DNA of 64,000 nt from Chloroflexota bacterium (GTDB lineage: Bacteria; Chloroflexota; Chloroflexia; Chloroflexales; Herpetosiphonaceae), in NCBI GenBank assembly GCA_020161265.1, contig JAIUOC010000009.1, positions 124,001 to 188,000 on the forward strand, given 5' to 3'. The notes below the pieces were generated by a model. It saw only the letters and a list, made by a program, of their open reading frames with translations. It was not told the origin of the DNA and searched no databases. Each line of letters begins with the position of its first letter. The first letter of the stretch is position 1. Made by a program: the position numbers and the translations under genes. This document shows, one piece after another, positions 1-64,000 of this stretch.

Positions 1-35
1 AGAGCATCACTTTTATGGTTTATTGGAGGTTGCTC

Positions 36-578
36 ATGACCGATCTAGCCCAATATCACCCATTGTTGGTCCATGCTCCATTGATGCTGTTGCCCACAGC
101 AATTTTATTGCGCGTGTTACACTTGATTTGGCCCAAGGCTGGCTTTCGCATAACCGCAATTCTCTTATTGGTGGCTGGGGTTGGGCTGGGAATTTTATCC
201 GAGGAAAGTGGCGAGGCTGCTGAGCATGCCGCCGAAGCGCGATCGGCCAATGTTGAAGCCATTCAAGCAACTGGCACCATTCCGGAAATGTTTGGTGAAG
301 GCTCACTTTTAGAGACCCATGCCTCCTTGGCTGAAACCACCGTCATCGTCTTTATGCTGTTGCTGATTAGCGAAGCGATGTTGCTATTCCTAAGTCAACC
401 ATTGTTCGCCCGCTGGCGTGGATCTTTCAGCTTGCCAAGCGGCTTGCACAAACCTTTGGAAATTGGCTGGGTGGTCGTTGGAGTTGCAGCGATCGCTTTG
501 GTGGTTTTAACTGGCCATTATGGTGGTAAGCTGGTCTATGAGCATGGGATTGGCGTTTCATTGAGTGCAATGCAATAA
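36..578 (+). CDS. DUF2231-like integral membrane protein
   Basis: The protein has 180 residues and about four hydrophobic segments, near residues 8-27, 32-51, 97-118 and 142-164. It opens with a His-Pro-Leu-Leu-Val-His-Ala-Pro motif, the kind seen at the start of DUF2231 membrane proteins, some of which are redox or haem associated. The ATG at 36 is preferred over the one at 15 because GGAGGT lies at 25-30 with good spacing. A response regulator gene follows after 9 bases and a histidine kinase overlaps that, so the three probably form one operon. The membrane protein may be the regulated target or an accessory sensor, which is inference. The family call is moderate and the function unknown. 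Confidence 0.6.
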   Translation: MTDLAQYHPLLVHAPLMLLPTAILLRVLHLIWPKAGFRITAILLLVAGVGLGILSEESGEAAEHAAEARSANVEAIQATGTIPEMFGEGSLLETHASLAETTVIVFMLLLISEAMLLFLSQPLFARWRGSFSLPSGLHKPLEIGWVVVGVAAIALVVLTGHYGGKLVYEHGIGVSLSAMQ

Positions 579-587
579 GGAACGAGC

Positions 588-1268
588 ATGCGGGTGTTGC
601 TAATTGAAGATGATCGCAAATTGGCCCGCTTGATTGAGCGAGCCCTGCGCGATGAACATCATCAGGTTGATCTGGCTTACGAGGGCGATAGTGGCTTGGA
701 TATGGCGCTGCATGGTATGTATGATGTGGCAGTGATCGATTGGATGTTGCCTGAGCGCGATGGTCCCAGCATTTGTCGGGCAATTCGCGCCGCCAAACTC
801 AACACCAGGTTGCTTTTATTGACCGCACGGAGCCAAATTGAAGATCGGGTCACGGGCTTGGATAGCGGAGCCGACGATTATTTGAGCAAACCATTTGCCT
901 TTGAGGAATTGTTGGCGCGAGTACGAGCTTTGGGGCGGCGCTTCAACAGCAATCTAAGCAGCGAAGAATTACGCTCAGGCGAGGTTGTGCTTGATCTGCG
1001 GGCGCACACGGCGCGGCGAGCCAATCAGCAGCTCGATTTAACCGCTACCGAATGGAATTTGCTCGAATGTTTGATTCGCAATAGCAACCAAGCCCTGAGT
1101 CGCCAACAATTGCTTGATTATGTCTGGTCGTATGAGCGTGATGTGCAACCATCGATGGTTGATGTCTATATCTCATACCTGCGGCGCAAACTTGAGCAAC
1201 CAGCCAAACGTGATCCGATTCAAACCGTGCGAGGGGTTGGCTATCGTTGGGTGAGCGACAATGCTTAA
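588..1268 (+). CDS. OmpR/PhoB-family DNA-binding response regulator
   Basis: An N-terminal receiver domain (about residues 1-115) has the acidic pair near residues 8-9, phospho-acceptor Asp51 in a VIDWMLP context, a conserved Thr in LLLLTAR, and Lys in YLSKPF. A C-terminal winged helix (about 130-222) ends with the typical VRGVGYRW motif of OmpR-type regulators. The length of 226 residues is standard. The stop overlaps the start of the histidine kinase gene by 8 bases, so the two are almost certainly cotranscribed and form a cognate pair. The signal and regulon are not visible. The upstream membrane protein gene is the nearest candidate for a linked function. Confidence 0.93.
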   Translation: MRVLLIEDDRKLARLIERALRDEHHQVDLAYEGDSGLDMALHGMYDVAVIDWMLPERDGPSICRAIRAAKLNTRLLLLTARSQIEDRVTGLDSGADDYLSKPFAFEELLARVRALGRRFNSNLSSEELRSGEVVLDLRAHTARRANQQLDLTATEWNLLECLIRNSNQALSRQQLLDYVWSYERDVQPSMVDVYISYLRRKLEQPAKRDPIQTVRGVGYRWVSDNA

Positions 1269-2529
1269 TCGATTGCGTTGGCGCTTAACCTTAATTTACG
1301 CTTGCACTGCTTTGCTGCTGTTGGCGGCAGTTGGCGGTAGCGTTTATTGGATGACAGTGCGCTATTTTCGCTTTGCCACCGAACGGGCCTTGCTCGAACG
1401 CATGACCTTGGAATTTGAGCAATTGGCCGCGCCCTTGCCGCCTGCCCTGCAAGCCTATCGCCCTCAGCAATTGCCCGATGAACGCCCAGTTGATAATGGG
1501 ACACTTGCCAGTACGTTCGTTTTCACGATCGACCAAAACGGCCAAGTCTTCAACCCCAATCCGTGGAACCCGCCAATTCAGCCTGATCAAGCGGCGATTG
1601 AGGCGGCTAAGGCCGGCAAACTTGATCTGCGCACCATCAACTTGGCTGATGGAACCCAAGTCGCTTTGTTGACTGAAAAATTGACTCGAAGCGATGGCCC
1701 AGCTTTTTTGCAAGTTGGGCGCGTGCTCAACGAGCAAGAAGCGGCGTTAAGCACCTTGTTAAAAGGCCTAGTTGCTTTGTGGGCTGGGAGTGTGGTGGTT
1801 TTGGGCTGGTTTGGTTGGTGGTTGGCCGGGCGATCATTGCGGCCTGCCCAACAAGCTTGGGAGCGCCAACAAGCCTTTATCGCCAACGCCAGCCATGAAT
1901 TGCGTGCCCCGCTGACCTTGATGCGAGCCAGCAGCGAAATTGCCCTGCGTGAATCGACCGACCCTGCCGAGCAACAGGAATTGCTTGAAGATATTTTGGC
2001 CGAAACCTATCACATGGCGCGGTTGGTTGAAGATTTACTGTTGCTCTCGCGGCTTGATGCTGCCAAAACCAATCTTCAGCGCGAAACTATCGATCTAACT
2101 GAGTTATGCCAGGATGTAGCCAAAGACGCTGGGCGCTTGGCACAAAATGCAGGAGTGGAGATTCGCGTGGCACATGCCGAGGGTCAGATCAAAGCGGATC
2201 GCACTCGCTTGCGCCAAGTTTTGTTAATTTTGCTGGATAACGCAATTGCCCATACACCGCGTGGTGGGAGCGTAGTTATTCACGCTGAACGCAAACAAGC
2301 TAACTATCAAATTAGCGTGATCGATACTGGCAAAGGCATCGATCCCAAACATCTCAAGCACATTTTCGAGCGTTTTTATCGGGTTGATAGTGCGCGAATC
2401 GCTGGCGGACGCGGCAACGGCCTTGGGTTATCCATCGCCCAAGCATTGATTCAAGCCCATAATGGCACAATTGAAGCTCAGAGCAACGTCGGCACTGGCA
2501 CGACGATGATGATTACATTACCAAAATAA
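1261..2529 (+). CDS. Two-component sensor histidine kinase (EnvZ/BaeS type)
   Basis: The 422-residue protein has a membrane anchor at about residues 10-32, an extracytoplasmic sensor region of about 130 residues, and a second membrane segment near 168-188. A HisKA domain with phospho-accepting His212 in the SHELRAPL motif follows. The HATPase_c domain has an N box (LLDNAIAHT), a DTGKGID G1 box and a GNGLGLSI G2 box. It overlaps the response regulator gene by 8 bases and should phosphorylate that protein. All catalytic motifs look intact. The sensor region was not recognised, so the stimulus is unknown. Confidence 0.92.
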   Translation: MLNRLRWRLTLIYACTALLLLAAVGGSVYWMTVRYFRFATERALLERMTLEFEQLAAPLPPALQAYRPQQLPDERPVDNGTLASTFVFTIDQNGQVFNPNPWNPPIQPDQAAIEAAKAGKLDLRTINLADGTQVALLTEKLTRSDGPAFLQVGRVLNEQEAALSTLLKGLVALWAGSVVVLGWFGWWLAGRSLRPAQQAWERQQAFIANASHELRAPLTLMRASSEIALRESTDPAEQQELLEDILAETYHMARLVEDLLLLSRLDAAKTNLQRETIDLTELCQDVAKDAGRLAQNAGVEIRVAHAEGQIKADRTRLRQVLLILLDNAIAHTPRGGSVVIHAERKQANYQISVIDTGKGIDPKHLKHIFERFYRVDSARIAGGRGNGLGLSIAQALIQAHNGTIEAQSNVGTGTTMMITLPK

Positions 2530-2574
2530 TCCCTCACCTCTTCTCCCACGGCAGCAGGCGCGGGGCTAGCGCTC

Positions 2575-4215
2575 CTATTCATCCATTTCTTCAACCAACA
2601 TGGGCACTCGAATGATAATCTGCGTGCCTTCGCCTGCCGATGAACGAATCTCGCAGGAGCCACCAGCGAGGCTTGCCCGTTCGCCCATATTCAACAACCC
2701 AAACGAGCCACGTTCCTCATATGAAGTCGTGATGCTCTTGAGATCAAAACCAATGCCACTATCACGCACCACAGCAGTGAGCATATGCCGCTCATGATCT
2801 TGAAAAAGCTCAATCCAGACCATTGAGGCTTTGGCATGTTTACGGGCATTATTGACCGCCTCTTGAATAATCATAAAGGTGGCGGCGGCAGTTTGTGGGG
2901 CCAAACGACCAAGGAAATTGCCAGGTGTAAAGCGCACTTGCATCCCCGATGGATCACGAAATTTGCTGGCGTATTCGTGTAGGGTTGCAATTAAGCCTTG
3001 GGTTTCGAGACCCAACGGGCGTAACTCAAACAACAGAGTACGCAACTCTTGGTAGGTTTTTTTGACCAAGGCCGCCAACGAATTAAGCTCATCTTCGACG
3101 CGCTCAGGCATGGCCTGCATCAATTTCTTGATGAACTCGATGTTCATGGCAATTGCTGCGACCGATTGGGTTGGCCCATCGTGCAGATCGCGATTGATTT
3201 GATGGCGCACTTCTTCTTCTTTGCGAATCAAGCGATCGCGTTCTTCTTTGAGTTTGGTGTAGAGATTGGCATTTTCAATCGAGATCGCCGCTTGGTTGGC
3301 CAGCATCGAGAGCGTGCGCAAATCGTGCTCGGTAAACGGGCCATTACGCTTATTGACCGCCTGAATTACCCCAACGGTCCGCTCGCGTGAACGCACTGGC
3401 ACAGTCAGAATATTGCGGGTTTGATGCGAAATATCGCTATCAACTTGGCGATAGAAGCGCGCATCATTTTGCGGATCATCGACAATCAAGCCTTGACCAT
3501 GGGTTACGACCCAGCCAGCGAAGCCTTGATCCATTGGCATGCGATAAGAACGCAATTCTTGGTTGTTGCTCGATGGTGTTTCAAAATACAGCTCTTTATG
3601 CACTTCATCGACCAACAGCAACGAGGCACTTTCGCTATCGACCAATTGGGTCACTTTTTCGATAATCGTGCGCAAAAGGCTGCGCAAATCAATATCACTG
3701 GCAATCGATTGGCTCACTTGATAGAGCAAATTCATCTCATCAAGCTCGCTGCGCGTCGTGTTGAGCAAGGCCACCCGATCGGCGGCTCCGCCAGCCACAC
3801 CTACCAAAAGCAAGGCCAATTCGCCCTCGTTCTCAGGTGATACGCGGTCGGCAGAAACAATCAGGTGCAACAGGCCAACCTCATCATCACCGGAACGCAA
3901 GGTTAATTCCACCAAGGCTAGCTCATCGTTAATCCCATAGACCCCTAAATCCTGCTCGCCGCCAGTGGTGCGCTCGAAGACCGAGCGAGCCTGCTCGATC
4001 ATTTCGTGGCCATCTGCGGGCAATTCGCCATGCTCCAGCGAAAACGGCACATTCAATGGGTCAATATAGAGCAATGCCCCTGCTTGGGCCGGCCAAAACT
4101 CAATTAAACGTTGCAAAAACGAATCAAGCAGATCCTGTGGGTTTTGGTAGGCGGTTGCCGTGAGCAACTGACTGAATGTTTGCCAGCGTTGAGCATCGAG
4201 AGTTATTGATGGCAT
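2575..4215 (-). CDS. GAF-domain histidine kinase, HisKA_3 (NarX/DegS) type
   Basis: The protein has 546 residues and no obvious membrane segment, so it is probably cytoplasmic. A divergent N-terminal sensor region of about 140 residues precedes a canonical GAF domain (about 155-315, including VPVRSRERTVGVIQAVNK). A short coiled coil leads to a HisKA_3 dimerisation domain with His345 in RDLHDGPTQ, and then an HATPase domain with an EAVNNARKHAKA N box and a DSGIGFD G1 box. Kinases of this class phosphorylate NarL/LuxR-type regulators. None lies next to it, so the partner may be distant; the orphan regulator at 60821 is one possibility. The ATG at 4215 has AAGGAGG seven bases upstream and is preferred over the codon eight residues earlier. 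It converges with the EnvZ-type kinase gene. Confidence 0.88.
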   Translation of the reverse strand: MPSITLDAQRWQTFSQLLTATAYQNPQDLLDSFLQRLIEFWPAQAGALLYIDPLNVPFSLEHGELPADGHEMIEQARSVFERTTGGEQDLGVYGINDELALVELTLRSGDDEVGLLHLIVSADRVSPENEGELALLLVGVAGGAADRVALLNTTRSELDEMNLLYQVSQSIASDIDLRSLLRTIIEKVTQLVDSESASLLLVDEVHKELYFETPSSNNQELRSYRMPMDQGFAGWVVTHGQGLIVDDPQNDARFYRQVDSDISHQTRNILTVPVRSRERTVGVIQAVNKRNGPFTEHDLRTLSMLANQAAISIENANLYTKLKEERDRLIRKEEEVRHQINRDLHDGPTQSVAAIAMNIEFIKKLMQAMPERVEDELNSLAALVKKTYQELRTLLFELRPLGLETQGLIATLHEYASKFRDPSGMQVRFTPGNFLGRLAPQTAAATFMIIQEAVNNARKHAKASMVWIELFQDHERHMLTAVVRDSGIGFDLKSITTSYEERGSFGLLNMGERASLAGGSCEIRSSAGEGTQIIIRVPMLVEEMDE

Positions 4216-4377
4216 TACCGAGCCTCCTTGCAGTATCAACTCAATCTACCCTAGCCATGCAACAGCGTCAAGCCTTGATCATGGTTGATCAGTTTTAGCA
4301 TAGTTTTGCAATGATGGCTCAATCAACTAATCGTCATGTTGGTTAATGGCGGATGCTTGCCGATTATCTAACAGCAG

Positions 4378-4785
4378 CTATTTCATAAACAAATAGCGGG
4401 CACCAATGATAAACAGAAATGCGCCATAGAGCTTTTTCATGGTTGCCGACGAAATTGGCGCAGCAATTTTGGCTCCAAAATAGGTTCCAACTAGCAAACC
4501 AAGCGCAATAACGATCGAAGCTCGCCAATCTAAATTGCCCTCTTTATAGTAAACAAAAGCGCCGAGCAACCCAACTGGCAAAATTTGTGCGCCAATCGAT
4601 GTGCCAGTCGCAAATTTCTGATCGAGTGCCAGCAACAAGACCATGGCTGGTACCATAATCGCCCCGCCACCAATTCCGAACATGCCGCCAGCCACTCCAG
4701 CGACCAACCCAATCAGAAGAAGATTGATAATCATGCCAACGCTTAGTGTAATCACGCGCTTTTGCTCCTTCGGTTGCTGATCCAT
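4378..4785 (-). CDS. Half-size TauE/SafE-like membrane transporter protein
   Basis: The protein has about 135 residues and carries one copy of the glycine-rich TauE/SafE repeat: LVAGVAGGMFGIGGGAIMVPAM near residues 25-46, with further hydrophobic segments after it and an arginine near the end. Usual TauE/SafE proteins are about 250 residues and contain two such repeats, so this is a half-length version that would need to dimerise to form a full transporter. Members move sulfite, sulfoacetate or other anions across the inner membrane; the substrate here cannot be told. A longer frame reaches 4980, but GGAGG six bases before the ATG at 4785 supports the short form and avoids overlap with the divergent rlmB gene. 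Confidence 0.75.
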   Translation of the reverse strand: MDQQPKEQKRVITLSVGMIINLLLIGLVAGVAGGMFGIGGGAIMVPAMVLLLALDQKFATGTSIGAQILPVGLLGAFVYYKEGNLDWRASIVIALGLLVGTYFGAKIAAPISSATMKKLYGAFLFIIGARYLFMK

Positions 4786-4861
4786 TGATTCCTCCATTGA
4801 CAGCTTGCCGCTATAATAGCGCAAACTGACCAATAACTTAGCACCGAATAGGATTGATACT

Positions 4862-5599
4862 TTGGAATTATTGTATGGACGCAATGCTGTTTTAGAGGCG
4901 TTACGCGCCAATCGGCGCAAATTGGGACGTTTACTGATCGCCGATGGCATCAAAGAGGGCGAATCGATGCAGGCGATCAATACAATTGCCCGCGAACGCC
5001 GAATTCAAGTTGCTAAAGTGCAGCGTGGTGAGCTTGATAAACGCACTGCTGGGGCAAACCATCAAGGCATTGCCCTCGAATGCGGTGCCTATCCCTATGT
5101 CGAAGTTGACGATATTATTGAGCTAGCCCGTGAGCGTGGCGAACAGCCGCTGATCTTGATTTTCGACCATTTGCAAGACCCACAAAATATTGGCACACTG
5201 ATGCGTACCGCCGAAATTGTCGGCGCACATGGCATTATTTTCCCCGATCGACGCTCGGCCAGCATCACACCAGCGGTAATTAATGCTTCGGCGGGTGCAG
5301 TTGAGCATTTGTATGTGGCTCAAATTACCAATATTGCCCAAACTATCAAGCACCTGCAAGAGTACAATATTTGGGTGGCGGGAGTTGAAGATGATGAGCG
5401 GGCTGTCGATTTTGATAAGGCCAATTTGCGCGGAGCTTTAGCCTTGGTGATTGGCGCGGAAGGCCCAGGCTTGGCCCGCTTAACCCGCGAACGCTGCGAT
5501 TTGTTGGTGCGCTTGCCGATGCGCGGCAAAGTCGCCTCGCTCAACGCCGCCACTGCTGGCTCAATCATTTTGTATCATGCTTGGCGAGTGAGGGGCTAG
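4862..5599 (+). CDS. rlmB: 23S rRNA (guanosine-2'-O-)-methyltransferase RlmB-like (SpoU/TrmH family)
   Basis: The enzyme would methylate the 2'-OH of a 23S rRNA guanosine using SAM. The start MELLYGRNAVLEAL is the characteristic RlmB N-terminus, followed by a substrate-binding domain to about residue 75 and the knotted SpoU methyltransferase domain. Motif 1 is DPQNIGTLMRTAE, motif 2 VIGAEGPGLARL, and motif 3 LPMRGKVASLNAATA, so the full SAM-binding trefoil knot is present. Translation apparently begins with TTG at 4862, with AGGA nine bases upstream. The length of 245 residues is normal. It is divergent from the TauE-like gene and appears to stand alone. Confidence 0.88.
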   Translation: MELLYGRNAVLEALRANRRKLGRLLIADGIKEGESMQAINTIARERRIQVAKVQRGELDKRTAGANHQGIALECGAYPYVEVDDIIELARERGEQPLILIFDHLQDPQNIGTLMRTAEIVGAHGIIFPDRRSASITPAVINASAGAVEHLYVAQITNIAQTIKHLQEYNIWVAGVEDDERAVDFDKANLRGALALVIGAEGPGLARLTRERCDLLVRLPMRGKVASLNAATAGSIILYHAWRVRG

Positions 5600-5725
5600 C
5601 GGCTAGGGGTCAGGGGCTAGGGATCAGAGGCCAGGGTTGTGATTGCACTGAATCAAATCGAACTGCCCCCTCATCCCTGAATCCTGACCCCTTCGTGCTC
5701 TTCGTGTCCTTCGTGGATCAATCGC
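5600..5725. repeat. Intergenic repeat block with imperfect inverted arms
   Basis: The spacer after rlmB holds purine-rich units such as GGGGTCAGGGGCTAGGGATC and, about 30 bases later, the roughly complementary pyrimidine-rich run ending in ATCCTGACCCCTT, so a long imperfect hairpin is possible. It ends at 5691-5716 with a reverse-oriented copy of the CCACGAAG-type dispersed repeat found at several other intergenic sites in this window. No coding potential was seen. Confidence 0.6.
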
Positions 5726-5749
5726 TATACTACGCCCGTGGAGAACACC

Positions 5750-6427
5750 ATGCTACGCAACAACGAACTATGGATCGCGATTGCCATCGCGGTAACCTCA
5801 ACGATCATCGCGCGGTTGCCAGTGCTGCATTGGCTGGTTTATCCGTTTGAGCTGTTCAATACCTTTGTGCATGAGCTTGGCCATGGCTTTGCTTCATTAC
5901 TGACTGGCGGCAAACTCGATCGGCTTGAAGTGTATTCAAATGGCGAGGGCGTGGCCTGGACAGCTGGCGGCATTCGTTGGATTGTGGCCAGTGCTGGCTA
6001 TTTGAGCAGCGCCTTGGTTGGCGGCGCATTATTAATTCTTTCAGCACGGGGCATTAGCGCTGATCGCGTCACATTAATTATTGGAATTGCGCTGTTTGTG
6101 CTGTGTGGCTTGTTTGTTCGTAATATTTTTGGCATTATTGTTGGTATTTTGCTGGCGGGTGCATTCATTGCCGCTAGTTATAAATTGGCGTTGCACTGGA
6201 ACGAGTGGCTCTTGTTAGTTTTGGGCGTGCAAACCATCTTAAATGCGCTCGATAGCTTATGGGATTTACTGCGACTTTCATCCTACCGTCGCCATGTCAC
6301 CAGCGATGCCCTGATTATGCAACAAGCAACCGGAGTTCCAGCAATTTTATGGGCGTTGGTGTGGAGCGGCATCGCCCTCTTGATTTTGTGGCAGGCCATT
6401 CGATTTGCCTACTTCCGTGACATTTAG
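5750..6427 (+). CDS. M50B-like membrane metalloprotease homologue
   Basis: The protein has 225 residues and several membrane-spanning segments. HELGH lies at residues 41-45 and fits the HExxH zinc motif of M50/M50B peptidases, inside a short hydrophobic context followed by FASLLTGG. The size and layout resemble the M50B-like family, related to YugF/YwmB-type orphan proteins, more than the larger site-2 proteases. A second metal ligand was not identified with confidence. The ATG at 5750 is preferred over GTG at 5738 because GGAG lies six bases upstream. It sits alone between repeat-rich spacer and the acyl-CoA synthetase gene. The substrate is unknown. Confidence 0.72.
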   Translation: MLRNNELWIAIAIAVTSTIIARLPVLHWLVYPFELFNTFVHELGHGFASLLTGGKLDRLEVYSNGEGVAWTAGGIRWIVASAGYLSSALVGGALLILSARGISADRVTLIIGIALFVLCGLFVRNIFGIIVGILLAGAFIAASYKLALHWNEWLLLVLGVQTILNALDSLWDLLRLSSYRRHVTSDALIMQQATGVPAILWALVWSGIALLILWQAIRFAYFRDI

Positions 6428-6493
6428 CCCATTCAAGCGCCGCCAGATGTGATATGCTCTAGGGGTGATCGAAGTAACCCGGAGGCAATCGCT

Positions 6494-8587
6494 ATGCTGG
6501 AGGAGATTTTCGCTCCGCAATCGGTGGCCGTGGTGGGAGCATCTCCCGATCCATCACGTCTTGGTCACCGTGTCCTCAAAAATGTAATCGACAATGGCTA
6601 TAAAGGGCGAATCTACCCGATTCATCCTACTGCCAGTGCAGTTTTAGGCCAAACGGCCTACCCGTCGGTCGCTGCTGTTCCCGCTGATGTTGAATTGGCA
6701 GTTTTGGTTATTCCACCGCAGCATGTCTTAAATGTGGTCGAAGAATGCGGCCAAAAAGGTGTGCGCGGTTTAGTCGTGATCACCGCAGGATTCAAGGAAG
6801 TAGGCGGTGAAGGGGTTAAGCTTGAACATCAATTGGTAGAGATTGTGCAACGTTACGGCATGCGCATGGTCGGCCCCAATTGTCTTGGTGTGATTGATAC
6901 GGTCAGCGATTTGAATGCTTCGTTTGCAGCATTAATGCCCGCTGATGGTGAAATTGCCTTTATGTCGCAATCGGGCGCGGTTTGTACCGCCATTCTCGAT
7001 TGGAGCAAAGAGGCCAATATTGGTTTTTCGCGCTTCGTCAGCCTTGGCAATAAATCCGATGTTGATGAAGTGGCGCTGTTGCAGGCTTGGGGCAACGATC
7101 CCCAGAATAAAGTTATTTTGGCCTATTTGGAAGGCATTTCCGATGGTCCAGGCTTTATTCAGGCCGCCCGCGAAGTAACCAAACGCACCCCAGTTATCGC
7201 AATTAAAAGCGGTACGACGGCAGCAGGTACGCGGGCAATTTCCTCGCACACCGGCTCGTTGGCGGGCAGCGAGAGCGCCTACGAATCGGCATTTGGCCAA
7301 AGCGGGATCATTCGTGCTCGCACAATGGAGCAATTGTTTGATTTTGCCTTGGTGTTTGCCTACCAACCCTTGCTGACTGGCTCACGCATTGCGATTGTCA
7401 CCAATGCTGGCGGGCCTGGAATTATCGCCACCGATGCGATTGAGCGAGCTGGCTTGCAGATGGCCGAATTCACCCCCACAACCATCAGCCATTTACAAGC
7501 CAATTTACCAGCCACCGCCAATGTCTATAATCCAATCGATGTGATCGGCGATGCCAAAGCTGATCGCTATCGCATTGGGATTCAGGCAGCCTTGACCGAC
7601 CCGAATGTTGATGCGGTGTTGGTGCTGTTTACCCCACAAGCTGGCAGCGAAGCCGAAGCCACGGTTGAAGCCATGGCCGAGCTTTCAGCCAACCAAAGCA
7701 AACCAATTGTCGCCAGTTTTATGGGCGCATATAGCATCAAGCCTGCGCTCAAGCTGCTTAATCAATATAAAATCCCCAACTACGAGTTCCCTGAACGGGC
7801 AGTATCGGCCTTGGAAGCCATGTGGCAACATCGCCGCTGGCGTGAACAACCAGCCATGACCTATGCGCGTTTTGATGTTGATAAAGCGCATGTCCGCGAG
7901 TTATTTGCTCAAGTGCGCGAGGCTGGGCGGGTTGAACTTGGCGAGATCGAGGCGCGTGAAGTTATGGCGGCGTATGGCATGCGTTTGCCCGACAGCCGGC
8001 TTTCGCGTTCGCCTGAAGAAGCCGCCGAAATTGCCAAGGAAATTGGGTTTCCGGTGGTGATGAAAATTAGCTCGCCCGATATTCTGCACAAAAGCGATAT
8101 TGGCGGGGTGCGCGTGGGCATTGCCGACCCGCAAGCTGCCAGCGATAGCTACGAGCTAATCGCCTATCGCGCCCGTAAATTTAGCCCAAATGCGCGGATT
8201 TGGGGGGTTTTGGTGCAGGAAATGGCACGGAAAGGCCGCGAAGTGCTGGTTGGGGTCAGCCGTGATCCGCAATTTGGGGCGCTGATTGGCGTGGGCATGG
8301 GCGGTATTTATGTCGAAGTGCTCAAAGATGTTGTATTTCGACTTGCGCCCTTAAGCCGCGAAGAAGTGCGCGAACAACTGCGGGCAATTCGTTCGTTTCC
8401 ATTGTTGCAGGGCGTGCGTGGCGAGCAAACCGCCGATTTAGAAGCCGTTGAAGATATTGTGCTGCGGGTCAGCCAATTGGTTAGCGACTTCCCCGAAATC
8501 GTCGAAATGGATATTAATCCGTTGGTTGTCTACAACCGTGGCGAAGGCGTAATCGTGCTCGATGCCCGCATTATTCTGCAAGGATAG
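6494..8587 (+). CDS. Acyl-CoA/acetate-CoA ligase, ADP-forming (fused alpha-beta subunits)
   Basis: The 697-residue protein has the single-chain architecture of NDP-forming acyl-CoA synthetases. An N-terminal CoA-binding Rossmann domain starts SVAVVGASPDPSRLG, followed by succinyl-CoA-ligase-like flavodoxin domains with the active-site histidine motif SSHTGSLAGS. The C-terminal ATP-grasp domain contains GFPVVMKISSPDILHKSD and ends EMDINPLVVY. Such enzymes convert acetyl-CoA, ADP and phosphate to acetate, ATP and CoA, often in the ATP-forming direction. The ATG at 6494 has GGAGG eight bases upstream; a longer frame from 6449 lacks this. The next gene encodes a DRTGG/phosphotransacetylase-N-like protein, a pairing that supports a role in acetyl-CoA/acetate metabolism. 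Confidence 0.88.
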   Translation: MLEEIFAPQSVAVVGASPDPSRLGHRVLKNVIDNGYKGRIYPIHPTASAVLGQTAYPSVAAVPADVELAVLVIPPQHVLNVVEECGQKGVRGLVVITAGFKEVGGEGVKLEHQLVEIVQRYGMRMVGPNCLGVIDTVSDLNASFAALMPADGEIAFMSQSGAVCTAILDWSKEANIGFSRFVSLGNKSDVDEVALLQAWGNDPQNKVILAYLEGISDGPGFIQAAREVTKRTPVIAIKSGTTAAGTRAISSHTGSLAGSESAYESAFGQSGIIRARTMEQLFDFALVFAYQPLLTGSRIAIVTNAGGPGIIATDAIERAGLQMAEFTPTTISHLQANLPATANVYNPIDVIGDAKADRYRIGIQAALTDPNVDAVLVLFTPQAGSEAEATVEAMAELSANQSKPIVASFMGAYSIKPALKLLNQYKIPNYEFPERAVSALEAMWQHRRWREQPAMTYARFDVDKAHVRELFAQVREAGRVELGEIEAREVMAAYGMRLPDSRLSRSPEEAAEIAKEIGFPVVMKISSPDILHKSDIGGVRVGIADPQAASDSYELIAYRARKFSPNARIWGVLVQEMARKGREVLVGVSRDPQFGALIGVGMGGIYVEVLKDVVFRLAPLSREEVREQLRAIRSFPLLQGVRGEQTADLEAVEDIVLRVSQLVSDFPEIVEMDINPLVVYNRGEGVIVLDARIILQG

Positions 8588-8734
8588 ATTTGAAAGGATG
8601 AGGGATGAAGGATGAATTATGAAGAGGAATCAGTTGGTTTCTCACGAATTTTGGATGAATATAGTTTCTTTAAAATTCAGCCAATATTCATCCCTCATCC
8701 CTCATCCTTCATCCTTCGATAAAGGAGTTTCGCT
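8588..8734. repeat. Intergenic ATCCCTCATCC-type repeat with inverted arms
   Basis: A purine-rich arm made of GGATGAGGGATGAA-like units at about 8596-8616 is mirrored by a pyrimidine-rich arm of CATCCCTCATCC units at about 8687-8716, which would form a long hairpin in the transcript. The ribosome binding site of the next gene (AAAGGAG) directly follows. Similar units recur at about 15280, 15443 and 60790. No gene was seen in this spacer. Confidence 0.65.
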
Positions 8735-9796
8735 ATGGCAACGCTGTATGTTGCATCAACAGAATCATATGTTGGCAAGAGTGCAGTTTGTGCTGCCTTG
8801 TTGCGCCAACTCAAGGATCGCCAGATTGATGCTGGCTACATGAAGCCAGTCAGTGTTTCGGTAACCCACACGCCAGAAGGGGCATTCGATGAAGATGCTG
8901 CCTTTATTCGCGAGAGTTTCGGCCTGAGCGAACCATTGGAGCAGATTGCGCCAGTGCTTTTGCGCCGCACGACGATCGAAAGCATTTTGCGTGGCGAGCA
9001 GCACGATTGGGCTGGGGCGGTGCAACAAGCGTTCCAAGCAATCAGCAGCCAACATCAAGTGACGATCGTTGAAGGCACGAACAGTTGGGCCGAAGGCTCG
9101 CTTGTCGATCTAAGTGCTGATCGGGTGGCCGATTTGATCGATGCGCCCATGGTCTTGGTTTCGCGCTACCGCACTACGCTCACCGTCGATGCAATTTTGT
9201 CGGTGCAACGCTTCGTCGGCAAACGGCTCAAGGGCGTAATTCTTAACCAAATCGAAGAAACCCGCCTCGATTTTGTCCAATCGCATGTTGTGCCATTCCT
9301 TGAGCAGCATGGCATCGCGGTTTTGGGCTTGTTGCCGCAAGATAGTGCGCTCTCAGGCATTCCGGTTGAAGATTTGGTGGCTGAGCTTGGTGGCAATGTA
9401 ATTGGAGCCGATTTTGGCAAGGGCAAAATCATCGAATCGCTGATGATTGGGGCCATGGGAGCCGAAGCGGGCTTATCGCACTTCCGCCGTCGCGCCAACA
9501 AAGCCGTGATCACTGGCGGCGACCGCACCGATTTGCAACTGGCCGCCTTGGAAACCTCAACCAATGTCTTGGTATTGACGGGCAACTTCCGCCCACAACA
9601 ATCGGTGATCGATCGCGCCGAACAACGCAACGTGCCGATTATCACAATTGCTGATGATACCTTGACGGCGGTTGAGCGGATTGAAAATATGTTTGGGCAT
9701 ATTCGCTTGCATGAACGTACCAAACTCGAACGCTTCACCAAACTCATGGCTGAGCGCTGCGATTGGTCACGCTTGGATGCGATTTTGGGCTTGTAG
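8735..9796 (+). CDS. BioD-like P-loop and DRTGG domain protein (phosphotransacetylase N-terminal-like)
   Basis: The 353-residue protein starts with a dethiobiotin-synthetase-like P-loop domain (STESYVGKSAVCAALL near residues 7-22). It ends with a DRTGG domain (about 215-320, containing GGDRTDLQLAALETSTNVLVLTG). The same two domains form the N-terminal regulatory half of long phosphate acetyltransferases, but the catalytic PTA domain is absent here. Its position 147 bases after an ADP-forming acyl-CoA synthetase suggests it senses or regulates acetyl-CoA/acetate flux, which is inference. AAAGGAG precedes the ATG. A hairpin terminator lies just downstream. Confidence 0.82.
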   Translation: MATLYVASTESYVGKSAVCAALLRQLKDRQIDAGYMKPVSVSVTHTPEGAFDEDAAFIRESFGLSEPLEQIAPVLLRRTTIESILRGEQHDWAGAVQQAFQAISSQHQVTIVEGTNSWAEGSLVDLSADRVADLIDAPMVLVSRYRTTLTVDAILSVQRFVGKRLKGVILNQIEETRLDFVQSHVVPFLEQHGIAVLGLLPQDSALSGIPVEDLVAELGGNVIGADFGKGKIIESLMIGAMGAEAGLSHFRRRANKAVITGGDRTDLQLAALETSTNVLVLTGNFRPQQSVIDRAEQRNVPIITIADDTLTAVERIENMFGHIRLHERTKLERFTKLMAERCDWSRLDAILGL

Positions 9797-9812
9797 GTTC
9801 GTTTGAGCAGCA

Positions 9813-9848
9813 AAATCCCCGTGTTCAACTAAGAACACGGGGTTTTCT
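9813..9848. terminator. Rho-independent terminator
   Basis: A perfect 10-bp GC-rich stem (9817-9826 paired with 9833-9842) has a 6-base loop and is flanked by an A-run on the left and TTTT on the right. It can end the DRTGG gene on the plus strand and possibly the convergent exported-protein gene on the minus strand. Confidence 0.85.
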
Positions 9849-9876
9849 GTTTAGCCTTGAAGCAGAAGAATTGAGT

Positions 9877-12201
9877 TTAGCGATAGCGCCATTGTTCGTA
9901 GTGTTGGCCGACATTGCCCATCTCAACTTGCCAATCGGCGGGGTTGCTAGGCGTGTAGGTCAGCACGCGGCGCTCGAAGGCCTGTACCAACACAGTTTGC
10001 TCAACGCCACCAACATAGACTTTGGCCCAGTAGGCTTCGCTAATTGGGTAGCCCAAGGCAAAAACCCAATCCATTACTTGGCCGTTTTGGGTGCGACCAT
10101 TTTGGTTGACCAAGCCTTGGCGATTGACAAAATCCCAGAAGGCGCTAGGGATGTTGTGGCCAGTTTGTGGCACGTAATGCACCAACTTAGCTGCATCAGT
10201 TGCAGCGCCAGCATAAGCGCTCACTTTGCCACTTCGCGCTAATTGCTGATCGGCGAATTGGCCAGTGCGATCGCTAGTTGACCCCAACAAATTGCTAAAA
10301 CTGGCATAGGTTGGAGCTGAAGCATCGCCTAAATCGCCAGCAATATTAATTTGGGCGGGGCTACGCTGCACATAGTTGCTATCGCCAATTTGAATCTGGC
10401 CTTGAATCAATTCTTTAGCCAGCAAGCCGTTGGTCACAAACCATTGGCTTTGGCGGTCGGCCTCGAAATCGCTAATTTCCATGCGCGATTTATCGAAATA
10501 TTGCACTTGACGCAAACCACCAGGCGCTTGATCGTAAACCTCGGCGCGGGCTTGGCCACTGCTCGGCCCCCACAACCACGAACGCACGGCTTGGCCACTT
10601 GCCACCGGAGCATCGGCGTAGCTCCAAACCTTGTTAAAAGCTGGGTCGGCAAATTTGCCATTACTGCGCGTATCGAAGTTGGGCAATTTGTTGCTCGATG
10701 AAGTTGTTGGGGTGGGATAGGCCGAAGTTGGCGTGCGGGTTGCCGTGCCAGTCGCGGTTGCCGTGCGATTAGGATCGCTAGTTGGCGTAACATCATCTTC
10801 GAAGGTTGGCGTAATATCATCTTCAAAGGTTGCGGTTGGCTGCATGGTCGGTTCGCCCTGATTTGCATTGGTCTTGATCTGGAAGGTTAAGGTGTAATCG
10901 ATAAACTGATTGCCAACATCACCAACATTTTTGACCTGCACAAAATAGAAGCCATCGACGAATGGCGCGAAATCGATCCGCGAATCCAAGCCTGATTCAT
11001 AATCGTCGTTGAAATCGATAATCGTCGTGCCATCGCGATCAGCCAATACCATGACTGTATCAGCACCAACGCTAAGTTCCGAGGTGAATAATGAATAGAC
11101 TTTGCCAGCCTTGCCAAAGAATTTGACCCAATCGGCATCGCCGCGTGGGCACAACCGATGGTCAGGGTGAACTTCGCCAACCACAATCAACGGTGCAATT
11201 TCAGGCAACCCATCTGGCTCGTAGAGATCTTTACAAATTTCGGGGATGAGCGTTGGCGTGGGGCCGTAACTTTCGCTATTCAACACCACCGTATAGAGTG
11301 CATCAATAAACCCGCGTCCGGCGGAATCGCGCACCTTGATGTAATATTGGCCATTGGCAGGCGCACGCCACGATTGAATTCGTGGCTTGATATCGCTAGG
11401 GTCGTTGTTGCGCGGAAAGTCGTCGTTGAAGGCCAATTGATTGCCATTGCTATCATAGAGCGTCAACGAAAGATCCAGCCCATCGACCATTTGCGAGACA
11501 TCAATTGTATAAACTTTGCCCTCTAAACCGCCAAATAAGAGCCAATCTTCGTCGCCAACTGGACAAATCGCGTGGACTTGGGGCACATCAACTTCAATTC
11601 GGCGAGCTTGGCTACGGGTATTATTTGGCTCAAATCTATCATTCATCGTCCCACCATTTCCATCGCAAATTCGCCCTGGTGTACCAGTATTAGTTGCAGT
11701 TGGGGTAGCAGGAGTCGGCGTATTGGTGCGGGTTGGAGTTGCTGTTGGTGCAACGACATTAAGCCTTATATCAGCAGAACGAACAATATTTGAGACTGTA
11801 GATCGTGCTTGGATATTAAACGTAAACAGTCCCCTGGCTGCCGCAGGGATTTGGATATTAGCAACAAAACTCGTAGACTCTCCCGAAGTAATACCTGGTA
11901 AAGGAGATGTTGCAGGGTTGAATGTTATAGTCCATCCTCCAGGAGTATTAGGTTGAAGATATGTATAAGTTTCTTGGACAATGTTATCTGGTGCTGTTGA
12001 ATTATTACGAACCGTAAAGATTAACTGAAGTGTTTGACCTGCAACTGCATCTTGATCAACAACACTTGGGTCAATAAAAAAACTTGGGGTATTCGGTGCT
12101 TGCGGCTGGGCTTGGGGTGGGGTTACAGGCCGCGCCCATACACCGAGTGGCGTTAACAAGCCAGCTAGCACCACGAACATTAATAAACGCGCACGTTTCA
12201 T
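9877..12201 (-). CDS. Large exported protein with PPC domains and Chloroflexota-type C-terminal domain
   Basis: The 774-residue protein has an N-terminal signal peptide (hydrophobic MFVVLAGLLTPLGVWA). A NEW3/CARDB-like beta domain of about 120 residues follows, then a Thr/Pro linker. Two pre-peptidase C-terminal (PPC)-like domains come next, each with DRFEPN or DLYEPD starts and VDEDW/ADWV-type cores, then a second Thr-rich linker. The C-terminal domain of about 230 residues has FDTRSNGKFADPAFNKVW-, GYPISEAYWAKV- and VLVQAFERRVLTY-type motifs, which I associate with secreted Chloroflexota proteins of unknown function. No catalytic domain was seen, so a binding or surface role is likely. The ATG at 12201 follows GGAG with about nine bases between. 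The gene stands alone on its strand. Confidence 0.75.
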   Translation of the reverse strand: MKRARLLMFVVLAGLLTPLGVWARPVTPPQAQPQAPNTPSFFIDPSVVDQDAVAGQTLQLIFTVRNNSTAPDNIVQETYTYLQPNTPGGWTITFNPATSPLPGITSGESTSFVANIQIPAAARGLFTFNIQARSTVSNIVRSADIRLNVVAPTATPTRTNTPTPATPTATNTGTPGRICDGNGGTMNDRFEPNNTRSQARRIEVDVPQVHAICPVGDEDWLLFGGLEGKVYTIDVSQMVDGLDLSLTLYDSNGNQLAFNDDFPRNNDPSDIKPRIQSWRAPANGQYYIKVRDSAGRGFIDALYTVVLNSESYGPTPTLIPEICKDLYEPDGLPEIAPLIVVGEVHPDHRLCPRGDADWVKFFGKAGKVYSLFTSELSVGADTVMVLADRDGTTIIDFNDDYESGLDSRIDFAPFVDGFYFVQVKNVGDVGNQFIDYTLTFQIKTNANQGEPTMQPTATFEDDITPTFEDDVTPTSDPNRTATATGTATRTPTSAYPTPTTSSSNKLPNFDTRSNGKFADPAFNKVWSYADAPVASGQAVRSWLWGPSSGQARAEVYDQAPGGLRQVQYFDKSRMEISDFEADRQSQWFVTNGLLAKELIQGQIQIGDSNYVQRSPAQINIAGDLGDASAPTYASFSNLLGSTSDRTGQFADQQLARSGKVSAYAGAATDAAKLVHYVPQTGHNIPSAFWDFVNRQGLVNQNGRTQNGQVMDWVFALGYPISEAYWAKVYVGGVEQTVLVQAFERRVLTYTPSNPADWQVEMGNVGQHYEQWRYR

Positions 12202-12330
12202 AGGCAACTTCTCCGCTTCAAGGCTGGTTGATTTGACGAAAGGGTTAAAAAGAGCAGCATCGCTATTCTAGCCCATTATAACGTCAAATATTGATTTTGG
12301 GGCAAGCCAAAGCTCCCAATTATTAAGCAT

Positions 12331-12984
12331 TTAAAGCTGATTGATCATGCTATTTTCGATAATTGGCTGGGGTGCGCCGTTTTGGGCAACCCGCAGCATG
12401 GCTTGGGCTAGTTGCTCGGTGGTAGTCACATATTGGGGAATCAAGCGTTTAAATACGGGATACAGCGGGCTAGTAAGCCTATACATCAACCGATACCAGC
12501 GGGTTTTGGAAACTATGCCATGTTGAGGTTGGATAAAGCCCGGGCGAAACATATAGGCTGCGCGAAATGGCAAGGCCAATAAGGCTTGTTCAGTTTGGCC
12601 TTTGACCCGTGCCCACATCGACCGCGAATCAGCATCAGTGCCCGAACCTGAAATATAACTAAAACTTGATTGGGGATTGAGTCGCGCCAAGGTTTGGGCC
12701 ACATGCAGCGTCAAATCATAGGTAATCGAGCGATAAGCAGCCTCGGTCATGCCTGCCGCCGAAACACCCAAGCAAAAAAAACAAGCATCATAGCCCACCA
12801 ATTCATGCTCGATTGAGCTTAGTTGATATAAATTGCTATGCACAATTTCGGCTAGTTTTGGGTGGCGTTGGCCTGTGGGCGTGCGGCCAACACACAACAC
12901 TTGCTCAATCGCTGGATTCAACAAACACTCACGCAACAGGCCTTGGCCAATCATACCCGTAGCCCCAAAAATTATTATTTTCAT
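12331..12984 (-). CDS. NAD(P)-binding Rossmann-fold protein (atypical SDR, YwnB/HTATIP2-like)
   Basis: The 217-residue protein begins with a nucleotide-binding glycine motif (GATGMIGQGLL, residues 7-17). It retains a YISGSGTD segment at the position where SDRs carry catalytic Ser, and FRPGFIQP near residue 160, as in the HTATIP2/nucleoside-diphosphate-sugar-epimerase-like group. No complete YxxxK pair is evident, so it may bind a cofactor without being a classical dehydrogenase. AAGGA seven bases upstream supports ATG at 12984 over the upstream TTG. It is divergent from the DNA-repair genes that follow and has no operon partner. Confidence 0.75.
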   Translation of the reverse strand: MKIIIFGATGMIGQGLLRECLLNPAIEQVLCVGRTPTGQRHPKLAEIVHSNLYQLSSIEHELVGYDACFFCLGVSAAGMTEAAYRSITYDLTLHVAQTLARLNPQSSFSYISGSGTDADSRSMWARVKGQTEQALLALPFRAAYMFRPGFIQPQHGIVSKTRWYRLMYRLTSPLYPVFKRLIPQYVTTTEQLAQAMLRVAQNGAPQPIIENSMINQL

Positions 12985-13121
12985 CGAAATTTCCTTTTTC
13001 AAGCGATTGAATTAAGCCTAGCACGATTTCCATGCAAAATTAGTGCGAAGAAAAACGGTAGCCGCCAGCAGCAACCCTCGCTATACTGCTTGCAGTCAAT
13101 CGGTCACACAGGAGTTTGCCC

Positions 13122-13658
13122 ATGCAACAGTTAACTATCGAACAAATCGCAACGCCGATTGGCGCTGTCGTGATTATTAGCAGCCCTCAAGGCGTAGTCT
13201 ATTTGGATTTTGGCGATAACCAAGCCCGCTGCCAACGCTTACTCAGCCAACGTTATGGCCAATTTGCGCTCATTCTCGCCAGCCAAAATCTGTGGGCCGA
13301 TGCAGTTGCTAGCTATTTTGCAGGCGATCTGCGGGCGCTCGATCCGATTGCGGTCGATCTAGCAGGCAGCGAGTTTCAGCGCAAAGTTTGGTTGGCACTA
13401 CGCGAAATCGGGGTTGGTCAAACGATGAGCTATGGCGAGTTGGCGGCCAAAGTTGGCACACCCAGCGCTGCTCGGGCGGTTGGCATGACCAATGGCCAAA
13501 ACCCAATTAGCTTGGTGCTGCCCTGCCATCGGGTGATCGGAGCCAACAAAAGCCTGACTGGTTATGCTGGTGGTTTGGAACGCAAACGCTGGTTGCTGCG
13601 CCACGAAGGTGCTCAATTTAAAGATACGCCTGCCCAAGCGAGTTTTGAATTAGTGTGA
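13122..13658 (+). CDS. ogt: Methylated-DNA-[protein]-cysteine S-methyltransferase
   Basis: This suicide repair protein removes alkyl groups from O6-alkylguanine onto its own cysteine. The active-site motif LPCHRVIG contains Cys135, followed by the GYAGGLERKRWLL segment. A winged-helix DNA-binding motif (MSYGELAAKVGTPSAARAVG) precedes it, including the arginine finger. The N-terminal RNase-H-like domain is short, and 178 residues is normal for Ogt. The ATG at 13122 has GGAG seven bases upstream. Its last bases overlap the start of an Ada-N/AraC/AlkA fusion gene, so the two form an alkylation-repair operon. Confidence 0.93.
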   Translation: MQQLTIEQIATPIGAVVIISSPQGVVYLDFGDNQARCQRLLSQRYGQFALILASQNLWADAVASYFAGDLRALDPIAVDLAGSEFQRKVWLALREIGVGQTMSYGELAAKVGTPSAARAVGMTNGQNPISLVLPCHRVIGANKSLTGYAGGLERKRWLLRHEGAQFKDTPAQASFELV

Positions 13659-15133
13659 AAGAAAAAATGATGTTAACTGAAACCGAGCCAAACCTGCCAA
13701 GCCATAACGAAATGGTTGCCCACATGCTGCAATCGGATGCCAGCTATAACGGCAAATTTATTACGGCAGTCAAAACTACGGGCATTTATTGTTTGCCAAG
13801 TTGCCGCGCCCGCAAGCCCAAGCCTGAGAATGTTGAATTTTTTAGCAACCCCAACGCAGCTCAAGGGGCGGGCTATCGCGCTTGCAAATTGTGCCGACCA
13901 GATGATTTTTATCGTGGTTTTGATCCTGAAGAACATTTGACTGAGCAATTGATTGAAGCGGTGTTGGCCCAACCAGCCGCATTTGCCGATGTTAAGGCCA
14001 TGGCTCAAACTGCGGGCGTTGGCCAAACCAAATTATTTGAACTGCTGCGGGTCTATTACCACACGACCCCTGCCGATTTGCTGTTACGAGCGCGAATTGA
14101 GGCCGCTTGTGGTTTATTGCTCAACACCGAGCAAACGATTATTGCGATCGCCAACGAAGTGGGCTTTGATAGCTTATCGAGCTTCAACGAAAACTTTCGC
14201 AAACACACCATGCTCACGCCTAGCGAATATCGGCGTATAGCTGAAACTGGGCGATTTAGCCTTGCCTTGCCCAACGATTATCCTAGCCGCCAAATTTTAG
14301 GCCAGCTTGGGCGCGATCCAGTTAGCCTAACCGATCGGGTGGTCGAGCAAACATGGCACAGCACCTGTCGCTTAAATGAGCAAACTGGGGTGTTAATCGC
14401 AGTTGCAATCACCCCAACCACGGCTGAATGCAGGATTGTGGAGCAACCACCATTAACGCCCAGCGACGTTGCCACGATTCACAGCCATGTTATTGCAGGT
14501 TTGGGTTTAACCAACGATCCCAGCCGCTTCGAGGCTCATGTTGCCAAATCGCCGGCATTATTGCCATTAATTGAGCAACAACGTGGTTTGCGTATGCCCT
14601 TGGTGCATAATCCATTTGATGCCTTGGTTTGGGCAATTTTGGGTCAGCAAATTTCGCTGGCGGTGGCTTATCGCTTGCGCCAACGCCTTACTGAGCTGGT
14701 TGGGCAACAATTAAATGAGGATTTTTATCTTGCGCCAACGCCCGATGCAATTGCCCAATTAACCGTTGAGCAACTGCTACCCTTGGGCTTTTCCAACGCC
14801 AAGGCCCGCTATTTAATTGATACAGCGCAGGCGATTGTTGCTGAAAGTTTGCCCTTAGCGAGCTATCACCGCAAATCGGCCACACGGATCGAGCGCGAAC
14901 TATTAGCGTTGCGGGGCATCGGCCCATGGACAGCCCAATATGTGTTGATGCGTTCGTTTGGCTTTAGCGATTGTGTGCCAGTGGGCGATAGTGGCCTGAC
15001 CAGCAGCTTACAGGCATTTTTCCAGCTTGAGCAACGCCCAGATCGCTCGACAACCCTCGCTTTGATGGCGGCATTTAGCCCCTATCGCAGCCTAGCGACA
15101 TTTCATTTATGGCAACGTTTGAAACCAATGTAA
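13655..15133 (+). CDS. alkA: Ada N-terminal/AraC regulator fused to AlkA-type 3-methyladenine DNA glycosylase
   Basis: Three modules occur in order. The Ada zinc domain (about residues 15-90) has all four cysteines, C46, C50, C77 and C80, where the first should be the methyl-phosphotriester acceptor. An AraC helix-turn-helix pair follows (about 95-195). An AlkA domain (about 205-492) carries a helix-hairpin-helix motif LRGIGPWTAQYVL and catalytic Asp445. It should sense DNA methylation, activate its own operon and excise alkylated bases, as known for Ada-AlkA fusions in some actinobacteria. The GTG at 13655 overlaps the ogt stop; ATG at 13667 or 13670 is equally possible because no strong ribosome site is present. 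The O6-methyltransferase function of full-length Ada sits in the preceding gene. Confidence 0.9.
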   Translation: MKEKMMLTETEPNLPSHNEMVAHMLQSDASYNGKFITAVKTTGIYCLPSCRARKPKPENVEFFSNPNAAQGAGYRACKLCRPDDFYRGFDPEEHLTEQLIEAVLAQPAAFADVKAMAQTAGVGQTKLFELLRVYYHTTPADLLLRARIEAACGLLLNTEQTIIAIANEVGFDSLSSFNENFRKHTMLTPSEYRRIAETGRFSLALPNDYPSRQILGQLGRDPVSLTDRVVEQTWHSTCRLNEQTGVLIAVAITPTTAECRIVEQPPLTPSDVATIHSHVIAGLGLTNDPSRFEAHVAKSPALLPLIEQQRGLRMPLVHNPFDALVWAILGQQISLAVAYRLRQRLTELVGQQLNEDFYLAPTPDAIAQLTVEQLLPLGFSNAKARYLIDTAQAIVAESLPLASYHRKSATRIERELLALRGIGPWTAQYVLMRSFGFSDCVPVGDSGLTSSLQAFFQLEQRPDRSTTLALMAAFSPYRSLATFHLWQRLKPM

Positions 15134-15150
15134 GAAATCAGGAGTTTTTA

Positions 15151-15177
15151 ACCACGAAGGACACGAAGGACACTAAG
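15151..15177 (+). repeat. Dispersed CCACGAAG-type repeat
   Basis: The run contains ACCACGAAGG followed by ACACGAAGGACAC, one of several copies of this unit in intergenic spacers of the window (others near 5691, 20469, 38345, 60549 and 60662). It lies just after the alkA stop. Confidence 0.7.
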
Positions 15178-15180
15178 TTT

Positions 15181-15310
15181 AGGTTTATTGTTCTAGCCCA
15201 TTTGTTGGCAATTCAAACACTGGATTACCCCAACCTTAGCGATCTTCGCGTTCTTCGTGGTTCCATAACTTTTGATCATTCATCCCTCATCCTTCATAAT
15301 TCATTCTTTT
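15181..15310 (+). repeat. Direct repeat copy 1 (about 130 bp, intergenic)
   Basis: This block starts AGGTTTATTGTTCTAGCCCA and ends with CATCCTTCATAATTCATTC. It is repeated with few changes at 15340-15473 and includes an inverted CCACGAAG-type unit at 15244-15265 and a CATCCCTCATCC unit near 15280. It is non-coding and fills most of the 400-base gap between alkA and the aminotransferase gene. Confidence 0.8.
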
Positions 15311-15339
15311 TTGATCCACCAAGGATACGAAGTGCACGA

Positions 15340-15473
15340 AGGTTTGATTGATCGTTCTAGCCCATTTGTTATCAATTCAAACACTGGATGAACCCAACCT
15401 TAGCGATCTTCGCGTTCTTCGTGGTTTCATAACTTTTTATCATTCATCCCTCATCCTTCATAATTCATCCTTT
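15340..15473 (+). repeat. Direct repeat copy 2 (about 130 bp, intergenic)
   Basis: This second copy of the preceding block has a handful of substitutions, for example GGTTTCAT for GGTTCCAT. The two copies are separated by about 30 bases containing a degenerate CACCAAGGATACGAAG unit. The arrangement looks like a local tandem duplication of a composite repeat. Confidence 0.8.
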
Positions 15474-15534
15474 CGCAGAAAGTGCTACAATGCACGCCAA
15501 TTGATTGTTGCTAGTACGGGATGGAACCTAGGCC

Positions 15535-16749
15535 ATGACACAAAGCGAACACGAAGCGATTATTGCGCAAAGTGATAAATTTCTGTTGCCGCTTTACAAA
15601 CGAGCCAAACTCGCGTTAGTTGGTGGCGAAGGCGCATGGCTGCATGCCGCCGATGGACGACGTTTGTTGGATGCAACCGCTGGGATTGCAGTTAATGCCT
15701 TGGGTTATGGCGATGCTGAAGTTGTAGCAGCAATTCAACAAGCAGCGACAGGCTTGTTACATAGTTCAAATCTGTATTACACCGCCTCAGTAGCTGAATT
15801 GGCTCAACGTTTGATCGATTTAACGCCGTGGGCTAGCAAGGCTTTTTTCTGTAATTCTGGCACCGAGGCAATCGAAGCCAGCCTGAAATTTGCCCGTCGC
15901 TACACCCACAACCAACGCCCTGAGCAGCAAACCGGCTTTGTAGCCTTTAACGACGCATTCCATGGCCGTTCGATGGGCGCATTGTCGGTTACCTCACGCG
16001 AGGCCTATCGCACACCATTTAATCCATTGATTCCAGGGGTGCGCTTTATCAACCTTGAGTGTGATCAAGCGACCCTTGAAGCGACGATTGATGCGAGCGT
16101 TGCCGCCGTGATTGTTGAGCCAATTCAAGGCGAAGGTGGAATTCGGCCAATCAGCCCTGAGTTTGCCCAAGCCTTGCGCCGCCGTTGCGATCAAGTCGAT
16201 GCCTTGTTGATTTTCGATGAAATTCAATGTGGCATGGGCCGAACTGGCGACGTTTGGGCACACCAAGCCTTAGGCATCAATCCTGATATTATGGCGCTGG
16301 CCAAGCCGCTTGGTGGTGGTTTACCAATTGGCGCGGTGTTGGTCAACGAACGGGCTGCCAAAGCTTTGAATTACGGCGATCATGGGACAACGTTTGGTGG
16401 AAATCCCTTTATTTGTGCCGTTGCCAACGTCGTTTTGCAAAAGGTCACGCATCCCACGATGTTGGAGCATGTGCGCTCGGTTGGGGCCGAATTGGGCGCT
16501 GGCCTACGCGATTTAGGCGAACGCTTTGATGTGATTAGTGCTGTGCGCGGGCGTGGCCTGATGTGGGGTGTAGAATTCAAAGGCCCAACTGCGGCCCAAA
16601 TTACCGAAGCAGCCTTTGATCAGGGCTTGCTATTAGTTGGTTCGGGCAACGATGTGGTGCGGGTGATTCCACCATTAATCATCGGCCATAATGATGTTGA
16701 GCAATTGCTTACCCGCTTAGGCGATGCGATCAATCAAGTCGTGAGCTAA
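15535..16749 (+). CDS. argD: Acetylornithine/class III aminotransferase
   Basis: This PLP enzyme has 404 residues, standard for ArgD, which transfers the amino group between N-acetylornithine and 2-oxoglutarate in arginine synthesis. Visible motifs are FCNSGTEAIEASLKFAR (PLP phosphate binding), FHGRSMGALS, VEPIQGEGGI, and FDEIQCGMGRTG with the PLP-contacting Asp. The catalytic lysine lies in LAKPLGGGLPIGA. It could also be an ornithine or succinylornithine aminotransferase, since no other arg genes adjoin it. The ATG at 15535 follows a weak GGA-type ribosome site. A strong terminator lies 15 bases after the stop, so it is probably monocistronic. Confidence 0.85.
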   Translation: MTQSEHEAIIAQSDKFLLPLYKRAKLALVGGEGAWLHAADGRRLLDATAGIAVNALGYGDAEVVAAIQQAATGLLHSSNLYYTASVAELAQRLIDLTPWASKAFFCNSGTEAIEASLKFARRYTHNQRPEQQTGFVAFNDAFHGRSMGALSVTSREAYRTPFNPLIPGVRFINLECDQATLEATIDASVAAVIVEPIQGEGGIRPISPEFAQALRRRCDQVDALLIFDEIQCGMGRTGDVWAHQALGINPDIMALAKPLGGGLPIGAVLVNERAAKALNYGDHGTTFGGNPFICAVANVVLQKVTHPTMLEHVRSVGAELGAGLRDLGERFDVISAVRGRGLMWGVEFKGPTAAQITEAAFDQGLLLVGSGNDVVRVIPPLIIGHNDVEQLLTRLGDAINQVVS

Positions 16750-16763
16750 ATTTCTTTCATCCT

Positions 16764-16798
16764 AGCCCCTCTGCCAGCTTGTGGCAGAGGGGCTTTTA
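16764..16798. terminator. Rho-independent terminator
   Basis: A 12-bp stem (16765-16776 with 16782-16793) has a 5-base loop and is followed by TTTT. It ends the argD transcript and lies between convergent genes. Confidence 0.85.
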
Positions 16799-16818
16799 AT
16801 TAGGAGCTGAGGCAATCA

Positions 16819-17310
16819 CTATTCAGCTTGCAGCAAAATCCGCGTAATTTGCTCCATATGAATCAAATCGTGGCCAGTTACCTGCATCAAGGCATCGGCC
16901 AATGAGAATGCGCCTAATTTGGGATGTGTACCATGGCGCTGCCATTGTTCAGGGCTAAGGCTTTGGAAAAACTCCACGTAGCGCGTGCGCGAAACACATA
17001 ATTCAGCATAAACAGCATGCAATTCACTGGCGTTGTAGTTGCGTTCACGAGCAAGCTGATCGGGATTGTAGCTTTGAAACAGTGGATTATCCTGTTCGAG
17101 CATACTGCTTGCCCGATCTTGAAAAATCCGATCGTAATCGCGCAAATGACAGACAACTTCTAAAACCGTCCAGCCATCAGCGCCATCGCGCAAGGTCGTG
17201 GCTTGTTGCTGGCTGACGCGAGCTAAAATATGCCCCAAAGTTTCGAGCGTGCGGCTCATCAGCGGCAGATGCCAACGCAGCATCGAATCAATTAAAGTTG
17301 GATCTGACAT
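16819..17310 (-). CDS. DinB-like (DinB_2) protein, copy 2
   Basis: The protein has 163 residues and the helical-bundle DinB/YfiT pattern. A WTVLEVVCHLRDYDRIF segment near residue 50 supplies the first histidine, and HDLIHMEQI near residue 150 supplies the later metal-binding histidine pair. DinB-type bundles are metal-dependent enzymes such as thiol transferases, or stress proteins of unknown activity. It starts two bases after the stop of a very similar gene, so the pair is a tandem duplication in one operon. The substrate is unknown. Confidence 0.8.
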   Translation of the reverse strand: MSDPTLIDSMLRWHLPLMSRTLETLGHILARVSQQQATTLRDGADGWTVLEVVCHLRDYDRIFQDRASSMLEQDNPLFQSYNPDQLARERNYNASELHAVYAELCVSRTRYVEFFQSLSPEQWQRHGTHPKLGAFSLADALMQVTGHDLIHMEQITRILLQAE

Positions 17311-17312
17311 GC

Positions 17313-17810
17313 TTATTGCCCCTTTGCTTGTAACAAAATTCGCGTAATTTGCTCAAGATGGGTCACATCGTGAATGCCAACTTGCATGGCGGCATCAGTC
17401 AGCGAAAAGTAGCCACGTTCGGGGTGAGTGCCAGCTTTTTCCCATTGCGCAGGCGTGAGTGCCTGAAAAAATGCGATAAACCGTGGGCGTGATTCCTGCA
17501 AGGCTGCATAGACTGTGGGCAAATCGTTGCTATTGTAGTTGCGCTCAATCACCATAGCCTCGTGATCGTAAATTGGCAATAATGGAAAATCGCCATCACG
17601 CATCATGATTGCTCGCTCAAGGAAAATCTGGTCGTAATCGCGTAAATGGCACATCACTTCGACCACCGTCCATCCGTCAGGGCCATCGCGAAACGTGGTG
17701 GCTTGGGCTTGAGTCACAGTGCTCAACACATGACCCAGCGTATCAAGGGTCAATTGCATCAAATTAATATGGCGTTGGCGAACTAAAGCTAATTGATCGT
17801 GGTTGCTCAT
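17313..17810 (-). CDS. DinB-like (DinB_2) protein, copy 1
   Basis: The protein has 165 residues and is a close paralogue of the downstream gene, with matching segments WTVVEVMCHLRDYDQIF and HDVTHLEQITRILLQAKG. Both retain the histidines expected to bind a divalent metal. The ATG at 17810 (MSNHDQ) follows GAGGA with seven bases spacing and is preferred over the GTG seven codons earlier. This is the first gene of the two-gene unit. The function is not established beyond the fold family. Confidence 0.8.
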   Translation of the reverse strand: MSNHDQLALVRQRHINLMQLTLDTLGHVLSTVTQAQATTFRDGPDGWTVVEVMCHLRDYDQIFLERAIMMRDGDFPLLPIYDHEAMVIERNYNSNDLPTVYAALQESRPRFIAFFQALTPAQWEKAGTHPERGYFSLTDAAMQVGIHDVTHLEQITRILLQAKGQ

Positions 17811-17908
17811 GCGCATTTCCTCGTAACACACCGATACCTTGTAAGCATAGCAAACCTAGCAAGCTTTGGACATGGACAATATGATGGAGATCTAAACGAG
17901 ATTGTGGC

Positions 17909-17935
17909 TTGAGCATGAGCAAAATTGGTTATAAT
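17909..17935 (+). promoter_or_regulatory. Candidate sigma-70-type promoter for glgC
   Basis: TATAAT at 17930-17935 is preceded by TTGAGC at 17909-17914 with 15-base spacing, slightly short. It lies 34 bases upstream of the glgC start and is followed by AAAGGAGG as ribosome site. Confidence 0.45.
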
Positions 17936-17968
17936 GGTGCGTGAATCCCCGGTACCAAAGGAGGTTCT

Positions 17969-19216
17969 ATGCGCGTAGTCGCGATGATTATGGCTGGCGG
18001 TGAGGGGACACGTTTAAGCGTGCTATCCGAAAAACGCGCCAAGCCCTCGGTTCCATTTGCTGGCAAGTATCGCATTATCGACTTTACGCTTTCCAACTGT
18101 GTCAACTCCAATATTTTCGATGTTGCGGTGCTCACTCAATATCGGCCTCATTCGCTCAACGACCATATCGGCATTGGCAAGCCCTGGGATCTCGACCGCA
18201 ATCGCGGCGGGGTACGCTTGCTTCAGCCCTACCAAGGTCGCAATGATCAGAGTTGGTATAGCGGCACTGCCGATGCCATTCTGCAAAATATCAATTACAT
18301 CCGTGAACAACGCGCCGATCTGGTGCTAATTCTCTCAGGCGACCATATTTATAAGATGGATTACCGTGAGTTGATCGCCACCCACCTCGCCAAAAATGCT
18401 GATCTGACTGTGGCAGTCATGCACGTCTCGCTCGAAGAAACTGATCGTTTTGGGATTATGACGGTCAATGATGACGATCAAGTCGTCGAATTTACCGAAA
18501 AACCCAAGGCCCGCGATAAGGGCACATTGGCCTCGATGGGCATTTATGTGTTTGATGCCAAACGCTTGGTCGAACGCTTACGCGAAACCAGCAGCCAATA
18601 TCCCAACCTTGATTTTGGCAAGCATGTGATTCCCACGATGATTGCCAACGACAATGTGTATGCCCACCCCTTCTCGGGCTATTGGGTCGATGTGGGCACG
18701 GTGCAATCGTACTGGGAAACTAGCATGGAATTGCTTGATCCTGCTTGCACCCTTGATTTGTTTGATGCTGAATGGCGCATTCACACCCGCTCAGAAGAAC
18801 GCCCACCAGCCAAATTCGGCCCGCAAAGCAAAGTCGAAGGCTCGATGATTTGCAATGGCTGTGTGGTGCGTGGCACGGTTGAGCATTCGGTGCTCTCGCC
18901 AGGAGTCTATGTTTCACCTGGAGCGGTTGTGCGCGATTCAATCGTCATGACCGACACTTGGATTGGCCCAGGCGCGGTGCTTGATCGGGTGATTGTGGAT
19001 AAAGATGTGGTGATTGGGGCCAATGTGCAACTTGGGGTTGGCACTGAGAACGTTCCCAATCGCTTGCAACCAGATAAATTGACCACAGGCATTAGCATTG
19101 TTGGCAAAGGTGCGCATATTCCTGCCGGCATCAGCATTGGCCGCAATGTTGTGATTGCCTCCGATTGCGATGAGGACCAATTCAACGGCGATGTGGCTAG
19201 TGGCGAGTCGATCTAG
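17969..19216 (+). CDS. glgC: Glucose-1-phosphate adenylyltransferase
   Basis: This enzyme makes ADP-glucose from glucose-1-phosphate and ATP for glycogen synthesis. The nucleotidyltransferase signature [21 protein letters not shown] is complete, with Arg15 and Lys25 in the catalytic positions. [11 protein letters not shown] and FTEKPKA supply the metal and sugar-phosphate sites. A left-handed beta-helix of hexapeptide repeats follows from about residue 290. The length of 415 residues is normal. AAAGGAGG gives a strong ribosome site. A degenerate paralogue follows after 18 bases, suggesting a two-subunit enzyme. Confidence 0.93.
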
Positions 19217-19234
19217 TGCTGGGGAGTGTTGTAT

Positions 19235-20458
19235 ATGCGTGTTTTAGCTTTGATTATGGCTGGTGGTGCTAGCCCTTCGTTGAGCGCCCTAACCGCTGGA
19301 CGAGCCGCTGCCGCCACGCCATTTGCTGGCAAATATCGAATTATTGATTTTACGCTTTCGAATTGTGTTAATTCGGGCATTTACGATGTGGGCGTGCTTT
19401 CGCAGCACCAGCCGCGTTCGTTGCACGAGCATATTGGCGTAGGCAAACCATGGGATCTCGACCGCTTGCAAGGTGGTGTGCGCGTCTTGCACCCCTTTCC
19501 CACGCCTGATGGCGGCGGTTGGCAACGCGGTACTGCCGATGCGATCCGCTACCATCTTGATGTGATCGAAGAACGCCCCGTTGATTATGTGATGGTCTTG
19601 GCGGGCGATCACGTTTATAAAATGGATTATCGGCCTTTGCTCGATTTACATATGCAGCGCGGTGCAGATATTACCTTGGCGGTGCATAGCGTGCCACCAC
19701 ATGAGGCTTATCGCTATGGCATGGTTTCGGTCGATGGCGAAGGTCGCGTGACCAAATTCGAGGAAAAACCGCGCCGTACCAGTAGTGCCTTAGCTTCAAT
19801 GGGCGTATATGCCTTCCGCAAGGATTATCTGGTCGATCTGCTGTATCGTGATCAGGCGGTCGATTTTGGTAGCGAAATGTTGCCGCGAATCGTCAATGAA
19901 GCCAATGTGTGTGCCTACACCTTCAACGGCTATTGGGCCGATGTTGGCACGGTGCAAGCCTATTACGAAGCCAATATCGCCTTGTTGGCCGAAACTCCCG
20001 CGCTGGATTTGTATGATCCTGAGTGGGTGGTGCGGACTCGTTCGTTTGAACGGCCTGCCGCCCAACTCGGAGCCGCAGCGCGGATTGAACGCAGTTTGCT
20101 CTGCGATGGCTGTCGCGTCGATGGTCATGTATCTGGATCGGTAATTGGCACAGGGGTTGTAGTTGGCGCAGGTGCAATTATCCGCGACTCGGTAATTATG
20201 CCCGATAGCGTGATTGAGCCAGGCGTGGTGCTCGATAACTGTGTCGTTGATAAACAGGTGGTAATTGGCCGTGATTGCCGCATTGGCGAAGGATCGATTG
20301 GCACGCCCAACGCTGCCCAACCTCAACTGCTCAACACTGGCTTGAGTGTGATCGGCAAAGCCGCCCGTATTAGTGCTGGCCATACCATTGGCCGTAATGT
20401 GGTGGTTACCGCGCGGACTTTTGTTGACCAAGATTTAGCCAGCGGCGAAACCTTCTAA
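19235..20458 (+). CDS. GlgC paralogue with degenerate catalytic signature (GlgD-like subunit)
   Basis: The 407-residue protein aligns end to end with the preceding GlgC and keeps [29 protein letters not shown] and the C-terminal beta-helix. The pyrophosphorylase signature is damaged: GGEGTRL of GlgC reads GGASPSL here, and RAKPSVPF reads RAAAATPF, so the catalytic Arg15 and Lys25 positions hold Ser and Ala. This mirrors GlgD of Firmicutes, a weakly active or inactive partner that modulates GlgC. The ATG at 19235 has GGGGAG eight bases upstream. It is probably a regulatory subunit in a heterotetramer with GlgC, which is inference from sequence and adjacency. Confidence 0.85.
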   Translation: MRVLALIMAGGASPSLSALTAGRAAAATPFAGKYRIIDFTLSNCVNSGIYDVGVLSQHQPRSLHEHIGVGKPWDLDRLQGGVRVLHPFPTPDGGGWQRGTADAIRYHLDVIEERPVDYVMVLAGDHVYKMDYRPLLDLHMQRGADITLAVHSVPPHEAYRYGMVSVDGEGRVTKFEEKPRRTSSALASMGVYAFRKDYLVDLLYRDQAVDFGSEMLPRIVNEANVCAYTFNGYWADVGTVQAYYEANIALLAETPALDLYDPEWVVRTRSFERPAAQLGAAARIERSLLCDGCRVDGHVSGSVIGTGVVVGAGAIIRDSVIMPDSVIEPGVVLDNCVVDKQVVIGRDCRIGEGSIGTPNAAQPQLLNTGLSVIGKAARISAGHTIGRNVVVTARTFVDQDLASGETF

Positions 20459-20468
20459 CCAAGCAGTT

Positions 20469-20585
20469 AACCACGAAGAGCACGAAGAACACCAAGTGCA
20501 GGTTCATCAAATGCCAGAATGATGAACCACTGCCAGAGAATCAACCAAACTACCTTTGTACGCATCATGTTCTTTGTGGTTAACC
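20469..20585. repeat. Pair of inverted CCACGAAG-type repeats
   Basis: A forward unit at 20469-20495 (CCACGAAGAGCACGAAGAAC) and a reverse unit at 20565-20585 (GTTCTTTGTGGTTAACC) flank about 70 bases of unremarkable sequence, so the whole block can fold back on itself. It lies between the convergent glgC pair and phoU. Confidence 0.65.
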
Positions 20586-20602
20586 TAGCAATTCAAAAGT
20601 AA

Positions 20603-20640
20603 AGCGCCCGCAGATCCTTTGTTTGGGATCTACGGACGCT
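20603..20640 (-). terminator. Probable rho-independent terminator of the pst-phoU operon
   Basis: The stem pairs AGCG.CCG.AGATCC with its complement (two mismatches) around a loop of about 8 bases. On the minus strand it is followed by a T-rich run, fitting termination after phoU. Confidence 0.65.
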
Positions 20641-20656
20641 TAGTGGTTAAGCAATT

Positions 20657-21340
20657 TTAGGCCTGCGGTTTGTCGGCCTCATCCTTGCGTAGCCGATGTT
20701 TGTCGATGATGCCTGTGGCAATAAAGCTGGTGCGCTCGCCAATGTTGATCGTGCGGTCGGCGATGCGCTCAAGGTTGTGGGCAATCCATAAGTAATACAT
20801 CGCTCGCTCAACATGGTCGGGCTGGCTGCGCATCGTGGCGAATGTCCAGGCCAACACTTCGCGATACAAGCCATCAATCTCGTCGTCGGAGTGTTCGAGG
20901 CGTTCGGCAGCTTGGGGATCACGCTCGTGCAAGGCATCAAGTGCATCGCGCAGCATGGCTTGGGCTTTCAAGGCCATGGTTTTGATTTGGGTTGGTTGCT
21001 GCAAGGCTGGCAATTCGATACAGCGAATCACCAACTCGGCGATCCCCTCGGCATAATCGCCAATCCGCTCAAGCTCCGAGGCTAGCTCCAAAAACATACT
21101 GACCACCCTCAGATCACGAGCCATTGGCTGTTGGCGGGTAATCACGCTCAGGGCGTTGGTTTCAATTTGGTAGCGTAAATCGTCAATCACATTATCGTTG
21201 GCGATAATTTGGCGGGCAAAAATCGGTTCGTTGCGTTCAAGCGACCACAAAGCATCGCGAACGGCCAAAGAAACCCGATTGCCCATATCACGAATCTGGC
21301 CTTCTAGCTCGGCCAAGGCATGCAGAAAATGTTCGCGCAT
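20657..21340 (-). CDS. phoU: Phosphate transport regulator PhoU
   Basis: The 227-residue all-helical protein has two PhoU repeats. Each contains the acidic metal-binding pattern, ELERIGDYAEGIAELVIR near residue 85 and NLERIADRTINIGE near residue 190. PhoU links the Pst transporter to the phosphate two-component system and represses uptake when phosphate is plentiful. The ATG at 21340 (MREHFLHAL) has GAGG seven bases upstream; a longer frame adds 21 unlikely residues. It is the last gene of the pstSCAB-phoU unit and is followed by a terminator. Confidence 0.92.
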   Translation of the reverse strand: MREHFLHALAELEGQIRDMGNRVSLAVRDALWSLERNEPIFARQIIANDNVIDDLRYQIETNALSVITRQQPMARDLRVVSMFLELASELERIGDYAEGIAELVIRCIELPALQQPTQIKTMALKAQAMLRDALDALHERDPQAAERLEHSDDEIDGLYREVLAWTFATMRSQPDHVERAMYYLWIAHNLERIADRTINIGERTSFIATGIIDKHRLRKDEADKPQA

Positions 21341-21430
21341 TCGATACCTCGTGGCCACATGGTGGCAGATATACAAGAGCAACGAACATTGTCCGTTGCT
21401 CATTGCTCGCTATTGCAGCTAACTGGCGGA

Positions 21431-22228
21431 TTAACCGAAGCGTCCGGTAATGTAATCTTCGGTGCGTTTGTCTTTGGGGTTGGTGAATAAATCGCCAGTT
21501 GGGCCATATTCCACCAACTCGCCAGCGCGTTGATCGTTCATCAAGAAGAAGGCGGTGTAATCTGAGGCGCGAGCAGCTTGTTGCATATTGTGGGTCACAA
21601 TCGCAATCGTATAGCGTTGGCGCAACTCCATCATCAGTTCCTCGATTTTCAAGGTGCTGATCGGGTCGAGTGCCGAACATGGCTCGTCCATCAAAATTAC
21701 TTCTGGCTCGACCGCCAAGGCGCGAGCAATACACAAGCGCTGTTGTTGACCACCAGAAAGCGCCAAACCACTTTCCTTCAACTTATCTTTGACATCATCC
21801 CACAAGGCTGATTGACGCAAACACCGCTCAACCAAATCGTCCATTTCGCTCTTCGTGCCCTTCCAACCGTTGATCCGTGGGCCAAAGGCGATGTTATCGT
21901 AAATGCTTTTGGGAAAAGGATTGGGCTTTTGAAACACCATGCCGATGCGGCGACGAACTTCGACCGCATCAACATCGCTGGCATACAGATTTTGCTCGTG
22001 GAACAGCACTTCGCCTTCGACCCGTGCGCCATTGACCAGATCGTTCATGCGGTTGAGCGAGCGCAGCACCGTGCTTTTGCCACAGCCTGAAGGGCCGATC
22101 AGCGCGGTAATTTTGTTGCGTTCGATATTCAGCGAAACATTGTTGATGGCGCGGAATGCTCCATAGTAGACATTCATATTGCGCACAGTCAAGGTATAGT
22201 TGGCAGTGTCAGTTTGTTTCTCGGTCAT
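21431..22228 (-). CDS. pstB: Phosphate ABC transporter ATP-binding protein
   Basis: The 265-residue ABC ATPase has Walker [10 protein letters not shown], a Q loop in [17 protein letters not shown] (the PstB-typical spelling), signature [15 protein letters not shown], Walker [14 protein letters not shown] and switch His in IVTHNMQQA. It powers phosphate import through PstC and PstA at the inner membrane. It starts three bases after the pstA stop. Length and motifs are fully typical. Confidence 0.96.
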
Positions 22229-22231
22229 GGC

Positions 22232-23482
22232 TTAACCTCGTTTGCTGAAGCGATTGCGTAACAAGACGGCAATGGCATTGAGCGATAGCAACATCACCAA
22301 CAACACCACAATTGCTGAGGCCGCAATATGGGCAAATTCTGGTTGTGGTCGCGATGTCCAGTTGTAAATTTGAATTGGTAATGCGGTAAATTTGGCAAAT
22401 GGGCCATCAGGATCGGTCACGATAAAGGTCGAAGCGCCAACCACAATCAAGGGGGCGGTTTCGCCAATTGCCCGTGAAACGGCCAAAATTGTGCCAGTAA
22501 AGATCCCTGGCAAGGCGTTTGGCAACACATGATGCCAAATTGTTTGCCATTTGGTCGCCCCAAGCCCATAGCTAGCTTGACGCAACGACAATGGCACAGC
22601 GCGAATCGCTTCTTGGCCATTGATAATCATAATTGGCAAAATCAGCAACATCATGGTGAGCGAAGCAGCGACGATTGTGCGGCCATTGCCACTATCAGCG
22701 CCGAAGATTCGCCCGCTGGTCAGTGGCTCAAGCGTGCGCACAAAAATCACCAAACCAAGCATCCCATAAATAATTGATGGCACACCGGCCAAATTATTGA
22801 TATTGGTTTGAATGATGCGGTTAAAGCGATTGTCGGTGGCATACTCTTCGAGGTAAATTGCTGCGCCAACCCCAATTGGGAAGGCAAACAAAATCGTGAT
22901 TGCGATCATCCACAATGAGCCAAGCAAGGCCGTGCGCACCCCAGCGCGAAGCGGGTCGCTCGACATTGGGGTGGTCAAGAAGCCAGCGGTGAGCCATGAA
23001 CGGAATTCAAGCTTGGCTTCGGGAAACTCGCTGGCCACTTGGGCATCGATCGCAGCCTTGTTGAACCACGAATCGCGCAGCGTCCAGGTTTCGAGGGTTT
23101 GAGGCTTTAACACCCGCTCAATCACCAAATCGTAAACTTCGCTATCGCTACGGTCGGCCATAGGCTTTTCGCGCTCTAGGGTACGAAAGGCGTTTTTGCG
23201 CATATTATCTTGCAAGATGACCACTAATTCATCTTTGCTAAGCTCATCAAGCGGCTTATCGCTGAGGGTTGCTGGATCAACTGCATATTCGGTGGCAACA
23301 TAGCCAAAGACTTCATTGACCACGTTGTAAATCAACAAACTTAGGGCAATTAAGCCAATAATCGTGGCCGAAAGAAAAATGGTGCGCCAGATTGCGCCAG
23401 TGCGGCGACGGCTAGCAACATTGCGGCGCGCCGCTTCACCTTGAGGCAACCCTGATTTAATCTCATCATTCAGTGTTGTCAT
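22232..23482 (-). CDS. pstA: Phosphate ABC transporter permease PstA with enlarged first loop
   Basis: The 416-residue permease has a first membrane segment near residues 35-57 and about five more from residue 185 on. It carries the EAA-type cytoplasmic loop [24 protein letters not shown] and [15 protein letters not shown], typical of PstA. Most PstA proteins have about 280-300 residues. Here an extra hydrophilic stretch of about 110 residues (roughly 65-175, rich in charged residues) sits after the first membrane segment and should face outside the membrane. Its start overlaps the pstC stop by one base (TAATG), so translation is coupled. Confidence 0.93.
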
Positions 23483-24447
23483 TATTCGTATACCTCACGG
23501 AAGCGGCGTACCAAGCGACGGCTGACCATATTGAGACCGAGGGTCATCAAGAACAGGGTCAAGCCGATGGCAAAGATACTGTTGTAGTCGATGCTGGCAT
23601 AACTTAAGTCGCCACCGCTGATCCGTGCGATGTGGCCAGTCATGGTTTCGGCGGCTTCGAATGGATTGAAGGTAAAGGTTGGTTTAGCACCAGCCGCCAC
23701 CGCCACAATCATTGTTTCGCCAACTGCCCGCGAAATTGCCACCACAAAGGCCGCAATAATCCCCGAAATCCCCGCTGGCAAAACGACTTTGATCGCCGTT
23801 TCGAGGCGGGTTGCACCTAAGCCATAAGCCCCTTCACGCAGGGCGCGTGGCACAGCACTGAGCGCATCTTCACTCATCGACGACACCATGGGAATGATCA
23901 TAATCCCCATCACCAAGCCAGCCGAAGCCATGTTGTAGATATTGACATTGGCCTCACCAAAGATTGCCTTGAGGACTGGTGTCATAAATTTGAGCGCAAA
24001 GTAACCATAAACCACGGTTGGCACGCCCGCCAAAACTTCCAAGATTGGCTTGAGAATGCTGCGAGCGCGGCTTGAGGCATATTCGCTCAGATAAATTGCC
24101 GCTGCGAGGCCGGTTGGCAATGCAATAAACATTGCGATGGTTGAAGTGAGCAACGTTGAGAGCAGCAAAGGCAAAATCCCAAATTCATCAATTTGGGGTG
24201 ACCAAACCGTGTTGGTCACAAATTCGACAATGCTGACTTGGCGAAAGAATGCAATTGATTCTGAGCCAAGCACAACCACGATCCCGATCGTTGTGAACAT
24301 CGAAAGCACACCGCAAAAGAGCAAAAATCCTTGGATGATGCTTTCACCAAGGCGCGGCTGCTTTTTTAGGCTAAACGGGCGAGTTGTCTCACGCTGCGAG
24401 GTCGTAATACGACGGCTATCCATACCAATACTCACCTTATCGTCCAT
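23482..24447 (-). CDS. pstC: Phosphate ABC transporter permease PstC
   Basis: The 321-residue inner-membrane permease has about six hydrophobic segments. The EAA loop reads [27 protein letters not shown] and the following helix contains [17 protein letters not shown], both standard for PstC. With PstA it forms the transmembrane channel. The ATG at 24447 lies 97 bases after pstS, with a strong hairpin between them, and the stop is fused to the pstA start. Confidence 0.94.
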
Positions 24448-24486
24448 TGAAACCTCCCGGTTTTGAATCGGGGTTTGTGTAGGTCA

Positions 24487-24518
24487 ACAGGCTGCGGAGC
24501 CGAAACTCCGCAGCCTGT
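24487..24518 (-). promoter_or_regulatory. Intercistronic hairpin between pstS and pstC
   Basis: A perfect 13-bp stem (24487-24499 with 24506-24518) has a 6-base loop and no T-run after it on either strand. Such hairpins after solute-binding-protein genes usually stabilise or partly terminate the upstream message, giving more binding protein than permease. That role is inferred here. Confidence 0.7.
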
Positions 24519-24544
24519 GCCATGGTACCATAAACCCTTGGTGC

Positions 24545-26503
24545 TTACTTGGTTGCGTCGAGCAGGTTTTGCTTGGCTTCGTTCAATGCTTCTTCACTCG
24601 CTGGGAAGTAGCCCACTTCGAGGATAACTTCATTGACGTTGGTCAAGTAGTAGTTGATAAAGGCCGCGACTTGAGCTTTTTCAGCCAAAATGTTCTTGGC
24701 TGAGTAGATGTACAACGGACGAGCCAACGGATAGCTGCCATCTTCGGTGGTGGCTTCGGTTGGTTCCACACCGTCAATCGTCAAGGCTTTGAGCTTGGCT
24801 TTGTTTTCGTTGTAGTAGGCATAGCCAAAGTAGCCGATCGCATTAGCATCGCCTTCGATCCCGGTCACCAAGACGTTATCGTCTTCGCTCAACTGTGGGT
24901 TGGCACCCAAGATGAACTTCCCTTCTTTAGCGTAGAAGTGTTCGACGAAATAGTCGAAGGTCCCGCTATCGGTGCCTGGGCTGTAGAGTTTGATTGCTTC
25001 AGCAGGGTAGCTGGCATCAACTTGGTCCCAAGTTTTGTAGGTGCCTGAGAAGATATCGGCGACTTGGGCTTCGGTCAAGTTGCTAACGAAGGTATTTTTG
25101 CTGCTGACCACCACGGCCAAGGCATCGGTACCGACGCGGAACTCAACGACTTCACGGCCTTTATCGGCACATGCTTTGGCTTCTTCATCTTTGATTGCGC
25201 GGCTGGCGTTGGCGATGTCGGTTTCGGCAGCAGTACAGAAGCGCTCGAAACCTGCACCCGTACCGATGCTATCGATCGTGATGTTGCCAGTATAGCCGTC
25301 TTCGGTGAAGATTTCAGCCACGGCTTCGCTCAACGGATAGACCGTTGATGAACCAGCACTCACGATATCGCCTTGAATTGCAGCAGGATCAACTTCTGCC
25401 AAAGCGACAGCGCTACCAGTGTTGGTGTTGCTGCTGCTGCCACCAGTCAAGGCATTGACCAATGCATCTTTCGCTTCGCCCAACGCTTGGTCGCTGGCTG
25501 GGAAGTAGCCCACTTCAAGAATAACATCATTGACATTGGTCAAGTAGTAGTTGATGAAAGCAGCAACTTGAGGCTTTTCAGTCAAAATATTCTTAGCTGA
25601 GTAGATGTACAACGGACGAGCCAACGGATAGCTGCCATCTTCCGTCGTGGCTGCGGTTGGTTCGACACTATCAATCGTCAAAGCTGTCAGCTTGCTCTTG
25701 TTTTCGTTGTAGTAGGCATAGCCGAAGTAGCCAATTGCGTTGGCATCGCCTTCGATCCCCGTCACCAACACGTTATCATCTTCGCTCAATTGTGGGTTTG
25801 CACCCAAAATGAATTTTTCTTCTTTGGCGTAGAAGTGTTCGACGAAGTAGTCGAACGTTCCGCTATCCGTGCCTGGGCTGTACAGTTTGATCGCTTCAGC
25901 TGGGTAGCTGGCATCAACTTGGTCCCACGTTTTGTAGGTACCTGAGAAGATGTCGGCGACTTGGGCTTCGGTCAAGTTGCTAACGAAGGTATTTTTGCTG
26001 CTGACCACGACGGCCAACGCATCGGTACCAACTCGGAACTCGACGACTTCGCGGCCTTTGTCGGCACATGCTTTGGCTTCTTCATCTTTGATTGCGCGGC
26101 TGGCGTTGGCGATGTCGGTTTCGGCAGCAGTACAGAAGCGCTCGAAACCTGCACCCGTACCGATGCTATCGATCGTGATGTTGCCAGTATAGCCGTCTTC
26201 GGTGAAGATTTCAGCCACGGCTTCGCTCAACGGATAGACCGTTGATGAACCAGCACTCACGATATCGCCTTTAACCGTTGCTGGGTCAACTTCTCCACCA
26301 ACAGAAACTTCAGCGGTTGCTTCAACTGAAGGAGTTGCAGCAGCTTCAGTGGTGGGGGCAGTAGTAGCAGCAACTTGGCCAGTGGTGGCGGTAGCTGGTG
26401 CTGTAGTGGCTGGTGCAGTGGTTGGAGTGCTGTCGCCGCCACATGCTGCGAGCATTGTCAGCAACATGATTGAGGCAAGCATTAAACTCAGCAGTTTCCG
26501 CAT
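24545..26503 (-). CDS. pstS: Phosphate-binding lipoprotein PstS with two tandem binding domains
   Basis: The 652-residue lipoprotein has a signal ending in LLTMLAAC, with Cys21 as the lipidation site, and a Thr/Ala-rich linker. Two near-identical PstS domains follow: the first begins GDIVSAGSSTVYPLSEA at residue 79 and the second repeats it at residue 378. Each has the phosphate-loop motifs AGSSTVYP, SIGTGAGFERFC, NASRAIKDEEA and SPGTDSGTFDYF. Ordinary PstS has one domain of about 280-350 residues. The repeat period is exactly 897 bp. It captures phosphate outside the membrane for PstCAB. The ATG at 26503 has GGAGG nine bases upstream. Confidence 0.93.
   Translation of the reverse strand: MRKLLSLMLASIMLLTMLAACGGDSTPTTAPATTAPATATTGQVAATTAPTTEAAATPSVEATAEVSVGGEVDPATVKGDIVSAGSSTVYPLSEAVAEIFTEDGYTGNITIDSIGTGAGFERFCTAAETDIANASRAIKDEEAKACADKGREVVEFRVGTDALAVVVSSKNTFVSNLTEAQVADIFSGTYKTWDQVDASYPAEAIKLYSPGTDSGTFDYFVEHFYAKEEKFILGANPQLSEDDNVLVTGIEGDANAIGYFGYAYYNENKSKLTALTIDSVEPTAATTEDGSYPLARPLYIYSAKNILTEKPQVAAFINYYLTNVNDVILEVGYFPASDQALGEAKDALVNALTGGSSSNTNTGSAVALAEVDPAAIQGDIVSAGSSTVYPLSEAVAEIFTEDGYTGNITIDSIGTGAGFERFCTAAETDIANASRAIKDEEAKACADKGREVVEFRVGTDALAVVVSSKNTFVSNLTEAQVADIFSGTYKTWDQVDASYPAEAIKLYSPGTDSGTFDYFVEHFYAKEGKFILGANPQLSEDDNVLVTGIEGDANAIGYFGYAYYNENKAKLKALTIDGVEPTEATTEDGSYPLARPLYIYSAKNILAEKAQVAAFINYYLTNVNEVILEVGYFPASEEALNEAKQNLLDATK
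24551..25376 (-). repeat. In-gene tandem repeat, second PstS domain
   Basis: This segment matches 25448-26273 at a constant 897-bp offset. The stretch 25173-25374 appears identical to 26070-26271 at DNA level, while other parts show scattered, mostly synonymous changes. Confidence 0.88.
25448..26273 (-). repeat. In-gene tandem repeat, first PstS domain
   Basis: This is the partner copy of the preceding repeat. Between the two domains lies a short Gly/Ser/Asn/Thr linker (around GGSSSNTNTG) of about 20 residues, so the units are likely independently folded. Confidence 0.88.
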
Positions 26504-26661
26504 GATCTGGATTCCTCCGAAAAAGATATTTCTGTAAGTTGCAAATTGAATTACGTGCATCACGTAAGAGCAGTCTAAATCGCTATACTTAAACTGCTTT
26601 GATCGCTGTGTTAAGTTCCGATTAAATGTTAGTACAATGCTGAGTGCGGTGGATTGGCGCG

Positions 26662-26901
26662 TTAAACGTCAATTACATTTAACCCATAATGATGCAGAAA
26701 TTCACGCACCGAAGCCGTATCGGGCAAGGCTACAACTTGGCGCATTTCTGAGCGCGAAAGCACCACTTCAACCGCTCGAATACTGCCCCGTTGATCAAGA
26801 TAGGCATGGCGGCCAAGTACCGGAGCATCAATTTGCCAGCCTTGTTGCATGTGGTAGCGCACGAGTTCCAAGCGTTTGGTCGCATCGTCTAGGTGAACCA
26901 T
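26662..26901 (-). CDS. Small hypothetical protein (79 aa)
   Basis: The protein starts MVHLDDATKRLELVRYHM and contains a charged alpha/beta-like pattern (GRHAYLDQRGSIRAVEVVLSRSEMRQVV). No family was recognised. GGAGG lies 11 bases before the ATG, a little far but usable. It sits alone upstream of pstS on the same strand, between the TPR regulator gene and the pst operon, and could be cotranscribed with pst only if the spacer lacks a terminator; none was seen. No signal peptide or membrane segment is visible. Confidence 0.6.
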   Translation of the reverse strand: MVHLDDATKRLELVRYHMQQGWQIDAPVLGRHAYLDQRGSIRAVEVVLSRSEMRQVVALPDTASVREFLHHYGLNVIDV

Positions 26902-27008
26902 AAGCGATCAAGCCTCCGTGATGCGCAATTGCGCAATTCAACGCCGTTAGACTTGATCAGACCATGTTTGGGTTATGCTGAGGTTAATCGTTGGTCAAAT
27001 TATGGCGA

Positions 27009-28985
27009 TTAAGCTTCGTTGGCCTTCGATTGAGGTAGTTGGTAGCTGGTGGAACGACCATCACCAGAACGCACTAAAACATTCCGCTCCACCAAATCAT
27101 TGAGATCGCGGGCGGCTTGTTTGGGCGAAATTTGGGTTAACTCACGGTAATCACGGTTGGTAATCGATGGATGTTGTTTGAGATAATCGAAAATTCGCTG
27201 CTGACGCTCATTTAATTCGATCGTTGGTGGGTACAGGCCCGGGTAGTTTTCAGCCAAGCCATGCAAATCGTTTAACAAGCGATCAAGGCCACTCGATTGA
27301 GCCAATTGAATCGCCTCGGCATAGTAGTGGCGCATCAGTTGGCTTTGGCCAAGCTCAGCATAGGCTTCGGCCAAATCGTAGCAAGTATTGGCTTGCCAAT
27401 TGTGGTTGTGCATGGCCGCAAAAATCTGATAGGCCGCCAGATAATGCTCGACCGCGAGGGTAAATTCTTGCATCCAAAAGCAACATGCGCCGATGCTTTT
27501 TTGACATAGGCCTTGCATGCGCCGATTGCCCGTGCGATCAGCCAAATTCAGGCTTTGCTCAAAATAATCAAGCGCTTGCGAGTAATGGCCCAAATCAAGG
27601 TAATCGTAGCCTAAATTATGGGCGATATGGGTCATGAGTAAACTATGGTTCACTTCATTGGCCGCCAACCATGCCGCTTGATGCTGGTTGATCGCCTCAG
27701 CATGCTCGCCCCGATGAGCGTAGAACATCCCACGGGCGTTAGCCAGCTCGGCCCAAGCCCCGCGATCAAGCGGATCGATCAAGCTAGCGGCTTGCTCAAG
27801 GCTGGTTTGGGCTTGCTCAAAATCACGCTGATCCTGAAACCACATCCATGCTTGCTCCAAACAAACCCGATAGCGCAAGGGGTCGTTGGGTGCGGCCCGT
27901 TCTAAAATCGCGATGCTATAGTTGAAGTGGGCTTGCGCTTCCATGGTGCTTTGCGAACGAAAAGCCTTGCCCCGCTTGTAGTAGGCCTCGGCTTTGAGCA
28001 ATGGCTCGTTGGCGGCCAAAGCTGCTTGATATTCACCCAAGGCGGTTTGGACATCGTTCATGGTCATGGCTACATCGCCACTGACCAACTTCAGCCGAAA
28101 CCACAGCTGTGGTTGTTGAATATCGTGGGCTTGAATCTGGGCCAACAATTCACGCAGTGCGCGACCCTGCAAATTATCAACAATCGTTTGATGCTCAGCG
28201 ATGACCAGACTAGCTGCTTGATCGTAGGCTTGGGCTTGAACCCAATGTTGAATTGATTGGAGTGGCTCGCTTGGTTGCAGCAACTCCGCTAATTGTTGAT
28301 GCCAGCGGCGGCGTTCGGGAGCGCTAATTTGGCTTTGTAAAAAGGATCGCAGCTTTTCAACCAAACCCAAACTCTCACTTCTAATCAGGCCATAATCGGC
28401 TAATTGTTGAATTGTGGGTTCGGCAATAGCATTTAATTCGAGCCAATGCTCCAGCCAACGTTGGGCTAGTGGTTGCTGATTGAAAGCCAGCATTCGTGCA
28501 AGGGTTTGTTCCGCAACCGTTAATTGCGGATACAATCCAATAATCGCATGGTTAGGAATCGTGGTGCTTGGTTGCTGTAATTCTTCGAGCAGCAATTTTG
28601 CCAAGCTTTGCACTGCTTGGTTGCGAATTGGATAGATTGTTTGCTCGACCACGCCCATGGCCTCGGCGAGATCGGCAATTCGCAAGCCTTCGATATAAAA
28701 GCCTGCCAACACGTTGTATGGTCGCCAAGGCAAGGCTAGCCAATGGCGCTCACCGTGGGGGCGAATCCGCTCAATCAGCCACCACAACAGTGCTTGAACT
28801 GCTCGCCCAAGCTCAGCCGAACCTTGGGGCGTATCAGCAACATACCAACGTTCGATTACCCGGCAGGTTGCTAAAGGCGAACTCGCCAAAAACAACACAT
28901 CACCCTCACGAGCATGGCGCAAGGCTTCCGCCAGCATTTTCTCAATCGTTGCTAGGTTGTAGGCCAACAAGTCTGGCTGATTCAT
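27009..28985 (-). CDS. TPR-rich transcriptional regulator with terminal helix-turn-helix domains
   Basis: The 658-residue protein has an N-terminal region of about 130 residues containing a helix-turn-helix-like stretch (EGLRIADLAEAMGVVEQTIYPIRNQAV) that resembles sigma-factor region 4. It then has many tetratricopeptide units (about residues 270-570, such as AHNLGYDYLDLGHYSQALDYFEQSL). A C-terminal winged helix follows (ERQQRIFDYLKQHPSITNRDYRELTQIS), of a DeoR/Fic-associated type. Large TPR regulators of this general sort bind partner proteins or peptides through the repeats. No receiver or ATPase domain is present. The gene is monocistronic and divergent from the GEVED protein gene. Confidence 0.72.
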   Translation of the reverse strand: MNQPDLLAYNLATIEKMLAEALRHAREGDVLFLASSPLATCRVIERWYVADTPQGSAELGRAVQALLWWLIERIRPHGERHWLALPWRPYNVLAGFYIEGLRIADLAEAMGVVEQTIYPIRNQAVQSLAKLLLEELQQPSTTIPNHAIIGLYPQLTVAEQTLARMLAFNQQPLAQRWLEHWLELNAIAEPTIQQLADYGLIRSESLGLVEKLRSFLQSQISAPERRRWHQQLAELLQPSEPLQSIQHWVQAQAYDQAASLVIAEHQTIVDNLQGRALRELLAQIQAHDIQQPQLWFRLKLVSGDVAMTMNDVQTALGEYQAALAANEPLLKAEAYYKRGKAFRSQSTMEAQAHFNYSIAILERAAPNDPLRYRVCLEQAWMWFQDQRDFEQAQTSLEQAASLIDPLDRGAWAELANARGMFYAHRGEHAEAINQHQAAWLAANEVNHSLLMTHIAHNLGYDYLDLGHYSQALDYFEQSLNLADRTGNRRMQGLCQKSIGACCFWMQEFTLAVEHYLAAYQIFAAMHNHNWQANTCYDLAEAYAELGQSQLMRHYYAEAIQLAQSSGLDRLLNDLHGLAENYPGLYPPTIELNERQQRIFDYLKQHPSITNRDYRELTQISPKQAARDLNDLVERNVLVRSGDGRSTSYQLPQSKANEA

Positions 28986-29200
28986 GGTACATCCTTGTCC
29001 AAATTGCGGCTGCTCCTCACTCCTACCGCATACCCCGAACCATTGGCTAATCAGGTCATGAGACGAATCGAATCGCTTAAAAATAGCTAAAAACGCTAGA
29101 GCTTTTTTGATTGAGTTAGGAATGGCTGACTGCGATACTAAAACCAGCTTCCACTACGTCCCCGCCATTGTCACGTTCCACCCCGTGTAAGGAGGATTGT

Positions 29201-32200
29201 ATGTCGTTGGTTCTACGTCGGTTTGGCATGATCGCATTTATGGTCATGTTTATTTTAGCATTAGCGATTGGCAGTTCTGCCAAGGCCGCTCCGTTGGCCG
29301 ATGATGTGAGCATCGATCTTGGCGATGCACCCTCATCAAACAACAATTTTGGTTTAATGATGGATGCCTATAGCGGCGTGCCTGCTAAGTATCCAACCGT
29401 CTTCTCGACTGTGCCGAATGGCCCTTCACACATCTTGGCTAAGTTGATTCACCTTGGCCCCGGCGTAAGCCAAGAGGATGAGGCTGATAGTGGTTTTGAT
29501 GCTGATGGCCCAAATAACATCGACCCCAGCGCCAACACCCCCGACCAAGATCGCTATGATAATGCCTTCCTCAGCCCATTGGATATCAATAGCTTGCCCA
29601 ACTGCCAACCAACCCAACTGCGCTACCAAGTGACAGTTGACCCAAGCTGGACTGGTGGCACAATCAAGCTGTATACCAACTTGTGGTTCGACTGGGATCG
29701 CAGCGGCTATTGGGGTGGAGCAACCTTCAATTGTGCCAATGCGACCACCACTGAATGGTCAGTCCAAAATGATGTGAATGTGATCACTGGCCCTGGCACC
29801 TATATTTTCAGCACCTCGGCTTTCTTGCCAGTCAATACCAATAGCAACAAACCCTTGTGGATGCGGATTTCGTTGAGCGAAACACCTGCAACCAATGACG
29901 ATGGTCGCGGCCCAGCCAATCGCTGGAAATATGGCGAAACCGAGGACTACCTATTAACCGGTAGCGATGAGCCAACCCCAGAACCAACCAAAACCTTTAC
30001 CCCAACTCCAGTCCCAACGCGGACGTTTACCCCAACCCCACCACCAACCCGCACCTTTACCCCAACGCCAACCAATACGGCGACGGCTACCTCAACTAAT
30101 ACCCCGCCACCAACGCGGACATTTACTCCAACGCCAACCCCAAGTGGCAATGATATTATCTCCGATCTTGGCGATGCGCCGGATTCGACCAACCACTTCT
30201 CAACTGGTATGTTGGCCTATGCTCCAGCGACGGGTGCTCGCTACCCGACCGTGTTCGACCCCAGTACAGGCTTGCCTGAAGGCCCATTGCACTATGATGC
30301 CAAACAAGTTGTGCTTGGCAACCTCTCAACCTTTGAACGCGAGGCGGATATTGGCCCCGATGCCGATGGCGTGAACAATATTCAGCCAAGCACCAATTTA
30401 CCCAACCTTGATAAAGCTGATGATGCCTTCTATTTGGGCGTGCCCACGGTCAACAGCTTTATTCCCGCCTGCCAAACCGAGGCTCTTGACTATCAAGTAA
30501 CGGTCAACAGTGTTCCATCAGGTGTCACACGCCTGTATGTCAACGTCTGGATTGACTGGAACCGCAGTGGTTTCTGGGGTGGTTCAACCCAATGTAATGG
30601 TGGCTTGGCCAATGAATGGGCCGTGCAAAACCAAATGATCCCTGTGGTAAGCGGCAACTATGTCACGCCCAATTTCTTGAGTGGGATTCAAACCAGCAAT
30701 TTAGGCGATATCTGGATTCGGATCACGATCAGCGATAGCCCAGCAACCAACGATGATGGCCGTGGCCCAAGCAGTGGCTGGAAATATGGCGAAACCGAAG
30801 ATTATCTGCTGCGCTATATCACCAACCCAACGCCAACCCACACGCCAACTCATACCCCAACCAATACGCCAACCAATACCCCGACTCCAAGCCATACCCC
30901 AACCCCGCTGCCAGCAATCAGCGATTTGGGCGATGCTCCTGATTCAAGCAACAATTTCGCGGTCAATATGACCACCTATGTTACTGGCGTGATTGCCCGT
31001 TTCCCAACCGTCTTTGGTGGCCCCGCGCCAATTGGCCCCTTCCACCGCGATGCCCGACGCTACCACCTTGGCCGAGGTGTAACCTTCGAAAAAGAAGCTG
31101 ACATTTCGTTCGACATGGATTATACCCATAACATCTCACCAACCCTCAACATGAACGACCAAGATCGGGCTGATGATGGTTTGGTTAGCCCACGCACCTT
31201 GCAGGCGTATCAAAACTGTAGTGCTACGCGGTTTACATACACCGTCACCAATAATACTGCATCACCTTTGACGGTCTATTTCAACTCATGGTGGGATTGG
31301 AACCGCAGCGGCAATTGGGGCGGAACCTTCCAATGTCCCAATGGGCTTTCCAATGAATGGGCGGTGCAAAATCAAGTGATTGTACTGGCTCCTGGGGTCA
31401 ATACCTTTACTACGCCTACGTTCTTCCCCTACCATCCACCACAACGGGCTGGGATTTGGTTCCGCATGACGGTTAGCCCAACACCTGCCAGCGCCGCTGA
31501 TGGTCGTGGGCCAAATGCTGGTTGGGAGTTTGGCGAAACCGAGGATTATATCTTCATGCCCGATTTGGGCGATGCGCCGGATAGCAATAATAGCGCAGGA
31601 GCCAGCATCCTCGCCTATTCGCCAGCAACTCAAGGTTTCTTCCCAACGATTTTCAACCGTGTGCCAGCCGCTTTGCCCAAAGGCCCATTACACCAAAACT
31701 TGGGCATGCCGTATATGCTAGGCAAATCGTTGACCGCTGAAACTGATGCCGATATTGGGCTTGATGACGATGCCACAACTAATATTCAAACAGCGCTGAA
31801 CCGGGGCAATTTTGATCGCGCCGACGATACCTTTGCCGGTGGTCCACCGACTGCCAATAGTTTCGGCCACTGCCGCGCCAATACTTTGCCTTATACCGTG
31901 CGTTTGCCCAATAATCCAGCCCCAACTGGCTCGATGGTCGCCTATGTCAATGTCTGGATCGATTGGGGCGCGAATGGGCAATGGGGTACAAACTATGGCT
32001 GTGTCGATTCACTTGGGATTACGCGGGTAGCTCGCGAGTGGGCTGTCCAAAATCAGGTCGTCAATCTTAGCGGCCCAAATGTCTACAACTTAGTAACGCC
32101 AGTGTTCTATTCATATCAACCAACCTTGCCATTCAAGCCAGTTTGGCTGCGGATCACCATCAGCAACACCCCGGCAACCGCCGCCGATGGTCGTGGCCCA

Positions 32201-32587
32201 AACACTGGTTGGGAATACGGCGAAACCGAAGATTATCAATTGAAGGTCTTGTTGACCCACGTGGTTAGCGGCCATGTCTTTGATACTGCTGGCTTGCCAC
32301 TTGTTGATGCCAATGTCTACTTGTATCGCCGTGGTACTGCTGGCAATCCAGCTCCCGAGTTGGTTGCCAGTGCCCAAACCGATGAACAAGGGTTCTACGA
32401 AGTGAGCGGCGAAGCCAATGGTGAATACTTGATCTTCGTCGAGCAAGCGGGCTACCAATCAATTTGGTACAAAGATGCCGCCACCGCCGACCAAGCTCAA
32501 CCGATCTCAGTCGATGAGCCTGGGGTCAATCGAATCGATGTTACGCTTGTGCCAAACGGCGAACCAGCGCCAACCTACGAAAAATAA
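29201..32587 (+). CDS. Secreted repeat protein with four GEVED domains
   Basis: The 1128-residue protein has a signal peptide (hydrophobic MIAFMVMFILALAIGSSAKA). Four repeats of about 200 residues follow, each starting with DLGDAP(D/S)S and ending GETEDY, the GEVED-domain hallmark. The first three are separated by Thr/Pro linkers (TPTPTPT-like), while the third and fourth are joined directly. A C-terminal carboxypeptidase-regulatory/CnaB-like beta domain (VVSGHVFDTAGLPLVDANVYLY) closes the protein. GEVED proteins are surface-exposed and are often adhesin-like. No LPXTG or PEP-CTERM sorting motif was seen. AAGGAGG precedes the ATG at 29201. An exported protease-like gene follows after 95 bases. 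Confidence 0.85.
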   Translation: MSLVLRRFGMIAFMVMFILALAIGSSAKAAPLADDVSIDLGDAPSSNNNFGLMMDAYSGVPAKYPTVFSTVPNGPSHILAKLIHLGPGVSQEDEADSGFDADGPNNIDPSANTPDQDRYDNAFLSPLDINSLPNCQPTQLRYQVTVDPSWTGGTIKLYTNLWFDWDRSGYWGGATFNCANATTTEWSVQNDVNVITGPGTYIFSTSAFLPVNTNSNKPLWMRISLSETPATNDDGRGPANRWKYGETEDYLLTGSDEPTPEPTKTFTPTPVPTRTFTPTPPPTRTFTPTPTNTATATSTNTPPPTRTFTPTPTPSGNDIISDLGDAPDSTNHFSTGMLAYAPATGARYPTVFDPSTGLPEGPLHYDAKQVVLGNLSTFEREADIGPDADGVNNIQPSTNLPNLDKADDAFYLGVPTVNSFIPACQTEALDYQVTVNSVPSGVTRLYVNVWIDWNRSGFWGGSTQCNGGLANEWAVQNQMIPVVSGNYVTPNFLSGIQTSNLGDIWIRITISDSPATNDDGRGPSSGWKYGETEDYLLRYITNPTPTHTPTHTPTNTPTNTPTPSHTPTPLPAISDLGDAPDSSNNFAVNMTTYVTGVIARFPTVFGGPAPIGPFHRDARRYHLGRGVTFEKEADISFDMDYTHNISPTLNMNDQDRADDGLVSPRTLQAYQNCSATRFTYTVTNNTASPLTVYFNSWWDWNRSGNWGGTFQCPNGLSNEWAVQNQVIVLAPGVNTFTTPTFFPYHPPQRAGIWFRMTVSPTPASAADGRGPNAGWEFGETEDYIFMPDLGDAPDSNNSAGASILAYSPATQGFFPTIFNRVPAALPKGPLHQNLGMPYMLGKSLTAETDADIGLDDDATTNIQTALNRGNFDRADDTFAGGPPTANSFGHCRANTLPYTVRLPNNPAPTGSMVAYVNVWIDWGANGQWGTNYGCVDSLGITRVAREWAVQNQVVNLSGPNVYNLVTPVFYSYQPTLPFKPVWLRITISNTPATAADGRGPNTGWEYGETEDYQLKVLLTHVVSGHVFDTAGLPLVDANVYLYRRGTAGNPAPELVASAQTDEQGFYEVSGEANGEYLIFVEQAGYQSIWYKDAATADQAQPISVDEPGVNRIDVTLVPNGEPAPTYEK

Positions 32588-32682
32588 ACGGCACTGCTAG
32601 CCAATTCAAACAATGAGGTTACCGACGCTTGCTCAGCCAGTTTTGGCTTGGGCAGGCGTTGGCGTTTGCGGAGGATTATCCC

Positions 32683-35301
32683 ATGGGAACACGTCTGCTG
32701 CGGTGCTGCTTGCTGATCGGTCTATTGTTAAGTGCCATGCTTCCGCCAATCGTGGAGGCAACACCGAAAGCAGCGCCATTGGTGGCCATTTATATTTTGG
32801 CCTACGATAATCGGCTTGATAGCACGATGAATTTAACGCCCTATTATGATGCAACTCTCACTAGCATCACCAATGCCACTGTTGGCCAGCCCGATCTCAC
32901 GGCGATTGTGTTGGCTGATTTGGCAGGAATGAATGATACCCATGTGCGGGTTGTGCAGAATGGCAATGTCAATACCTTGATTGGCTTGCCCGACTTTGAT
33001 GGAATTATTGATAGCAACCTTAAAGAATATGATGTGACCGATGGCAAAACCTTGGGCGGTTTTTTATTGTGGGCCAAAAGCAGTTACGTTGGCCAAAACT
33101 ACACCTTGAGCTACATTGGCCATGGTGTGCCAATTATGCCCGATATCGAGATTTCAACCCTCAGCCAGCCCGAACGCCCAGCCAGCAGTGTCAATCTGCC
33201 ACCATTGCCCACCCGCATTGGGGCCAATGCCGATGTGACCGATCACACGCTGACCACGAGTATCAGCGGCTATAATGCGCTTTCGCCCAATGATTTGGCT
33301 TTGGCCTTGGCAATTGCGGCTCCGGTTGGCCCACGCTTGGCCGTGCTCGATGTGTTGATGTGCTTTGGTGGCTCGATTGAGGCCTTATACCCACTTGCAC
33401 CGTATGCTGAATATCTGACTGCCTCGCCCAATTATGCCTTTTTCGACCCAACGATGCCTGGTAATGCGCTATTTGGCTTGAATAGTAACCCCAATCCGCT
33501 ACAAATGGCCCAGCACATCCTCAATAGCTACCATAATCAACTGCCAAGCAGCGATCATCCACGCATTTTAAGCGTGATCGATGCCGATCAATTAAACAAT
33601 CTCAAAACGACGTGGGATAGTGCTTCGAACGCAATCTATGCCAACTTGCTCAATCCCAGCCAGCGCGAAGTAACTCGCACAGCCTTGTTTAACGCCTACC
33701 TTGAGAGCCGAAAATACGATTTGACCTATTGTGAGCCAAGCGACTGGGAGCTGAATGCGCCCGATGGCTTGGTCGATTTGCGCAGTTTTGCCCATGGCTT
33801 GAGCCAAAGTTTCGCCAATCTCAATCCGCAAGTTGCTAGTTTTGCTGCGCAAACCCGCGATCGGATTCGCAATAGCAGTGGTAATCCAATGGTTGTGGTT
33901 TATCGCTTGGTGGATAACGATTTTCCATGGTTCGACCCAACGCCAACCCAATGGATTTTTGATGGCCCTAACCAGCTTGGGATTGACGATGATGCCGCTG
34001 GCTTAAGTTTATATGCCGATTTGCAAGGTCTTTCGGTGGCGGGAGCAACCGAATTAAGCTGGCAGGCCCATTGGTATCACGATGATGATACCCAGCTCGA
34101 CAATCCGCATCCGTTGGCATTTTTAGCCGATGTGACTCATCGCAACGGCTGGGATGAAGTGTTTCAGGAATATTGGCGCGATATTGAGGTACAAACGGCG
34201 TTGTGTACGCCCAGTTTACCTGCTGCCCGCGATCAATCGACTCCTCGCGCCGATATCAGCGTGAGTCAATTCAACCCTACCGATAGCAACTTGGCGGTCA
34301 ACGAATCAATTCGTTTGAGTGTTATGCTGAATGCTAGTCGCGCAGTGCAACGTAGCGATCTCTGCTTTGAGGTTGTTTTGAATGGAACCATTGTATTTAC
34401 TGATAGTTTGATGTTGACCAAACTTGAGGCAGGGAGCCAACGAATCTTTGCCCAAAAAATTTGGCAACCAACCAACGCTGGTGTTTATAGCTTGCGGGTC
34501 GTTGGCGATGGCGGTCAGCATGTGCAAGAAAGCAACGAAAATAATAATGTGCTTACCCGCTCGCTAAATATTGCGCCAACCGTGCCGCGCCGTCCGATGT
34601 TAAATGCGACAACACTCAATAATCTGCAATTATCGAATAGCCCAACCGTTACGCTGAAAGTCCAGCAACAAGCGGGCAGTGGTACACCAGTTTCAAGAGT
34701 GATTATCCAAGCCTATCAATATCAGGGCAATGCTGCCAACCCACGCTTGCAAACACCAGTGCTACGGGCTACTACCACGATTAATCAACCAAATTTACCA
34801 ACAGTACAATTAAGCGTAGCAGGCTTAGATCCTGGCGCGGTGGTCTTGTATATTTGGGGCTATTCGAGCAATGGCTATAGCTTGATTCCGGCAATCGTGC
34901 GGCTAAATTATGCGCCATTGCCCGCAATCATCAGCCAAAACCAAAAACATATCTATCGATTTAGCCTCAAGCGCGACCAAGCCCAAGCCTTTCGTTTACA
35001 AAGCCAACTTGGTAATAGCAATTTGCACGCTTGGGAGCCACATATCTGGACAGCCCCAACTCAGCAATCAACCAGCCTTGGATTGGATCAGATTAGCTAT
35101 AACCCAACGCCATTAGCTGGCGAATACATCATACAAGTTAGTAGCAGTGATACTAGTCGCTATCTGTTTACGGCGATACCCAACCCGCCAGCAGGTCGCA
35201 ACCTTGAAACGATCACCAGTAAACAACCACGGCCAATTTTTGAGGAGCCAATTCCATTTTTGCCGACTGATCAGATGTTTATTCCAGTAGTGCAACGTTA
35301 A
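32683..35301 (+). CDS. Exported clan-CD cysteine-protease-like protein with CARDB domain
   Basis: The 872-residue protein has a signal peptide (LLRCCLLIGLLLSAMLPP) and a domain resembling clostripain (C11) and other clan CD peptidases. His147 lies in the YIGHG motif and Cys227 in LAVLDVLMCFGG, each after a hydrophobic strand, as expected for the catalytic dyad. The spelling differs from classical C11 DACLM. A CARDB-like beta domain (about residues 525-635, with QESNENNNVLTRSL) and a PPC-like C-terminal domain follow. GGAGG eight bases before the ATG at 32683 supports this start over an upstream TTG. It may process or be carried with the preceding GEVED protein, which is inference from adjacency. 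Confidence 0.68.
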   Translation: MGTRLLRCCLLIGLLLSAMLPPIVEATPKAAPLVAIYILAYDNRLDSTMNLTPYYDATLTSITNATVGQPDLTAIVLADLAGMNDTHVRVVQNGNVNTLIGLPDFDGIIDSNLKEYDVTDGKTLGGFLLWAKSSYVGQNYTLSYIGHGVPIMPDIEISTLSQPERPASSVNLPPLPTRIGANADVTDHTLTTSISGYNALSPNDLALALAIAAPVGPRLAVLDVLMCFGGSIEALYPLAPYAEYLTASPNYAFFDPTMPGNALFGLNSNPNPLQMAQHILNSYHNQLPSSDHPRILSVIDADQLNNLKTTWDSASNAIYANLLNPSQREVTRTALFNAYLESRKYDLTYCEPSDWELNAPDGLVDLRSFAHGLSQSFANLNPQVASFAAQTRDRIRNSSGNPMVVVYRLVDNDFPWFDPTPTQWIFDGPNQLGIDDDAAGLSLYADLQGLSVAGATELSWQAHWYHDDDTQLDNPHPLAFLADVTHRNGWDEVFQEYWRDIEVQTALCTPSLPAARDQSTPRADISVSQFNPTDSNLAVNESIRLSVMLNASRAVQRSDLCFEVVLNGTIVFTDSLMLTKLEAGSQRIFAQKIWQPTNAGVYSLRVVGDGGQHVQESNENNNVLTRSLNIAPTVPRRPMLNATTLNNLQLSNSPTVTLKVQQQAGSGTPVSRVIIQAYQYQGNAANPRLQTPVLRATTTINQPNLPTVQLSVAGLDPGAVVLYIWGYSSNGYSLIPAIVRLNYAPLPAIISQNQKHIYRFSLKRDQAQAFRLQSQLGNSNLHAWEPHIWTAPTQQSTSLGLDQISYNPTPLAGEYIIQVSSSDTSRYLFTAIPNPPAGRNLETITSKQPRPIFEEPIPFLPTDQMFIPVVQR

Positions 35302-35325
35302 TGGTTGACTCAACCACTCGCCAAT

Positions 35326-35362
35326 AAAAAGCCCCTCGCTCACTGTAGTGGACGAGGGGTCG
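35326..35362 (-). terminator. Rho-independent terminator
   Basis: The stem CCCCTCG (35332-35338) pairs with 35353-35359 and has an inner CACT/AGTG extension. On the minus strand it is followed by TTTTTATT, so it ends the transcript of the two minus-strand genes to its right. Confidence 0.7.
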
Positions 35363-35379
35363 TAGGAAACCAACGAAGG

Positions 35380-35952
35380 TTATTCGGCGCTAACCAAACT
35401 GCCGCCACGCGCCATCCCTTTGGCAATCCGCACGGGATCGCCGTTGTAGAGCATGGTCAGCGGGCCAGCCATAGCGCTAAATCGTTCGCTGGTAATTTGC
35501 CATTCGTGCATACGGCTGCCACCAAGGTAAATCGGTGAGCCAGCGCGGAGCCAGCCAAACAAATTGCGCATCAAATCGAGCACAGTTTTGGAGCCAAGCT
35601 GAAACGGCACCAACATTACCGCCAATGACCATGGCTCAGTTGGAAAACCATCGGGGTCGCGCAATTCGTCAAGTTCTTGCAAAACTGTAGCGTGGGCAAA
35701 TTGGGCCAACGCTTCGCTGGCCGCCTGCCAACGATCATACTCGCTGGTGATCAGCACCAACTGACCATCGGGAATTTGCCGCGCCAAATGCACCGCCAAA
35801 TCGACCAGTTCATCACCAAACAAAATAATCCGATCAGCTGGTGATTCAGGCACAACCAAGCCTTTGAAATGCGGAGCAACCAATGTTGCATATTCGTTGC
35901 GCCGATCAGCTCGGTTCTGTTCACGCGCACCACGTCCCTTTTGACGGGTCAT
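35380..35952 (-). CDS. Hypothetical protein, possibly methyltransferase-like
   Basis: The 190-residue protein has a basic N-terminus followed by an alternating alpha/beta pattern. DRIILFGDELVDLAVHLAR and GQLVLITSEYDRWQAASEAL resemble the first strands of a SAM-dependent methyltransferase fold, but no clear glycine-rich SAM motif or catalytic motif is present. Late strands include SPIYLGGSRMHEWQ. It is cotranscribed with the upstream membrane-anchored gene (15-base gap). No confident family assignment is possible. Confidence 0.55.
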   Translation of the reverse strand: MTRQKGRGAREQNRADRRNEYATLVAPHFKGLVVPESPADRIILFGDELVDLAVHLARQIPDGQLVLITSEYDRWQAASEALAQFAHATVLQELDELRDPDGFPTEPWSLAVMLVPFQLGSKTVLDLMRNLFGWLRAGSPIYLGGSRMHEWQITSERFSAMAGPLTMLYNGDPVRIAKGMARGGSLVSAE

Positions 35953-35967
35953 GAAAACTCCTTAAAC

Positions 35968-36549
35968 TTATTGTTGTTGAGCAAGTAAATTAACTTCCAG
36001 CCGAATTTCCTCAGCAGGAATTTCGACAACCATGGTTAATGCGGTTGGATTCTTGATCGGCAAGGTGAGATCAAGCGTTGTGTTAGCGTTGGGCGGCAAA
36101 TTGGCCGCTGCATCGCCTTGGGCAGCATAGACCGTGCCCGATTGGTCGGTAAAACGAAAGGCCGACAAGGGCACGCGCAATTCTTTGCTACTAATATTGG
36201 TAACCAGGCCTTTAATTTGTAGGCCATCGCCCACTTGTTGGAGCGATTGAATATCAACTTTGAGCTTATTGTTGGTGACCACAGGCGTAATTGGCACAAC
36301 CGCCTCGCCGCCTTGAAGCCGCGCAATTGCGGTTGAACTCCACTCCTGCACGGGAGCAGGCAAAGGCAAAATCGGTGTACCAAGATCTTGGCTGGCCACC
36401 TGAGTGGCGTTGGCTTCGGCAAAACGACTGCGAAGCGTTTGCTCACTATCAGGATTACAAGAACGAGTTGAAACCAAAAAAATTAACACCAGCCCAATAA
36501 TGACCCCGATCAGCGCCGGGTGAGGGCTATTGACTCGCTGCGAAAACAT
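35968..36549 (-). CDS. Membrane-anchored protein with DUF4352/FxLYD-like beta domain
   Basis: The 193-residue protein has one hydrophobic segment near residues 13-29 (LIGVIIGLVLIFLV), then a Pro/Ser linker. A C-terminal beta-sandwich of about 90 residues contains GLVTNISSKELRVPLSAFRFTDQSG, typical of DUF4352/FxLYD extracytoplasmic domains. It should face outside the membrane. The second of two adjacent ATGs (36549) has GGAGG at six bases and is chosen. It forms a two-gene unit with the following hypothetical gene. Function is unknown. Confidence 0.65.
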   Translation of the reverse strand: MFSQRVNSPHPALIGVIIGLVLIFLVSTRSCNPDSEQTLRSRFAEANATQVASQDLGTPILPLPAPVQEWSSTAIARLQGGEAVVPITPVVTNNKLKVDIQSLQQVGDGLQIKGLVTNISSKELRVPLSAFRFTDQSGTVYAAQGDAAANLPPNANTTLDLTLPIKNPTALTMVVEIPAEEIRLEVNLLAQQQ

Positions 36550-36726
36550 CATCAACCTCCAGCACAATCGTAACGAGTATTGTACCGCGCTTTTAGCCAA
36601 ACATAATCATCCAGGTAATAACCCAATCATAGGACAAAAATCCATGTTTTCGTTCAGGGCGATTAACGCTACAATACGAGCATCGCTCCCCCGCGTAGTG
36701 ATTTTGGCAAAAGGAGTTCCACGGCG

Positions 36727-37674
36727 ATGAGCTTCGAAACATACGACGACCTCTTTGAAGTGGTATCTGAGCTTTATACGGCTCAAAAATATCGCGAAAC
36801 GCTCGATTTACTTGATGTAGAGGGAGCGAAATTTCCCGAACACGCATCGATGATTGCCTATCTGCGCTCGTGTATGGCCGCACGGATTGGCCTGCCCGAA
36901 CATGCAATTCAAATTCTCAGCGAGGCCGTGGCCCGTGGTTTTTGGTATGGAGCCGAAACGATTCGTCAAACGCCTTCGTGGATTAGTTTGCAAGGCGACC
37001 CTGAGTTTGAGCGCTTGGCAGCGGTTTGTTTTCAGCGCCAAATGGAAGCAGTCAAAGATCCCAAGATGTATATTTTGGGGCCAGATGAGCTAGGGCCGTA
37101 TCCGCTGTTTTTTGCCTTGCACGGCAACGGCGATAACAGCATGCACACCTTATATGGCTGGAATAATCTGATCGATATTGATTGGATTTTGGCTGCGCCG
37201 CAATCGGCTCAGGCTGAATCATCCGATGGCTATGTGTGGAACAACCAATCGGCGGCCTTGCGTCAGTTGGTGCAGCAATTCACCGATGTTGGCAACGAAT
37301 ACCAAGTTGACCCTGAGCGGATTATCTTGGCGGGCTTTTCGATGGGCGGCGAAACGGCCTTACGCCTAGCCTTGATTGGGCCAATCGAAGCGCGTGGCTT
37401 TGTATTGCTTGGTCCAGGCGGCCCGACCATCGACGACCCTGAGGAATGGTTGCCGGAAATTCGCGAAGCCAAAGGCCGCAATTTGCGCGGCTATATTTTG
37501 GTTGGCGAACATGATCGCACGATTCCCCACGACCAAATCAAACGCATGGTCAAACTATTAAATGATAATGGAATTCCCTGCGAGCTGGAAATTATTCCAG
37601 GCTTGCGCCATGCCTACCCCAGCAATACCTTGGAATATTTACAACGGGCTTTTAATTTTATTGGGGTTGCCTAA
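36727..37674 (+). CDS. Alpha/beta hydrolase (esterase/phospholipase-carboxylesterase type) with TPR-like N-terminus
   Basis: The first about 100 residues form a short TPR-like helical region (KYRETLDLLDVEGAKFPEHASMIAYL). The hydrolase domain follows: an oxyanion segment FALHGNGDNS, the nucleophile Ser in GFSMGGETAL, a likely acid in GEHDRTIP and a likely histidine in GLRHAYP complete the triad. Substrate specificity is unclear; it fits the predicted-esterase/PHB-depolymerase-like group. AAGGAG precedes the ATG. The stop abuts the start of a metallophosphoesterase gene, so the two are translationally coupled. Confidence 0.8.
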   Translation: MSFETYDDLFEVVSELYTAQKYRETLDLLDVEGAKFPEHASMIAYLRSCMAARIGLPEHAIQILSEAVARGFWYGAETIRQTPSWISLQGDPEFERLAAVCFQRQMEAVKDPKMYILGPDELGPYPLFFALHGNGDNSMHTLYGWNNLIDIDWILAAPQSAQAESSDGYVWNNQSAALRQLVQQFTDVGNEYQVDPERIILAGFSMGGETALRLALIGPIEARGFVLLGPGGPTIDDPEEWLPEIREAKGRNLRGYILVGEHDRTIPHDQIKRMVKLLNDNGIPCELEIIPGLRHAYPSNTLEYLQRAFNFIGVA

Positions 37675-38325
37675 ATGCGTTTAGGGTTGTTAGCCGATAT
37701 TCATGGTGATGGTGTCGGCTTTCAACAGGCCTTGGCTTGGTTTGAGTCTCAAGCGATTGAGCAAATCCTGTGTGCTGGCGATGTGGTTGATCGCGGGCCG
37801 GATGCTGATGCGATTGTTCAAGTGCTGATTGCTCGCTCAATTCCTTGTATCAAAGGCAACCACGAATTCACCTTGCTGCGCGAGCATAGCCGTTGGAGCC
37901 AAAGTAGCCAGCGCGAACGCCTCGCTAGTCGGGGCCGAATCGTCACCCAAGCCACTTTAGCGTATATTGCTGCGCTACCAACTAGCCTCCGTTTACAAGT
38001 GGAGCATCGCAGTTTGGTGCTAGCTCATGGTGCACCCTGGAGCGATGTCGTAGATATGTTGCCAGAGCGCCGCAACGTCAAATGGCAACGGCTGGTACGC
38101 GAACATCCCAATGATCAGATTATTGTGCTTGGGCATACCCATCGCCCGATGCATGTGCGCTGCGGCCATCTGACGGTGCTCAATCCAGGCTCGGTCTATG
38201 GCGTAACTATTCGCGATAGCCACACCTGCGCCATCTACGACACCACCAGCGACAACCTGACCCTCTACGATTTGCGCAGCCAGCAAACCCGTATTTGCTC
38301 TGTGGTTGAGGTTGAATTGAGCTAA
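37675..38325 (+). CDS. Calcineurin-like metallophosphoesterase
   Basis: The 216-residue protein shows the full metallophosphoesterase pattern: DIHGD near residue 7, GDVVDRGPDADA, KGNHEF, LAHGAPW and GHTHRPM. These supply the two metal sites. It is closest in style to the small YfcE/diadenosine-tetraphosphatase-like phosphatases, but the substrate cannot be read from sequence. Its ATG follows the upstream hydrolase stop directly. A dispersed repeat follows after 20 bases, marking the end of the unit. Confidence 0.85.
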   Translation: MRLGLLADIHGDGVGFQQALAWFESQAIEQILCAGDVVDRGPDADAIVQVLIARSIPCIKGNHEFTLLREHSRWSQSSQRERLASRGRIVTQATLAYIAALPTSLRLQVEHRSLVLAHGAPWSDVVDMLPERRNVKWQRLVREHPNDQIIVLGHTHRPMHVRCGHLTVLNPGSVYGVTIRDSHTCAIYDTTSDNLTLYDLRSQQTRICSVVEVELS

Positions 38326-38344
38326 ATAAGAGTTATAAATCGCA

Positions 38345-38373
38345 ACCACGAAGAGCACGAAGAGCACGAAGAA
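38345..38373 (+). repeat. Dispersed CCACGAAG-type repeat
   Basis: A forward unit with CCACGAAGAGCACGAAGAGC is followed by one more partial period. It marks the left boundary of the accessory island. The rest of the 300-base gap to 38631 holds one possible gene remnant and nothing else recognised. Confidence 0.7.
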
Positions 38374-38493
38374 TGATTAAGATAAGCATGCAACCCCATG
38401 TTAAGTTCATCAAGCAACCATTGCTCACCACAGATTACGATTGAGTGTGCAGCTTGGCGAATTCCGACAAACCAAAAAACTAAGGTAGTATGA

Positions 38494-38604
38494 CTTCATT
38501 TAGGTAAAGTCGATTTTGTTAACTTAGGCTGTTATCTCGATTCTATGGTAGACGAGACAGATAGCTATGTTCAAGTGACAATTAAGGCTTGGCGTGATTT
38601 TTGA
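38494..38604 (+). pseudogene. Possible gene remnant (about 36 codons, no start)
   Basis: An open stretch without a plausible start reads LHLGKVDFVNLGCYLDSMVD and continues to a TGA at 38602-38604. Its amino-acid mix looks coding-like (alternating hydrophobic and polar), and it sits at the island edge. It could be the tail of a deleted gene, or chance. It does not resemble the neighbouring small-family proteins. Confidence 0.25.
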
Positions 38605-38630
38605 ATAGACAATAACTGGAGAGAAGCACG

Positions 38631-39371
38631 ATGCAGCTTGAGCATTACCCCAGCCGAGAAACCACCATCGAACTCCCATCACTTGCGCTCCTTACGGCTC
38701 CAGACGATCAGCGCTCGATTGTTGGCATGGGTACAGTCTTGCGCAAGGTTGATGGCAGCCAAGCAATCATCGGCGTGATCGCGTTTGACCAGCTCTATTT
38801 AATTGTTGATAAAAAAGTTGTGCCCTTCATACCCACCTTGTCTATTCGCCACGAATCGGGAACATTTATGGGCAAGCTGAGCATCAACGCTGGCGCAACC
38901 AAGCTCATCCAAACGCGCTATTGGAAATCACGCCCAGCGATTGTGGCCGCTATCGATCCGGTTTACGATCAGATTGATGATACTGAACAGAACTTTTGCA
39001 GCTATCTAGCCTCCTGCTATGAAGACCTAAGTTGGCGAAAATGGGTGTATGAGCGCTATCAGCCAGCCAAAGAACCCATGAATAACACGCTGAATGAGGC
39101 CTTAGAATATTTATTGAGCCGACTATCGCCGCATACCCCACCAGTCTTTTTTGCCGAAATTATCGACCAACTCTGTTGGCTCGTCGATGGGCAGCGCGTA
39201 AGTCTGTATCAGATCATGCGCGACTGGCTCCATTCCGATGAGAAGGAGAAGGTAAAAATTGCCCTCACCACGAGCGAGGCGTTCTTCCTTGGATCAAATG
39301 CCGCCGATCAGGCAGTTGTCGCTCGAATTATTGAGCGCTGGCCCGACCTCGCACCGTTGTGTAGTAAATAG
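38631..39371 (+). CDS. Two-part island protein: unknown N-terminal domain fused to a small-family domain (copy A)
   Basis: The 246-residue protein has an unrecognised beta-rich N-terminal domain (about 1-145, with IVGMGTVLRKVDG and DQLYLIVDKKVVPF). It continues into a copy of the island's recurring helical domain (about 148-246). That domain shows LEYLLSRLSPHTPPVFFAE, KEKVKIAL and RWPDLAPLC. The domain begins with an internal Met (MNNTLNEAL) that looks like the start of the free-standing copies, suggesting fusion of two former genes. GGAG lies about ten bases upstream of the ATG. Five related genes follow within 4.5 kb. Function unknown. Confidence 0.75.
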   Translation: MQLEHYPSRETTIELPSLALLTAPDDQRSIVGMGTVLRKVDGSQAIIGVIAFDQLYLIVDKKVVPFIPTLSIRHESGTFMGKLSINAGATKLIQTRYWKSRPAIVAAIDPVYDQIDDTEQNFCSYLASCYEDLSWRKWVYERYQPAKEPMNNTLNEALEYLLSRLSPHTPPVFFAEIIDQLCWLVDGQRVSLYQIMRDWLHSDEKEKVKIALTTSEAFFLGSNAADQAVVARIIERWPDLAPLCSK

Positions 39372-39487
39372 CGTCAGTGGGAGCGCAATAAACGCTAGCA
39401 GTACTCCTAGCTAGCTAAATTTCCGAATTATGAGAAAAATAATGGCTAGGAGCAAGAGCCAGGGTAGGTAGCCAAAAAGGAGAGCTG

Positions 39488-39820
39488 ATGAGTATGACCA
39501 TGGATGCCGCGATTGACGCGCTATTTGACCACTTAGCTGCGCAAACACCAGTTGAACTTCTTGCTGAAATCCTTGACGACGTAGGCTGGCTGATTGATGA
39601 TCCGACCATGGATCTGCATCGGACGATGCGGGGCTGGCTGATTGGCGATGAGCTTAAAAAAGTCAAGGTCGCCTTGTCCATGCAATCAATGGCCTTGCTA
39701 GAATCGGATGCCGAGCGCCATGCTATCGCTGAACAGCTTGTGCGTCGTTGGCCCGAACTTGAGCCGCTGTGCCGTAGCTCGCCGCAACTACGGACGACAA
39801 CACTCTCCAACCATCGATAA
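39488..39820 (+). CDS. Small-family protein, copy B
   Basis: The 110-residue protein is mostly helical by pattern and the most divergent free-standing member. It keeps WLIDD, MRGWL, KKVKVAL, LLESDAE and RWPELEPLC, the family's conserved positions. AGGAG lies five bases before ATG 39488; ATG 39494 is an alternative. It is followed after 53 bases by the first APH-like kinase gene, and this small-gene-then-kinase order recurs with copy F. No known family was recognised. Confidence 0.72.
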   Translation: MSMTMDAAIDALFDHLAAQTPVELLAEILDDVGWLIDDPTMDLHRTMRGWLIGDELKKVKVALSMQSMALLESDAERHAIAEQLVRRWPELEPLCRSSPQLRTTTLSNHR

Positions 39821-39873
39821 CGACGCTGGTTTTCGCCGCGAATCATGCATCATGAGTGAAGGGAAATATATTA

Positions 39874-40917
39874 ATGGACGTGCTCGATACCGTCATTGCT
39901 AATGCAATTCAACAGTTTGATCTGATCGCTCCAGTTCAGGTGGTTGCCCAATTTCCCAGTGTCAATCATCAGTCCATCCAACTACGGGCGGCGAATGGCG
40001 ATTTTGTCATCAAGGTCTACGCCACCGATCAGGATGAAGCAACACGGCGCTATGAACACATGTTGGTGCAGTGGCTCTCATGGCGGCCAGCCTCGTTTAC
40101 AGTGCCTTTGCCGCTCAGGGGAAGAAGTATCGACTATTCGCACTATAACTATAATAGCGATCGTTTTTATAGCATAACTCCCTACATCGCGGGCGAAACA
40201 CCCGACTTTCGGGTCGGTACGGATGACCAGTATCATCCATTGATCCAGCAATGGGCTTATTCCATGGGCACAGCCCTTGGTGAATTGCAGACGATCCTGC
40301 AAGCCCGCCCCGCCCAGCAACGTCGTCCTTTGGCCCTGTTTCAATCGTTGCTCACCTACGCCCAACCGCGTTATGATCCGCTTCAACTCTCAGCTGCGCA
40401 GGTTGGCGGTTCGTCGGATGATGAAGCTCTGTGGACATGGTGGCGGATGGAAGCAACCAGCCTCATGGCATTTGTGACGAATGAGTATCCTAGCTTACCT
40501 CAGCAACTCTGCCATAACGATTTTGCTCCGTCCAACCTGCTTATGCGTGATGGACGAGTGGCAGCGATTCTCGATTTTGAATTTGCCTGCCCAGCGGCAC
40601 GAGCGCTCGATGTAGCCATGGCCTTGCGCATGATTATGCAACTCGATAGTAATCCGGCAAACCCGTGGGCGGTGGCTGCGCAGTTTTGCTGCGGCTATGC
40701 CGAATGGATCACACTGACCGCGCCGGAAATTGCTGCCATGCCGCAGTTGATTGGCCTGCGTACCGCAATTCCGGTAATTTGGGCCGTGAGCAAAACCGAG
40801 CGTCCAAGCCCAACCAGCTTAGTTCAGGCAATTCGCCGAATGCAGGTGAGCAAGGCATGGATGAGCCAGCATCACCCACAATTGATCGCACTGTTGCAGA
40901 CAGCGTTTGCTGCATGA
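39874..40917 (+). CDS. APH-fold kinase-like protein, paralogue 1
   Basis: The 347-residue protein has the aminoglycoside-phosphotransferase/type II homoserine-kinase fold. The nucleotide-binding strand GDFVIKVYA has Lys47. The catalytic loop reads CHNDFAPSNLL with His214, Asp216 and Asn221, and the metal-binding Asp234 lies in LDFEFAC. All key residues are present, so it is probably an active small-molecule or protein kinase. Residues 176-347 are identical to those of paralogue 2 at 43199. ATG 39874 is preferred over GTG 39856 (AAGGGA upstream). An antibiotic-resistance role is not indicated. The physiological substrate is unknown. Confidence 0.82.
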   Translation: MDVLDTVIANAIQQFDLIAPVQVVAQFPSVNHQSIQLRAANGDFVIKVYATDQDEATRRYEHMLVQWLSWRPASFTVPLPLRGRSIDYSHYNYNSDRFYSITPYIAGETPDFRVGTDDQYHPLIQQWAYSMGTALGELQTILQARPAQQRRPLALFQSLLTYAQPRYDPLQLSAAQVGGSSDDEALWTWWRMEATSLMAFVTNEYPSLPQQLCHNDFAPSNLLMRDGRVAAILDFEFACPAARALDVAMALRMIMQLDSNPANPWAVAAQFCCGYAEWITLTAPEIAAMPQLIGLRTAIPVIWAVSKTERPSPTSLVQAIRRMQVSKAWMSQHHPQLIALLQTAFAA

Positions 40918-40920
40918 ACG
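40399..40920 (+). repeat. 522-bp direct repeat, copy 1 (3' half of APH-like gene 1)
   Basis: By eye this segment is identical to 43718-44239 (offset 3319 bp). It ends three bases after the gene's stop codon, and flanking sequence on both sides diverges sharply. Confidence 0.9.
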
Positions 40921-40963
40921 GAGCGCTGGTTCTCGCTACGTGCTGCTGCAGAAGAAGATTTCA

Positions 40964-41287
40964 ATGCCTATAAGCGTCGATGATGCTCTTGCCTATCTGC
41001 TAGGACGACTCTCCGCGCACACCCCACCCGTCTTTTTTGCCGAAATACTCGAGCAGTTATCTTGGATAACCGATGACAATATGGTGAGTATGTATCGCAT
41101 CATGCACGATTGGCTCAACTCCGATGATAAGGAGAAGGTGAAAATTGCTCTGTCGATTACGGAAGTCTTGTTACTACGATCAGATGAAGAATATCATGCG
41201 ACCGTTACCTAGATTGTTGGCCGCTGGCCCGAACTTGAGCCAATGTGTTATAAATTTCAACAAGCGTGGGAGCGCAATAAACGATAA
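40964..41287 (+). pseudogene. Small-family gene copy C, interrupted by an in-frame TAG
   Basis: The reading frame starts MPISVDDALAYLLGRLSAHT and keeps WITDD, KEKVKIAL and LLLRSDEEYH. It is then cut by TAG at 41210-41212. In the same frame the rest of the family domain continues (IVGRWPELEPMC and beyond) to TAA at 41285-41287. Copy F has CAG (Gln) at the matching codon, so one C-to-T change can explain the stop. The truncated product would have 82 residues and lack the conserved C-terminal motif. The ribosome site is weak. It is probably a recent pseudogene. Confidence 0.75.
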
Positions 41288-41359
41288 TTATCCCCAAGTC
41301 TCGATTTAGGCCAGGTTACCCAATTGCTAGTGATAATTAAAGCTGATTGGAACAGCCAA

Positions 41360-41390
41360 GAACGATTTTCCATTAAATTGTGGCCACATC
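41360..41390 (+). promoter_or_regulatory. Conserved 31-bp upstream element, copy 1
   Basis: This block, which includes TTCCATTAAATTGTGGCCAC, recurs with three differences at 44235-44265. Each copy lies a short way before the start of an island gene (copy D here, the barrel protein there). It could be a promoter or operator, or just the scar of duplication. Confidence 0.5.
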
Positions 41391-41407
41391 AACATGCAGG
41401 AGTATGG

Positions 41408-41731
41408 ATGATTATGAGCATTGAAAAAGTTATGGAATATTTGTTTACTCGAATACCCAACTCTCTACCACCAGAGTTATTTGCTGGACTCTTGGAGCAA
41501 TTAGCATGGCTTATGGATGATAATGGAAAGGATATCTATCAGGTCATAGACGGTTGGCTCAACTCCGATGATAAGGAGAAGGTGAAAATTGCCCTTGCGA
41601 TTACTGATGTTTTGTTGCTTGAATCGGATGAAGCGTATCATACGACCGTCGCACGGATTGTTGAACGTTGGCCTGAACTCGAACCGATGTGCATCAAATT
41701 CCAGCAATTGTGGGAGCAAAATAAAAAATAA
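41408..41731 (+). CDS. Small-family protein, copy D
   Basis: The 107-residue predicted helical protein shows MEYLFTRIPNSLPPELFAG, WLMDD, IYQVIDGWL, KEKVKIAL, LLLESDEAYH and RWPELEPMC, the full family signature. ATG 41408 has AGGAG five bases upstream. Its DNA from about 41560 on is close to the broken copy C (shared CTCCGATGATAAGGAGAAGG). It lacks an adjacent kinase; the next plus-strand gene is 750 bases away. No similarity to a known family was recognised. Confidence 0.78.
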   Translation: MIMSIEKVMEYLFTRIPNSLPPELFAGLLEQLAWLMDDNGKDIYQVIDGWLNSDDKEKVKIALAITDVLLLESDEAYHTTVARIVERWPELEPMCIKFQQLWEQNKK

Positions 41732-41788
41732 TATTGCTAAAGCCATACTTGGTAACACAAGGTGCTCTTTTATTCAGAATTAAGTACC

Positions 41789-41828
41789 AGTGTAATCACC
41801 ACATCATCACAAAATTGGTGATTACACT
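41789..41828. promoter_or_regulatory. Perfect 12-bp inverted repeat (terminator or operator candidate)
   Basis: The arm AGTGTAATCACC (41789-41800) is complementary to 41817-41828 around a 16-base spacer. A T-run follows some 12 bases later on the plus strand. It may end the copy D transcript, or be an operator in this AT-rich spacer; neither is proven. Confidence 0.5.
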
Positions 41829-41910
41829 AAATCATGTATTTTTGAATCGTGCCTGAAAATTCAATCCACGTTCTTTATATAAATACTGATTAATAGGCAT
41901 AGATTGTGAT

Positions 41911-42279
41911 TTATGAAGCAAGTGGCATGATAAAAAACCAAACACCTAATACATAAACAGATAATATTATTACGCCAGCAAGTCCCCATCGATATCCACG
42001 ATTGAGTAAAGATCTGCTAAACACAAAGTAGTAGCAATCAATACCAATCAATACAGAAACAATTAGAACTAGCGCAATACAGGGTATTATTGCTATTGGG
42101 TAGATGCTATGAGATAAAATATTTATAAGGGAACCCAACCCAAATGCCTGATAAATGGGAATACTAGAATATATAATTGCGCCTGTAGGTAAACCAGCGA
42201 TGAAAAGCAATAAGATATTGCGCTTCAATAACTTCCAAATCGGTGTCTGATAGGTTGGAATGTGATAGGTTGGCTGCAT
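41911..42279 (-). CDS. Small integral membrane protein (unknown)
   Basis: The 122-residue protein has about three to four hydrophobic segments (near 22-40, 48-62, 64-88 and 98-118). It has a short polar N-terminus with repeated Pro-Thr-Tyr. AAGGGAG lies six bases before the ATG. It is the only minus-strand gene in the island and is visibly richer in A and T than the chromosome around it, which fits a foreign or fast-evolving origin. No family was recognised. It might be a transporter fragment or an immunity-type membrane protein, but nothing supports either. Confidence 0.65.
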   Translation of the reverse strand: MQPTYHIPTYQTPIWKLLKRNILLLFIAGLPTGAIIYSSIPIYQAFGLGSLINILSHSIYPIAIIPCIALVLIVSVLIGIDCYYFVFSRSLLNRGYRWGLAGVIILSVYVLGVWFFIMPLAS

Positions 42280-42482
42280 GATTAACTCCCTTCACGCGAT
42301 GAATATGCCTCACTTTAGCAATTGATCGCAATGATCGCTTGTATCCAAATGGCTATGAGTGGGTGCAAAAGAGTGACAAGCCAAGAGAATGAGAGTCGAA
42401 GCGTACCAAAGCATAAAAAGTGAGTGAACCAATTCCTGTTGGAGCTAGTATAGCAATTTGAATCTAGTCAGCAGGAGAACGT

Positions 42483-42842
42483 ATGACTACTACGCTTGAT
42501 GAGGTTTTAGAATACCTATTAAGTCGCCTATCCCCCTATACGCCGCCAAGCCTTTTTTCAGAAAAATTACAATGCCTTAGTTGGATTATGGATGATGATG
42601 GCTCGGATATCTATCGGGTTATGCGTGAATGGCTTAACGCCGATGAGATCGAAAAAGTCAAAGTTGCACTCTCGATCGAGGAAGTGCTTTTACTTACCTC
42701 TGATGAGGCCTATCAAACAACCGTCACGAGGATTGTTGGCCGCTGGCCGGAACTTGAGCCAATGTGTTATGAATTTCAACAAATATGGGAGGGTCATAAA
42801 AACTACTATAAGGAAGTGTCAAAAAATGAATATTACGATTGA
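42483..42842 (+). CDS. Small-family protein, copy E
   Basis: The 119-residue protein has the complete family domain: LEYLLSRLSPYTPPSLF, WIMDDDG, IYRVMREWL, IEKVKVAL, LLLTSDEAYQ and RWPELEPMC. A short charged tail (HKNYYKEVSKNEYYD) follows. ATG 42483 follows AGGAG with six bases spacing. Its end overlaps copy F by 17 bases in another frame, so the two are translationally coupled. Confidence 0.78.
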   Translation: MTTTLDEVLEYLLSRLSPYTPPSLFSEKLQCLSWIMDDDGSDIYRVMREWLNADEIEKVKVALSIEEVLLLTSDEAYQTTVTRIVGRWPELEPMCYEFQQIWEGHKNYYKEVSKNEYYD

Positions 42843-43158
42843 TCTGGCCATTGAATACCTCTTTATTAGGCTGACGAAAAAAGTCTCCCCAGAATATTTT
42901 GCCGCAGAAGTAGAAGCGTTAATCTGGCTAATGGATGCTCAGGGAGGAGCAGATATTTATCGGGTTATGCGTGAATGGCTCTACTCCGATGAGATCGAAA
43001 AAGTCAAAGCAGCACTTGCAATCTGCCAAGCTGCGCTGATTGACTCCGATGAAGCATGTCACGCGGCTGTTGCGCAGATTGTCGGTCGCTGGCCGGAACT
43101 TAAGCCAAACTGCATTGAATTTTTACAACTTCGCAATTTGCCGAACACGCCGGACTAA
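42826..43158 (+). CDS. Small-family protein, copy F
   Basis: The 110-residue member has IEYLFIRLTKKVSPEYFAAE, WLMDAQGG, IYRVMREWL, IEKVKAAL, LIDSDEACH and RWPELKPNC. A ribosome site (AAGGAAG) about nine bases before ATG 42826 lies inside copy E. It carries the Gln codon CAG at the position where copy C has TAG. The second APH-like gene follows after 40 bases, repeating the small-gene/kinase arrangement of copy B with paralogue 1. Confidence 0.75.
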   Translation: MNITIDLAIEYLFIRLTKKVSPEYFAAEVEALIWLMDAQGGADIYRVMREWLYSDEIEKVKAALAICQAALIDSDEACHAAVAQIVGRWPELKPNCIEFLQLRNLPNTPD

Positions 43159-43198
43159 GCAAGCAGGCAGCAATGCTGTATTTGGAGCGCAAACAATC

Positions 43199-44236
43199 AT
43201 GCACGATATTAATCCATTCGTTACTGCGGCAATTCGGGCATTTGATTTAATCGAGCCTGTTGAGGTGATTGCCCAGCTTGCAAGTACCAATAACCTTAAT
43301 CTACATCTTCGCGCAGCCAATGGCGATTTTGTGTTGGAATGCTATCCATATGAGCGTCAAAATTCGCTTTTCTATGAGCATCAGTTGATCATGTGGCTTG
43401 CCCGCCATCCTAGCTCCTTTGGCGTACCCGTACCAATGATCATGAGTCGTAGTATCTCATACCTAGGATCGACAGTGCAGGGATTATTCATATTGACCCC
43501 GTTTATTGCTGGCGAAACCCCAGAATTTCGGCTGCTAAACAACGGCCAGCAGCACCCATCCATCCAGCACTGGGCCTATGCCATGGGCACAGCACTTGGC
43601 GAATTGCAGACGCTGCTTCAAGCATGCCCCATGCGTGAGCGTCATCCCCATGCGCTGTTCCAGTCATTTCTCAACTATGCCCAACCACGCTATGATCCGC
43701 TTCAACTCTCAGTCGCTCAGGTTGGCGGTTCGTCGGATGATGAAGCTCTGTGGACATGGTGGCGGATGGAAGCAACCAGCCTCATGGCATTTGTGACGAA
43801 TGAGTATCCTAGCTTACCTCAGCAACTCTGCCATAACGATTTTGCTCCGTCCAACCTGCTTATGCGTGATGGACGAGTGGCAGCGATTCTCGATTTTGAA
43901 TTTGCCTGCCCAGCGGCACGAGCGCTCGATGTAGCCATGGCCTTGCGCATGATTATGCAACTCGATAGTAATCCGGCAAACCCGTGGGCGGTGGCTGCGC
44001 AGTTTTGCTGCGGCTATGCCGAATGGATCACACTGACCGCGCCGGAAATTGCTGCCATGCCGCAGTTGATTGGCCTGCGTACCGCAATTCCGGTAATTTG
44101 GGCCGTGAGCAAAACCGAGCGTCCAAGCCCAACCAGCTTAGTTCAGGCAATTCGCCGAATGCAGGTGAGCAAGGCATGGATGAGCCAGCATCACCCACAA
44201 TTGATCGCACTGTTGCAGACAGCGTTTGCTGCATGA
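43199..44236 (+). CDS. APH-fold kinase-like protein, paralogue 2 (ATP-site Lys replaced)
   Basis: The 345-residue protein is clearly paralogous to the gene at 39874. Residues 174-345 are identical to it, including CHNDFAPSNLL and LDFEFAC. The N-terminal half (1-173) is only moderately similar. At residue 47 the nucleotide-strand motif reads GDFVLECYP, with Glu where paralogue 1 and most APH-type kinases have Lys or Arg. It may therefore be a weak kinase or pseudokinase, although the catalytic loop is intact. ATG 43199 has GGAG ten bases upstream; a longer frame overlaps copy F and is unlikely. Confidence 0.8.
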   Translation: MHDINPFVTAAIRAFDLIEPVEVIAQLASTNNLNLHLRAANGDFVLECYPYERQNSLFYEHQLIMWLARHPSSFGVPVPMIMSRSISYLGSTVQGLFILTPFIAGETPEFRLLNNGQQHPSIQHWAYAMGTALGELQTLLQACPMRERHPHALFQSFLNYAQPRYDPLQLSVAQVGGSSDDEALWTWWRMEATSLMAFVTNEYPSLPQQLCHNDFAPSNLLMRDGRVAAILDFEFACPAARALDVAMALRMIMQLDSNPANPWAVAAQFCCGYAEWITLTAPEIAAMPQLIGLRTAIPVIWAVSKTERPSPTSLVQAIRRMQVSKAWMSQHHPQLIALLQTAFAA

Positions 44237-44239
44237 ACG
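43718..44239 (+). repeat. 522-bp direct repeat, copy 2 (3' half of APH-like gene 2)
   Basis: This is the partner of 40399-40920, with no difference noticed by eye over its whole length. The abrupt change to diverged sequence upstream and to a different spacer downstream points to recent conversion or unequal recombination. Confidence 0.9.
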
Positions 44240-44265
44240 ATTGTCCATTAAATCGTGACCACATC
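44235..44265 (+). promoter_or_regulatory. Conserved 31-bp upstream element, copy 2
   Basis: It matches 41360-41390 at 28 of 31 positions and begins within the stop codon region of the second APH-like gene. It lies 23 bases before the barrel-protein start. Confidence 0.5.
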
Positions 44266-44287
44266 TCACAGACACGAGGGAGAGACC

Positions 44288-45496
44288 ATGAACAATTTAG
44301 CCTTTGACCTCATCCATATTGAGCCTCGTTCTTCACAATATTGGCACGTTGGTGGACGAGCACTCACTGATATTTGTATCGGGGATATTCTCGAAATTCG
44401 CCTTCCCGACAAAACTTCCATGGCAAACAAAGGCTCTTTTGTGGTGATCGCGATTAGCGCGTATAACGTGAGCATGCCCAAACTCAGTTCTGGGGTGTCA
44501 GGAATGTTAACCCTTCAAGATAACTATGGTGATCTCCTCACCAAGGGGGCGAAGCTCGTGCGTGCCACCACAGAATCATCTCCGGATGATGAACAGTATA
44601 GGAGAATCATAAAAGCCATGGTGAGGATTCGGGTTGAAGGCGACTTACGAGCGGAAGTTCTTGCGTTCAAGCAATCGCTGGAGGCCCACGCCGAGAGTAT
44701 CCAGTTTCAGCCGATCACGGCGGTTGGAGAGCGGTTCGTGGCCTACGGTGCGGTGTTACGTCGTGCCACGCCATCGAACATTGAGCACTTTATCGCTATC
44801 CTGCGGCGCTTTAATGAGAAGGTTGATACGCTGTTGGGCTTATCCTTTGTCCAGCACATCAGGCGCGAGAACGAAGCCAAACGATGGGAAGGGCGCACCT
44901 ACCACCGTCGGAAGCGATCTAAATGGAAATTGTCCTTTATCCAGTCGCTAGTAAAACGTCGGAACGAAGCCAAAATACGAGCTGCATGTGCAGCCAACGA
45001 CCAGTATCTGTCCAATGCGATAGCTCTAGGACCCAGATCCGAAGCAACCGCTGCGTTTGTGCTGACCATGCGGTGCTTCCTCGACGATACTGAAGAATGT
45101 TCGCTGGAAAACCTTGCGCACTACTATCAGGATGCAACGATTGGCACCGAGCATGCCTACCTCTATCTTGCGAATCGAGACTTATTCGCTATTGCATTGA
45201 ATGGAGTTACGGAGCTGATTGATCGGGAGCAAGTCGTCGATCACGATGGAAACGTGATCGGCAGGATCGAAACGCCGCTCACCCAGCGGCAGGTGTTTGA
45301 TCTGTGGGTCTATGGGGGACTCTCACACGCCAACCGAACCAAAAAACAGCAGTTTGATGCGCTCTTTGGCGACCCCGTGACGCGGGCTATGCTCAGGCAG
45401 AGCTTTGTTGATTGGCTGGATGCGTATTGCGGTCTTTTGGACACACAGAGGAACATCAGCAGATCGATGATCCTGGAGTTGGAAAAGCATGGTTGA
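44288..45496 (+). CDS. Island protein with EF-Tu domain II-like N-terminal barrel and unknown C-terminal region
   Basis: The 402-residue protein has an N-terminal region (about 5-95) that reads like the beta-barrel of translation-factor domain II: GGRALTDICIGDILEI, then FVVIAISAYNVSMPKLSSG, then LTLQDNYGDLLTKGAKLVRA. No G domain is present. The remaining about 300 residues are mixed helical with a basic patch (RRKRSKWKLS) and were not recognised. GAGGGAG precedes ATG 44288; the earlier in-frame ATG at 44255 has no such site. It ends the island before the RNase Y gene. Function unknown. Confidence 0.68.
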   Translation: MNNLAFDLIHIEPRSSQYWHVGGRALTDICIGDILEIRLPDKTSMANKGSFVVIAISAYNVSMPKLSSGVSGMLTLQDNYGDLLTKGAKLVRATTESSPDDEQYRRIIKAMVRIRVEGDLRAEVLAFKQSLEAHAESIQFQPITAVGERFVAYGAVLRRATPSNIEHFIAILRRFNEKVDTLLGLSFVQHIRRENEAKRWEGRTYHRRKRSKWKLSFIQSLVKRRNEAKIRAACAANDQYLSNAIALGPRSEATAAFVLTMRCFLDDTEECSLENLAHYYQDATIGTEHAYLYLANRDLFAIALNGVTELIDREQVVDHDGNVIGRIETPLTQRQVFDLWVYGGLSHANRTKKQQFDALFGDPVTRAMLRQSFVDWLDAYCGLLDTQRNISRSMILELEKHG

Positions 45497-45937
45497 TGTA
45501 TGGTATTGTTCATACTTGATCCACGAGCTGGACTCGAATAGCCAATCCAAACGGAGCTTTGATTAAAACTTTGTAACAATCACCCTAAAAACTCCCAAAA
45601 CTCCCAACAAATGTGCCGTTTACCAGCGAGCAATCTAGGCTTTGAATGATTCATTCATGGCCTGAATTGGTGTTTTAGCACGGATTTCAACTGATAAATG
45701 TTGATAATTGTTAGGAAATATTTTAAATAAAAAGCTATGTTCAATTAAGCATAATGATCATAAGGCTCCTCGCAATTGCAGCAAGTTTAGAGAAAAATGC
45801 GCCTAAATGGAGAGAATCTAGAGAAACTTGGAGAAAATATCCCCCGTAAATCATCCCACATAAAGGGGATATAAAACCGCTCATGGTGTAGGATCAGAGG
45901 GATAACACCAAGGGAGGAATCTGTATCACGTATCAGC
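45497..45937. other. AT-rich intergenic region without recognised gene
   Basis: About 440 bases between the island and the rny promoter show no credible reading frame, tRNA or repeat. A GGGAGGAAT ribosome-site-like sequence at about 45913 is not followed by an open frame of useful length. Confidence 0.5.
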
Positions 45938-45966
45938 TTGACACTACCTAGCAAAACGTCTATGAT
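45938..45966 (+). promoter_or_regulatory. Consensus sigma-70-type promoter of rny
   Basis: TTGACA at 45938-45943, 17 bases of spacing and TATGAT at 45961-45966 make a near-perfect housekeeping promoter. The predicted start of transcription is around 45973, leaving a leader of about 90 bases before the rny start. Confidence 0.82.
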
Positions 45967-46062
45967 ACGGCAGGAAACGGAATTCTTAGCAAACCCTTAA
46001 CACAGCTTATCATCGTGCCATTTCGTCGGTGAACCTTAACAATTGAGCCAGGAGGAAACCCT

Positions 46063-47592
46063 GTGGACTTTATCCTTCCAGCTCTGGCTTTACTCATTGG
46101 CCTAGCTGCAGGCGCAGGCGGTGCCTATGTTTGGTTAACGAAAAAATCTGGTGTAGCACTGGCCCAAGCTGAAGCAGCAGCACAACTACAATTAGAACAA
46201 GCCAAGACTGAGTACAAACAATTGCAATTAAAAGCCCGCGAAGAACAACAACAACTGCGGGAAGTTGGTGAAAACGAACTCCGCGAAGCCCGCTTACGCT
46301 TGCAAAAACAAGAAGAACGGGTCAATCGCAAAGAAGAAACTCTCGAACGTAAGCTCGACCAAACCGAAAAGCGCGATCGCCAGTTAGGCCAGCGCGAGCG
46401 AGCGGTCGAAAACTTACACAGCGAAGCCGAACGCCTACGCACAGCCCAACAAGCTGAGCTAGAGCGGGTCGCAGGTCTCACTAACGAACAAGCACGTGAA
46501 ATTATTCTCTCTCGTGTTGAACAAGAAACCCGTGCCGAGGCTGCTCGCCGCATCCACGAAATCGAAGCGGCAGCAAAGCTCGATGGCGATCGGATTGCAC
46601 GCAAAATCGTTGGGTTGGCGATCCAACGCTGTGCATCAGATTATGTCGCCGAAATTACTGTAAGCACGGTACAACTGCCCAGCGAGGAACTCAAGGGTCG
46701 GATTATCGGGCGCGAAGGGCGCAATATTCGCGCATTCGAGCAAATTACTGGTGTCGATATTATTGTCGATGATACGCCCGAAGCGGTTACACTCTCGTGC
46801 CACGACCCAGTACGTCGTGAAGTAGCCCGCTTAACCCTGAACCGATTGTTGAAAGATGGTCGGATTCACCCCGCCCGGATTGAGGAAGTCGCTGATAAAA
46901 CCCGCCAAGACCTTGAGCAAATAATCCGCGAAGAAGGCGAACGCGTGGCCTACGAAGCCAACGTCCAAGGCCTTCATCCAGATCTCTTGAAGATTCTGGG
47001 GCGGTTGAAATATCGTACTAGCTACGGCCAAAATGTCTTGCAGCATTCGTTAGAATGTGCCTTTTTGGCAGGAGCGATGGCAGCAGAATTGGGTGCCAAT
47101 GTGCAGGTTGCCAAGACCGCAGCGCTGCTCCATGATATTGGGAAAGCCATTGACCACGATGTACAAGGGCCGCACGCGTTAATCGGGGCTGATATTGCCC
47201 GACGGCTTGGCCGCAACGCGGCGGTAGTTCATGCAATTGCTGCCCATCATAACGATGAGGAACCTCAAACTGTTGAGGCTTTTCTTGTTCAAGCCGCCGA
47301 TGCCATCTCTGGTGGTCGCCCAGGCGCTCGCCGCGAGACCATCGACTTGTATATTAAGCGGCTCGAAGCTCTTGAACATGTCGCCACATCGTTTCCTGGT
47401 GTTCAACGGGCATTCGCAATTCAAGCCGGTCGGGAAGTACGGGTTATGGTGCAACCCGATGCGCTTGATGATCTTGAAAGTATCCATTTGGCCCGCGAAG
47501 TGGCCAAAAAGATCGAGAGTACCCTGCAATATCCAGGTCAAATCAAAGTTACCGTCATCCGCGAAACCCGTGCGGTTGATTATGCACGGTAA
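46063..47592 (+). CDS. rny: Ribonuclease Y
   Basis: This is a membrane-anchored endoribonuclease that starts mRNA decay. It has an N-terminal membrane segment (about residues 4-25) and a long charged coiled coil (about 30-185). A KH domain near 205-265 contains [19 protein letters not shown], and an HD domain near 325-430 has catalytic His357-Asp358 in LLHDIGKA. The length of 509 residues matches the family. Translation starts with GTG 46063 after AGGAGG. The next gene is spoVS, an arrangement also known near rny in Bacillus. Confidence 0.95.
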
Positions 47593-47619
47593 GCATAGGG
47601 CGAGGCTCTGTGTGTGAGG

Positions 47620-47690
47620 GAGAGGGCCAAGATGGTTTTTGTACCATCGTGGGCATGCGGCTTGGCAAGTCCGTGTTCATCGCCCTCCCC
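47620..47690 (+). promoter_or_regulatory. Nested hairpins in the rny-spoVS spacer
   Basis: GATGGT (47631-47636) pairs with 47643-47648 around TTTTGT. Outside it, GAGGGAGAGGGC can pair imperfectly with a GCCCTCCCCCCTC run near 47683. The structure may set the rny/spoVS message ratio; no T-run is present. Confidence 0.35.
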
Positions 47691-47758
47691 CCTCAAACCG
47701 AGAAGGCGCGATGCGTGCATGACAGCAATCTCTACCGTTCCTTTTCAAGGAGGCAGCA

Positions 47759-48109
47759 ATGGCGTATCAACTTGATCGCTTTAGCAACGACGACCAACGG
47801 ACCACTTCAGCCGATGCTCCCAGCAATGCTGGCGCAGTACACAAAGATGCCGAAGTATTAAAGGTCTCTACCCGTTCACGCCCATCGGCTGTTGCCGGGG
47901 CCATTGCCGGAGTTATTCGCGAGGCGGGCCATGCCGAAGTTCAATCGATCGGCGCTGGTGCAACCAATCAGGCGATTAAAGCGGTAGCAATCGCCCGCTC
48001 GTATCTGCAAGAAGAAGGAATCGATATTGTGTGTGTGCCTTCGTTTATTGATGTTGCCATCGATGAAGAGGAACGCACCGCGATTCGCTTATTAATTAAA
48101 AAAGGCTAA
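47759..48109 (+). CDS. spoVS: SpoVS-like protein
   Basis: The 116-residue protein has a poorly conserved N-terminal extension of about 33 residues. The SpoVS/Alba-like domain contains LKVSTRSRPSAVAGAIAGVIRE, VQSIGAGATNQAIKAVAIAR and a C-terminal FIDVAIDEEERTAIRLLI. SpoVS-type proteins are small dimers with possible nucleic-acid binding; they affect sporulation in Bacillus but also occur in non-sporulating bacteria. AAGGAGG lies seven bases before the ATG. A terminator follows about 50 bases downstream. Confidence 0.92.
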   Translation: MAYQLDRFSNDDQRTTSADAPSNAGAVHKDAEVLKVSTRSRPSAVAGAIAGVIREAGHAEVQSIGAGATNQAIKAVAIARSYLQEEGIDIVCVPSFIDVAIDEEERTAIRLLIKKG

Positions 48110-48156
48110 AGCAGGTTGAGGCGGTTGCAGCCTAGGCAATTGCTGTTGGCACTATC

Positions 48157-48200
48157 AAGCAAGGCGATTTAGCATCAGCTAGATCGCCTTGCTTGGTTTA
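48157..48200. terminator. Rho-independent terminator
   Basis: A 12-bp stem (48157-48168 with 48183-48194) has a 14-base loop and is followed by GGTTTAGCTT. It lies between convergent genes and probably ends spoVS. Confidence 0.65.
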
Positions 48201-48202
48201 GC

Positions 48203-48514
48203 TTACATCTGAAACCCACCAGGGTTCTGGATTTTGTTGGTGAACCAGTAGCGAAAATCAGCAACATGGCGGCTAAGCTTGGCGCTCAATTCTTGCCATT
48301 CGTTGCTCTGCATAAACGAGCGGAGTTCGATTTCTTCATCCGAGGTTATCCCGAGGATCATTTCGGGAGCCTCAGGCGTACCACCCAACGAAAGCCAGGC
48401 ATCGCTGATCGCGCCATGCTTCATCAGAGCAGGAACAAACTCACTCGTGACATACTCAAGATGAGCTTGCTCGCGGCCTTCTGCTATATTCCAACTCATC
48501 AGTAGTTTTATCAT
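48203..48514 (-). CDS. Small conserved-looking hypothetical protein (103 aa)
   Basis: The protein reads like a single alpha/beta domain of the ferredoxin-like or dimeric alpha-beta-barrel type: a first strand MIKLLMSWNI, a helix EGREQAHLEYVTSEFVPAL, further strands around AWLSLGG and EMILGITSD, and a C-terminal helix. It has no signal peptide. The pattern resembles antibiotic-biosynthesis-monooxygenase-like proteins, but that is only a fold-level guess. It stands alone, convergent with spoVS. Confidence 0.65.
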   Translation of the reverse strand: MIKLLMSWNIAEGREQAHLEYVTSEFVPALMKHGAISDAWLSLGGTPEAPEMILGITSDEEIELRSFMQSNEWQELSAKLSRHVADFRYWFTNKIQNPGGFQM

Positions 48515-48687
48515 AGTTCTATTGTAGCAGAATTCACACCCAGCGACAGCATTTGGACTAGCTGCAAGCAGCCATTTGGCGCGGGGTCGTGGGTTGTAAA
48601 ATAGGCCTGATTATCCATTGCATTGACCCGCATGGTTGGTGTAGGCTAGGGCTATTGGTTCTCTTGGCTTAGCGATAGGGTGGCACT

Positions 48688-50343
48688 ATGACGATCAACT
48701 GTTATGCATGTCAAACCGTTGTGACAGCAACGGATGTTCGTTGTTCGCAATGTCATCAGCCCTTGCTGCTGCGCAATCGCTACCGCGTCAAAGGCTTGCT
48801 CGGCCAAGGTGGGTTTGGGGTGGTCTATGAGGCCTTTGATATCGATTTAGCCCGTCATTATGCGATTAAATTGATTACTGCCAACTCGCCAGCCATGCGC
48901 GAACAGGTCAACGTTGAGGCGCAAATTCTGGCTCAGCATGCCCGCCAACTGCCATTTATTCCCGAAATTTACGATATTTGGAGCGATGGCAATGTAATTG
49001 CGTTGGTGATGGAGTTCATTAGCGGCACAACAGTTGGCGCATTAATCGAAGCCCACGAACGCATTGCCCCTAATATTGTCGAGCATTTTCTAACCATTAT
49101 GCTAGGCCAACTAGCCCAATTGCATGCGCTCAATATTATTCATCGCGATATCAAGCCCGAGAATATCAAGCGTACCGCCGATGAGCGTTTGGTGTTGCTC
49201 GATTTTGGCATCGCCAAGCGCAGCCAAAGCACGGAAACTGCCGCCAAAGCCTTTTCGCTATTTTATGCCTCACCTGAGCAAACTCGTGGTCGAGCAACCG
49301 ATGCCCGCTCCGATTTATATAGCCTTGGCGCAACTGCCTACCACATGCTGACTGGCCATGCACCAGTGCCAGCTGAATCGCGGATTTCAGGCCATGTACG
49401 GTTGCGCCGCCCCAATGAATTGGCCGATAATGTGCCAGCAGGCTTGGATGCGCTCATCTTACAATTGTTGGAGCCAGATCCAAATAAACGGCCCGATTCG
49501 GCTAAAGTTGCCTTGCAATTGCTCAAACAACCAAGCAAAGCCACGGCCAGCACCAACGAAAACAATACTGTGCGTGGGCCGCGGGTGGTTTCGAGTGCAG
49601 GCCAAGCCACCATTGCGCTCAATGGGGCCAAGCTGCCGGAAGTAGCTCAAGTCAAAATCAAGCCCCGTTGGTATGCGATGGGGATTGTTAGTTTGTTAAT
49701 TATTGCTGGCCTGATTGGTTGGCAAGTGCTGATGACGATGCAATCGGCTGGCGCAGTCGAAGCAACGCCGACATCACCAATGATTGGCATTATTAATTTA
49801 CCATCAAGCACGCCCACCGCTACGAGCGTTCCTGCCACCAGTGAGCCAACTGCTGAACCAACCCCCGAATTACCAACCGCCGTGATTCAGCCAAGCCCTG
49901 AGCCAACGCAAGTGCCACCAACCGCTGAACCAACGCCTGAGCCAACCCCGCTTGCTCCCGAAATTAGCCAACTGGCTGATTTGATCAACCAGTTTCGCAG
50001 CCAAAATGGAGTTGCCCCACTGACCTTGCAACCGCAAGTGCTGGCCGTGGCGCAAGCCCACAGCAGCGATATGTCCACCAACAACTATTTCAGCAATTCC
50101 AATCAAGCAGGCCAAACCATTGGCGATTTGCTACGCCAAGCCAACTATATCGCCAGCTTTTGGAATGTACATATTAGTGCGGGTCATAGCACACCGCTGG
50201 CTGCCTTCAACGCATTGATCAATGATCCGGCCTTACAAGCCGAGTTGCTCAACCCCAATATTAGTGAGTTTGGCATCGGCCATGCCCAAAATGCCCAAGC
50301 CACCTACGGCCACTATTGGACAATTGTCTATAGCCAACCCTAA
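48688..50343 (+). CDS. Ser/Thr protein kinase fused to an extracellular CAP domain
   Basis: The 551-residue protein has four parts. A zinc ribbon (CYAC...CSQC, residues 5-23) precedes a Hanks-type kinase domain (about 28-285) with G-loop LGQGGFGVVYEA, Lys61 in YAIKL, catalytic HRDIKPEN (His152, Asp154) and LDFGIAK. One membrane segment lies near 330-350, followed by a Pro/Thr/Glu-rich linker. A C-terminal CAP/SCP-PR1-like domain (about 430-551) contains INQFRSQNGVAPLTL, HSSDMSTNNYF and NPNISEFGIGHA. The kinase should be cytoplasmic and the CAP domain outside. CAP domains can bind ligands or act as lipid or protein binders. Confidence 0.9.
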   Translation: MTINCYACQTVVTATDVRCSQCHQPLLLRNRYRVKGLLGQGGFGVVYEAFDIDLARHYAIKLITANSPAMREQVNVEAQILAQHARQLPFIPEIYDIWSDGNVIALVMEFISGTTVGALIEAHERIAPNIVEHFLTIMLGQLAQLHALNIIHRDIKPENIKRTADERLVLLDFGIAKRSQSTETAAKAFSLFYASPEQTRGRATDARSDLYSLGATAYHMLTGHAPVPAESRISGHVRLRRPNELADNVPAGLDALILQLLEPDPNKRPDSAKVALQLLKQPSKATASTNENNTVRGPRVVSSAGQATIALNGAKLPEVAQVKIKPRWYAMGIVSLLIIAGLIGWQVLMTMQSAGAVEATPTSPMIGIINLPSSTPTATSVPATSEPTAEPTPELPTAVIQPSPEPTQVPPTAEPTPEPTPLAPEISQLADLINQFRSQNGVAPLTLQPQVLAVAQAHSSDMSTNNYFSNSNQAGQTIGDLLRQANYIASFWNVHISAGHSTPLAAFNALINDPALQAELLNPNISEFGIGHAQNAQATYGHYWTIVYSQP

Positions 50344-50389
50344 GCTATCGCCCTTTTGCATGGCCTATGGTATGATTTTTCGCACACGC

Positions 50390-50419
50390 TTGACAAGCTG
50401 GCTATACTCAGGATAAGAT
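50390..50419 (+). promoter_or_regulatory. Candidate promoter of the LacI-family gene
   Basis: TTGACA at 50390-50395 is followed after 18 bases by TAAGAT (50414-50419). The predicted start of transcription falls at or next to the operator palindrome at 50424-50437. Confidence 0.55.
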
Positions 50420-50423
50420 GCTC

Positions 50424-50437
50424 TGGAAGCGTTTCCA
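50424..50437 (+). promoter_or_regulatory. LacI/CcpA-type operator
   Basis: TGGAAGCGTTTCCA is a palindrome with the central CG typical of LacI-family operators and of cre sites. It lies 24 bases before the start of the LacI-type gene and overlaps the expected transcription start, so it probably mediates autorepression. Confidence 0.75.
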
Positions 50438-50461
50438 TGGCTCATTGGAGAGTACAAACCC

Positions 50462-51472
50462 ATGGCATATACGATTAAAGATGTGGCGAAACGGGCGGGA
50501 GTTGGCATTGCAACCGTTTCGCGGGTACTCAACGAATCGCCCAACGTGCTACCAGAAACCCGTGCCAGAGTTTTGGCAGTAATCGACGAGCTTGGTTATC
50601 GGCCAAATCATGCTGCTCGCCAATTGGTAACCGCCAAAACCAATGCGATTGCGATTATTCTGCCCTTCCTTACGCGGCCATTTTTTATTGAAGTGCTGCG
50701 GGGCATCGAAGCGGTTGTGGCTAATTCTGAATATCAGCTGATTATTTTTAATGTTGATTCGCCGGAACAACGCACGCGCTATTTTAATACGCTGCCATTT
50801 TTGGGGCGTACCGATGGGCTATTAATCGTTTCGTTGCCTTTGGCTCAGCCTGAAATCAAACGCTTGCAAGCGGCTAATTTGCCAGCAGTTATGATCGACA
50901 CTCAAGTTGCCAATTTACCCTCAGTGGTCGTCGATAATGTGGGTGGGGCATTCAAAGCCGTCGAACATCTAATCAGCCAAGGCCATCAGCGGATTGGCTT
51001 TGTTTCGGGTCAGTTGGAACCAGATTTGGGTTTTACCGTCAACCGTGATCGGCGGCGAGGTTACGAAGCTGCTCTCACTGCGCATCATCTTCCCTTGCAG
51101 CCTGAATATCTGCGACCAGGCTTTGATCGGCGCGATTGGGGCCATCAGGCGGCGCTTGAATTGCTGGCCTTGCCCGAGCCACCGAGCGCTATTTTTGCTG
51201 CCAACGACGATTTAGCCTTTGGCGTGATTGATGCTTTGCGCGAACGCGGCCTGAAGGCGGGCGAAGACATGGCCGTGGTTGGCTATGATGATCTCGAAAT
51301 GGCGCAGTTGGTGGGTTTAACCACAATTCATCAGCCAATGGAGCAAATGGGCCGTAAAGGAGCCGAAGTTTTGTTGGCAGCGCTCAATGAAGGCACACGC
51401 CGCCCAACCCTCTATACCTTGCCCGTCAATCTGATCGAACGCGCCAGCAGCAGCAAACTCAGCCAAGCATAA
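50462..51472 (+). CDS. LacI-family transcriptional regulator
   Basis: The 336-residue protein has an N-terminal LacI helix-turn-helix ([21 protein letters not shown]) and hinge ([21 protein letters not shown]). A periplasmic-binding-protein-like effector domain includes [19 protein letters not shown] and [11 protein letters not shown]. It should bind the palindrome just upstream and sense a sugar or sugar phosphate. A PfkB-type sugar kinase gene follows after 11 bases, supporting a role in fructose or other sugar use. The ligand cannot be told from sequence. Confidence 0.93.
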
Positions 51473-51483
51473 CGGGAGTTGCC

Positions 51484-52437
51484 ATGACACAGGCTTTATG
51501 TCTCGGTGAATTATTGGTGGATTTTGTGCCAACCGAAGCTGGTTTAGGGGTTGCCAATACACCGCTCTGGCAACGCGCCGCTGGTGGTGCGCCTGCCAAC
51601 GTTGCAGTTGGCTTAGCACGTTTGGGGATTGCCAGTGGCTTTTTGGGCATGGTCGGAGCCGATCCTTTTGGCGATTTTTTGGCTGACACACTGGCTCAGC
51701 ACGATGTCAATATCCAAGGCCTGCGTCGCACTGAGCAGGCTCGCACAGCCTTAGCATTTGTGGCGCTGCAAGCTGATGGCGAACGCGATTTTATGTTTTA
51801 TCGCCATCCCAGCGCTGATATGCTGTTTGCACCAAGCGATCTTGACCCACGTCAATTTGCTAATATTGAGCTTTTGCATTTCGGCTCAATCAGCGCCAGC
51901 AACGATTTGGGCTACCAAACCACCTTACGTGCAATTGAGCTAGCGCATGCCAATGGCGCGGTGCTCTCGTTTGATCCCAATTTGCGGGCAGCGCTTTGGC
52001 CCTCATTGGAAGCAGCACGGCGGGTGATGCTCAAGCTCTTGCCATTAGCCCAAATTGTTAAACTCAGCCGTGAAGAAGCCGAATTTCTGACTGCACTAGC
52101 CGATCCGTTGGCCGCTGCTCAAAGTTTATGGCATGAACGCAGCCAAGTGATTGTGGTAACCGATGGCGGCGCAGGCTGTTGGTATCAAACTGCCGCTGGA
52201 TCGGGCCATGTGGCCGCGCCCAAAGTGCAGGCAATCGATGCAACCGGTGCTGGCGATAGCTTTGTCGCCTGCTTATTAGCCCAATTAATTCAGCAACCCA
52301 ACTTACCCGCTGATCAAACTGGATTTGAGCGGGCCTTACAACGGGCCTGTATTGCCGGAGCCTTAGCGACTCTTGTGCGTGGAGCAATTCCAGGTTTGCC
52401 CACCGCCCAGCAAATTGAGCAATTTCGCCAACTATAG
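51484..52437 (+). CDS. PfkB-family carbohydrate kinase (fructokinase-like)
   Basis: The 317-residue protein has the PfkB signature 1 near the start (GGAPANVAVGLARLG) and signature 2 near the end (DATGAGDSFVACLL). The latter contains the anion hole and catalytic Asp. It phosphorylates a sugar with ATP; similarity of the N-terminus (CLGELLVDFVPTE) points to fructokinase. GGGAG precedes the ATG. It is cotranscribed with the upstream LacI-type regulator. Confidence 0.88.
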   Translation: MTQALCLGELLVDFVPTEAGLGVANTPLWQRAAGGAPANVAVGLARLGIASGFLGMVGADPFGDFLADTLAQHDVNIQGLRRTEQARTALAFVALQADGERDFMFYRHPSADMLFAPSDLDPRQFANIELLHFGSISASNDLGYQTTLRAIELAHANGAVLSFDPNLRAALWPSLEAARRVMLKLLPLAQIVKLSREEAEFLTALADPLAAAQSLWHERSQVIVVTDGGAGCWYQTAAGSGHVAAPKVQAIDATGAGDSFVACLLAQLIQQPNLPADQTGFERALQRACIAGALATLVRGAIPGLPTAQQIEQFRQL

Positions 52438-52593
52438 GCTGTGCTAAGCCAAATCGTAGCGCCAGCAACACCCAATTGGTTGCTGGTTTGGAATTAACCC
52501 CAATTTCCCCCAAAATACTCTAGTGATAGACAAGACCAAACAGCGATGGTATGGTACAATTCGGCGCGAGATAGTATGTTGTGAAATAAGTGT

Positions 52594-53367
52594 ATGGCAC
52601 CACGAATTATTGCAGTAGCAAATCAAAAAGGCGGCGTTGGCAAAACCACCTCGACCGTGAATATCGCTGCGGAGCTTGTTGCCCGCGGCCAACGGGTGTT
52701 GGTGATTGATCTTGATCCGCAGGGTAATGCCACCACCAGTTTGGGCATTAACAAAAAAGCGCTCAAAGCTACGGTGTATGATGTGCTTCTAGGCAATGCA
52801 CCAACCGAAATTGTGTTAACCGCAACTGGCCGTGAGCAATTGCAACTGCTGCCAGCAACTGTTGAGCTGGCTGGAGCCGAAGTTGAGTTAGTTGATGAGC
52901 ATCGGCGCGAGCATCGCCTGCGTGATGCCCTGGCTCCAATCGCCAGCACCTTCGATACAATTATGATCGATTGCCCACCATCGTTGGGCTTGCTAACCCT
53001 GAATGCCTTATGTGCCGCTCATGGGGTTATTATCCCATTGCAATGCGAATATTTGGCCTTGGAAGGCTTGGCGCAACTCAAAAATACGATCGATCTGGTG
53101 CGCACATCGCTTAACCCCGCTTTGAGTATTTTAGGGGTGGTGATGACGATGTACGATGGTCGCACCAATTTAGCGCAGCAGGTCGTCTCCGAGGTGCGCC
53201 AATATTTTCCACAACGAATTTTCAATACCTTAGTTCCCCGCTCGATTCGCCTGAGTGAAGCCCCCAGCCATGGCCAAACGATTCGCGAGTATGACCCAGC
53301 CAGCAAGGGCGCAATGGCCTATGCCATGCTGGTCGATGAACTAAGTCGCAGGCTGGAGGCGGCATGA
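52594..53367 (+). CDS. parA: Chromosome-partitioning ATPase ParA/Soj
   Basis: The 257-residue Walker-type ATPase has a deviant Walker A motif KGGVGKTTSTVN near residue 10, IDLDPQGNATTSLGI, and Walker B IMIDCPPSLGLLT. It has no N-terminal helix-turn-helix, the usual form of chromosomal Soj. It uses ATP-dependent DNA binding to position ParB-origin complexes. The gene overlaps parB by four bases (ATGA). An extended -10 sequence (TGGTACAAT, ending 52560) lies upstream. Confidence 0.94.
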   Translation: MAPRIIAVANQKGGVGKTTSTVNIAAELVARGQRVLVIDLDPQGNATTSLGINKKALKATVYDVLLGNAPTEIVLTATGREQLQLLPATVELAGAEVELVDEHRREHRLRDALAPIASTFDTIMIDCPPSLGLLTLNALCAAHGVIIPLQCEYLALEGLAQLKNTIDLVRTSLNPALSILGVVMTMYDGRTNLAQQVVSEVRQYFPQRIFNTLVPRSIRLSEAPSHGQTIREYDPASKGAMAYAMLVDELSRRLEAA

Positions 53368-54332
53368 ACCCCAAAAAACGTGGTTTGGGCCAAGGCTTAG
53401 GAGCGCTGATTCGCCCTGATCCAACAACGTCAACGCCGATGGTTGGCGCGTTGCATAGCGTGCCAATCGAATCAATCGAGGCGAATCCGCATCAGCCGCG
53501 CCAAATTTTCACTGCCGAAGCGCTCGAAGAATTGAGCGCTTCGATTGCGACCCATGGAATTTTGCAGCCCTTGGTGGTGACTCGTACCGCGACTGGCTAT
53601 GAGTTGATCGCTGGCGAACGCCGCTGGCGAGCAGCTCAACAAGCTGGTCTAAGCGAAGTTCCGGTAATTATCAAAGAGGTCACGCCCCAAGAGCGGCTTG
53701 AATTGGCCTTGGTTGAAAATATCCAGCGAGCCGATTTGAATCCATTGGAAGAAGCTCAAGCCTATCAATTATTGCACGATGAGTTTGGCTTGAGCCATCA
53801 AGGTATTGCCGAGCGGGTGGGCAAAAGTCGCCCTGCGATCACCAATGCGCTGCGTTTGCTCAAACTGCCATCGCCTTTGCAACAAGCAGTGATGGAGCAG
53901 CAACTCACGGCGGGGCATCTCAAGCAGTTAATTACGATCGAGGATGAGCGCACCCAAATTTTGGCGATGGAGCAGATTTTGGAGTTTCGGCTTTCGGTGC
54001 GCGAGGCCGAAAAAATGGCCCAGTTGATTAAGCACGAAAGCCAAACCCCCGCTCAAGCCAGAATCGCCATTCAGCAACGCGGCGCGGCTCCCCGTGCATC
54101 ACGGCGCAACGGTGTACCAACGCCAGCCGCCCCAACCCGCAACAATATGCCAGCCGAGCCAGTCGTACCCAACGTTGACGATACGGCAGCGGTCGATCAA
54201 CTGACCCGTCAACTTGGCACCAAAGTGGAAGTTAAACGCCAAGGCAATGGCGGCTATGTCCGCATCGATTTCTACTCCGATGAGCAACTGATTGCCTTGA
54301 TTGAGTCATTGCTCAATGGAGAAACCTTGTGA
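53364..54332 (+). CDS. parB: Chromosome-partitioning protein ParB
   Basis: The 322-residue protein starts KKRGLGQGLGALI, the usual ParB N-terminus that contacts ParA. The CTPase/nuclease-like N-terminal domain contains ANPHQPRQIF, GERRWRAAQQAGLSEVPVI and ENIQRADLNPLEEA (ParB boxes I and II). A central helix-turn-helix (HQGIAERVGKSRPAITNALRLLKL) binds parS. A C-terminal dimerisation region follows a Pro/Ala linker. GGAGG lies before the ATG, inside the parA end. No parS palindrome was found in the window by eye. Confidence 0.95.
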   Translation: MNPKKRGLGQGLGALIRPDPTTSTPMVGALHSVPIESIEANPHQPRQIFTAEALEELSASIATHGILQPLVVTRTATGYELIAGERRWRAAQQAGLSEVPVIIKEVTPQERLELALVENIQRADLNPLEEAQAYQLLHDEFGLSHQGIAERVGKSRPAITNALRLLKLPSPLQQAVMEQQLTAGHLKQLITIEDERTQILAMEQILEFRLSVREAEKMAQLIKHESQTPAQARIAIQQRGAAPRASRRNGVPTPAAPTRNNMPAEPVVPNVDDTAAVDQLTRQLGTKVEVKRQGNGGYVRIDFYSDEQLIALIESLLNGETL

Positions 54333-54339
54333 GGAGCCT

Positions 54340-55458
54340 ATGGCCAGCGATTCATTGCATATTGCCCTCGTATGGCCATACGATGCGGCCTACGCTGGCG
54401 GGGTAACTGAGCATGTCAATCAACTAACCCACTATTTTCGGGCCTGGGGCCATCGCGTGACCTTAATTGCGCCCTATTCCAAGGGCACGCCGCCTGATCC
54501 CGATTTTATTCCACTTGGTCATGTTACACCGGTTGCGGTCAATGGTTCGGTTGCGCGGGTAAGCCTTTCGTTAACCCTTGGGCCTAAAATTCGTCAAATT
54601 TTTCAAAAGCATCATTTTGATATTGCGCATATTCACGAGCCATTTTCGCCAACCCTGCCAACGACTTTTCTGAGCCGTTCTAGCGTGCCAAATGTTGGAA
54701 CCTTCCACGCGGCAGGCACGCGCTCGATTGGCTATACCTCAATTCTAGCCTTGCTGCGGCGCTTGGAACCAAAATTGCATGGACGAATTGCGGTTTCGGC
54801 AGCAGCTCAAGAATTTGCCCATCGCTATTTTCCCGCAGACTATACAATTATCCCGAATGGGGTTGATGTAGCGACCTACAGCACCCAGCAACCAAGTTTT
54901 GGCCTGAACCAAGCCAGCCCAAGTGTCTTGTTTGTGGGCCGCTTCAACGAAGAACGTAAAGGCTTTCGCTATTTGCTTGAAGCGATGAGCTATGTGCAAC
55001 GAACTCGCCCTGATACACGTTTAATTGTTGCAGGCAGTGGCGACCCAACTCCATTTCTGGCAGCCATTCGCCAATGGCAAATTCGCCATGTGGAATGGTT
55101 GGGCTATGTGAGCAAGGCCCAGTTAGCTGCACTTTACCAACAAACCACCCTCTTTTGCGCACCCTCAACTGGTGGCGAGAGCTTTGGCATCGTCTTGCTT
55201 GAGGCCATGGCCGCTGGGGCAGCAGTGGTAGCTGCTGATAACCCTGGCTATCGCGATGTGTTGGATCATCGGGTGCAAGGGTTGCTGGTGCCAGCCCGCA
55301 ATGCCCAAGCTTTGGCGGTTGCGATCTTGCAACTGATCGAAGATCAAGTATTACGGGCTGCAATGGCAGAAGCGGGTACAATTAAGGCGCAACTCTATGC
55401 CTGGGATCGAGTTGCTCAACGTGTGTTTGCCTTCTACCGTGGCATTCTCTCTGGTTAG
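54340..55458 (+). CDS. PimA-like phosphatidylinositol mannosyltransferase / GT4 glycosyltransferase
   Basis: The 372-residue GT-B enzyme of family GT4 has an N-terminal domain resembling mycobacterial PimA: WPYDAAYAGGVTEHVNQL, PVAVNGSVARVSLSL, FDIAHIHEPFSPTLP and FHAAG. The C-terminal domain carries nucleotide-sugar binding motifs FVGRFNEERKGFRYLLEA and the E(x7)E region SFGIVLLEAMAAGAAVVA. It should transfer a sugar from a GDP- or UDP-sugar to a lipid acceptor at the cytoplasmic membrane face. A CDP-alcohol phosphatidyltransferase gene follows closely, supporting PI-mannoside-like glycolipid synthesis. ATG 54340 follows GAGGAG. Confidence 0.82.
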   Translation: MASDSLHIALVWPYDAAYAGGVTEHVNQLTHYFRAWGHRVTLIAPYSKGTPPDPDFIPLGHVTPVAVNGSVARVSLSLTLGPKIRQIFQKHHFDIAHIHEPFSPTLPTTFLSRSSVPNVGTFHAAGTRSIGYTSILALLRRLEPKLHGRIAVSAAAQEFAHRYFPADYTIIPNGVDVATYSTQQPSFGLNQASPSVLFVGRFNEERKGFRYLLEAMSYVQRTRPDTRLIVAGSGDPTPFLAAIRQWQIRHVEWLGYVSKAQLAALYQQTTLFCAPSTGGESFGIVLLEAMAAGAAVVAADNPGYRDVLDHRVQGLLVPARNAQALAVAILQLIEDQVLRAAMAEAGTIKAQLYAWDRVAQRVFAFYRGILSG

Positions 55459-55476
55459 GATGTTCAAGGAGGCTCT

Positions 55477-56127
55477 ATGTATAGCACCGGCATCAAACGC
55501 TGGGCACGTCGCTTAATGGAACACTTTGTCGCTCCAGTGCTTAGTCGGCTCGGAATTACGCCCAATATGGTCACGCTGATTGGCGTTTTGTTGACTGCTG
55601 GAGTTGCGGCTGTGCTGGCAAATGGCAGTTTACAGGTCGGCGGCATTTTGTTGATTCTGTCCAGTATTTTTGATCTGTTTGATGGGGCGCTGGCGCGTGC
55701 CACCAATCAGAGTAGCCGCTTTGGGGCGTTCTTCGATTCAATTATGGACCGCTATAGTGAGGCGGTCGTATTCTTTGGCCTGTTGATCTTTATTCATACT
55801 AAGATGGTTGGACCAACCACGCTAGCGTTGACCTTGGTCTATTGTTCGATTATTGGCTCGATTATGGTCAGCTATGCGCGGGCACGCGCTGAAGGTTTGA
55901 GTATTCCTTGTGAAACTGGCTGGCTTGGTCGGCCAGAACGGATCACAATTTTGTGCACCTGCTTGATTCTGAATTGGTTGATGGCTGGGCTATGGATTTT
56001 GGCGATTTTCACCAATATCACCGCCATTCAACGGATCTATCACGTTTGGCGGACTGAACAAATTGCCAACCCGCAACCTAAACCGGTTAAATCCAGCCGT
56101 TGGAATATCAGCCGTAAGCAGCCCTAA
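55477..56127 (+). CDS. CDP-alcohol phosphatidyltransferase (phosphatidylinositol-synthase-like)
   Basis: The 216-residue integral membrane enzyme has about five or six hydrophobic segments. The family signature DG(x2)AR(x8)G(x3)D(x3)D reads FDGALARATNQSSRFGAFFD with SIMDR next, so all catalytic Asp residues are present. It joins a CDP-diacylglycerol to an alcohol such as inositol phosphate or glycerol phosphate. Which alcohol is used cannot be read directly, but the adjacent PimA-like gene favours inositol phosphate. AAGGAGG precedes the ATG. A bidirectional terminator follows. Confidence 0.85.
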   Translation: MYSTGIKRWARRLMEHFVAPVLSRLGITPNMVTLIGVLLTAGVAAVLANGSLQVGGILLILSSIFDLFDGALARATNQSSRFGAFFDSIMDRYSEAVVFFGLLIFIHTKMVGPTTLALTLVYCSIIGSIMVSYARARAEGLSIPCETGWLGRPERITILCTCLILNWLMAGLWILAIFTNITAIQRIYHVWRTEQIANPQPKPVKSSRWNISRKQP

Positions 56128-56142
56128 ATTCCTAAAAAAACA

Positions 56143-56178
56143 AAAACCGTGATGAGCAATGCTCGTCACGGTTTTTTT
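56143..56178. terminator. Bidirectional rho-independent terminator
   Basis: An 11-bp stem (56147-56157 with 56161-56171, one G-U pair) has a 3-base loop, with an A-run on the left and seven T on the right. It serves the phosphatidyltransferase gene on the plus strand and the tRNA on the minus strand. Confidence 0.9.
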
Positions 56179-56253
56179 GGCGACTCCGGCGCGACTCGAA
56201 CGCGCGACCTTTTGCTCCGGAGGCAAACGCTCTATCCACTGAGCTACGGAGTC
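56178..56253 (-). tRNA. tRNA-Arg (anticodon CCG)
   Basis: The 76-base cloverleaf has a 7-bp acceptor stem (GACTCCG/CGGAGTC), D arm, an anticodon stem TTTGC/GCAAA with loop CTCCGGA giving anticodon CCG, a TTCGAGT T-loop and an encoded 3' CCA. It reads the arginine codon CGG. A terminator directly follows its 3' end. Confidence 0.95.
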
Positions 56254-56377
56254 GAATCTACCGCTGTGTAGAATACGGCTTAGCTGGCAACTTGTCAAGT
56301 TGCTTTAGTGATCTGAATCGTATTCTGGTGCTAAAATAGCTCCTGATTAATCGATTTATGCGGAAGGGTGGCTTCCA

Positions 56378-57277
56378 ATGACAACCACACCAACTCGCGA
56401 ACAACATATCAAAAAAGCCCAACGTTTTGCCAATGCCCAGCGTTTAGTGAGCCTAATTCAGCGATTTTTCTACCGTTTCAAACGCTCAGTTGGCCGCCAA
56501 GAGCTATCGATTCCAACTGAATTTGGCAAGGTTCGGGTGCTCGGCTATGGCTTAGAAAATCCCAAACCAAGCCCAATTCTATTCGATTTGCATGGTGGTG
56601 GCTTTATTTTGGGCAGTGCCGATATGGACGAAGCCATGAATTTGCAATTTCAACAGCAAGTTGGCTGCAAAGTGATCAGCATCGACTATGCCAAAGCGCC
56701 TAAATTTCCCTATCCCACGGCGGTTAATCAGGTGTATGCGGTGGTCAAACATTTTTATGAAAACGCTGAGCGCTACGCAATTGCTCGCAATCTGATGGCG
56801 ATTGGTGGGCATAGCGCTGGTGGTAATTTAAGCGCTGTAACATGCCTCAAAGCCAAGCACGAAGGCCAATTCCAATTTGTCTGCCAAGTGCTCGATTATC
56901 CACCGTTGGATCTTGCGACCAGCCCGTTTGCTAAGCCTAATCCCAAGGGCGCAATTCCGCCGCAGATGGCGGCAATGTTCGATGATTGCTATCGCGAAAC
57001 CAGCCAAGCCAAGCATCCATATGTTTCGCCTGTGTATGCTGAGCCAGCCGATTTAGTGGGCTTGCCGCCAGCGTTGTTTATTCTGGCGGGCCGCGATTCG
57101 CTGCACGATGAGGCTTTGCGCTATGAGCAAATGCTCAAAAACGCTGGAGTTGCCACCGAATGCCACGATTACCCTGAGGCAGCCCATGGCTTTACTTACA
57201 AAGCCTCAGCCGATACAACTGCCGCAATCGCCAAGATGGTGGCATTTTTGCAAACATATCTCGCCGCAAAACACTAG
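56378..57277 (+). CDS. HSL-family alpha/beta hydrolase (esterase/lipase)
   Basis: The 299-residue protein has the hormone-sensitive-lipase hallmark: oxyanion motif HGGGF near residue 72, nucleophile in GGHSAGGNL near residue 150, acid in AGRDSLHDE and catalytic His in AAHGFTY. It is likely a cytoplasmic carboxylesterase for short acyl esters. A GGAAGGGTGG ribosome site lies upstream of the ATG. It converges with the BTAD regulator and appears monocistronic. Confidence 0.88.
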   Translation: MTTTPTREQHIKKAQRFANAQRLVSLIQRFFYRFKRSVGRQELSIPTEFGKVRVLGYGLENPKPSPILFDLHGGGFILGSADMDEAMNLQFQQQVGCKVISIDYAKAPKFPYPTAVNQVYAVVKHFYENAERYAIARNLMAIGGHSAGGNLSAVTCLKAKHEGQFQFVCQVLDYPPLDLATSPFAKPNPKGAIPPQMAAMFDDCYRETSQAKHPYVSPVYAEPADLVGLPPALFILAGRDSLHDEALRYEQMLKNAGVATECHDYPEAAHGFTYKASADTTAAIAKMVAFLQTYLAAKH

Positions 57278-57285
57278 GTAGACTG

Positions 57286-59427
57286 CTATTGATAACTTGC
57301 CGCTAACTGAAGGCTAGCTTGGGCTGCGCCCTCAAAATCGCCAAGTAGCTCAAAGGCTTGCCGCGCTGCATTAAAACTAGCACGAGCCGCGACCAAATCG
57401 CCTTGCAGCACCCATGCCCTTCCCAAACCAAGTTGGCGCAATGGCGTTGGCTCTAAGGTTAAGGCTCGTTGATACAGCACCACTGCTTCTGAGCCAGCTG
57501 CCATAATCAAGGCATGGTAGCCCGCCATTTCGGCATAACGAGCGGCTTCGTGGGCTTTGCCAGCCGCTTCGTAATGGCTAGCTAATTGCACAGCCACCAT
57601 TGGCAACATGCCCGCATAGCTCTCGGCCAAGGCTTCAGCAGCCCGCCGATGAAATACTTGGCGACGAGCAGGACTCAGCTGCTGCTGCCAAACTTCGCCA
57701 ATCAAGGGATGGGCAATTTGATATTGGCCCGCTTGCTCAGCCAAAATACCCTGCTGCAATAACAGATCAAGCATATCAAGCGCTTGATCTTCGGCGCAAT
57801 GGCTGACCTGTTGCAGCAATTCGAGGGTGCTGTTGATGCCCAAAATCATGGCGGCAGAAAGCAAGGCTTGGGCGGCGTTCGGTAAGTTGATTAAACGCAA
57901 GCCAACGACATCGGCCAGCGAGCTAGGAATTTGTTCGCTTGGCGCATGCAATAGTTCTTGCAAAAAATAAGGGTTGCCGCGACTACGCCGATACAGTTGG
58001 GCACTGCGCTGCTGATCGCCGCCCTGTTGGAGCACCAATTGTTCGCTTTCGAGCGGGCTAAGTGGTTGTAATTCATGGCGCTGGGCGATATGGTTGCGCT
58101 GCCAATGCCAGATTAAGTTTGCCAATTCCCCTTGTACTTGGTTAGCTCGATAGGTCAAAATGATCAGCGCAGATTTGAATTGCAAGCGCTCGGCGGCATA
58201 GCCCAGCCATCCCAGCGAAAGTTGGTCGGCCCAGTGCGCATCATCAAGCACCAATACCAACGGCTGATCAGCAAAGAGCATTAATACTTGTAACATAGCC
58301 TCGAAGATCCGGCGGCGTTCTTCGGCAGGCGTAGCATTACTCAGCGGCGGAATAATCTCGCGCTGTTTGAAATCGGGAATCAAGCGAGCTAATTCGCTCT
58401 GCCAGTAGGGTGATAGCGGCGATTGTGCGCCAAATAGCCAATCGAACAACGCCGTTTGGTCAGTCCAAGCTAAAAAGGGCGCAAATGGCAGCAATTGAGT
58501 AATTTCTAGCCCACGTGCAACCACAACCTGATGTTCCTCGCGAATGTGGCCTAGCCAAGTTTGCCATAAACTGGTTTTGCCAATGCCCAACTCGCCTGTG
58601 AGCAACACAACTTGCACTTGGCCTTGCAAACTACGTTGCCAAGCAGCATGCAACAAGCCATAATCCGGCTCGCGGCCAATTAATTTGCTGGTATTGCGCG
58701 GGGTTGGCAAGCGCGGCGGTTGAATGATCGGAGTTGTGGGCGTACCGAGAATTTGCAGACGTAAGGCTTGGGTGGCGGCGGCTGGCTCTAAGCCAAGTTG
58801 TTGCTCAAGCTGATGTTGAAAATTGGTGTAGTGTTGCAAGGCATTAGCCCGTTGATCAAGCGCCAAATAAGCCTGAATCGCCGCTTGCACGAATGGCTCG
58901 TGCAAGGAATCAATGCTCAAACCATAATTGGCAAGTTGCAGTTTTTGCTGCTGATCGTTGGTCGTTTGCAAGGCTTGCTCAAGCAGTTGTAGATAGTGTT
59001 GATGCAGCCGATTGCGCTCCTGCAACAACCACAATTCAAACTCAGGCGCATCGCGTAAGTTTAGGCCATCGAGCAACGGGCCATGATAACAATTAAGCAA
59101 GGTTGGCAGATCAGGCTGATCCAATTGCCACAGCGCCTGTAAATCATTCCAGACCGCACTCCCCAAACTCAGCCGATCATCGTGGCTAAAGATGCAGCCC
59201 TCGCCGAGCTGTTGGCGCAACTGCCAAAGACAATTGCTCAGGTTCTTCCGCGCAGCACCACTGCTACTTTCAGCCCAGAGCAAGCCTAAAATTCGCTCAC
59301 GCGGTTGCGGTTGATTGTGACATGCCAAATAGGCCAACAGCGCCATAGCCTTGGCATTGGTCACATGGATTGCCGTTTGGTTGTAAACAATTTGGGGCTG
59401 CCCCAAAAAATAGCAGCGTAGCTCCAT
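57286..59427 (-). CDS. BTAD/AAA+ transcriptional regulator (SARP/AfsR-like)
   Basis: The 713-residue protein starts with a winged helix (MELRCYFLGQPQIVYN, with ERILGLLWAESSSGAARKNLSNCLWQLRQ). A bacterial transcriptional activation domain (BTAD) of TPR type follows to about residue 235. A STAND-type AAA ATPase comes next, with Walker A LLTGELGIGKTS and Walker B VLVLDDAHWAD. It ends after only two or three TPR units, so it is shorter than most LuxR- or AfsR-type STAND regulators of about 1000 residues. ATG 59427 is preferred over the TTG eight codons earlier. Its target is unknown; the nearby peroxiredoxin genes are divergent. Confidence 0.82.
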   Translation of the reverse strand: MELRCYFLGQPQIVYNQTAIHVTNAKAMALLAYLACHNQPQPRERILGLLWAESSSGAARKNLSNCLWQLRQQLGEGCIFSHDDRLSLGSAVWNDLQALWQLDQPDLPTLLNCYHGPLLDGLNLRDAPEFELWLLQERNRLHQHYLQLLEQALQTTNDQQQKLQLANYGLSIDSLHEPFVQAAIQAYLALDQRANALQHYTNFQHQLEQQLGLEPAAATQALRLQILGTPTTPIIQPPRLPTPRNTSKLIGREPDYGLLHAAWQRSLQGQVQVVLLTGELGIGKTSLWQTWLGHIREEHQVVVARGLEITQLLPFAPFLAWTDQTALFDWLFGAQSPLSPYWQSELARLIPDFKQREIIPPLSNATPAEERRRIFEAMLQVLMLFADQPLVLVLDDAHWADQLSLGWLGYAAERLQFKSALIILTYRANQVQGELANLIWHWQRNHIAQRHELQPLSPLESEQLVLQQGGDQQRSAQLYRRSRGNPYFLQELLHAPSEQIPSSLADVVGLRLINLPNAAQALLSAAMILGINSTLELLQQVSHCAEDQALDMLDLLLQQGILAEQAGQYQIAHPLIGEVWQQQLSPARRQVFHRRAAEALAESYAGMLPMVAVQLASHYEAAGKAHEAARYAEMAGYHALIMAAGSEAVVLYQRALTLEPTPLRQLGLGRAWVLQGDLVAARASFNAARQAFELLGDFEGAAQASLQLAASYQ

Positions 59428-59569
59428 CGCCAATTCCCAACCCAAAGTCAACTAGGCAACCATTTTAAACCAAAATCACCAAATGCCGGAATCGATTTGG
59501 GAAACCAAACGGGAAAGCCGCCAGCGATAATCAAACCAGCAAACAAGATTTAGTGCTGGAGCAAGACCC

Positions 59570-60037
59570 ATGACAACCACAACCACTGGCAAACTTCAAG
59601 TTGGCGACCAAGCCCCAAGCTTTCGCTTGCCCAACCAAACTGGAGCACTTGTCGATTTACAAGATTTGCTGGGTAAAAAGCATATTGTGCTGTTTTTCTA
59701 TCCCAAAGATGATTCGCTCATTTGTGTCGCCGAAGTGTGTGCTTTTCGCGACCAATACGAGGTGTTCAAGCAAGCGGGAGCCGAGGTGATTGGCGTAAGC
59801 AGCGATTCAGTTGAGTCGCATCAACAATTTGCCGCCAAACATCGCTTGCCCTTTACCTTGTTGAGCGATGGCGATAGTGCTGTGCGCAAGGCCTATGGCG
59901 CAACCACCTTGGGCATTTTTACAGGTCGCGTCACCTACATTATCGATCCACAAGGCACAATTCAGCATATTTTCTCATCACGCTTGAATGCCCAAAAACA
60001 CATTGACGAATCGTTACGCATTTTGCAACAACATTAA
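59570..60037 (+). CDS. Thioredoxin-dependent peroxiredoxin, Bcp/PrxQ type (copy 1)
   Basis: The 155-residue protein reduces peroxides using thioredoxin. The PxxxSxxC motif (FYPKDDSLICVAEVC) supplies the peroxidatic Cys and a second Cys five residues on as resolving residue, the alpha-helical PrxQ arrangement. The conserved Arg lies in SAVRKAYG. GGAG lies nine bases before the ATG. It is followed after 22 bases by a very similar gene. The residue before the active Cys is Ile, where copy 2 has the usual Gly. Confidence 0.9.
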   Translation: MTTTTTGKLQVGDQAPSFRLPNQTGALVDLQDLLGKKHIVLFFYPKDDSLICVAEVCAFRDQYEVFKQAGAEVIGVSSDSVESHQQFAAKHRLPFTLLSDGDSAVRKAYGATTLGIFTGRVTYIIDPQGTIQHIFSSRLNAQKHIDESLRILQQH

Positions 60038-60059
60038 TCTTGAACTGGAGCATTAATCA

Positions 60060-60527
60060 ATGACTACTGCAACTACTGGCAAATTAGCCGTTGGCGATCA
60101 AGCCCCAACCTTCAGCCTGCCCAACCAAGCGGGCCAACTCGTCGATTTACAGAACCTACTCGGCCACAAGAAAATCGTTTTATTTTTCTATCCCAAGGAT
60201 CATTCGGCTGGCTGCGTGGCCGAAGTCTGTGCCTTTCGCGACCAATATGAGGTATTCAAGCAAGCCGGAGCCGAAGTGATCGGCATTAGCAGCGATTCGG
60301 TCGAGTCGCACGAGCAGTTTGCCGCCAATCATCGGCTGCCTTTTACCTTGTTGAGCGATCGCGAAGGGGCGGTACGTAAACTCTATGGTGCAACCACTTT
60401 GGGCATTTTGGCAGGCCGTGTCACCTACATCATCGATCAAAAAGGCTCAATTCAGCATATTTTTTCATCGTTGCTGAATGCCAACAAACATATCAGCGAA
60501 GCCCTACGCATCATCAAAGAAGCTTAA
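60060..60527 (+). CDS. Thioredoxin-dependent peroxiredoxin, Bcp/PrxQ type (copy 2)
   Basis: The 155-residue paralogue of the preceding gene is highly similar over the full length and has FYPKDHSAGCVAEVC as active site and GAVRKLYG for the Arg. It results from tandem duplication and probably shares the message with copy 1. Both lack a signal peptide and should be cytoplasmic. The two may differ in peroxide preference or expression level. Confidence 0.9.
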   Translation: MTTATTGKLAVGDQAPTFSLPNQAGQLVDLQNLLGHKKIVLFFYPKDHSAGCVAEVCAFRDQYEVFKQAGAEVIGISSDSVESHEQFAANHRLPFTLLSDREGAVRKLYGATTLGILAGRVTYIIDQKGSIQHIFSSLLNANKHISEALRIIKEA

Positions 60528-60548
60528 GTTTACATACAAGCAGTTTTT

Positions 60549-60731
60549 AACCACGAAGAACACCAAGCGCACAAAGGCCGATTCTGTGGTACTAATCGAT
60601 TGGCTGGCACTTCAGCCAACCTAGCATTGGCGTTCTTCGCGGTTCCAAGGATACGATTTTCAACCACGAAGAACACGAAGCACACAAAGGTTGATTCTGT
60701 GGTGCTAATCGATTGGCTGGAACTTCAGCCA
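60549..60731 (+). repeat. Direct duplication of a CCACGAAG-type repeat block
   Basis: A block of about 70 bases (60549-60618), starting CCACGAAGAACACCAAGC and continuing with ATTCTGTGGTACTAATCGAT, is repeated at 60662-60731 with a few changes. A reverse unit GTTCTTCGCGGTTCC lies between them at about 60634. No coding sequence is present. Confidence 0.75.
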
Positions 60732-60787
60732 TGCCAACTCTTTGAATCGCTGCGTTAAAACTTAATTTGTTCTATGTGATTAACTTC

Positions 60788-60818
60788 CTTCATCCTTCAT
60801 CCCTCATCCTTCATCCTT
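60788..60818. repeat. CATCCCTCATCC-type repeat
   Basis: This run of CATCCTTCATCCCTCATCC-like units matches those near 8690, 15280 and 15443. It lies directly after the response regulator stop codon and fills the rest of the spacer. Confidence 0.65.
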
Positions 60819-60820
60819 GC

Positions 60821-61447
60821 TCATGTGAGGCTGATCAATTTTTGGCGCACGGCAATACTAACGGCCTCGGTGCGATTGGTCGCACCAAGCTTGCCCAAGA
60901 TATTTTGCACATGCACTTTAACGGTGCGCAAAGCAATATCCAACTCAAGCGCAATTTCGCCGTTGGAGCGGCCACGCCCTAGCAGGTGCAGCACTTCTAA
61001 TTCGCGTGGGGTTAACGATTCAGGTTGGGGATTGCTCACGCCAGCCACCAGTTTGGCGGCAATATCCGGCGCAAGGTGGGTGCTGCCCTTGGCAACCGCC
61101 TGAATCGCCGAAACCAATTCATCTGCCGAAGCATCCTTTAATAGATAGCCCTTGGCCCCGGCTCGCAAGGCGGCCCAAATAAACTCATCAGTTGCATAGG
61201 TGGTGAGCACCAGCACTTTAGCCTGGGGCCAGCGCTGACAGAGCTGACCAATCGCGGTGGGGCCATCCATCACGGGCATTTGTAAATCCATCAAAACGAC
61301 ATCGGGTAGTTCTTGGGCATACAGATCGAGGGCTGCCTGACCGTTAGCAGCCTCGCCCACAATCTCAATCGTTGTTTCATCCTCTAAAACAGCAATTAAG
61401 CCTTCGCGAACAATCCGTTGATCTTCAACAATTGCAACTCGAATCAT
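60821..61447 (-). CDS. NarL/FixJ-family response regulator (orphan)
   Basis: The 208-residue protein has a receiver domain with Asp54 in VVLMDLQMP, acidic residues near position 9, and KGYLLKD with the conserved Lys. A C-terminal LuxR helix-turn-helix contains LTPRELEVLHLLGRGRSNGEIALELDIALRTVKVHVQNIL. No histidine kinase lies next to it. The HisKA_3 kinase at 2575 is of the matching class but is about 57 kb away, so pairing is only a possibility. It is divergent from mreB. Confidence 0.92.
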   Translation of the reverse strand: MIRVAIVEDQRIVREGLIAVLEDETTIEIVGEAANGQAALDLYAQELPDVVLMDLQMPVMDGPTAIGQLCQRWPQAKVLVLTTYATDEFIWAALRAGAKGYLLKDASADELVSAIQAVAKGSTHLAPDIAAKLVAGVSNPQPESLTPRELEVLHLLGRGRSNGEIALELDIALRTVKVHVQNILGKLGATNRTEAVSIAVRQKLISLT

Positions 61448-61530
61448 GGCAACATCCTCGGTGATGGCGGTTTTAGCGCCTTGCTATCAGCTAGCTATCA
61501 GCTTAACACGGGTCTCGCTTGACGCGATTA

Positions 61531-61539
61531 TGCTATAAT
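61531..61539 (+). promoter_or_regulatory. Extended -10 promoter upstream of mreB
   Basis: TGCTATAAT (TGn plus TATAAT) is an extended -10 element. No good -35 lies at 16-18 bases. Transcription would start near 61546, about 130 bases before mreB. Confidence 0.55.
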
Positions 61540-61551
61540 GGCGCGTATACG

Positions 61552-61576
61552 AGGGCCAAAAGCCCTTCTTTTTTGG
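61552..61576 (+). promoter_or_regulatory. Hairpin with T-run in the mreB leader (attenuator candidate)
   Basis: AGGGC (61552-61556) pairs with 61562-61566 around CAAAA and is followed by TCTTTTTTGG, like a short terminator just downstream of the predicted transcription start. A second small hairpin (CCCGC/GCGGG) follows at about 61586. Together they could modulate mreBCD expression; this is unproven. Confidence 0.4.
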
Positions 61577-61675
61577 ATAAAAAACCCGCTTGCGGGGCTG
61601 TGGCTCCGGCCTGCACCTTGACTTCTTACCAATCATCCACGCGAGCGCTGCAGCAGAAAGATCATCGCACCATAT

Positions 61676-62737
61676 ATGTTTAGATCATTTTTTCGCTCAT
61701 TTAGCCGCGATATTGGCATGGACTTAGGCACTGCCAATACTTTAGTCTATTTACGCGGCAAAGGCATTGTTATTTCTGAGCCATCGGTGGTGGCTATTGA
61801 TAAACGCACTGGAATTCCCCAAGCTTTTGGCGCTGCGGCCAAGGCCATGGTTGGGAAAACCCCTGCCAATATTGTAGCAGTCCGCCCGCTCCGCGATGGC
61901 GTGATTGCCGATTTTGATGTTGTCGAAAAGATGATGAAGTATTTTTTCGACCAAGCCCATAAACATGTTGGCGCTAGCATCGCTGGCCGCCCACGGGTGA
62001 TCGTCGGTGTGCCATCGGGCGTGACCGACGTGGAAAAACGCGCCGCCCGTGATGCCGCAATGAATGCTGGCGCTCGCGAAGCCTATGTGATCGAAGAACC
62101 AATGGCGGCGGCTGTTGGTGCAGGCTTGCCTGTGACCGAACCAACTGGCTCAATGGTTGTCGATATTGGTGGTGGTACAACGGAAGTGGCCGTCATCTCG
62201 CTGGGCGGGATTGTGATTAACCACTCGTTGCGCACCGCTGGCGACGAAATCGACGAGGCTGTAATTGCTTTTTCGCGGCGTGAATATAACTTGCTGATTG
62301 GCGAGCGCATGGCCGAGAAAGCCAAAATTGCCGCTGGCTCAGCCTACCCGCTTGAAGAAGAAATCAAAGTTACCCTGCGTGGCCGCGATTTGCTAACAGG
62401 CTTGCCCAAAGCGATTGAAATTAGCAGCATTGAGTTGCGTGAAGGGATCGCTGGCCCAGTTGCCAATATTGTTTCTGAGGTGCGCACGGCCTTGGAAGAA
62501 ACCCCGCCAGAATTGGTCGCTGATATTATGGAGCATGGCATTACCTTGGCTGGTGGTGGCTCAATGCTGCGTGGCCTTGATCGGCGGATCGCTGCTGAAA
62601 CCAAAATGCCAGTGCATATCGCCGAAGATCCGTTGTCGTGTGTGGCACGCGGCACAGGCAAAATGATCGAGGAATTTGATAAATACCGTGACACGATTCG
62701 GCGTTCGCAGGAATCGCGTCGCATCAAACGTGGGTAG
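61676..62737 (+). CDS. mreB: Rod-shape-determining actin homologue MreB
   Basis: The 353-residue actin-fold protein has the phosphate 1 motif MDLGTANTLVYLRGKG, the connect and phosphate 2 regions EEPMAAAVGAGLPVTEPTGSM with DIGGGTTEV, and adenosine motif GGGSMLRGLDRRI. It polymerises under the membrane and directs wall-synthesis proteins along the cell. Length and motifs are standard. mreC starts two bases after its stop. Confidence 0.97.
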   Translation: MFRSFFRSFSRDIGMDLGTANTLVYLRGKGIVISEPSVVAIDKRTGIPQAFGAAAKAMVGKTPANIVAVRPLRDGVIADFDVVEKMMKYFFDQAHKHVGASIAGRPRVIVGVPSGVTDVEKRAARDAAMNAGAREAYVIEEPMAAAVGAGLPVTEPTGSMVVDIGGGTTEVAVISLGGIVINHSLRTAGDEIDEAVIAFSRREYNLLIGERMAEKAKIAAGSAYPLEEEIKVTLRGRDLLTGLPKAIEISSIELREGIAGPVANIVSEVRTALEETPPELVADIMEHGITLAGGGSMLRGLDRRIAAETKMPVHIAEDPLSCVARGTGKMIEEFDKYRDTIRRSQESRRIKRG

Positions 62738-62739
62738 TC

Positions 62740-63630
62740 ATGTTAAGTCGCTCAGGCAACGCCCAACGGGCAACCAAGCTAATTGTTTGGCTGGCATGTT
62801 TTGTGGTTGTGCTGTTATTGCTCGATCAACAAGGAATTCTCACGCCGGTTACCGACAATACGGCTCGCGTTTTGACTCCAGTTACCCGCACACTGACGAA
62901 TATTCGTTTAGCAATTAGCGATACCTTCGGCGGTATTTTTGGCTCGTCGCAGGCCGCCCAAGATTTGGCGGCCTTGCAAGAACGCGTCACCGAACTTGAA
63001 AACGAAAATGTCCAATTGCGCAGCGCTGCCGCTGAAAACACAACCTTGCGCCGCACTGCTGGCATGCGCGAACGCTATGGCTGGCGCACAGTCATTGGCA
63101 ATGTGGTCAGTCGCTCCGCCGATGCTGGCAATCGGGTAATTAGCATCGATCGTGGTACGGTTGATGGTTTGGCCGTGGGCATGCCTGTGGTTTCACACGT
63201 CAATGGCAGCCCCGATGCGCTAATTGGCTTGGTCGATACGGTCAGCCAACATAACGCCACAGTTTTGCTCATTACCGATGCGCGTTCGGTAGTGAGCGGC
63301 CAGGTGTTATCGCAGGTAACCAGCGAACAAGAAAGCGGCAGCATTAGCCAACCAATGGGCGATGTGCTTGGTCAATGGCAGCTTGGCTCACGCCTGATTA
63401 TGCGCCATATCGATCGTGACGCTAAATTCAGCGTTGGCGACGATGTGTTGACCGCTGGCATTAGCAAAGCACTGGCCTTCGATGCACCTGCTGCGCGGAT
63501 TCCGCCCGACGTGCCAATTGGTCGGGTCAGCGCAATTCGCCCCGACGGCCACGGCCAACAAGCCGATATTGAACCATATTTTGATCCTGATGTGGTGCGG
63601 ACTGTATGGATTATCGTCGGCGAAGATTAA
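62740..63630 (+). CDS. mreC: Rod-shape-determining protein MreC
   Basis: The 296-residue protein has an N-terminal membrane anchor (about residues 13-32), a short coiled coil (about 80-110, LQERVTELENENVQLRS) and the MreC beta domain to the C-terminus. That domain includes VISIDRGTVDGLAVGMPVV, ITDARSVVSG and VPIGRVSAI. It bridges MreB with periplasmic or extracytoplasmic wall enzymes. It overlaps the mreD start by 25 bases. Confidence 0.93.
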   Translation: MLSRSGNAQRATKLIVWLACFVVVLLLLDQQGILTPVTDNTARVLTPVTRTLTNIRLAISDTFGGIFGSSQAAQDLAALQERVTELENENVQLRSAAAENTTLRRTAGMRERYGWRTVIGNVVSRSADAGNRVISIDRGTVDGLAVGMPVVSHVNGSPDALIGLVDTVSQHNATVLLITDARSVVSGQVLSQVTSEQESGSISQPMGDVLGQWQLGSRLIMRHIDRDAKFSVGDDVLTAGISKALAFDAPAARIPPDVPIGRVSAIRPDGHGQQADIEPYFDPDVVRTVWIIVGED

Positions 63631-64000
63631 GCGAACGGCTGCGCGGGCAGCTTTGGTTGGCCCTGATCGTTGGATTAACCGTGATTATTCAGACCACCCT
63701 ATTGCCAACGATCTTTAATGCGCACTTAAATTTGGTGTTGTTGGCGGTGGTTTGTTGGACCTTGCTAGCCGATGCTGCCAAGGGTGCTGCCATCGCCATG
63801 TATGGTGGCTTGCTGATTGATGTGGTGGGCTACTCGCCGTTTGGCAGCCATGCCTTGGCTTTATTGCTGGTTACTTGGGTTTGTAGCCTTGCTGCCGAGC
63901 GCTTCCCACCCGATACATGGCCAACATCGCTCTTACTAACCATCGGCTTGACCCCGCTGTATCACTTAGTTACCCAAGTGTTTCGCGGTGGCACCGACGA
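63606..64000 (+). CDS. mreD: Rod-shape-determining protein MreD (partial, cut by window end)
   Basis: An open frame starting MDYRRRRLSERLRGQLWLAL inside the mreC end continues without a stop to the last base of the window, about 131 residues. It has several hydrophobic segments and the MreD-like features LPTIFNAHLNLVLLAVVCW and GGLLIDVVGYSPFG. Position directly after mreC supports the call. The C-terminus is missing. Confidence 0.85.
   Translation, partial: MDYRRRRLSERLRGQLWLALIVGLTVIIQTTLLPTIFNAHLNLVLLAVVCWTLLADAAKGAAIAMYGGLLIDVVGYSPFGSHALALLLVTWVCSLAAERFPPDTWPTSLLLTIGLTPLYHLVTQVFRGGTD

Follow-up and report, generated by a model that had tools for sequence, protein, structure and literature searches.

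Concerted evolution of two near-identical phosphate-binding domains in a tandem PstS lipoprotein of Herpetosiphon and other Chloroflexota

The window, a stretch of 64,000 nucleotides from a Herpetosiphon genome (Chloroflexota; contig JAIUOC010000009.1, positions 124,001 to 188,000), carries on its minus strand a complete phosphate importer operon with the gene order pstS-pstC-pstA-pstB-phoU (20657–26503). The host strain is a soil bacterium. The first gene, pstS (24545–26503), is a single open frame of 652 codons encoding a putative 652-aa lipoprotein, identified from the frame and from family models, and is followed by genes recognised with Pfam as the permeases pstC (23482–24447) and pstA (22232–23482; both BPD_transp_1), the ATPase pstB (21431–22228; ABC_tran) and phoU (20657–21403; PhoU), all on the same strand. 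A second PstS-like gene with a single domain and about 41% identity is found elsewhere in the genome (G000:C8:398523-399353, locus L002); neither a pst permease nor an ATPase gene was recognised in the roughly 1.5 kb around it.

The encoded protein begins with a signal peptide, assigned by eye (26441–26503), in which LAAC at residues 18–21 resembles a lipobox by eye, and we take it to mark a putative lipid anchor. A Thr/Ala/Pro-rich spacer (residues 22–78, 26270–26440) leads from there to the N-terminal phosphate-binding protein (PBP) domain, the core of half A (residues 79–337, 25493–26269). An inter-domain linker with a Gly/Ser-rich centre and an EVDPA..GD lead-in (residues 338–377, 25373–25492) connects it to the C-terminal PBP domain, the core of half B (residues 378–636, 24596–25372).

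The first-pass annotation had described this gene as PstS with two tandem near-identical domains at a period of 897 bp, and the comparison bears this out. The copies are spaced by 897 bp, the two PBP_like_2 domains are offset by 299 residues, and the whole second repeat aligned ungapped with the first is identical in 261 of 281 amino acids and 755 of 843 nucleotides. Over the cores 251 of 259 residues (97%) and 718 of 777 nucleotides are the same. The differing codons comprise 49 synonymous and 8 non-synonymous ones, which is consistent with both halves being under constraint.

Searches with family models gave two stretches of PBP_like_2 in Pfam (7.8e-80), and the NCBIfam model TIGR02136 ("ptsS_2", cut-off 206.6) scored 496.3 bits with the whole protein and 250.9 with the C-terminal half alone, while the equivalog model TIGR00975 stayed below its cut-off (74 versus 205). 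The arginine preceding the SGT loop in E. coli PstS appears to be absent here, as judged by eye against the E. coli sequence. The segments GSSTVYP, GTGAGF, NASR and SGTFDYF are the same in halves A and B, in agreement with the earlier statement that both domains keep the phosphate-loop motifs. At the level of motif segments they align with 4gd5 and 4jwo; phosphate contacts are given for PhoX in the accessible text of PMC5439949.

An AlphaFold2 model of half B alone, built from 17 sequences, reached a pLDDT of 85.8 and had 4jwo as its best PDB match (E 6e-28; Z 28.9, rmsd 3.8 over 268 residues). The titles of the 30 best VIA-align rows were all phosphate-binding or phosphate-transport proteins (Z 20–29), with proteins of the ModA type well below (Z about 14), and the predicted model thus shows half B with a PstS fold. 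The full-length tandem, modelled from five Herpetosiphon sequences, gave a pLDDT of 34 and a pTM of 0.24 and therefore allows no statement on the mutual arrangement of the two domains.

Since repeats of such likeness are a well-known source of assembly errors, the doubling of one domain by misassembly was considered. The core halves differ, however, at 59 of 777 bases, the linker resembles neither end of the protein, and the same architecture recurs in five other Herpetosiphon assemblies, one of them a complete chromosome. In addition, two draft genomes of another genus, g32 (G066 and G067), have the gene split over a pair of contigs that share an exact terminal overlap of 141 bases, which is what assembly graphs do at true repeats. 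On the A/B differences, the linker and the repeated architecture an artefact was ruled out, its probability being negligible.

Tandem PstS was found in all six Herpetosiphon genomes compared, among them H. aurantiacus DSM 785 with its complete chromosome (CP000875), H. geysericola, H. giganteus and H. llansteffanensis. Within these genomes halves A and B are 92.4–97.8% identical in nucleotides. To describe how the halves relate between species, a site was called concerted when halves A and B have the same base within each species but the two species have different bases, and ortholog-type when the two A halves of a species pair match each other and the two B halves do likewise. Concerted sites (15–57) outnumbered ortholog-type sites (0–12) in 15 of 15 Herpetosiphon pairs. 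The weakest pair was the window strain and H. aurantiacus, with 15 concerted, 11 ortholog-type and 7 crossed sites; half B of the window strain is nearer to half A of H. aurantiacus (94.2) than to its own half A (92.4). In the DNA tree the two halves of the same genome were joined with strong support for G005, H. geysericola and H. llansteffanensis, whereas the trees leave A and B unpaired for the window strain and H. aurantiacus, and H. giganteus is likewise not resolved in the DNA tree.

The same excess was seen in three other genera. In genus g7 the halves are 95.1–98.7% identical within a genome as compared with 75.6–82.5% between species, and 126–186 concerted sites stand against 2–6 ortholog-type sites in all six pairs; the corresponding numbers are 28 and 10 in genus g8 and 22 and 4 in genus g32. 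Taken over 14 genomes from the four genera, every one of the 23 within-genus pairs had more concerted than ortholog-type sites. As the halves are alike within a genome while the species differ, the pstS halves undergo concerted evolution in Herpetosiphon and in these three genera.

A separate tandem duplication in every species, instead of conversion of an old tandem, would give the same pattern of likeness within and difference between genomes. To address this, divergence at fourfold degenerate sites was compared with that of the neighbouring genes. Halves A and B of the window strain differ at 31 of 110 such sites (0.28), and those of the other five Herpetosiphon genomes at 10/109 to 23/111. 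Between the window strain and H. aurantiacus the fourfold differences amount to 8/179 in pstC, 27/214 in pstA, 10/117 in pstB and 9/104 in phoU (0.04–0.13). Halves A and B are thus further apart than the neighbouring pst genes of the two species, and the duplication must predate the split between the window strain and H. aurantiacus. The junction linkers point in the same direction, being recognisably shared within a genus (GGSSS...GSAV in Herpetosiphon, TG.LP...PTFDY in g7, GMEVKMPE in g32). Between genera and families they differ in length and sequence, so that the tandem probably arose several times in the phylum, which is to the credit of independent duplication at that level. Within genera the linkers fit one duplication followed by homogenisation, and for the species compared here a new duplication in each is, in our judgement, very improbable.

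The first-pass annotation had left the choice between a very recent duplication and continuing conversion. The latter is supported by the concerted sites, while a very recent duplication was ruled out by the presence of the tandem throughout the genus and by the fourfold divergence of 0.28. Each PstS half, compared between the window strain and H. aurantiacus, also differs at 0.27 of the fourfold sites, an excess over the neighbours in Fisher's test (p 1e-7 versus pstC and 0.002 versus pstA). This excess can come from differently directed conversion of older A/B differences or from pstS DNA imported from another Herpetosiphon.

When analysing the distribution of A/B differences in the window strain, they were found to be spread across the domain except for its start, where the first 211 bp are exact. 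This is the longest exact run between the halves, 26061–26271 in half A being identical to 25164–25374 in half B (minus strand); the identity reported earlier for 25173–25374 and 26070–26271 is true, the run being nine bases longer. In a permutation test in which the differing codons were shuffled, none of 5000 permutations reached the observed run (209 bp within the core), the permuted mean being 56 and the maximum 131. The same test in the other five Herpetosiphon species gave 62, 378, 1414, 1896 and 249 of 5000, individually weak results, so that a discrete tract is clear only in the window strain. Codon constraint as the source of the identity was ruled out, since the same 209 bases vary between species (88.5–93.8% identical to the other genomes). 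At core positions 67–68 half B of the window strain matches its own half A and halves A of H. aurantiacus and G005, whereas the alternative codon is found in halves B of H. aurantiacus and G005 and in every one of the six halves from the other clade. The tract is a conversion event, and the economical reading of the codon comparison is that half A, the candidate donor, was copied onto half B, the candidate recipient; this polarity is taken from a single codon. Towards its end (core 586–777) the domain is ortholog-like, half B of the window strain being 96.9% identical to half B of H. aurantiacus.

To place the tandem in the phylum, 82 genomes of the order were searched, and the loci taken for comparison were those that gave a second match or contained a long frame. 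At least 17 of the genomes carry tandem PstS with halves 92–99.8% identical in DNA, namely the six Herpetosiphon and G014–G017, G022, G023, G012, G042, G059, G064 and G065; in at least 11 tandems outside Herpetosiphon the halves are over 94% identical. In the domain tree the G042 protein falls on a different branch of PstS. Searches of the class and of the phylum (E cut-offs 1e-40 and 1e-50; the phylum sample held 400 genomes of at least 80% completeness) added G103, with halves 86% identical over 230 aa, from the class and G204 (99.5%), G240 (100%) and G254 from the phylum. Tandem PstS is thereby present in at least four Chloroflexota families besides that of Herpetosiphon. The next recognised gene was pstC-like at 15 of 15 other tandem loci scanned (13 loci with near-identical halves, G103 and G254). 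PstS pieces also lie at contig ends in G068, G020, G021 and G054, and these genomes may hold additional tandems.

Two further kinds of protein were left uncounted: the distant tandem PBP fusions of G026 (L088) and of a second gene in G012, with PBP domains that are only weakly similar, and proteins of G010 and G024 that join pentapeptides to one PBP domain each. Pentapeptide-like repeats joined to one or two diverged PstS-like domains were observed at L091 and L092 (G010, G024) and at L088; the pentapeptides were confirmed by Pfam in L091 only. In a Chloroflexi MAG (L041:2172-4133) a PstA-like permease carries a PBP domain in its N-terminal region in permuted order, the C-terminal part of the PstS domain preceding the N-terminal part.

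The domain tree comprised 80 rows, 70 of them distinct, with poorly supported deep branches and with the L041 inserts and G055x as long-branch rows, and the number of tandem origins was not recovered from its branching. From the linkers, multiple origins are possible between families, while within family f19 the linkers of G204, G240 and G254 are similar. Homogenisation is not universal. In G254, a one-contig genome, near-identity of the halves is confined to the first 99 aa and the halves have diverged, and in G103 they are 86% identical over 230 aa. The congener G162, likewise in one contig, has a single-domain PstS that groups with G254_A and away from G254_B (100/99), which suggests that one half was lost.

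Single-domain PstS is frequent in Chloroflexota, and the three Acidobacteria loci compared (L045–L047) are all single-domain; the proposal to look for single-domain relatives thus met a mixed picture, as many Chloroflexota have one domain and several other lineages the tandem. A second domain is accordingly dispensable for Pst function, and it may be a neutral duplication without benefit, the likeness of the halves coming from easy conversion of adjacent repeats together with the general conservation of PstS. That so many relatives manage with one domain favours this account, as do the divergence in G254 and the putative loss in G162. A useless repeat of 897 bp, which on in-frame deletion would yield a normal single-domain PstS, should nevertheless go easily, yet it is kept in six of six Herpetosiphon genomes, tandems recur across several families, and the changes between the halves are mainly synonymous. 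We hold neutrality to be unlikely, although it deserves weight.

To see how common such proteins are, internal repeats were scanned in 40 sampled stretches together with the window (864 kb, 14% of the genome, with 7 kb masked and 362 frames of at least 300 aa left unmasked). Four of the 362 frames contain long internal repeats: PstS, a twin GH6 cellulase, a frame with a shorter repeat of 57 aa and an FtsK-like one with a repeat of 75% identity. The cellulase, a secreted-type protein with CBM2 and two GH6 domains (L123:12951-16370, contig C1, minus strand), has halves identical in 426 of 435 aa and 94.2% in nucleotides. It was resolved in five of the six Herpetosiphon genomes, G005 giving separate partial matches only, and showed 25–108 concerted versus 1–13 ortholog-type sites in 10 pairs. 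Near-identical twin-domain proteins with concerted evolution are hence uncommon, yet not exclusive to PstS. Among other repeats observed, a 2277-aa frame with several FtsK/SpoIIIE domains (L136:13169-19999) has an internal repeat with a period of 687 aa and 75% at the DNA level. The window itself holds two adjacent near-duplicate genes of 155 aa (59570–60527, plus strand; period 490 bp), peroxiredoxin-like by eye, and two copies of a 164-bp unit with 88% match (15145–15473), a CACGAAGGACACGAAGG-like sequence.

Taken together, we consider it probable that the protein is a bivalent PstS feeding PstCA-PstB, an old tandem that is homogenised by recombination with both halves under constraint and with paired capture as the benefit. 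From one anchor, two complete phosphate-binding domains would pass phosphate to the PstCA-PstB importer, whose genes lie downstream; we take Herpetosiphon to lack an outer membrane. The tandem would have arisen before the Herpetosiphon species split, and recombination between in-register halves, either gene conversion or unequal exchange returning to two copies, would since have repeatedly overwritten stretches of them. The latest visible event in the window strain would then be a transfer from half A to half B, no shorter than 211 bp, in the opening part of the domain. Both halves would presumably be held to one sequence by the need of each to bind phosphate and to dock on a shared PstCA. That each half does bind and dock, and that the cell gains from having two, is what we infer. 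With both domains constrained and nearly the same, the simplest reading would be two equivalent capture sites, each handing phosphate to PstCA; two such sites per anchor next to the importer would be the likely benefit, and a raised local capture of phosphate at PstCA, as suggested in the first-pass annotation, is plausible.

The domains lie at unequal distances from the membrane anchor, and this could be taken for a division of labour in which one half delivers phosphate while the other serves PhoU/PhoR signalling, a surface scaffold or a second anion. The identity of the halves, however, is 97% in this protein and reaches 100% in others, and homogenisation opposes specialisation, which makes such a division improbable. 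A wider extension of the bivalent reading would be that recombination between the repeats switches the domain copy number reversibly and in frame, tuned to phosphate supply and giving one, two or perhaps three phosphate-binding domains per anchor, and that bivalent secreted proteins such as PstS and the GH6 cellulase are a recombination-maintained Chloroflexota design; this extension we regard as doubtful.

With single-domain PstS lipoproteins (TIGR02136/PBP_like_2, of the 4jwo and 4gd5 type) the protein shares its fold, its family models and the pstCAB-phoU operon, but here two binding domains are placed on one chain with one anchor. Two covalently linked substrate-binding domains serving one importer are described for GlnPQ, where, in the accessible text of PMC8025302, the tandem domains are joined by a 14-residue linker and bind for the most part independently of each other. 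The GlnPQ tandem is part of the same chain as the transmembrane subunit, while here it is a separate lipoprotein and PstS, PstC and PstA are separate ORFs; the GlnPQ domains also differ in specificity, which is unlikely for domains as alike as those found here. Long-lasting recurrent concerted evolution of prokaryotic paralogues has been described for 26 genes including tuf, psbA and amo (PMC6053082, accessible text), where, in at least five species, copies from the same species resemble each other more closely than orthologues from different species do, as in the present case. The copies there are whole genes, whereas here they are two domains of one gene; the nearest parallel is the mtrA case, which involves gene fusion, and pstS is absent from the 26 genes tabulated. 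Tandem binding domains and prokaryotic concerted evolution are hence each known, and in the literature searched, as far as its text was accessible, no description was found of a tandem PstS or of tandem domains combined with concerted evolution.

Most known tandem domains of importers are fusions in which the domains differ in specificity, and the present proteins would add equal domains kept alike by recombination. As short-read assemblies can break or collapse such genes, the tandem architecture is probably under-counted. Several families with the tandem, together with at least one case of divergence and apparent loss, would offer a natural experiment on the value of two equal capture sites per anchor.

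Follow-up and report, generated by a model that had tools for sequence, protein, structure and literature searches.

A strain-variable gene array of a new helical protein family in Herpetosiphon, plausibly a polyimmunity-type locus

Polyimmunity loci are characterized by short intergenic gaps, a single orientation, the absence of intervening toxin genes, variation among strains, and, as a rule, no more than one locus in a genome; fused domains and neighbouring recombinase or mobile genes also occur, and HEAT and barstar proteins are treated as immunity types (PMC3482391). The extended loci reported by Zhang et al. (2012, PMC3482391) were confined to Proteobacteria, Bacteroidetes, Firmicutes, and Actinobacteria, with none in Chloroflexota. 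The array described here resembles them in its tandem, paralogous small genes, mostly on the same strand, with short gaps and no toxin gene between them, and also in its variable content in related strains, its domain fusions, its barstar and HEAT neighbours, and its usual restriction to one locus per genome, while mobile neighbours are clear at a single locus of one strain, G003. It differs in that the array family lies outside the described immunity families, a kinase gene is interspersed, and no cognate toxin was found. The orphan immunity arrays of the Vibrio cholerae T6SS (PMC5361080) are comparable as immunity-like gene arrays at one locus with a mosaic history and strain-variable content. 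However, those arrays adjoin an effector and a secretion cluster, and their copies match known effector-immunity pairs, neither of which was seen in the window, that is, in the whole 64,000-nt stretch of DNA analysed.

The window (G000:C9:124001-188000) belongs to a 6.0-Mb assembly of a Herpetosiphon strain; H. aurantiacus DSM 785 and H. geysericola are among its relatives in the genus. Its island is bounded by a metallophosphatase gene (37675-38325) and RNase Y (46063-47592), and six copies of a common acidic domain of ~100 aa, predicted to be all-helical, lie at 39078-43158. The array begins with a fusion gene (38631-39371, plus strand), in which a 149-aa N-terminal domain (38631-39077) precedes the array domain of copy A; the latter spans 39078-39368 and not 39225-39371, as the sequence-only reading had proposed. 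Copy B (39488-39820, plus strand, 110 aa), with an orthologue 93% identical in H. aurantiacus, lies immediately 5' of APH-fold kinase 1 (39874-40917, plus strand, 347 aa). Copy C (40964-41287, plus strand) is a nonsense copy, in which a TAG at codon 83 (41210-41212) closes the ORF at 40964-41212, while the downstream frame keeps good homology to 41287. Copy D (41408-41731, plus strand, 107 aa) is separated from copy E (42483-42842, plus strand, 119 aa) by a gene for a small membrane protein of 122 aa on the minus strand (41911-42279), a homologue of which is present in the H. geysericola island. Copy E overlaps copy F (42826-43158, plus strand, 110 aa; orthologue 88% identical in H. geysericola) by 17 nt, and F lies 40 bp 5' of APH-fold kinase 2 (43199-44236, plus strand, 345 aa), which is followed by a gene for a 402-aa protein (44288-45496, plus strand), the last gene of the island in most strains.

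The array genes of the window are spaced by -17 to 120 bp and are all on the plus strand, the one exception being the minus-strand membrane gene that separates D from E. The fusion (A) and the nonsense copy (C) reported from the sequence alone are both real. The statement that the copies alternate with APH-like kinases was loose, the order being A-B-kinase-C-D-(reverse membrane gene)-E-F-kinase-402-aa gene. No toxin-like gene was found between A and the 402-aa gene in the gene content of the window or by Pfam and NCBIfam searches. The N-terminal domain of the fusion protein is found only in Herpetosiphon, where it also stands alone in H. geysericola (G004, L028:2729-3172); its AlphaFold2 model (pLDDT ~30) was left out of the analysis. 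The 402-aa protein has no family match in Pfam or NCBIfam and is found in Herpetosiphon, with one weak relative of its C-domain elsewhere, adjoining an SMODS synthetase gene. A profile comparison between the N-terminal domain and the 402-aa protein was negative.

Paralogy of the six copies was confirmed when copy F, used as a query against the host genome, retrieved the other five at E values of 5e-20 to 2.5e-30; nothing else convincing was retrieved by this query in the 6.0-Mb assembly. Over 19 copies, the invariant columns include W34, D37, W50, K58, A62, L63, and S73, the RWPEL...C tail is nearly invariant, and all copies are acidic (pI 4.4-5.5). The family had been called unrecognised, and it remained so in every library tried: matches of the domain to Pfam, NCBIfam, PHROGs, PADLOC, and PDB sequences were at chance level, and the array profile matched no PDB chain below E 0.37. 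AlphaFold2 predicted six helices for copy E, modelled with the window, H. aurantiacus, and H. geysericola copies, at low confidence (pLDDT 67). Foldseek gave no match to this model below E 4, and the best VIA-align Z score, 4.7 over 53 residues, is uninformative for a helical protein. The immunity protein Tsi6 (PF18660) was considered and rejected, given that one of 21 copies matched it weakly over the first helices (E 0.17; 12.5 bits against a gathering cut-off of 26.9) and the others not at all, that Herpetosiphon gave no genome-level match, and that no Tsi6 chain was among the PDB matches of the array profile at E<=10. The Pfam HEAT models did not match the array domain, and a profile comparison with the HEAT part to which it is fused in one strain gave a probability of 0.5%, the array-domain model being a six-helix one of low confidence. 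By these searches, the array domain represents a new protein family.

In a profile search of 400 Chloroflexota genomes, members of the array family were confined to the six from Herpetosiphon, and these six also gave weak matches to a divergent sister subfamily. With a widened profile and a sister-only profile, sister-subfamily members were located away from the array loci in five genomes, all but that of the window (G000), and one split-frame relative of this subfamily was found in another family of the same order. A further match (G031, E 0.008) aligns within the frame of a RecQ-like helicase and was treated as chance. No relatives were detected in viral contigs and plasmids, and a single peptide-pattern scan of GTDB contigs matched only two Herpetosiphon records.

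The neighbourhoods of the array copies were compared in the six Herpetosiphon genomes (G000-G005, of which G001 is H. aurantiacus and G004 is H. geysericola). Each genome contains two to six copies, most of which sit in a single variable island preceding RNase Y, and copy number, order, and companion genes differ in each of the six, mostly at one chromosomal site. The site between the metallophosphatase region and RNase Y is the location of the island in the window strain, H. aurantiacus, G003 (contig C2), and G005. In G002, the RNase Y side lies beyond the contig end, and in H. geysericola the RNase Y side is kept, with different genes (glgC-like) on the opposite side. Five genomes have one array locus and G003 has two, the second of which (C42) lies among transposon genes. 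The strain-variable island also holds immunity-type companions. A barstar-family gene is present in G002 and H. geysericola (PF01337, E 2e-10 and 4e-11), which is the only known toxin-neutralising family in the islands. In H. aurantiacus, a HEAT-repeat protein carries the array domain as a fusion (369-aa frame), and a second fusion joins another copy to the N-terminal domain. In G005, an RHS gene of 2267 aa is found inside the island, between the metallophosphatase gene and the array.

The RHS gene of G005 encodes an Rhs core followed by a C-terminal region of ~250 aa with no family match and no relative in the other loci compared. It ends 2.1 kb upstream of the first array copy, and an apparent transposase/IS remnant, a membrane ORF, and a truncated N-domain lie in between. 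The array was not taken to be the direct immunity gene of this toxin, in view of the intervening IS remnant and membrane ORF and of a C-terminus with no relative in those loci. At the second G003 locus (C42), an RHS/teneurin-like gene, 83% identical to an RHS of H. aurantiacus, starts ~5 kb from two copies. It belongs to a mobile resolvase-PIN-RHS module that also occurs elsewhere, so its nearness to the copies may be accidental. No RHS gene was found in or beside the island in the other four genomes, the nearest in H. aurantiacus being 18 kb away. Each of the six genomes has several RHS loci in all, and Herpetosiphon carries many RHS-type giants. The classical toxin-immunity arrangement, with a toxin directly adjacent to an array copy, was not found at any of the loci in the six genomes. 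The likeness to immunity arrays that had been noticed from the sequence is partly supported: the fusion and the decay are real, and so is variation between strains, but no toxin lies directly beside a copy. The recurrent association with a kinase or toxin that had been proposed as a check was recovered in part, through the kinases and through the barstar, HEAT, and one-genome RHS genes of the island.

Orthologous array copies show dN/dS values of 0.10-0.43, indicating purifying selection and hence that the copies are functional. Between strains, array orthologues are 66-93% identical, compared with 99% for the flanking RNase Y and 97% for the neighbouring hydrolase. For most pairs of window paralogues, dS is saturated or lies between 1 and 2. 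Four of the copies cluster with copies from other species, namely A with G3_a, B with G1_c, E with G4_b, and F with G4_c. The array is therefore an old, genus-wide set, inherited and reshuffled, and not the product of a recent local amplification; local amplification was what the sequence-only reading had envisaged. Nor do C and D share long DNA runs, as had been stated: they have one longer exact run of 39 nt and are 69% identical overall at the nucleotide level, and the striking DNA identity of the window is that of the two kinases, which are exactly identical over 522 bp. Recombination is also seen in the fusion copy of H. aurantiacus, an intragenic mosaic that resembles A for the first ~150 nt and E from there on. 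Decayed genes include, besides the nonsense copy C, the truncated N-domain of G005, an interrupted kinase in H. aurantiacus, and a split HEAT fusion in H. geysericola. The array copies constitute a new, fast-evolving, recombining, and selectively constrained family.

The two kinases are APH phosphotransferases with intact catalytic motifs (DFE and HNDxxPxN, here HNDFAPSN), scoring 95 and 96.7 bits against the PF01636 cut-off of 23.2 (E 7.6e-27 for kinase 1), and they score far below every cut-off of the named APH/homoserine-kinase models in NCBIfam. Six of the seven kinases in the genus lie directly 3' of an array copy on the same strand, at about 40-75 bp, and the seventh has two copies directly 3' of it. 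Kinase 2 is 53% identical to kinase 1 in its N-half and 99% in its C-half, and across the genus the N-halves follow the type of the preceding copy, being 82% identical among F-type kinases, 64-93% among B-type kinases, and 48-65% across types. The small helical protein may accordingly be a dedicated partner or regulator of the kinase, with B and kinase 1, and F and kinase 2, forming two-gene modules that phosphorylate a small molecule, as in antibiotic inactivation, and with the other copies acting as partners without a kinase. The adjacency, the retained catalytic motifs, the tracking by the N-halves, and the homogenised C-halves within the window genome all favour this proposal, which we nevertheless consider doubtful. 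The tracking could reflect functional pairing, but linkage alone accounts for it provided that conversion tracts terminate within the kinase gene; moreover, the copies outnumber the kinases, a copy without a kinase occurs in G003 (C2), and no array copy adjoins the nearest kinase from beyond the genus (G012). A version in which variable small helical proteins partner the kinase in a two-part defence or competition module, the N-half co-diversifying with its partner and the C-half being homogenised by gene conversion, seems improbable.

The array domain might instead be an adaptor of intracellular, for instance anti-phage, conflict systems, comparable to the effector-associated domains common to variable effector genes in multicellular bacteria. 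Its fusion to different partners (HEAT and the N-domain) is in line with this, as are the neighbours of the sister subfamily, whose genes adjoin LRR genes in H. aurantiacus and G005 and a 617-aa gene in G002 and G003, the G002 member also having EAD7-bearing genes of the patatin and NACHT types nearby; the relative of the C-domain of the 402-aa protein next to an SMODS synthetase is a further point. But the Pfam EAD models matched none of the 21 members at E<=1, no PADLOC model matched the copies, no fusion to a conflict effector was seen, and no protease, nuclease, or NTPase effector is present in the island, while free-standing adaptors in tandem arrays would be an unusual arrangement, and we regard an adaptor role as unlikely. 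To a similar degree, we do not expect the locus to be explained without any role in conflict, whether by a lineage-specific expansion that serves regulation or housekeeping or by genes that persist in an unstable region chiefly through recombination. The restriction of the family to Herpetosiphon among the genomes searched, bar the one split same-order relative, the lack of any assignment by family and fold searches, and the several decayed copies are compatible with such an origin, but purifying selection, several strain-variable immunity-type companions, and divergence far above that of the flanking genes argue against it.

We tentatively favour a polyimmunity-type locus whose repeated genes belong to a new helical family, and assign this reading a probability somewhat below one half (about 0.45). 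It is based on the tandem, mostly same-strand genes with small gaps; on the strain-variable content at mostly one site and the divergence above that of the flanking genes; on purifying selection, intragenic mosaics, and several decayed genes; on the acidity of the copies; and on the companions of the array, namely the barstar-family gene, the HEAT fusion, and the RHS genes within the G005 island and ~5 kb from the G003 copies. The array would then be a store of paralogous helical inhibitors, small and acidic, each of which may bind and neutralise a toxin domain that kin or rival cells deliver, such as those of RHS/YD or similar polymorphic toxins, and the APH kinase paired after B and F would be part of the module. 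As no cognate toxin was found, immunity is inferred. Several features speak against this reading: in no case does a copy come directly after a toxin gene, the G003 RHS gene perhaps landed by chance, RHS genes are absent from the island and its flanks in four of the six genomes, the sister subfamily mostly adjoins unrelated genes (LRR, the 617-aa gene, and MarR), immunity loci do not typically show so regular a pairing with a kinase that is catalytically intact, and two island genes (the N-domain and the 402-aa protein) have no known immunity relatives.

Herpetosiphon is a filamentous soil bacterium that preys on other bacteria. No description of its immunity repertoire was found in the literature searched. 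The feature reported from the sequence is real and belongs to a new protein family, and a polyimmunity-type locus is a plausible account of it. If the array does serve immunity, it would add a new family of helical inhibitors and bring extended polyimmunity loci to Chloroflexota, and the polyimmunity scheme would gain an unexplained component in the recurring kinase partner. With six genomes and mostly one chromosomal site, the locus would offer a compact natural experiment on the recombination and decay of such reservoirs.

The two APH-fold kinase genes of the island, at window 39874..40917 and 43199..44236, share a 522-bp tract of exact DNA identity (40399-40920 versus 43718-44239), yet the proteins that they encode are only 53% identical in their N-terminal halves. 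The shared tract is the product of recent gene conversion. In the H. aurantiacus island (L024 of genome G001, 8538-9578 and 10246-11937), a stop codon lies in frame within the kinase gene, and the stretch between the kinase gene and the gene for the 402-aa protein holds a group II intron maturase gene.

Genes of the sister subfamily, the divergent relatives of the array family at other loci, have varied neighbors. Locus L053 (G003:C29:26000-42000, region 1439-7660) encodes a secreted-looking VWA/TSP3 protein of 1454 aa that resembles a PD-(D/E)xK nuclease toxin at its C-terminus; next come a 229-aa gene and an apparent short CRISPR repeat stretch, and the sister-subfamily gene is located 1.9 kb downstream. 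At L041 (G002:C46, 2550-6351), a sister-subfamily gene has as neighbors, at a distance of about 1 kb, genes encoding a patatin protein and a NACHT/FGE-sulfatase protein, both of which contain an EAD7 domain. RHS/teneurin-like genes encoding 3104, 3630, and >1837 aa were found at L049, L048, and L026, respectively. They are preceded by a resolvase gene and one for a PIN-domain-like protein, an arrangement that resembles a mobile module recurring in Herpetosiphon.

Relatives of the 402-aa protein (window 44288-45496) were also detected. In H. geysericola (L101, G004:C34:130000-147000), a stand-alone copy of its N-terminal domain lies 7 kb from a gene pair (3-751) that encodes a ribonuclease (PF00545, 4e-24) and, next to it, a barstar (PF01337, 3e-24). 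A distant relative of its C-terminal domain occurs at L102 (G123:C1:1160000-1175000, 6917-10917) near a SMODS-family nucleotidyltransferase gene (PF18144, E 5.7e-49). This proximity hints at a connection to cyclic-nucleotide defence.
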